Made by a program: the position numbers and the translations under genes | Notes under the pieces: generated by a model | What the model was told of the DNA's origin: nothing | Seen by the model: only the letters and a program-made list of their open reading frames with translations | Database searches by the model: none | Part shown: piece after piece, positions 1-18,465 of the stretch | Layout: each line of letters begins with the position of its first letter | Numbering within the stretch: the stretch's first letter is position 1 | DNA from: Clostridia bacterium | GTDB lineage: Bacteria > Bacillota > Clostridia > Christensenellales > CAG-314 | Assembly: GCA_028710055.1 (NCBI GenBank) | Contig: JAQUSX010000002.1 | Coordinates: 1-18,465 of the forward strand | Direction of reading: 5' to 3' | Length of the DNA: 18,465 nt

Positions 1-120
1 ATTAAGCCTATGGGAATAAAGGTAACCCGCCTTGCGCAAGGCATCGCAATAGGCAGCGAGTTGCAGTACGCCGACGAAATTACGTTACTTAAAGCGTTGG
101 AAAACCGTAAAGAAATGTAA
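1..120 (+). CDS. recR: Recombination mediator RecR, C-terminal end only
   Basis: This is the last 39 codons of an open frame that enters from the left edge and stops at TAA 118-120. The translated end ([20 protein letters not shown], then [14 protein letters not shown]) matches the end of the RecR Toprim domain, where the family has a closely similar 'KVTRIAxGxPxGxDLEYADExTLxxAL' pattern. RecR works with RecO and RecF to load RecA on gapped DNA. In Bacillota it is usually the last gene of a dnaX-ybaB-recR operon, and the terminator 58 bases downstream fits that. Only the C-terminus is visible, so nothing can be said about the zinc finger or the start. Confidence 0.88.
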
Positions 121-177
121 ATAATAAGGTAATCATTAATACGAACGCTAAGACAAAATTGAATTTTTTTTAAAAGC

Positions 178-207
178 AAAAACTCTTGATTTTTCAAGAG
201 TTTTTTT
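178..207 (+). terminator. Rho-independent terminator after recR, probably bidirectional
   Basis: An 11-bp stem (AAAAACTCTTG 178-188 with CAAGAGTTTTT 195-205) encloses a 6-base loop and runs into a T tract ending at 207. Read on the minus strand, the same stem is followed by TTTTTGCTTTT, so it can also end the convergent DUF2087 gene, whose stop is at 239-241. Confidence 0.85.
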
Positions 208-238
208 AGTAATAGTTTTAATTGTATATCAGACTTGT

Positions 239-553
239 TTAATCAATCACAAGTCCGTATGCCGTAAGGTCGGGGGTTTTGGTGGCGAGTCGATATTGCG
301 GGCGGTCGCCCTCGCGAGTCATAAAGCCAAAATCGATTAAATTACGCCTTATCGTGCAGTAATCTTCAAAGTCGATTTGGTCTAAAATAAATTCATTTAT
401 TTCTTTCTCGGCATAAATTTTGTCGGGGTCGATTTTGTCAGCCACGATTGCTGTTATCATTACTTCTTTTTTGGGCTTAGTTGGCATTTGAAATATTTTG
501 CCGTCGTTATCAAAAAAACATTTAAGTTCTTTTTTCATTTCTTCTATTGTCAT
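239..553 (-). CDS. DUF2087 domain-containing protein
   Basis: A 104-residue protein. Nearly all of it matches the DUF2087 pattern: an early 'DNDGKIFQMPTKPKKEVMI' segment (about residues 15-33), a central 'YAEKEINEFI' segment (about 47-56), then 'DFEDYCTIRRNLIDFGFMTR' (about 61-80) and 'PQYRL' (about 85-89). DUF2087 is a small helical domain found alone or attached to winged-helix regulators. Its biochemical role is not established, and no separate DNA-binding domain is visible here. The ATG at 551-553 has a good site in front of it (AGGAG, 8 bases upstream on the minus strand). It lies 127 bases downstream of ispDF on the same strand, so it could be read from that operon or from its own weak promoter. 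The family call is firm; function is unknown. Confidence 0.82.
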   Translation of the reverse strand: MTIEEMKKELKCFFDNDGKIFQMPTKPKKEVMITAIVADKIDPDKIYAEKEINEFILDQIDFEDYCTIRRNLIDFGFMTREGDRPQYRLATKTPDLTAYGLVID

Positions 554-632
554 TTATCCATTCTCCTAATTTTTTAGTTTTGTTTATTTTGTTTTTTTGT
601 GGTATTTTCAGCGGATAGGTTATTTTTTTAAA

Positions 633-649
633 AACAAATTATATTTGTT
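633..649 (-). promoter_or_regulatory. Palindrome covering a possible -10 box for the DUF2087 gene
   Basis: AACAAA (633-638) and TTTGTT (644-649) form a perfect 6-bp inverted repeat around TTATA. On the minus strand it contains TATAAT (complement of 638-643), about 85 bases upstream of the DUF2087 start. There is no good -35 box 17 bases further up, only an A/T run. The same AT-only hairpin followed by a few T residues could instead act as a weak terminator for ispDF. Operator, promoter and weak terminator cannot be told apart by eye. Confidence 0.3.
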
Positions 650-680
650 ACCATAAACTGAAAAAAAATTTATTATTATT

Positions 681-1754
681 TTAAGCAATAGCGCCCAAAA
701 TTACCGTTCGGCTAGCTATCGCTTTGCCTTTGCCGATTTCGCCCACGCTTTCCGCCGTGGTAACTGAAATATTGACGGTGTCGGGGCTAATGCCCAGGGC
801 ATCCGCGAGTTTTTCCTTAATTTGTTCCAAATACGGCGAAAGTTTCGGTTTTTCGCAAACTACGGCGCAGGACACGCTCAATAACGCCGCGTTTTTGCTT
901 TCAAAAATGCCTCGAACTCTATTAAGAAGCATAATACTGTCAGCGTCTTTATACGCGGGGTTATTGTTCGGGAAAAGATGACCGATGTCTTTTTCGCCAA
1001 TCGCCGACAGCATGGCGTCCATAAGGCTATGAATAATCACGTCCGCGTCGCTATGCCCCAGTAAACCTTTGTTAAACGGCACCGTAACTCCGCCCAAAAT
1101 CAGCGGTCTGCCTTTTACAAGGCGGTGAATATCGTAACCGTTGCCGATAATATACTGCGTTACGTCTTTCGGGTAAGTGATTTTTATATTCGACCGCTCG
1201 CCCTCGACGTACGTGACCGAGCCGTAAGCTTTTATCCAAACTCTGCTGTCGTCGGATTCGTTGGCGGTAAACCGCGCGTATGCTTTTTTCAGCTTTTGTG
1301 TTTCGTAAACTTGCGGAGTTTGAACAAGGTAAAGATTATCCCGCGGTATTTCGTTGTCTCCGTCCAAGACCGCGTCGGTAGCTTTGATAACGGGTACGGC
1401 GGATTTTGTTGATTCCGCTTGCAGGAAACACTTTTCAATCAACTTTTTTGTTACATAGGGGCGTGCGCCGTCATGTATCGCTACGAATTCCGCCGCGGGG
1501 TCCACGCATCTAAGTCCGCTTATCACCGAGCGTGTGCGGGTTTCTCCGCCTACAGCATACAATACGGAGTCGCCGAATATCGTTTGCATAATATCTTTGT
1601 CCGCCGCGTTTGTAACTAAAATTATCTCGTCGGCAAGTCCGTAAAACTTTTCCACCGAGACTTTTATAAGCGGTTTGCCGTAAATTTTGGTAAAAAGCTT
1701 ATTTTCCCCAAAACGAACGGAACTGCCGCCAGCGAGAATAATTACGCTTTTCAT
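681..1754 (-). CDS. ispDF: Bifunctional IspD/IspF: MEP cytidylyltransferase / MEcPP synthase
   Basis: A 357-residue fusion of two non-consecutive enzymes of the cytosolic MEP isoprenoid pathway. Residues 1 to about 200 are IspD (MEP + CTP to CDP-ME). They show the nucleotide-binding start ILAGGSSVRFGENK with K19, HDGARPYV (94-101), QTPQVY (145-150) and NIKIT with K191. Residues about 202-357 are IspF (CDP-ME2P to MEcPP + CMP). They show GYDIHR with metal ligands D208 and H210, GHSDADV with H234, DIGHLFP (256-262) and TTAES (332-336). The end of IspF departs from the usual GRxEGIA motif, reading GKGKAIA (341-347). The start at 1752-1754 is chosen because IspD homology begins there; the frame is open for 58 more codons upstream, but that stretch is antisense-like within rqcP. 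The ATG overlaps the rqcP stop (ATGA), implying translational coupling. IspE is not in the window. Confidence 0.93.
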   Translation of the reverse strand: MKSVIILAGGSSVRFGENKLFTKIYGKPLIKVSVEKFYGLADEIILVTNAADKDIMQTIFGDSVLYAVGGETRTRSVISGLRCVDPAAEFVAIHDGARPYVTKKLIEKCFLQAESTKSAVPVIKATDAVLDGDNEIPRDNLYLVQTPQVYETQKLKKAYARFTANESDDSRVWIKAYGSVTYVEGERSNIKITYPKDVTQYIIGNGYDIHRLVKGRPLILGGVTVPFNKGLLGHSDADVIIHSLMDAMLSAIGEKDIGHLFPNNNPAYKDADSIMLLNRVRGIFESKNAALLSVSCAVVCEKPKLSPYLEQIKEKLADALGISPDTVNISVTTAESVGEIGKGKAIASRTVILGAIA

Positions 1755-1993
1755 TGAATAACCTCGTACATATTTTCCGCTTGTTCCTTGCGGACGGTTT
1801 CGCTTATAACTAAAATGCGGAATTTGAGCTCGCCTTTGGCAAACCTTACGCTCACGACGTCTCCGACTTTTATTTGCGCCGACGGTTTCGCTTGTTTGTC
1901 GTTTACGTATACTTTTCCGCCCGAACACGCGTCGTTTGCCACCGTTCTGCGTTTTAATATTCTTGATACTTTTAAAAATTTGTCCAGTCTCAT
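1751..1993 (-). CDS. rqcP: RqcP-type S4 RNA-binding protein (ribosome quality control)
   Basis: An 80-residue protein that is almost entirely an S4 domain: MRLDKFLKVSRILKRRTVAN at the start, then GGKVYVNDKQAKPSAQIKVGD, the typical S4 loop and strand pattern. It matches the YabO/RqcP (Hsp15-like) family, which binds obstructed 50S subunits holding peptidyl-tRNA and, with RqcH, supports addition of alanine tails to stalled chains. The ATG is preceded by AGGAA on the minus strand and by a promoter at 2039-2067, so it leads a two-gene operon. Its TGA (1751-1753) overlaps the ispDF ATG. In Bacillus the family member sits near mazG and divIC, so the pairing with ispDF is unusual. A plain heat-shock Hsp15 role cannot be excluded, but the length and lineage favour RqcP. 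Confidence 0.85.
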   Translation of the reverse strand: MRLDKFLKVSRILKRRTVANDACSGGKVYVNDKQAKPSAQIKVGDVVSVRFAKGELKFRILVISETVRKEQAENMYEVIQ

Positions 1994-2038
1994 TTATTTA
2001 CCGTTCCTAAATTTAAGTTAATTTTGCTACTAAATTAA

Positions 2039-2067
2039 ATTTTATCACATAGCGGTAATTATTACAA
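2039..2067 (-). promoter_or_regulatory. Promoter of rqcP-ispDF
   Basis: On the minus strand TTGTAA (complement of 2062-2067), a 17-base spacer and TGA-TAAAAT (complement of 2039-2044, with an extended -10 TG) form a good sigma-A type promoter. It lies about 45 bases before the rqcP start. Confidence 0.65.
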
Positions 2068-2310
2068 TAATAATCTAAGCCGCATAAGTATTAAAAATAA
2101 GCAAAGTTAAAAAACAAAACATAACTTATTTATTTTAATTTTAATTTTTAATTTTTTTTCAATATTCATTACGAATTTATTTTGCACGATAATTAATATT
2201 TATTTTAGCCTTTTCGCTCCTGCCTATCAAAAAAATGTATTACTATAAGCAAATTTCAAGAAATCAAAAATGAAAAAATTTAAAATATTTTTCTTTTAAA
2301 ATAGGGTACA
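2068..2310. other. AT-rich intergenic stretch with no gene
   Basis: This is the middle of a 525-base gap (1994-2518) between the diverging rqcP and rpoB. It is dominated by A and T runs, including repeated TTAATTTT units around 2137-2160, and carries no credible reading frame. Such phased A/T runs upstream of a strong promoter can bend DNA or serve as an UP-like element for rpoB. That is inference, and no factor-binding site is recognisable. Confidence 0.5.
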
Positions 2311-2338
2311 AAAAAAGGCTTGACCGTTGACAAGCCTT
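2311..2338 (-). terminator. Inverted repeat that reads as a terminator on the minus strand
   Basis: AAGGCTTG (2315-2322) and CAAGCCTT (2331-2338) form an 8-bp stem with an 8-base loop. On the minus strand the stem is followed immediately by a run of T residues (complement of the A run from 2310), the layout of an intrinsic terminator. No minus-strand gene lies upstream; it would stop antisense RNA coming from rpoB. The same DNA contains the rpoB -35 box and spacer, so an operator role is also possible. Confidence 0.6.
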
Positions 2339-2348
2339 ATGTTATAGT
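2320..2348 (+). promoter_or_regulatory. Promoter of rpoB-rpoC
   Basis: TTGACC (2320-2325), a 17-base spacer and TATAGT (2343-2348) with an extended -10 TG at 2340-2341. Transcription should begin near 2355, giving a leader of about 165 bases. The -35 box and spacer lie inside the inverted repeat 2315-2338. A dedicated promoter is expected here because rplJL does not precede rpoB in this genome. Confidence 0.75.
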
Positions 2349-2363
2349 GTTTAGTGCATATTT

Positions 2364-2445
2364 GCCGCCCAGACAAACGACCCTTTCCCCAAAAAATGTA
2401 GAAATTTGGGGTAAATTTAATAAATTTGGTGGTCTTTGTGACGGT
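2364..2445 (+). ncRNA. Structured 5' leader of rpoB mRNA
   Basis: Three nested helices can be read by eye. GCCG (2364-2367) pairs with CGGT (2442-2445). ACAAA-C-GACC (2373-2382, one bulged C) pairs with GGTCTTTGT (2431-2439). CCCCAAA (2387-2393) pairs with TTTGGGG (2405-2411) around an 11-base loop. A 19-base strand with a doubled TAAATTT lies between the last two 3' arms. The structure sits just downstream of the predicted start site and about 75 bases before the rpoB ATG. I do not recognise it as a known leader family. Cis control of rpoBC is inference. Confidence 0.5.
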
Positions 2446-2518
2446 AATATACAACAATTTTCGTTTCATTGCAAGAGATTTTGTAAAAATTTTTAAAAAA
2501 AATTTGCGGGGTGAATGT

Positions 2519-5500
2519 ATGGCAACAGGAATCCGTACGGTTAAATACGGTATCAGAGAAAGAAAAACCTTTTCCAAAATCAAAGAAGTTTTGGATGTCC
2601 CAAACCTTATCGAAGTTCAAAAAGCCTCTTATAACGCGTTCGTAAACGAAGGCATACGAGAGGTTTTTGACGATTTTTCTCCCATTGTGGACTTTGCCGG
2701 AAACTTTGAATTACATTTTTTGGAGCATACTTTGGACACAAAATCAAAGTATTCCGAAAGAGAATGCCGCGAGCGCGACGCAACTTACGCCGCACCGCTT
2801 AAACTCAAAGTTCGTCTTATTCGCACAGACACGGGCGAAATGATCGATAACGAAGTATTTATGGGCGATTTTCCGTTAATGACCGACACAGGCAGTTTTA
2901 TCATTAACGGCGCGGAAAGGGTTGTGGTTTCACAGCTTGTTCGTTCGCCCGGCGTGTACGCTGACGGCGACCGCGACAAAAACGGTAATATGCAGTATGA
3001 CACCACGGTTATACCAAATCGCGGAGCGTGGCTGGAATTCGTACAAGACGGCAACAACAATATTTTGTCCGTTCACGTCGACCGCAACAGAAAACTACCC
3101 GCTACCGTGCTGCTTAGATCAATAGGCATCGGTACGGACGATAAAATAGCGGAATTATTCGATAATGACGAAACCATTCTAAAAACCTGCGAAAAGGATT
3201 CTACAAAATCCGAAAGAGAAGGTCTTATCGAATTATACAAAAGACTGCGTCCGGGCGAAATTCCCACAGACGAATCAATAAAAAAACAACTGCACGACTT
3301 GTTATTTGATAGCAAACGTTATGATCTAGCGCGTGTCGGCAGATATAAATTTAATAAAAAACTTTCGTTGGCAAACCGCATTATGGGTTTTGCTTCGGCG
3401 GAAGACATTACCGCTTTCGGTAAAAAAATAGTAAGTAAGGGCGAAGTTTTCACAAAAGAACTCGCTTACAAAGTTCAACACAGCGGCGTTAACGTCGTTT
3501 ACGTTGATATTAAAGGCAAGCGCGTAAAGGTTATCGGTAACGGCGTGGTTGATATGAACCACTATATGCCGCTAGTTAACAAGGCGTACAAAGATATCGA
3601 CTTTAAGCAACAATGCGGTATAAACGAATTTGCTAACCTTATCGAACTCACCGCGATTTTGGACAAAAAACTTTCAATCGACGACACGTTGAAAGAAATA
3701 AAAGAAAACAAAGAAAAACTTATTCCCAAACATATCACCAGAGAAGATATTATATCAACAGTTTCATACAACATAAATTTGAAATACGGTCTTGGCAATA
3801 TAGACAATATCGACCACCTTGGAAACCGCAGAGTGCGTTCCGTGGGCGAACTATTGCAAAATCAATTCCGTATCGGTATCGCGCGTCTTGAGCGTGTTAT
3901 CCGCGAACGTATGGCGATACAGGAAATCGACAAAGCGACTCCCCAAAGCCTTATTAATGTTCGTCCCGTTACGAGCGCGATAAAAGAATTTTTCGGAAGC
4001 AGTCAGCTTTCGCAGTTTATGGACCAGACCAACCCTATCGCCGAACTTACTCACAAAAGAAAACTTTCGGCACTAGGTCCCGGCGGCTTAAACCGCGACA
4101 GAGCGACATTTGACGTTCGTGACGTACACCACTCGCACTACGGCAGAATGTGTCCTATCGAAACTCCCGAAGGTCAAAACATCGGTTTGATTACTTCGCT
4201 GGCTTCCTTCGCGCGTATTAACGAATACGGTTTTATCGAATCGCCTTACCGCAGAATCGACAGAGAAAAACACATCGTTACAGACATCGTCGATTATCTG
4301 CCCGCGGACGAAGAAGACAAATATATAGTGGCGCAGGCTAACGAACAGCTTGACGAAAAAGGCTGGTTTATAAGCGAACGTGTTACTTGCCGCCAAAGAG
4401 AAAATATAGCGGAATTCCCGCGCGAAGCGGTTGATTATATGGACGTAAGCCCCAAACAGCTTATTTCCGTAGCTACAAGTCTTATTCCGTTCTTGGAAAA
4501 CGACGATACCAATAGAGCCTTGATGGGCAGTAACATGCAACGTCAGGCCGTGCCTTTGCTTGTGCCCGAACAACCTATCGTGGCGACGGGTATTGAGCAT
4601 CGTATAGCGTACGACAGCGGCGTAATGATAATATCAAAACACGCGGGTACGGTTACCAGAGTTATTGGCGATGAAATAATAGTTACCGACAAACAAAATA
4701 ACGAACACAGTTATCCGCTAAAAAAATTCGTACGCAGCAACCAAGGCACGTGCATAAATCAGCGTCCGATAGTAAAAAAAGGACAAAAAGTTGAAATCGG
4801 CGAGATTTTGGCTGACGGTCCCGCTACAAACGGCGGCGAGCTTTCTTTGGGTAGAAACATTCTTATCGGCTTTATGTCATGGGAAGGCTACAACTACGAA
4901 GACGCTATACTTATTTCCGAAAAACTTGTAAAAGAAGACGTGTTCACTTCTATTCACATAGAAGAGCACGAAATAGAAACCCGTGACACAAAACTCGGCG
5001 CGGAAGAATTTACGCGCGATATTCCTAACGTCGGAGAAGAAGCGTTAAAAGACCTTGACGAAGACGGCATTATCCGTATCGGCGCGGAAGTTCACCCCGG
5101 CGACATACTCGTCGGCAAAGTAACTCCCAAAGGCGAAACGGACTTGACACCCGAAGAAAGACTATTAAGGGCAATATTTAGCGAAAAAGCCCGCGAAGTA
5201 AGAGATACTTCTTTGCGCGTTCTTAACGGCGAAGGCGGAATAGTCGTAGACGTAAAAGTATTTACCCGTGAAAACAAAGACGAACTCGATCCAGGCGTTA
5301 ATAAACTGGTCAGAGTATATATCGCTCAAAAACGTAAAATCTCAGTCGGCGACAAAATGGCGGGCCGTCACGGTAACAAGGGCGTTATCAGCAGAATCCT
5401 GCCCGAAGAAGATATGCCGTTTATGGAAGACGGCACACCGCTCCAAATCGTGTTGAACCCCTTAGGCGTTCCTTCACGTATGAACATCGGTCAGGTTTTG

Positions 5501-6367
5501 GAAGTCCACCTTGGACTTGTTGCGAAAATGCTCGGCTGGGAAGTCGCGACACCCGTATTTGACGGCGCGACGGAGCAGGACATAAAGAGCTTATTTGAAC
5601 AAAACTGCATGACAAACCCCGAAACTGGCAAAGTAGACGGCAAAGTCGTGCTTTACGACGGACGCACAGGTATGCCGTTTAATAACAGAGTTACAGTCGG
5701 CTATATGTATATGCTCAAACTTATCCACCTTGTAGACGACAAAATCCACGCTCGTTCTATCGGACCGTACAGCCTTGTTACGCAGCAACCCTTGGGCGGC
5801 AAAGCTCAGTTCGGCGGACAACGTTTCGGTGAAATGGAAGTTTGGGCTTTGGAAGCTTATGGCGCGGCAAATGTATTGCAAGAAATACTTACGGTAAAAT
5901 CCGACGACGTAGTCGGACGTGTAAAGACGTACGAATCCATAGTAAAAGGCGAAAATATCGCAGACCCGGGTATACCCGAATCATTTAAAGTTTTGATAAA
6001 AGAATTGCAGTCGCTCGCACTTGACGTAAAAGTTTTGTCCGAAGACAAAGAAGAAATCATCGTGCGCGATTCGTCCGACGACGAAGCCGACCTATTAGAA
6101 GTCAATCTGCGTGAACAAGAAGAAAAACGCGAGATTATGCATACTTTCAGCGATTTGGAAAAAATCGATCTCGGCAAGGACGACGAACCGTTTGAGTTTG
6201 GCGACGACGAAGATAAAAATTTCGATATAGACGATTTGTTCGCTAGTGAAGAAGAAAAACCGACAAAAAATAAAAAAGCTAAAAAAGAAGAAAGCGATTT
6301 TGACGAAATGGACGATTTTGCGGACTTACTCGGCGGCTTTGACGACGAAGAGGAGGAGAATAAATAA
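2519..6367 (+). CDS. rpoB: RNA polymerase subunit beta
   Basis: 1282 residues, the catalytic beta subunit that with beta' forms the active cleft of RNA polymerase. Visible landmarks are the rifampicin pocket (about residues 493-520, with [24 protein letters not shown]), [14 protein letters not shown] just after it, GYNYEDAI, the [10 protein letters not shown] active-site segment (946-955) and the [11 protein letters not shown] end of the conserved core. The residues that usually mutate in rifampicin resistance (D of MDQ, H of THK, S of LSALG) are wild type, so sensitivity is expected. After the core comes a tail of about 60 residues rich in D, E and K. The ATG at 2519 is chosen because GGGGTGA precedes it and family homology starts there; the frame is open for 31 codons upstream. 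The gene ends in TAATG with rpoC. Confidence 0.99.
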
Positions 6368-9300
6368 TGTTTGAACTAAACAATCTTGATTCAATCCAAA
6401 TAGGAATAGCTTCTCCGGAAAAAATCCGCGAATGGTCTTGCGGTGAAGTAACAAAACCCGAAACAATCAACTACCGCACGCAAAAACCCGAAAAAGACGG
6501 TCTTTTTTGCGAGCGTATTTTTGGTCCCACGAAAGACTGGGAATGCCATTGCGGCAAATATAAACGCATACGCTACAAAGGCGTAGTTTGCGACAAATGC
6601 GGCGTAAAAGTAACCAAAGCGAAAGTCAGACGCGAGCGTATGGGACATATCGAACTCGCCGCTCCCGTTTCGCACATTTGGTATTTTAGAGGTATGCCGA
6701 GCAGAATGGGATTGCTGCTCGATATGTCGCCGAAACCGCTTGAACAAGTATTAAACTTTGCCAGCTACGTAATATTGGACCCCAAAGCCACTCCGCTCAC
6801 GAAAAAGCAGGTGCTTTCGGCTAACGAATACAAAGAAGCCGTTGAAACTTACGGCAAAAACACCTTTAAGGCTGGTATGGGCGCGGAAGCTATTAAAGAA
6901 CTTTTGCAGGAAATCGATCTTGAAAAAGAATCGAAAGAACTTAAAGCCATTTTGGAAAAAGCTACGGGACAAAAAAGAGCCAGAGCGATTAAACGTATCG
7001 AAATAGTGGAAGCTTTCCGTAAAAGCGGAAACCGCCCCGAATGGATGATACTTGACGTTCTGCCCGTTTTGCCTCCCGAATTGCGTCCTATGGTGCCGCT
7101 GGACGGCGGAAGATACGCGACGAGCGACCTAAACGACCTTTACCGCAGAGTAATAAACCGTAACAACAGACTTAAAAAACTTTTGGAAATAAACGCTCCC
7201 GATATTCTTATCAGAAACGAAAAGCGTATGTTGCAGGAAGCTGTCGATAGTCTTATCGATAACAGCCGCAGCAAACGTCCGCAATCGGGCGCGGGAAACA
7301 GAGAACTTAAATCTTTATCTGGACTGCTTCGCGGCAAACAAGGACGTTTCCGTCAAAACCTACTCGGCAAACGTGTAGACTACTCGGGTCGTTCCGTTAT
7401 CGTAGTAGGACCGGAACTTAAAATGCATCAGTGCGGTCTGCCTAAGGAAATGGCGCTTGAGTTGTTCAAACCTTTCGTTATGAAAAAACTGGTGGAAACG
7501 GGACAATGCCACAACGTAAAAAGCGCGAAACGCAGAGTGGAAAGAGCGGACGTAAAAGTATGGGACGTACTTGAAGAAGTTATTAAAGACCACCCCGTAA
7601 TGCTTAACCGCGCGCCCACGTTGCATAGATTATCTATTCAAGCGTTTGAACCCGTATTGATTGAAGGCAGAGCGATAAAACTGCATCCGCTAGCATGTAC
7701 GGCTTTTAACGCAGACTTCGACGGCGACCAAATGGCCGTTCACGTTCCTTTGTCAATCGAAGCGCAAACGGAAGCTAGATACCTTATGCTTGCCAGCAAT
7801 AACATTTTAAAACTTTCCGACGGCCGACCCGTAGTTTCGCCTACAAAAGATATAGTTTTGGGCTGCTACTATTTGACCATAGATAAAGAAGGCGCGAAAG
7901 GCGAAGGCAAATTTTTCGCTAGTATGGATGAAGCGATTTTGGCTTACAACGCGGGTGTTATCGAGCTGCAATCTTTGATTAACGTCAGAGTGTCAAAAGC
8001 CGTTGACGGCGAAATCGTTACGGGAATAATTCATACGACGGTAGGCCGCATGATATTCAACGAAGCTATTCCGCAAGATCTTGGTTTCACTCCGCGCGTT
8101 ACTAAGGAAGATTATCTAAAAAACGAGTTTGAAGTTACCGTTGACAATAAAAAACTTTCTCAAATCGTCGAACGCTGCTATAAAAAACACGGCACGACGG
8201 CGACAGCGGAACTGCTGGATAAAATAAAGGGAATGGGCTATAAATACGCTACGGTATCAGGAATAACCGCTTCGATATTCGATATGCATATTCCCGCGGA
8301 AAAACCCGAAATATTGAAAATCGCCAGCGATAAAGTTTTGAAAATAGAACAACAATATGAAATAGGCGAACTCACCGATCACGAAAGATACAACGAAGTC
8401 GTTGCAACATGGAAAGAAGCAACCGACCAAGTAACCGAAAAACTCAAAAAGACCTTAGATAAATTCAACCCTATTTGGATGATGGCAAACTCAGGCGCGC
8501 GTGGTAACATGAGCCAAATCCGTCAGCTTTCAGGTATGCGCGGACTTATGACGGACCCCAACGGTAAAACTATTGAGTTACCCGTTAAAGCGTGCTTCAG
8601 AGAAGGCTTAACCGTATTGGAATACTTTATTTCCTCTCACGGCGGACGTAAAGGTCTTGCCGACACCGCATTAAAGACAGCGGACAGCGGATATTTGACA
8701 AGACGTCTGGTCGACGTTTCTCATGACGTGATAGTCAGAGAAGAAGATTGCGCTCACGGCGGACGCCCGCAAGGTATGTGGGTATCGGCAATAACGGGCG
8801 GCAGCAAAGCGGAAGTTATTGAAAGACTGCGCGACCGTATTATCGGCAGATACACGATAGATGATATAGCAGACCCCAAAACGGGCGAAATTATCGCAAA
8901 AGGCGACACGATGATTACCGATGAAACGGCTGACCGTATCGTAGACGCGGGAGTAGAAAAAGTTTATATTCGTTCCGTGCTTACCTGCAAAAGCAGATAC
9001 GGCATTTGCAGCAAATGTTACGGTAAAAATATGGCGACAAGCACACCCGTGCAACTCGGCGAAGCGGTCGGCGTAATAGCCGCTCAAAGTATCGGCGAAC
9101 CTGGCACGCAGCTTACAATGCGTACCTTCCATACAGGCGGCGTAGCAATAGCCGAAGATATCACGCAAGGTCTTCCACGTGTCGAAGAACTGTTTGAAGC
9201 AAGACGACCAAAAGGCGTTGCGCTCGTATGCGAAAACAGCGGTATTGTTTCATTAATTGAAAAAGACAACAATAAACGCCAAATTTTGGTAAAAGACAAA

Positions 9301-9930
9301 GACAGCGAAAAAGCTTACGATATTCCTTACACCGCAAGAATAAAAGTGAAAGAAGGGGACGTTGTGGAAAGCGGAACGCTTTTGACCGAAGGCAGCGTTT
9401 ATCCGCACGATTTACTGAGAACGAAAGGTCTGAAAGCGGTACAGGAATATCTGTTAAAAGAAGTTCAATCGACTTACAGACTGCAAGGCGTTGAGATTAA
9501 CGATAAACACGTAGAAGTAATCATTCGTCAAATGCTGAGAAAAGTCAAGGTGGAAGACGCGGGCGATACCACGCTTTTGCCGGGCGACTTGGTAGATTTG
9601 TATAAATTTGAAGAAGAAAACACCGCAACGCTCGAACAAGGCGGAAAACCCGCAACGGGCAAACGTACTCTATTGGGTATCACAAAGGCTTCTTTGGCAA
9701 CCGACAGCTTCCTTTCGGCGGCGTCCTTCCAGGAAACAAGCAGAGTGCTTACCGAGGCTGCGATTAAATGCAAGACGGACCCGTTATACGGCTTAAAGGA
9801 AAACGTAATTATAGGTAAACTTTTGACTGCGGGCACAGGACTCAAAAACTACCGCAATTATACCGTTAAATCTTTGGTTACCGAGTCCGATACGGATTAT
9901 ATAGCCGAAGTAGACGCGGAAGAAAAATAA
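6367..9930 (+). CDS. rpoC: RNA polymerase subunit beta'
   Basis: 1187 residues, the beta' subunit carrying the catalytic magnesium. The N-terminal zinc ribbon uses C60, C62, C75 and C78. The catalytic loop NADFDGDQM is at 448-456. The second zinc site is C795, C874, C881 and C884. [19 protein letters not shown] at 907-925 marks the trigger-loop region. The end ([17 protein letters not shown]) is the usual beta' closing segment. Length is normal for Bacillota, with no large lineage insertion. The ATG shares its A with the rpoB TAA, and the ribosome binding site GAGGAGGAG lies inside the last rpoB codons, so beta and beta' synthesis should be coupled. No YbxF/L7Ae-like gene follows, unlike in Bacillus; a new promoter leads to rpsL. 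Confidence 0.99.
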
Positions 9931-9950
9931 ACAAAATACTTGCGTTTCGT

Positions 9951-9979
9951 TTGACGGAAAAAAGTTATTTTGATACAAT
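9951..9979 (+). promoter_or_regulatory. Promoter of rpsL-rpsG-fusA
   Basis: TTGACG (9951-9956), a 17-base spacer and TACAAT (9974-9979), beginning 20 bases after the rpoC stop. Initiation near 9986 would give a leader of about 88 bases. No terminator is seen between rpoC and this promoter, so read-through is also expected. Confidence 0.75.
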
Positions 9980-10010
9980 GATTTTTGGCGTTAAAAAACG
10001 CTGAAATATA

Positions 10011-10039
10011 AAGAAAACTCTTTTTGAAAGACTTTTCTT
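10011..10039 (+). other. Long AT-rich hairpin in the rpsL leader
   Basis: AAGAAAA (10011-10017) pairs with TTTTCTT (10033-10039). After one C-C mismatch, TCTTT (10019-10023) pairs with AAAGA (10027-10031), leaving a 3-base loop. A smaller hairpin, GCGTT/AACGC (9988-10001), precedes it. No T tract follows, so it is not a terminator. A leader element or stabilising stem is inferred. Confidence 0.4.
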
Positions 10040-10073
10040 ACCGACATCACATCATTTAAAGGAGGTAAAAAAA

Positions 10074-10448
10074 TTGGCAACTATCAATCAGCTTATTAAG
10101 CAAGGCAGAGAACGCGACGCGTATAAAAGCAAAACGCCGTTACTTGGTCACAGTCCTCAAAGACGCGGAGTTTGTTTGTCCGTAACGACTACTTCTCCCA
10201 AAAAACCGAATTCGGCTTTACGCAAAATATGCAGAATCAGACGTACTAACGGCGACGAAGGCACATGCTACATTCCAGGCGAAGGTCACAATCTGCAAGA
10301 ACATAGCGTTGTTCTTATTCGCGGCGGCAGAGTAAGAGATTTGCCCGGTGTGCGTTATCACGTTATTCGCGGCACGCTTGACACCGCGGGCGTTGCAAAC
10401 CGCAAACAAGCCCGTTCAAAATACGGCGTAAAACGTCCCAAGAAATAA
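10074..10448 (+). CDS. rpsL: 30S ribosomal protein S12
   Basis: 124 residues, the decoding-centre protein of the small subunit. It aligns without gaps to E. coli S12: [10 protein letters not shown] (42-51), [10 protein letters not shown] (69-78), [13 protein letters not shown] (84-96) and the SKYGVKRPK end. K43 is conserved, but position 88, normally lysine, is arginine, the same change that gives streptomycin resistance in several bacteria. Other changes around the decoding loops are S36 for R, T38 for Y, S41 for T, D61 for F and G63 for V (E. coli numbering). Translation starts at TTG: AAAGGAGG lies 7 bases in front of it and family homology begins there. First gene of rpsL-rpsG-fusA, with its own promoter. 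Confidence 0.98.
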
Positions 10449-10472
10449 ACTTTTCTAGGACAAAAAAATTTC

Positions 10473-10596
10473 TTAGTTACAGCTTTAAGTGTGATATGTC
10501 GGTTAAGACGCTCACATGATAGGCAGTATGCGCGAATTAATAATTCTGCAGAAGTTTCTCCGATTAAATTTTAGTCGTTGAGTTAGCTGTATCTAA
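10473..10596 (+). ncRNA. Multibranched RNA structure between rpsL and rpsG
   Basis: A closing helix joins TTAG (10473-10476) to CTAA (10593-10596) and, after one T-T mismatch, TACAGCT (10478-10484) to AGCTGTA (10585-10591). Inside are three hairpins. The first is GTGTGA (10489-10494)/TCACAT (10512-10517), topped by GTC/GAC (10498-10509). The second is GCA (10523-10525)/TGC (10547-10549), continuing as GAATT (10534-10538)/AATTC (10542-10546). The third is CGATT (10561-10565)/AGTCG (10573-10577). This fills most of the 187-base gap before rpsG. In E. coli the S12-S7 junction is where S7 binds to repress the str operon, so an S7-binding operator is the leading idea. I know no described family with this layout. 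Confidence 0.55.
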
Positions 10597-10635
10597 AAGA
10601 GCAAAGTAAAAATATCAAAAGGAGGAAAGACATTT

Positions 10636-11106
10636 ATGCCAAGAAGAAGCGGCGTCCCAAAAAGAGACGTTCTTCCCGATCCTATTTACAATAGTAAAAT
10701 CGTCACAAAAGTTATAAATCAAATTATGCTTGACGGTAAAAAAGGGACCGCGCAACAAATCGTCTACGGAGCGTTTGATCTTATTAAAGATAAAATGAAC
10801 GCGGAACCGATGGACGTATTCAATCAAGCGTTAAATAACGTTATGCCAATGTTGGAAGTCAAAGCTCGCAGAGTCGGCGGATCAAACTACCAAGTTCCTA
10901 TGGAAATCCGTCCCGAAAGAAGACAGACTTTGGCTATTCGTTGGCTTGTATTATTTTCAAGAAAACGTAGTGAGAAAGAAATGTATCAAAGACTCGCGGG
11001 AGAGTTGATGGACGCTTACAACTCTACGGGCAACGCTTTCAAAAAGAAAGAGGATATGCACCGTATGGCTGAAGCGAACAAGGCATTCGCTCACTACCGT
11101 TGGTGA
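10636..11106 (+). CDS. rpsG: 30S ribosomal protein S7
   Basis: 156 residues, the usual length for the protein that nucleates assembly of the 30S head and contacts mRNA near the E site. The family core [20 protein letters not shown] is at about residues 79-98, followed by AIRWLV and the closing NKAFAHYRW. The ATG has GGAGG 10 bases upstream. It is separated from rpsL by a long structured gap but is only 15 bases from fusA. It stops in TGA followed at once by TAA (TGGTGATAA), confirming TGA as a stop here. S7 is the likely autoregulator of its own operon, as in E. coli. Confidence 0.98.
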
Positions 11107-11121
11107 TAAGCAGAAGACATT

Positions 11122-13212
11122 ATGACTAGAAATTATCCGCTAAGCCGCGTGCGCAATATAGGTATTATGGCGCATATCGACGCAGGCAAAACCACAACAA
11201 GCGAACGCATTTTGTTTTTCACGGGTAAAACCCGTAAATTAGGCGAAGTGCACGAAGGCACGGCTACAATGGACTTTATGATTCAAGAGCAGGAAAGGGG
11301 TATAACTATAGGCTCCGCCGCTACCACAGTCCATTGGCTGAATCCGTACGACAAGACCGATTATCGTATAAATCTTATAGATACTCCCGGTCACGTTGAC
11401 TTTACGGTAGAAGTCGAGCGGTCGCTTAGAGTTTTAGACGGAGCAGTCGCCGTTTTTTGCGCAAAAGGCGGTGTAGAACCGCAAAGCGAAACCGTCTGGC
11501 ATCAAGCGACGAAATACGGTGTACCGCGTATCGCGTTTGTCAACAAAATGGATATTAACGGAGCGAATTACTTGAACGTCGTTAATATGATGCGAGAAAG
11601 ACTGAAAACAAACGCAATGCCCATACAATTACCGATAGGAAAAGAAGACACTTTTAAAGGCGTAGTGGATATCATCGACCAAAAAGCTTATTATTACCTA
11701 GACGCGCAGGGAAACGATATAAAAGTTAAAGAAATACCCAAGGAAATGGCGGACGAAGTTCATATTTACCGCACGCAACTAGAAGAATTCGTTGCGGGAA
11801 GAGACGATGAACTGGCTACGAAATTTTTGGAAGGAACTTCTTTGACCGTTGACGAAATCAAAAAAGGCGTCAGAAAAGCTACGTTAGACCTTGCAATGAC
11901 TCCGGTTTTATGCGGTTCGGCTTACAAAAACAAAGGCGTTCGGCTTTTACTCGACGCTGTTTGCGATTATTTGCCAAGTCCGTCCGATATTCCGGACGTT
12001 GTAGGTTTTGATGTAAAAAATAACGAGAAAAAAATAACTCGCAAGGCCGACGACAAAGAACCGCTTTGCGCCATAGCTTTCAAAATAGTGACCGACCCAT
12101 TCGTGGGCAAGCTTGCATATGTAAGAATTTACAGCGGCACGCTTACGGCGGGAAGTTACGTATATAACTCGTCTCGCGGAAAACGTGAAAGAATATCAAA
12201 AGTTCTGCAAATGCACGCAAACCACAGAGAAGAAATAGAAGAAAGCTACGCGGGCGAAATAGTGGCTGTTGTTGGACTTAGAGATACCACCACAGGCGAC
12301 ACCCTTTGCAGCGAAAAAGCTCCGATATTATTAGACAGTATGGTTTTCCCCGAACCTGTTATAAAAGTGGCTATAGAGCCAAAAACAAAACAGGGCGGCG
12401 AAAGAATGCTTGTCGCTTTATCGAAGCTATCGGACGAAGACCCGACTTTCAGAACTTATACTGACAGCGAAACGGGTCAGACAATCATCGCGGGCATGGG
12501 CGAACTGCACCTTGAAATAATAGTAGACAGACTGCTTAGAGAATTTAAAGTCGAAGCGAATATCGGCAAGCCGCAGGTTTCTTACAGAGAAACGATTACG
12601 GTTCCCGCCGAAGGAGAAGGCAAATATATCCGTCAAACGGGCGGAAAAGGCGCGTACGGCCATTGCGTTATCAGACTCGAACCGCTTGAAAAAGGCAAAG
12701 GATTTGAGTTCGTTGACAAAAGCGTCGGCGGCGTCGTTCCAAAAGAATATATTACGCCTATCAAAAACGGTATTTTGGAAGCGTCCAAAAGCGGCGTTTT
12801 GCTGGGATATGAGATGGTAGACTTTAGAGCAGTTTTGATTGACGGCAGTACCCACCCTGTGGATTCATCTGAAATGGCGTTTAAAATAGCGGGTTCACTA
12901 GCTTTCCGCGAAGCGGCGGCAAAAGCGAAACCAATACTACTCGAACCCATGATGAAAGTAGAAGTTACGCTGCCCGAAGAATATTTGGGCGACGTTATGG
13001 GAAATATCACAAGCAGACGCGGCAATATCACGGGTATAGAAATAAGAAACGGCATTCAAGTAATAAACGCGACGATACCGCTTTCGACTATGTTCGGATA
13101 CGCTACGGATTTACGCAGTCATACCCAAGGAAGGGGTAATTACACGATGCAATTTGACGCGTTTACGCAAGTGCCGAAGGCTGTTGCGCTGAAAATGGGT
13201 ATAAAACCGTAA
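11122..13212 (+). CDS. fusA: Translation elongation factor G
   Basis: 696 residues, the GTPase that drives tRNA-mRNA translocation and, with RRF, ribosome recycling. The GTPase motifs are AHIDAGKT (17-24), RGITI (59-63), DTPGH (87-91), NKMD (141-144) and GSAYKNKG further on. The later domains include the domain-IV segment [11 protein letters not shown] and the closing [16 protein letters not shown]. Length fits classical EF-G1. The start is set by homology: the site in front of ATG 11122 (AAGCAGAAG) is a poor ribosome binding site, unlike every neighbour, so initiation probably depends on ribosomes finishing rpsG 15 bases upstream. No terminator follows; a tuf promoter does. Confidence 0.98.
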
Positions 13213-13236
13213 AAGCGGGAAAACGCTCAAAAAGTG

Positions 13237-13265
13237 TAGACCAAAAATCAAAAGTATATTATAAT
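13237..13265 (+). promoter_or_regulatory. Promoter of tuf
   Basis: TAGACC (13237-13242), a 17-base spacer and a perfect TATAAT (13260-13265) in the 110-base fusA-tuf gap. It should start near 13272, about 50 bases before the ATG. The strong -10 fits the high demand for EF-Tu over EF-G. Confidence 0.7.
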
Positions 13266-13322
13266 GTATACAAAATCAAATAAAAAATTATTATCTATGT
13301 ATAATTAGGAGGAAACAAACCA

Positions 13323-14537
13323 ATGGCAAAACAAAAATTTGACAGAACCAAGCCCCACGTCAATATCGGTACTATCGGACACGTCGACCACGGTAAAACC
13401 ACTTTGACGGCTGCTATTACAATGGTGCTTAATATGAAAGGCGAAGCGACAGTTATGAAATACGACGAAATAGATAAAGCGCCCGAAGAAAAAGCAAGAG
13501 GTATCACGATCAATACAGCTCACGTTGAATATCAAACGGAAAAACGCCACTACGCACACGTTGACTGCCCGGGACACGCAGACTATGTTAAAAACATGAT
13601 CACAGGCGCGGCTCAAATGGACGGCGCAATCCTCGTTGTTTCCGCAGCAGACGGTCCTATGCCTCAAACCCGCGAGCACATTTTGTTGGCTCGTCAGGTA
13701 GGCGTACCTTATATAGTTGTATTTATGAACAAAACCGACTTAGTTGACGACCCGGAACTGCTCGAATTGGTTGAAATGGAAGTTAGAGAATTGCTCAGCA
13801 AATACGAATTCCCCGGCGACGATATTCCTATTATTAAAGGTTCAGCAAAAGTTGCTATGGACGCTGTTTTGGCTGGCAACAACAACCCCGATGATCCTAT
13901 TTTCAAATGCATTTGGGATCTTATGGACGCTGTTGACTCATATATTCCCACACCGGAAAGAGCTACAGACAAACCGTTCCTTATGCCCGTAGAAGACGTT
14001 TTCACTATCACAGGTCGTGGCACAGTTGCTACAGGCAGAGTAGAACGTGGCGAAATTAAAATGGGCGATACAGTAGAAATCGTTGGTCTTAAAGACGAAA
14101 TTACAACCACCGTTGTTACAGGCGTAGAAATGTTCAGAAAACTTCTTGACAGCGCTGTCGCAGGCGACAACGTAGGTTTGTTGCTTCGTGGTATCGCACG
14201 TGCCGACGTAGAACGCGGACAAGTTATTTCTAAGCCCAAGAGCATTCACCCTCACAAAAACTTTGAAGGTCAAGTTTACGTATTGACTAAAGAAGAAGGC
14301 GGACGTCACAGCCCGTTCTTTAACGGATATCGTCCTCAGTTCTATTTCAGAACAACAGACGTTACAGGTTCTATCGAACTTGCTAAGGGCATCGAAATGG
14401 TTATGCCTGGTGACCACACCACAATCAGCGTAAAACTTATCACACCGATCGCTATCGAAGAAGGTCTCCGTTTCGCTATCCGTGAAGGCGGCAGAACAGT
14501 CGGTTCCGGCGTTGTATCCAAGATTTTGGCTGACTAA
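13323..14537 (+). CDS. tuf: Translation elongation factor Tu
   Basis: 404 residues, the GTPase that brings aminoacyl-tRNA to the ribosome. The motifs are GHVDHGKT (19-26), RGITIN (59-64), DCPGHADY (81-88), NKTD (136-139) and GSAK (173-176). Domain 2 and 3 landmarks include [33 protein letters not shown] and [12 protein letters not shown]. Compared with B. subtilis EF-Tu there are about 8 extra residues after GSAK (around 177-193, [15 protein letters not shown]), a place where other phyla also carry insertions. NKTD replaces the common NKxD forms NKVD/NKCD. AGGAGG lies 8 bases before the ATG. It has its own promoter and a terminator after it, so it can be made apart from fusA. Confidence 0.99.
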
Positions 14538-14559
14538 TTAGTAATTTTAAAAATTAAAT

Positions 14560-14600
14560 ATAAAGGGCATCAAAAACGGTGCCCTTTATTATTTCTCTTT
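14560..14600 (+). terminator. Terminator after tuf
   Basis: ATAAAGGGCA (14560-14569) pairs with TGCCCTTTAT (14580-14589), extended by one G-U and one C-G pair, around a short loop. The 3' flank is T-rich but interrupted (TTATTATTTCTCTTT), so termination may be incomplete. Confidence 0.7.
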
Positions 14601-14692
14601 ATAGGATGCTTTTGTAAAAATCATTGTTTATTAATCCGTATAGCAGTAATCAAAGGATTTTCTACAAAATAGCCGAAAACATTGAAGAGAAA
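14592..14692 (+). ncRNA. Two-helix structured element between tuf and rpmG
   Basis: TTTCTCTTTA (14592-14601) can pair with TGAAGAGAAA (14683-14692, one G-U). Inside it, TTTTGTAAAAATC (14610-14622) pairs with GATTTTCTACAAAA (14656-14669) as 13 bp with one bulged C, leaving a 33-base loop. The region has no reading frame, no tRNA shape and no known family that I recognise. The rest of the gap, 14693-14748, is A-rich and otherwise unremarkable. It could be an RNA made by read-through from tuf, or an old gene remnant at the block junction. Confidence 0.4.
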
Positions 14693-14748
14693 AATTATGC
14701 TGAATCGTGAAAAAAGAAAAGTCAAAAAGTAAAAACCTCGCTATTTTC

Positions 14749-14777
14749 TTGACAACTGGCGTCTGCTATGTTATCAT
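14749..14777 (+). promoter_or_regulatory. Promoter of rpmG-secE-nusG
   Basis: A perfect TTGACA (14749-14754), a 17-base spacer and TATCAT (14772-14777) with an extended -10 TG at 14769-14770. It lies 62 bases before the rpmG ATG and is among the best promoters in the window. It may also feed rplK-rplA, because no terminator follows nusG. Confidence 0.8.
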
Positions 14778-14839
14778 AATCAAGCACTTCTTGGCGGGGG
14801 GTGTAAATTTTTGCGTAAATTTTTTTGGAGAAAATAAAA

Positions 14840-15007
14840 ATGGCTAACAAAAAAGGCAACAGACTCAAAGTTACTCTTGCTTGCACAGAATGCAAAAACC
14901 GTAACTACGACAATATGAAAAACACTAAAAACACCACCGAAAAGCTCGAATTGAACAAATATTGTCCGACTTGCAAAAAACATACCGTTCATAAAGAAGC
15001 GAAATAG
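14840..15007 (+). CDS. rpmG: 50S ribosomal protein L33, zinc-binding form
   Basis: 55 residues of basic protein near the E site of the large subunit. Two CxxC pairs (C15/C18 and C42/C45) make it the zinc-containing C+ form. Many Bacillota also carry a zinc-free copy that replaces it under zinc starvation; none is in this window. The ATG at 14840 is chosen over an upstream ATG (14825) because GGAG ends 9 bases before it and the family begins [10 protein letters not shown]. First gene of rpmG-secE-nusG, an arrangement conserved in Bacillota, with secE 11 bases on. Confidence 0.96.
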
Positions 15008-15018
15008 GAGAAACGAAA

Positions 15019-15228
15019 ATGGCTGAAGTTGTAAAGACCCGTAAAAAATCAAAACTCGCCGAACATCTTTCAAAAAGCTGGTCAGAGCTTAAAAAAGTTT
15101 CGTGGCCGACGTTTTCGACCGTTGTAAAAAATACCAGCGTTGTTTTGGCAGTAGTTTTATTCTTTTTAGTGGTAATCGGAGCCAGCGACGCGCTCTTTGG
15201 ATGGCTGTTGAAGCTCATTAAGGGTTAG
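15019..15228 (+). CDS. secE: Preprotein translocase subunit SecE
   Basis: 69 residues, the short single-span SecE typical of Gram-positive bacteria, which clamps the SecY channel in the membrane. A basic amphipathic N-terminal half contains the family motif ELKKVSWPT (about residues 23-31). One hydrophobic segment follows at about residues 37-60 (VVLAVVLFFLVVIG...). The ATG has AGGAGA upstream and lies 11 bases after rpmG. It is followed by nusG after 19 bases, the common secE-nusG pairing. Confidence 0.96.
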   Translation: MAEVVKTRKKSKLAEHLSKSWSELKKVSWPTFSTVVKNTSVVLAVVLFFLVVIGASDALFGWLLKLIKG

Positions 15229-15247
15229 TCGGCGGTAAAAGGATAAA

Positions 15248-15778
15248 ATGCCGAATAATAATGAAGCTAAATGGTATGTACTTCATACCTATGCGGGCTA
15301 CGAAAATATCGTAAAGGCGAACCTCGAGCAGATGGTTGAGAACAACAATCTGCAAGACGCCATTTTTGATATAAAAATACCCACCGAACAAGTTATTGAA
15401 GAAAAAAACGGCAAAAAACGCGCCGTCGAAGTTAAATCAATGCCTTGTTACGTGTTTGTAAAGCTTATTTATTCATCTCAGATATGGTATCTATTGACCA
15501 ATACGAGAGGCGTAACGGGTTTTGTCGGTCCTCAGGGAAAAGCGTGGCCGCTGGACGAAGACGAAGTCCGCAGACACAAACTTGAAGACTTCAAAATCGA
15601 TTTCGCGCTTGACGTTGGCGAAAACGTAAAAATCATCGACGGTTCTTTTGTCGGTATGATCGGCGCAATCAAATACGTTGACCAAGCCAGACAAAAAGTC
15701 GGTATTATATTAAATATGTTTGGACGCGAAACACCCGTTGAAATGGATTTTGACCAAGTAGAAGCATTACAAAAATAA
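15248..15778 (+). CDS. nusG: Transcription termination/antitermination factor NusG
   Basis: 176 residues. The NGN domain (about residues 7-115, AKWYVLHTYAGYENIVKANL at its start, MPCYVFVK in its core) binds the beta' clamp helices of RNA polymerase. The KOW domain (about 122-175, VGENVKIIDGSFVGMIG and MFGRETPVEMDFDQVEAL) binds partners such as ribosomal S10. The usual region 'GVTGFVG' is intact. AGGA precedes the ATG. There is no insertion like those of some actinobacterial or thermophile NusGs. It is followed by a 150-base gap without a terminator that I can see, so read-through to rplK is likely. Confidence 0.97.
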   Translation: MPNNNEAKWYVLHTYAGYENIVKANLEQMVENNNLQDAIFDIKIPTEQVIEEKNGKKRAVEVKSMPCYVFVKLIYSSQIWYLLTNTRGVTGFVGPQGKAWPLDEDEVRRHKLEDFKIDFALDVGENVKIIDGSFVGMIGAIKYVDQARQKVGIILNMFGRETPVEMDFDQVEALQK

Positions 15779-15811
15779 AACAGACAATAATTTTGTTTTT
15801 AATATTTTCGT

Positions 15812-15839
15812 TTGACGTTTGATTGACGGTAGCTATTGA
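15812..15839 (+). promoter_or_regulatory. Possible promoter of rplK-rplA
   Basis: TTGACG (15812-15817), a 16-base spacer and TATTGA (15834-15839) in the nusG-rplK gap. A second TTGACG at 15823-15828 has no matching -10 box. The weak -10 makes this uncertain. Confidence 0.35.
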
Positions 15840-15931
15840 AAAGCAAATTTCAATTAACAAAAATATTTTCAAAAAACAAAGTTAATAATAAATTAAGACA
15901 CAAATTTTAGCCGAAAAAAATTGGCTATGCA

Positions 15932-15958
15932 GTGGAAGGGCATTTGCCCGTTTACCAC
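15932..15958 (+). promoter_or_regulatory. L1-binding site mimic in the rplK-rplA leader
   Basis: GTGG (15932-15935) pairs with CCAC (15955-15958). GGGC (15938-15941) pairs with GCCC (15946-15949). An uneven internal loop (AA against GTTTA) separates them. This copies the L1 site of 23S rRNA helices 76-77, where GGTGGGAGG faces AAATACCACC. In E. coli, free L1 binds such a mimic to repress rplK-rplA translation. The stem ends 2 bases before AGGAG of rplK, well placed to block it. A small TAGCC/GGCTA hairpin (15908-15927) lies just upstream. Confidence 0.8.
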
Positions 15959-15970
15959 AAAGGAGATAAA

Positions 15971-16396
15971 ATGGCAAAAAAAGTAACAGGAGTAGTAAAG
16001 CTCCAACTTAACGCCGGTAAAGCGACACCGGCACCCCCGGTTGGTTCCGCATTAGGTCCTACCGGTATCAATATTCCTATGTTTGTTAAGGAATTTAACG
16101 CGAAAACGCAAGACAAAATGGGTTTGATTATTCCCGTAATCATTACGATTTATCAAGACCGTTCTTTCACATTCGTGTTGAAAACCCCGCCGGCATCCGT
16201 GCTTATCAAAAAAGCGTGCGGAATTGAAAGCGCCAGCAGCGTTCCAAACCGCGACAAAGTAGCGAAAATCACCAAAGCTCAAATCGAAGAAATCGCAAAA
16301 CTCAAAATGGTTGACCTTAACGCGGCTAACCTTGAAACAGCTTGTTCAATGATAGCAGGCACGGCGCGCAGTATGGGCGTCGTCGTCGAAGGTTAA
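15971..16396 (+). CDS. rplK: 50S ribosomal protein L11
   Basis: 141 residues, the normal length. L11 builds the GTPase-associated region with 23S helices 43-44 and is needed for RelA activation. The N-terminal domain has the proline segment [18 protein letters not shown] (about residues 19-36). Position 26, proline in most bacteria, is serine, and position 30, usually glutamine, is proline (E. coli numbering). The C-terminal RNA-binding domain is standard ([20 protein letters not shown], then the GTARSMG end). The start is ATG 15971, after AGGAG and where homology begins; an in-frame GTG at 15932 lies inside the L1-site hairpin and is rejected. rplA follows after 13 bases. Confidence 0.98.
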
Positions 16397-16409
16397 GGAG
16401 GAACGTCAA

Positions 16410-17093
16410 ATGAAAGGAAAAAGATTTACACAAGCTCTTGAAAAGTTTGACAAAAGCAAAGCTTACGAAGTAGACGAAGCTATCCAACTCGCTCTCGATA
16501 CAGCAACGGCAAAATTTGATGAAACACTCGAACTTCACGTTAGACTTGGCGTTGACCCCAGACACGCAGACCAACAAGTTCGCGGCACGGTAGTATTACC
16601 GAACGGAACAGGTAAAAAAGTCCGCGTTTTGGTTATCGCAAAGGGCGCAAAAGCGGACGAAGCTCAAGCAGCGGGCGCTGATTACGTAGGAGCGGAAGAA
16701 ATCGTTCAAAAAATTCAAAAAGACAACTGGTTTGAATTTGACGTGTGTATTACAACCCCCGATATGATGGGCGTTGTCGGACGTATAGGTAAAATATTAG
16801 GTCCTAAAGGACTTATGCCCAACCCCAAGAGCGGCACTGTCACAATGGACGTAACCAAAGCTATTAACGAAGTTAAAGCAGGTAAGGTTGAATACCGTGT
16901 TGACAAAACAGCTATCTGTCACGTTATTTTCGGCAAAAAAAGCTTTGGTAAAGAAAAACTTTACGAAAATCTGCAGGCTATTATGGAAGCAATCATCAAA
17001 GCTAAGCCGGCAAGCGCAAAGGGAACATATCTTAAGAGCGTCGTTATCGCTTCTACTATGGGACCCGGCGTAAAAGTAGTTTATAGAGCTTAA
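16410..17093 (+). CDS. rplA: 50S ribosomal protein L1
   Basis: 227 residues, near the usual 229-234. L1 forms the mobile stalk that escorts deacylated tRNA from the E site, and it represses its own operon by binding the leader mimic at 15932-15958. Family signatures include [20 protein letters not shown] (about 42-61), [20 protein letters not shown] (about 127-146) and [17 protein letters not shown] (about 158-174). AGGAGG precedes the ATG, and the gene sits 13 bases after rplK. It ends ahead of the L10 leader. Confidence 0.98.
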
Positions 17094-17121
17094 TTAACAA
17101 TAATTTAACTGAATAAAAAGT

Positions 17122-17231
17122 TCTGGTATTCTAAGACAGCAAGTAAAAAAATAAATCTTGCCGAGATACATTGACAAAATTAAAGGATATTCCTTTTTGC
17201 CCTTGTATTTACGGTAATACAAGGGCTTTTT
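17122..17231 (+). promoter_or_regulatory. Ribosomal protein L10 leader with attenuator
   Basis: The conserved core is visible: AAGACAGCAAG (17133-17143), an A/T-rich loop and CTTGCCGAG (17157-17165), where GCAAG pairs with CTTGC and GTAT (17126-17129) with ATAC (17166-17169). This matches the L10 leader of Bacillota (AGACAGCAGG...CCTGCCGAGG), which folds to bind L10-(L7/L12)4 and stop its own synthesis. A short AAAGGA/TCCTTT hairpin (17182-17196) and an intrinsic terminator follow, so control should be transcription attenuation. Confidence 0.88.
17199..17231 (+). terminator. Attenuator terminator in the L10 leader
   Basis: A perfect 11-bp stem (GCCCTTGTATT 17199-17209 with AATACAAGGGC 17216-17226), a 6-base loop and five T residues (17227-17231). 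It lies between the L10-binding fold and rplJ, the position expected for a conditional terminator. Confidence 0.88.
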
Positions 17232-17261
17232 AATACAAAATATTAAAAGGAGGAACAAAAT

Positions 17262-17777
17262 TTGAGCGAACAAGAAAAGATGTCCGTAAGCAAATCAGCT
17301 AAAAGAGAAGTCGTAGACGAAATCAAAAATACGATTTCACAGTCTCAGTCTTTCGTTTTGATAGACTATAAAGGTTTGACAGTTGCTCAGGACACCGAAT
17401 TTAGAAAAACTTTCCGTGAAGCAGGCGTTAAATATCAAGTACTTAAAAACACTTTGGTAAGAATCGCGTTAAACGAACTTGGATACAACGAGTTTGACGA
17501 AGCTTTAAACGGACCCACAGCCGTAGCTTTTGGTATGACAGACGCGCTTGCTCCCGCAAAAGTAGCGGACGAGAGCATAACAAAATACAAGGCTATGCAA
17601 ATAAAATGCGGTATGATGGACAAAAAGTTTATCGACAAAGTTACAGTCGAACAACTTGCTAAAGTTCCCGCTAAGCCCGTTTTACTTTCTATGTTGCTTT
17701 CGGTCTTGACCGCGCCTGTAAGAGGTATGGCGGTAGCGTTGAACCGTTTGGCGGAAAAGAAAGGCGAACAAGCGTAA
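17262..17777 (+). CDS. rplJ: 50S ribosomal protein L10
   Basis: 171 residues, the base of the stalk, which holds L7/L12 dimers on its C-terminal helix and binds the GTPase-associated rRNA beside L11. Family features are KREVVDEIKNTISQSQSFVL near the N-terminus, the DYKGLTVAQ segment, LKNTLVRIAL and NGPTAVAF. The helical tail (about residues 131-171) would carry L7/L12. The start is TTG 17262, with AAAGGAGG ending 8 bases upstream; an internal ATG six codons on has no such site. It is preceded by the L10 leader and attenuator and followed after 65 bases by rplL. Confidence 0.97.
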   Translation: MSEQEKMSVSKSAKREVVDEIKNTISQSQSFVLIDYKGLTVAQDTEFRKTFREAGVKYQVLKNTLVRIALNELGYNEFDEALNGPTAVAFGMTDALAPAKVADESITKYKAMQIKCGMMDKKFIDKVTVEQLAKVPAKPVLLSMLLSVLTAPVRGMAVALNRLAEKKGEQA

Positions 17778-17786
17778 TTAATCGGT

Positions 17787-17806
17787 CGGCGAAATATTAG
17801 ACGCCG
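17787..17806 (+). other. Hairpin in the rplJ-rplL gap
   Basis: CGGCG (17787-17791) pairs with CGCCG (17802-17806) over a 10-base loop, followed ten bases later by a run of seven T residues. The distance is too long for a good intrinsic terminator. It may protect or separate the rplJ and rplL parts of the message, which must differ about fourfold in output. That role is inference. Confidence 0.35.
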
Positions 17807-17842
17807 CAAAACATTTTTTTAAAATATATTAGGAGAAAAATA

Positions 17843-18208
17843 ATGGAAATCGCAAAATTTATTGAAGAAATTAAAAATATGACCGTTCTTGAATTGAACG
17901 AGTTAGTAAAAGCAATCGAAACGGAATTCGGCGTTTCTGCCGCTGCTCCCGTTGCAGTTGCGGCTGGTCCCGCAGCAGCAGCTCCCGCTGAAGAAAAAAC
18001 AGAATTTGACGTTGTTTTGAAAGCAGTTGGACCTAAGAAAATCGAAGTTATCAAAGCTGTCCGCGAACTCACAGGTCTTGGTCTTGTTGAAGCTAAAAAC
18101 CTTGTTGAAGGCGCACCCAGCACAGTTAAAGAAGCACAACCCAAAGAAGAAGCTGAGAAAATGGTTGCAAAACTTAAAGAAGCTGGCGCTGAAGCTGAAC
18201 TTAAATAA
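17843..18208 (+). CDS. rplL: 50S ribosomal protein L7/L12
   Basis: 121 residues, the multicopy acidic stalk protein that recruits and activates EF-Tu, EF-G and other factors. The N-terminal dimer domain (about 1-30, [19 protein letters not shown]) binds L10. An alanine-rich hinge follows (about 33-50, [17 protein letters not shown]). The C-terminal factor-binding domain starts at about residue 54 ([20 protein letters not shown]) and includes [26 protein letters not shown] precedes the ATG. In most bacteria rpoB follows; here a strong terminator comes 17 bases after the stop. Confidence 0.98.
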
Positions 18209-18224
18209 TTTTAATTTTAAAAAT

Positions 18225-18253
18225 AAAAAAGACGGTAATTTACCGTCTTTTTT
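18225..18253 (+). terminator. Strong terminator after rplL
   Basis: AAAAAAGACGGTAA (18225-18238) mirrors TTACCGTCTTTTTT (18240-18253). The working stem is GACGGT/ACCGTC plus A-T pairs, running into six T residues. It is symmetric, so it could end transcription from either side. Confidence 0.92.
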
Positions 18254-18465
18254 GTTATCATTTTTTACAAATTTTTTTGATTTTTGATTTTGAATTTTAC
18301 CGTTAAATTACCTCGCATTTAATTTTTTTAATATTCTTAAATTAATCGTTAATTGAGCGATTTTCCGCTATTCTTTATTTATTTCGCAAAAATTCTGTCT
18401 CAGAACGCACAAACGTTACATTAACAATTGCTCATATGATTTGATTTTCGTTTCTAGGGTAAAAT

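Follow-up and report, generated by a model that had tools for sequence, protein, structure and literature searches.

Few stretches of bacterial gene order are as well conserved as the secE-rpoBC-str cluster, and inferences on deep ancestry draw on it. The tufA and tufB genes are reportedly subject to gene conversion and inversions. A survey of the cluster in 204 genomes, including 103 Gammaproteobacteria and 80 Bacilli, inferred a tufB operon for the ancestor of Firmicutes and gives cysS-rnc-rlmB-orf1-sigH as the left flank in Bacilli (Brandis 2021, PMC8046335); no word beginning with 'Clostridi' occurs in the main text of that paper. In the related SNAP model, a segment is duplicated and duplicate genes are then lost (Brandis & Hughes 2020, PMC7055797).

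Gene order and transcription signals in the window

The window analysed here (18,465 nucleotides) is an entire contig (C12; JAQUSX010000002.1) of a Clostridia bacterium assembly of 994 kb in 198 contigs, estimated as 76% complete. All 13 genes of the cluster lie on its + strand, each with an NCBIfam match over the curated cut-off (Table 1). Tested against the Firmicutes secE-rpoBC-str cluster, both blocks are contiguous, on the same strand and intact in their internal order, with block B (rpoB-rpoC-rpsL-rpsG-fusA-tuf, 2519–14537) upstream of block A (rpmG-secE-nusG-rplK-rplA-rplJ-rplL, 14840–18208). The canonical layout, in which secE and rplKAJL precede rpoBC and rplL adjoins rpoB, is absent from the window, where rplL starts 11.5 kb past the end of rpoB. 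The window is a cyclic permutation of the Firmicutes cluster, and the exchange of blocks with internal order kept, claimed in a sequence-only reading of this DNA, holds for all 13 genes in both position and strand.

The adjacency lost in this rotation is that of rplL and rpoB. The join of tuf and rpmG (14538–14839), which the same reading had treated as a suspect new junction, is instead an old adjacency (tufB-rpmG-secE) that Clostridium and family f30 still retain, so the rotation made nothing unusual at this point; the same junction also recurs in other assemblies. Searches of the window's assembly returned one rpoB, one rplL and one tuf, and the suggested check for a second rplJL-rpoBC arrangement in this assembly found none.

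Blocks B and A are today probably separate transcription units, judging from the predicted terminators of tuf and rplL and the putative promoters of rpmG and rpoB, and rplJL probably stands under its own L10 leader. Promoter-like sites of at least 10/12 were seen 5′ of 13 of the 15 rpoB genes inspected, and 71–133 nt 5′ of rpmG in 16 of 17 cases. The stem-loops 3′ of tuf, 3′ of rplL and in the rplJ leader each fold better than all of their shuffles (200/200). The known L10 leader (Rfam RF00557) is an attenuator 5′ of rplJ, and the window holds a full-length match in that place, at 42.4 bits just short of the curated gathering score of 44. Across the whole region, promoter-like sites were in moderate excess (42 versus 28.9 by chance, sd 6.2) and terminator-like sites showed no excess (22 versus 23.7); we therefore place weight only on the named sites, taken together with their position and fold. 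A dedicated promoter for rpoB and a terminator behind rplL, both proposed earlier, appear likely from these sites.

Table 1 Features of the window
Feature	Position	Strand	Remarks
recR, 3′ end	1–120	+	cut by contig end; NCBIfam recR 1.8e-10; 72% identical to recR of G040
ispDF	681–1754	-	ATG at 1754; listed ORF (681–1928) starts further upstream, at a GTG within the S4 gene
S4-domain RNA-binding protein	1751–1993	-	Hsp15-like, under NCBIfam cut-off; Pfam S4 in relative G032
Promoter-like site of rpoB	2320–2348	+	TTGACC-17-TATAGT with TG
rpoB	2519–6367	+	opens block B
rpoC	6367–9930	+	
rpsL (S12)	10074–10448	+	
rpsG (S7)	10636–11106	+	
fusA (EF-G)	11122–13212	+	
tuf (EF-Tu)	13323–14537	+	sole copy found; proposed as the site of recombination and as the hinge joining B to A
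Terminator-like hairpin 3′ of tuf	14560–14589	+	z -6.9
Promoter-like site of rpmG-secE-nusG	14749–14777	+	TTGACA-17-TATCAT with TG
rpmG (L33)	14840–15007	+	opens block A
secE	15019–15228	+	
nusG	15248–15778	+	
rplK (L11)	15971–16396	+	listed ORF opens at 15932
rplA (L1)	16410–17093	+	
L10 leader, Rfam RF00557	17112–17241	+	5′ of rplJL; E 5e-4
Putative attenuator hairpin in rplJ leader	17199–17226	+	z -4.9
rplJ (L10)	17262–17777	+	
rplL (L7/L12)	17843–18208	+	closes block A
Terminator-like hairpin 3′ of rplL	18222–18256	+	z -7.2

Distribution of the rotated order among relatives

The swapped order is old and inherited, and is not specific to the window's genome. In the window's family (f1), 41 genomes were searched, and the 11 in which a single contig carries both rpoB and rplL could be scored; in all 11, rplL lies 12–20 kb 3′ of rpoB on the same strand, with no canonical case, and eight members beyond the window show the full rotated order. 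The fusA-tuf-rpmG junction is also present in five further families of the order (f3, f6, f7, f9 and f25). Within the clade of this order that we label clade I as a working name (15 families sampled), six families are thus rotated; family f22 has the rpl block before the rpo block, and no joined blocks were seen in the remaining eight. Each of the ten families read outside clade I has block A at a distance from block B, so a separate-block stage before clade I is possible. The comparison of relatives and mapping on a tree that had been proposed as a check returned a rotation shared with relatives in clade I, and two changes suffice to explain the tree.

Absence of the rplL-rpoB link is itself common in relatives. 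In the class, rplL was found ≤10 kb upstream of rpoB in at least 50 of 147 genomes; among 80 named loci it lies upstream in 30, no rplL occurs across at least 3 kb upstream of rpoB in 33, and 17 had too short an upstream sequence or no rpoB. Such gene-order counts are lower bounds, the sampled genomes being mostly draft assemblies in which genes on different contigs are unscorable. The earlier proposal that synthesis of the stalk protein is uncoupled from that of RNA polymerase is supported insofar as the two halves look like separate transcription units; with rplL apart from rpoB in many genomes of the class, such uncoupling is not peculiar to the window.

Two further arrangements were considered and set aside. 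In G291 (family f73), a candidate independent rotation, rplL lies 30 kb 3′ of rpoB, but rpsL, rpsG, fusA and tuf were undetected in between, so that the junction differs from that of clade I. In G007, one contig carries the rpl block with rpsL-rpsG-fusA-tuf behind it, and a second contig carries rpoBC with rplI-prs behind it. Because the flanks 3′ of tuf and 5′ of rpmG agree with those in G009, a relative whose two blocks also sit on separate contigs, a single reciprocal break suffices, which would be an inversion should the two loci be oriented towards each other, and excision of a circle was dropped as an explanation.

Upstream of rpoB, members of f1 carry mrnC-rlmB-sigH-dnaX-ybaB-recR, with a mrnC-(thyX)-rlmB-sigH variant, and f9 carries mrnC-rlmB. 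In the Firmicutes cluster, mrnC-rlmB-sigH belongs to the cysS operon at the left edge. In the window's genome, recR forms the left end of the window, and mrnC-rlmB-sigH is found on a separate 4-kb contig. An rlmB match was obtained in 42 of the 44 genomes checked and was near rpoB in six, namely five of 11 from f1 and one from f9; in the f3, f6, f7, f22 and f25 genomes of the same search (n = 3 for f25) it was elsewhere or not found, so the flank test draws on two families. In several rotated families, the upstream neighbour of rpoB is ispDF.

A single tuf match was found in 36 of the 37 genomes of the window's family with any match, the exception (G035) having two, and in 20 of 20 clade I genomes from other families. 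Two relatives outside clade I carry near-identical pairs. Clostridium uliginosum, with the order sigH-tuf-rpmG-...-rplL-rpoB-...-fusA-tuf, has tuf at both cluster ends as direct repeats that are 99.75% identical over 1220 bp. In f30, 327 kb separates blocks A and B, which share a strand and have a tuf each; one tuf lies between sigH and rpmG and the other after fusA, and the two are 99.76% identical over 1226 bp.

Origin of the rotated order

We consider it probable that the rotated order arose through a tuf × tuf duplication of the block, followed by loss of the outer copies, and was inherited from the clade I ancestor. The ancestral order would have been X(mrnC-rlmB-sigH)-tufB-A(rpmG-secE-nusG-rplKAJL)-B(rpoBC-rpsL-rpsG-fusA)-tufA, with tufB and tufA as near-identical direct repeats ~16 kb apart. 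A head-to-tail duplication (...A-B-tuf-A-B...) would follow from unequal exchange between these repeats; were the first A and the last B then lost, X-B-tuf-A would remain, in which the surviving tuf would be both the end of the str operon and the old neighbour of rpmG-secE, and the rplL-rpoB adjacency would be gone. The X-B-tuf-A order can be derived by head-to-tail duplication and loss with no inversion needed, and direct repeats at the would-be duplication ends exist as tuf pairs, flanking the block in Clostridium uliginosum and with the blocks apart in f30. Tandem duplication followed by reciprocal loss was already a candidate origin in the sequence-only reading; the order fits it, and the tuf pairs supply a concrete substrate that the reading had left unnamed. 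The duplicated intermediate and the gene losses are what we infer: neither an intermediate nor a decayed remnant was identified among the genomes examined, and where two rpoB stretches were listed for a genome, these were in several cases pieces of one gene. The proposed mechanism leaves checkable marks, namely one tuf in place of two and the flank positions.

Family f22 has the layout A-rplI-yugP-ispDF-S4-B, that is, rpl-then-rpo with four genes in between. These four also lie next to the blocks in rotated families, with rplI-yugP after rplL in f7 and f25 and ispDF-S4 before rpoB in f1, f3 and f6. A tree was built with FastTree on ten genes, tuf contributing only 44 columns (contig-end fragments) and 11 rows being left out by choice; relations among f3, f6, f7, f9 and f22 are poorly resolved. 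Under a two-state model, the clade I ancestor was rotated with P of 0.95 and 0.97. The cluster may thus behave as a reopenable circle, rotated once by tuf repeats at the base of clade I and turned back in f22 by a second duplication and loss, with rplI-yugP-ispDF-S4 as the scar; we regard this as an even call. Alternatively, clade I may have started from the f22 arrangement, with rotation arising several times from it; in favour are the four genes shared with the flanks of rotated families, and the tuf pair, which would make rotation recurrent. This history we find quite improbable: it takes three changes inside clade I versus one if the ancestor was rotated, and four versus two on the whole tree; f22 is nested, the best tree with f22 outside the rest of clade I being rejected (p-AU 3e-5); and the three f22 genomes searched gave one tuf match apiece.

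Misjoining of two contigs at tuf-rpmG would be a natural concern in so incomplete and fragmented an assembly, tuf being a classic collapsed repeat in which the contigs of some relatives end; yet only one tuf was found in the window's genome, and the separate assemblies that share the full order in the family and the junction in five other families in effect refute it. It is unlikely that X-tufB-A and B-tufA were separate loci first and were united later by tuf × tuf recombination. Such an origin accords with the separate blocks of the ten outside families and with the f30 loci, but it would part the left flank from the cluster, which is at odds with the position 5′ of rpoB that mrnC-rlmB-sigH has in f1 and mrnC-rlmB has in f9, and it would excise or displace all that lay between the tuf copies. 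A direct transposition, in which a mobile element or an illegitimate event with no role for tuf would have carried one block beyond the other, leads to the same end state, and transposon-directed moves are listed as an alternative in the cluster survey (Brandis 2021, PMC8046335). It is a distinctly unlikely origin, as it predicts neither tuf as the hinge nor the reduction from two tufs to one, and a Pfam scan of 30 flank genes, a minority of the neighbours, revealed no mobile-element gene.

A rotated clade with a nested reversal would offer a testable case of cluster rearrangement without the breaking of any operon. It also suggests that the usual order, where it reappears, is not necessarily ancestral; the 'canonical' rplL-then-rpoB order may then be secondary, which would mislead gene-order phylogeny.

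Comparison with known systems

No earlier description of the rotated order was found in a literature search covering listings and abstract openings, with subscription journals mostly outside it. As in the cluster survey (Brandis 2021, PMC8046335), the genes and the internal order within each operon are the same here. The rearrangements in the available text of that survey are insertions, deletions and separations; none is a cyclic permutation that exchanges secE-rplKAJL with rpoBC-str, as found here. Recombination of tufA and tufB (Hughes 2000) shares with our proposal the near-identical tuf genes as substrate; its title speaks of inversions, whereas direct tuf copies flanking the cluster would give a duplication. 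The rearrangement proposed here is of the same type as in the SNAP model (Brandis & Hughes 2020, PMC7055797), as far as the available text describes it, with the difference that the proposed duplication ends are the two tuf genes and that the loss would be reciprocal, giving a rotation and later, perhaps, a re-rotation.

Gene order of the window

The window spans a whole contig of an assembly that is itself incomplete, and the thirteen genes of the cluster, each identified by a curated family model, all lie on its + strand. The customary order of this cluster is block A followed by block B, and the window reads block B then block A, which confirms the exchange of blocks proposed in the sequence-only reading. 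Searches of the window's genome returned a single rpoB, a single rplL and a single tuf. Upstream of rpoB, an S4-domain gene and ispDF lie on the opposite strand, and the last 39 codons of recR open the contig.

Coordinates of features in the window
Feature	Position	Strand	Description
Open frame	239-553	-	104 aa, between recR and ispDF; no NCBIfam match
Terminator-like hairpin	2315-2338	-	overlaps predicted rpoB promoter; z -3.5
Block B	2519-14537	+	rpoB-rpoC-rpsL-rpsG-fusA-tuf
Block A	14840-18208	+	rpmG-secE-nusG-rplK-rplA-rplJ-rplL

Distribution of the rotated order

The 41 genomes searched in the window's family (f1) yielded rpoB in 37 and rplL in 38. Wherever both were on one contig (11/11), rplL lay downstream of rpoB on the same strand, and the canonical order (A then B) was seen in none of the 11. 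Eight f1 members besides the window carried the complete rotated order (B then A), with the rpoB end taken from a neighbouring stretch in some of these loci; in four other f1 loci the blocks were on separate contigs.

Across 180 genomes of the order (GTDB Christensenellales; rplL in 176, rpoB in 174), rplL lay 12–26 kb downstream of rpoB on one contig and strand in at least 17 genomes, >35 kb downstream in at least two, >10 kb upstream in at least three, on the opposite strand in at least seven, and ≤10 kb upstream in at least seven, all from family f22 among the matches listed. These counts exclude genomes with the genes on different contigs, not among the listed matches or without a match, and the 10 and 35 kb cut-offs were our own choice. 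The same fusA-tuf-rpmG junction occurs in loci of four other families (f3, f6, f7 and f25), and in f9 it was present on the contig carrying block A. The rotated order of the window is neither an artefact nor unique to its genome: the misassembly at tuf-rpmG that had been suspected is contradicted by the same junction in the eight other f1 members and these five families.

In a sample of 147 genomes of the class Clostridia, eight of them from the order, at least 50 had the canonical order (rplL ≤10 kb upstream of rpoB), at least four had rplL >10 kb upstream, at least three on the opposite strand and at least one >35 kb downstream. Among the matches listed, one class genome outside the order (G291) had rplL ≤35 kb downstream of rpoB; the tuf junction was not found in it.

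Phylogenetic placement

Gene order was mapped, as the sequence-only reading had advised, on two trees, one built from RpoB+RpoC (75 taxa) and the other from ten proteins (64 taxa). In both, the rotated families fell within a single clade of the order, clade I, which has support 1.00 and is sampled in 15 families, and in which f25 is basal or nearly so. Rotation was observed in six of the 15 (f1, f3, f6, f7, f9 and f25), f22 has the rpl-then-rpo order, and none of the remaining eight showed the blocks joined. Two changes are needed on the trees, a rotation at the root of clade I and then a return in f22, or four if a return is disallowed; a reduced tree (26 rows, 17 with a state) again gave two. 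A two-state model, in which tips counted as unknown when their blocks were apart or unscored (45/75 and 34/64), gave a rotated clade I ancestor with P = 0.95 and 0.97. Of the trees that hold f22 apart from all other clade I members, the best found was rejected (p-AU 3e-5), in a test picked after the first trees were known. The ten sampled families outside clade I include two-tuf genomes; labelled clade II, they form a clade in the RpoB+RpoC tree and not in the ten-protein tree.

Candidatus Stercoripulliclostridium merdigallinarum, the sole clade I row with a genus name, groups with f22 in both trees; NCBI taxonomy places its genus in Eubacteriales incertae sedis, class Clostridia.

tuf as the proposed hinge of the rotation

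Clostridium uliginosum reads sigH-tuf-rpmG-...-rplL-rpoB-rpoC-rpsL-rpsG-fusA-tuf, its two tuf genes running in the same direction with 99.75% identity over 1220 bp. Family f30, of the window's own order, likewise has one tuf between sigH and rpmG and another after fusA (99.76% over 1226 bp). The tuf-rpmG junction is thus an old neighbourhood rather than a new join, and a tufB operon is inferred for the Firmicutes ancestor in section 13 of Brandis 2021 (PMC8046335). A single tuf match was found in 20/20 clade I genomes of families other than f1 and in 36 of the 37 f1 genomes having a match (G035 has two). Thirteen genomes outside clade I had two tuf genes in five cases, one in two and none at E 1e-60 in six; in three of these six, the contig carrying rpoB breaks off within tuf, as we would expect of identical copies collapsing in assembly. 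With fusA-tuf and tuf-rpmG both kept on one tuf, the sole core adjacency lost is rplL-rpoB.

Had recombination between tufB and tufA produced a duplication, and had the outer copies then been lost, the left flank would have stayed in place, with block B between it and block A. In Bacilli, Clostridium and f30, rlmB and/or sigH stand upstream of (tuf-)rpmG. Four f1 genomes carry mrnC-(thyX)-rlmB-sigH-dnaX-ybaB-recR upstream of ispDF-S4-rpoB (the S4 gene was not detected in the stretch read from one, G033), and f9 has mrnC-rlmB ~3 kb upstream of rpoB, so the flank stayed and block B now stands between it and block A. In the window's genome, mrnC-rlmB-sigH occupy a 4-kb contig ending inside sigH, consistent with an assembly gap between it and the recR at which the window begins. 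The blocks might instead have parted first and been joined later via tuf. Outside clade I they are apart in each of the ten families read, and of 44 genomes examined for rlmB (a match in 42) only six, five from f1 and one from f9, have it near rpoB; both points count against the duplication. The split-first route predicts a flank left behind, and in f1 and f9 the flank is instead upstream of rpoB; we regard this route as unlikely and favour tuf duplication with loss of the outer copies.

A proposed return in f22

Three f22 genomes read rpmG-(secE)-nusG-rplK-rplA-rplJ-rplL-rplI-(yugP)-ispDF-S4-rpoB-rpoC, with yugP detected in two. Among rotated families, rplI-yugP follows rplL in f7 and f25, rplI without yugP does so in f1, and ispDF-S4 lies upstream of rpoB in f1, f3 and f6. 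Head-to-tail duplication of a rotated cluster with its flanks, and loss of the outer copies, would yield exactly the f22 order.

Three f22 loci encode a series of related proteins between gltX and rpmG, belonging to clusters c15 and c24; the one protein scanned from each cluster had no Pfam match. Separately, metK-recD2-(phosphoribosyltransferase)-secA follows rpoC in f3, f6, f7 and f9, and metK-recD2 also in f22 and f16.

Expression signals

Strong hairpins close both blocks of the window, after tuf and after rplL. A promoter-like site (11/12 with TG) lies about 92 nt upstream of rpmG, and sites of ≥10/12 were found 71–133 nt upstream of rpmG in 16/17 loci and upstream of rpoB in 13/15, the rpoB start being cut off in one miss (L093); distances were measured to the tblastn match rather than to a mapped start, and the counts are without a shuffle control. 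The L10 leader is retained before rplJL (42.4 bits against a gathering score of 44). From this anatomy, separate transcription of stalk-protein and polymerase genes, as claimed earlier, is plausible. Promoter-like sites also lie upstream of rpoB in f22, with blocks in the usual order, and among 80 named loci rplL is upstream of rpoB in 30, absent from at least 3 kb in 33 and not judgeable in 17; special regulation need not be invoked. The minus-strand hairpin before rpoB could represent an insulator or else an operator-like inverted repeat.

Later breakage

One f1 genome (G007) has rplL then rpsL-rpsG-fusA-tuf on one contig, rplL and rpsL 3 kb apart, and rpoC then rplI-prs-spoIIQ on a second. 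Because the flanks agree with those of a relative in which the blocks are apart, one reciprocal break explains the arrangement. Upstream of rpmG it also carries a 2408-codon open frame, with relatives at the same place in other genomes of g3, a genus within f1. RpoB open frames in g3 reach about 1465–1570 residues versus 1282 in the window, which suggests a large insertion. In five g3 genomes inserted genes separate tuf from rpmG by 1.7–6.5 kb, and in others relatives of these genes follow tuf on one contig and precede rpmG on another, the insert-then-separate pattern described in section 19 of Brandis (PMC8046335).
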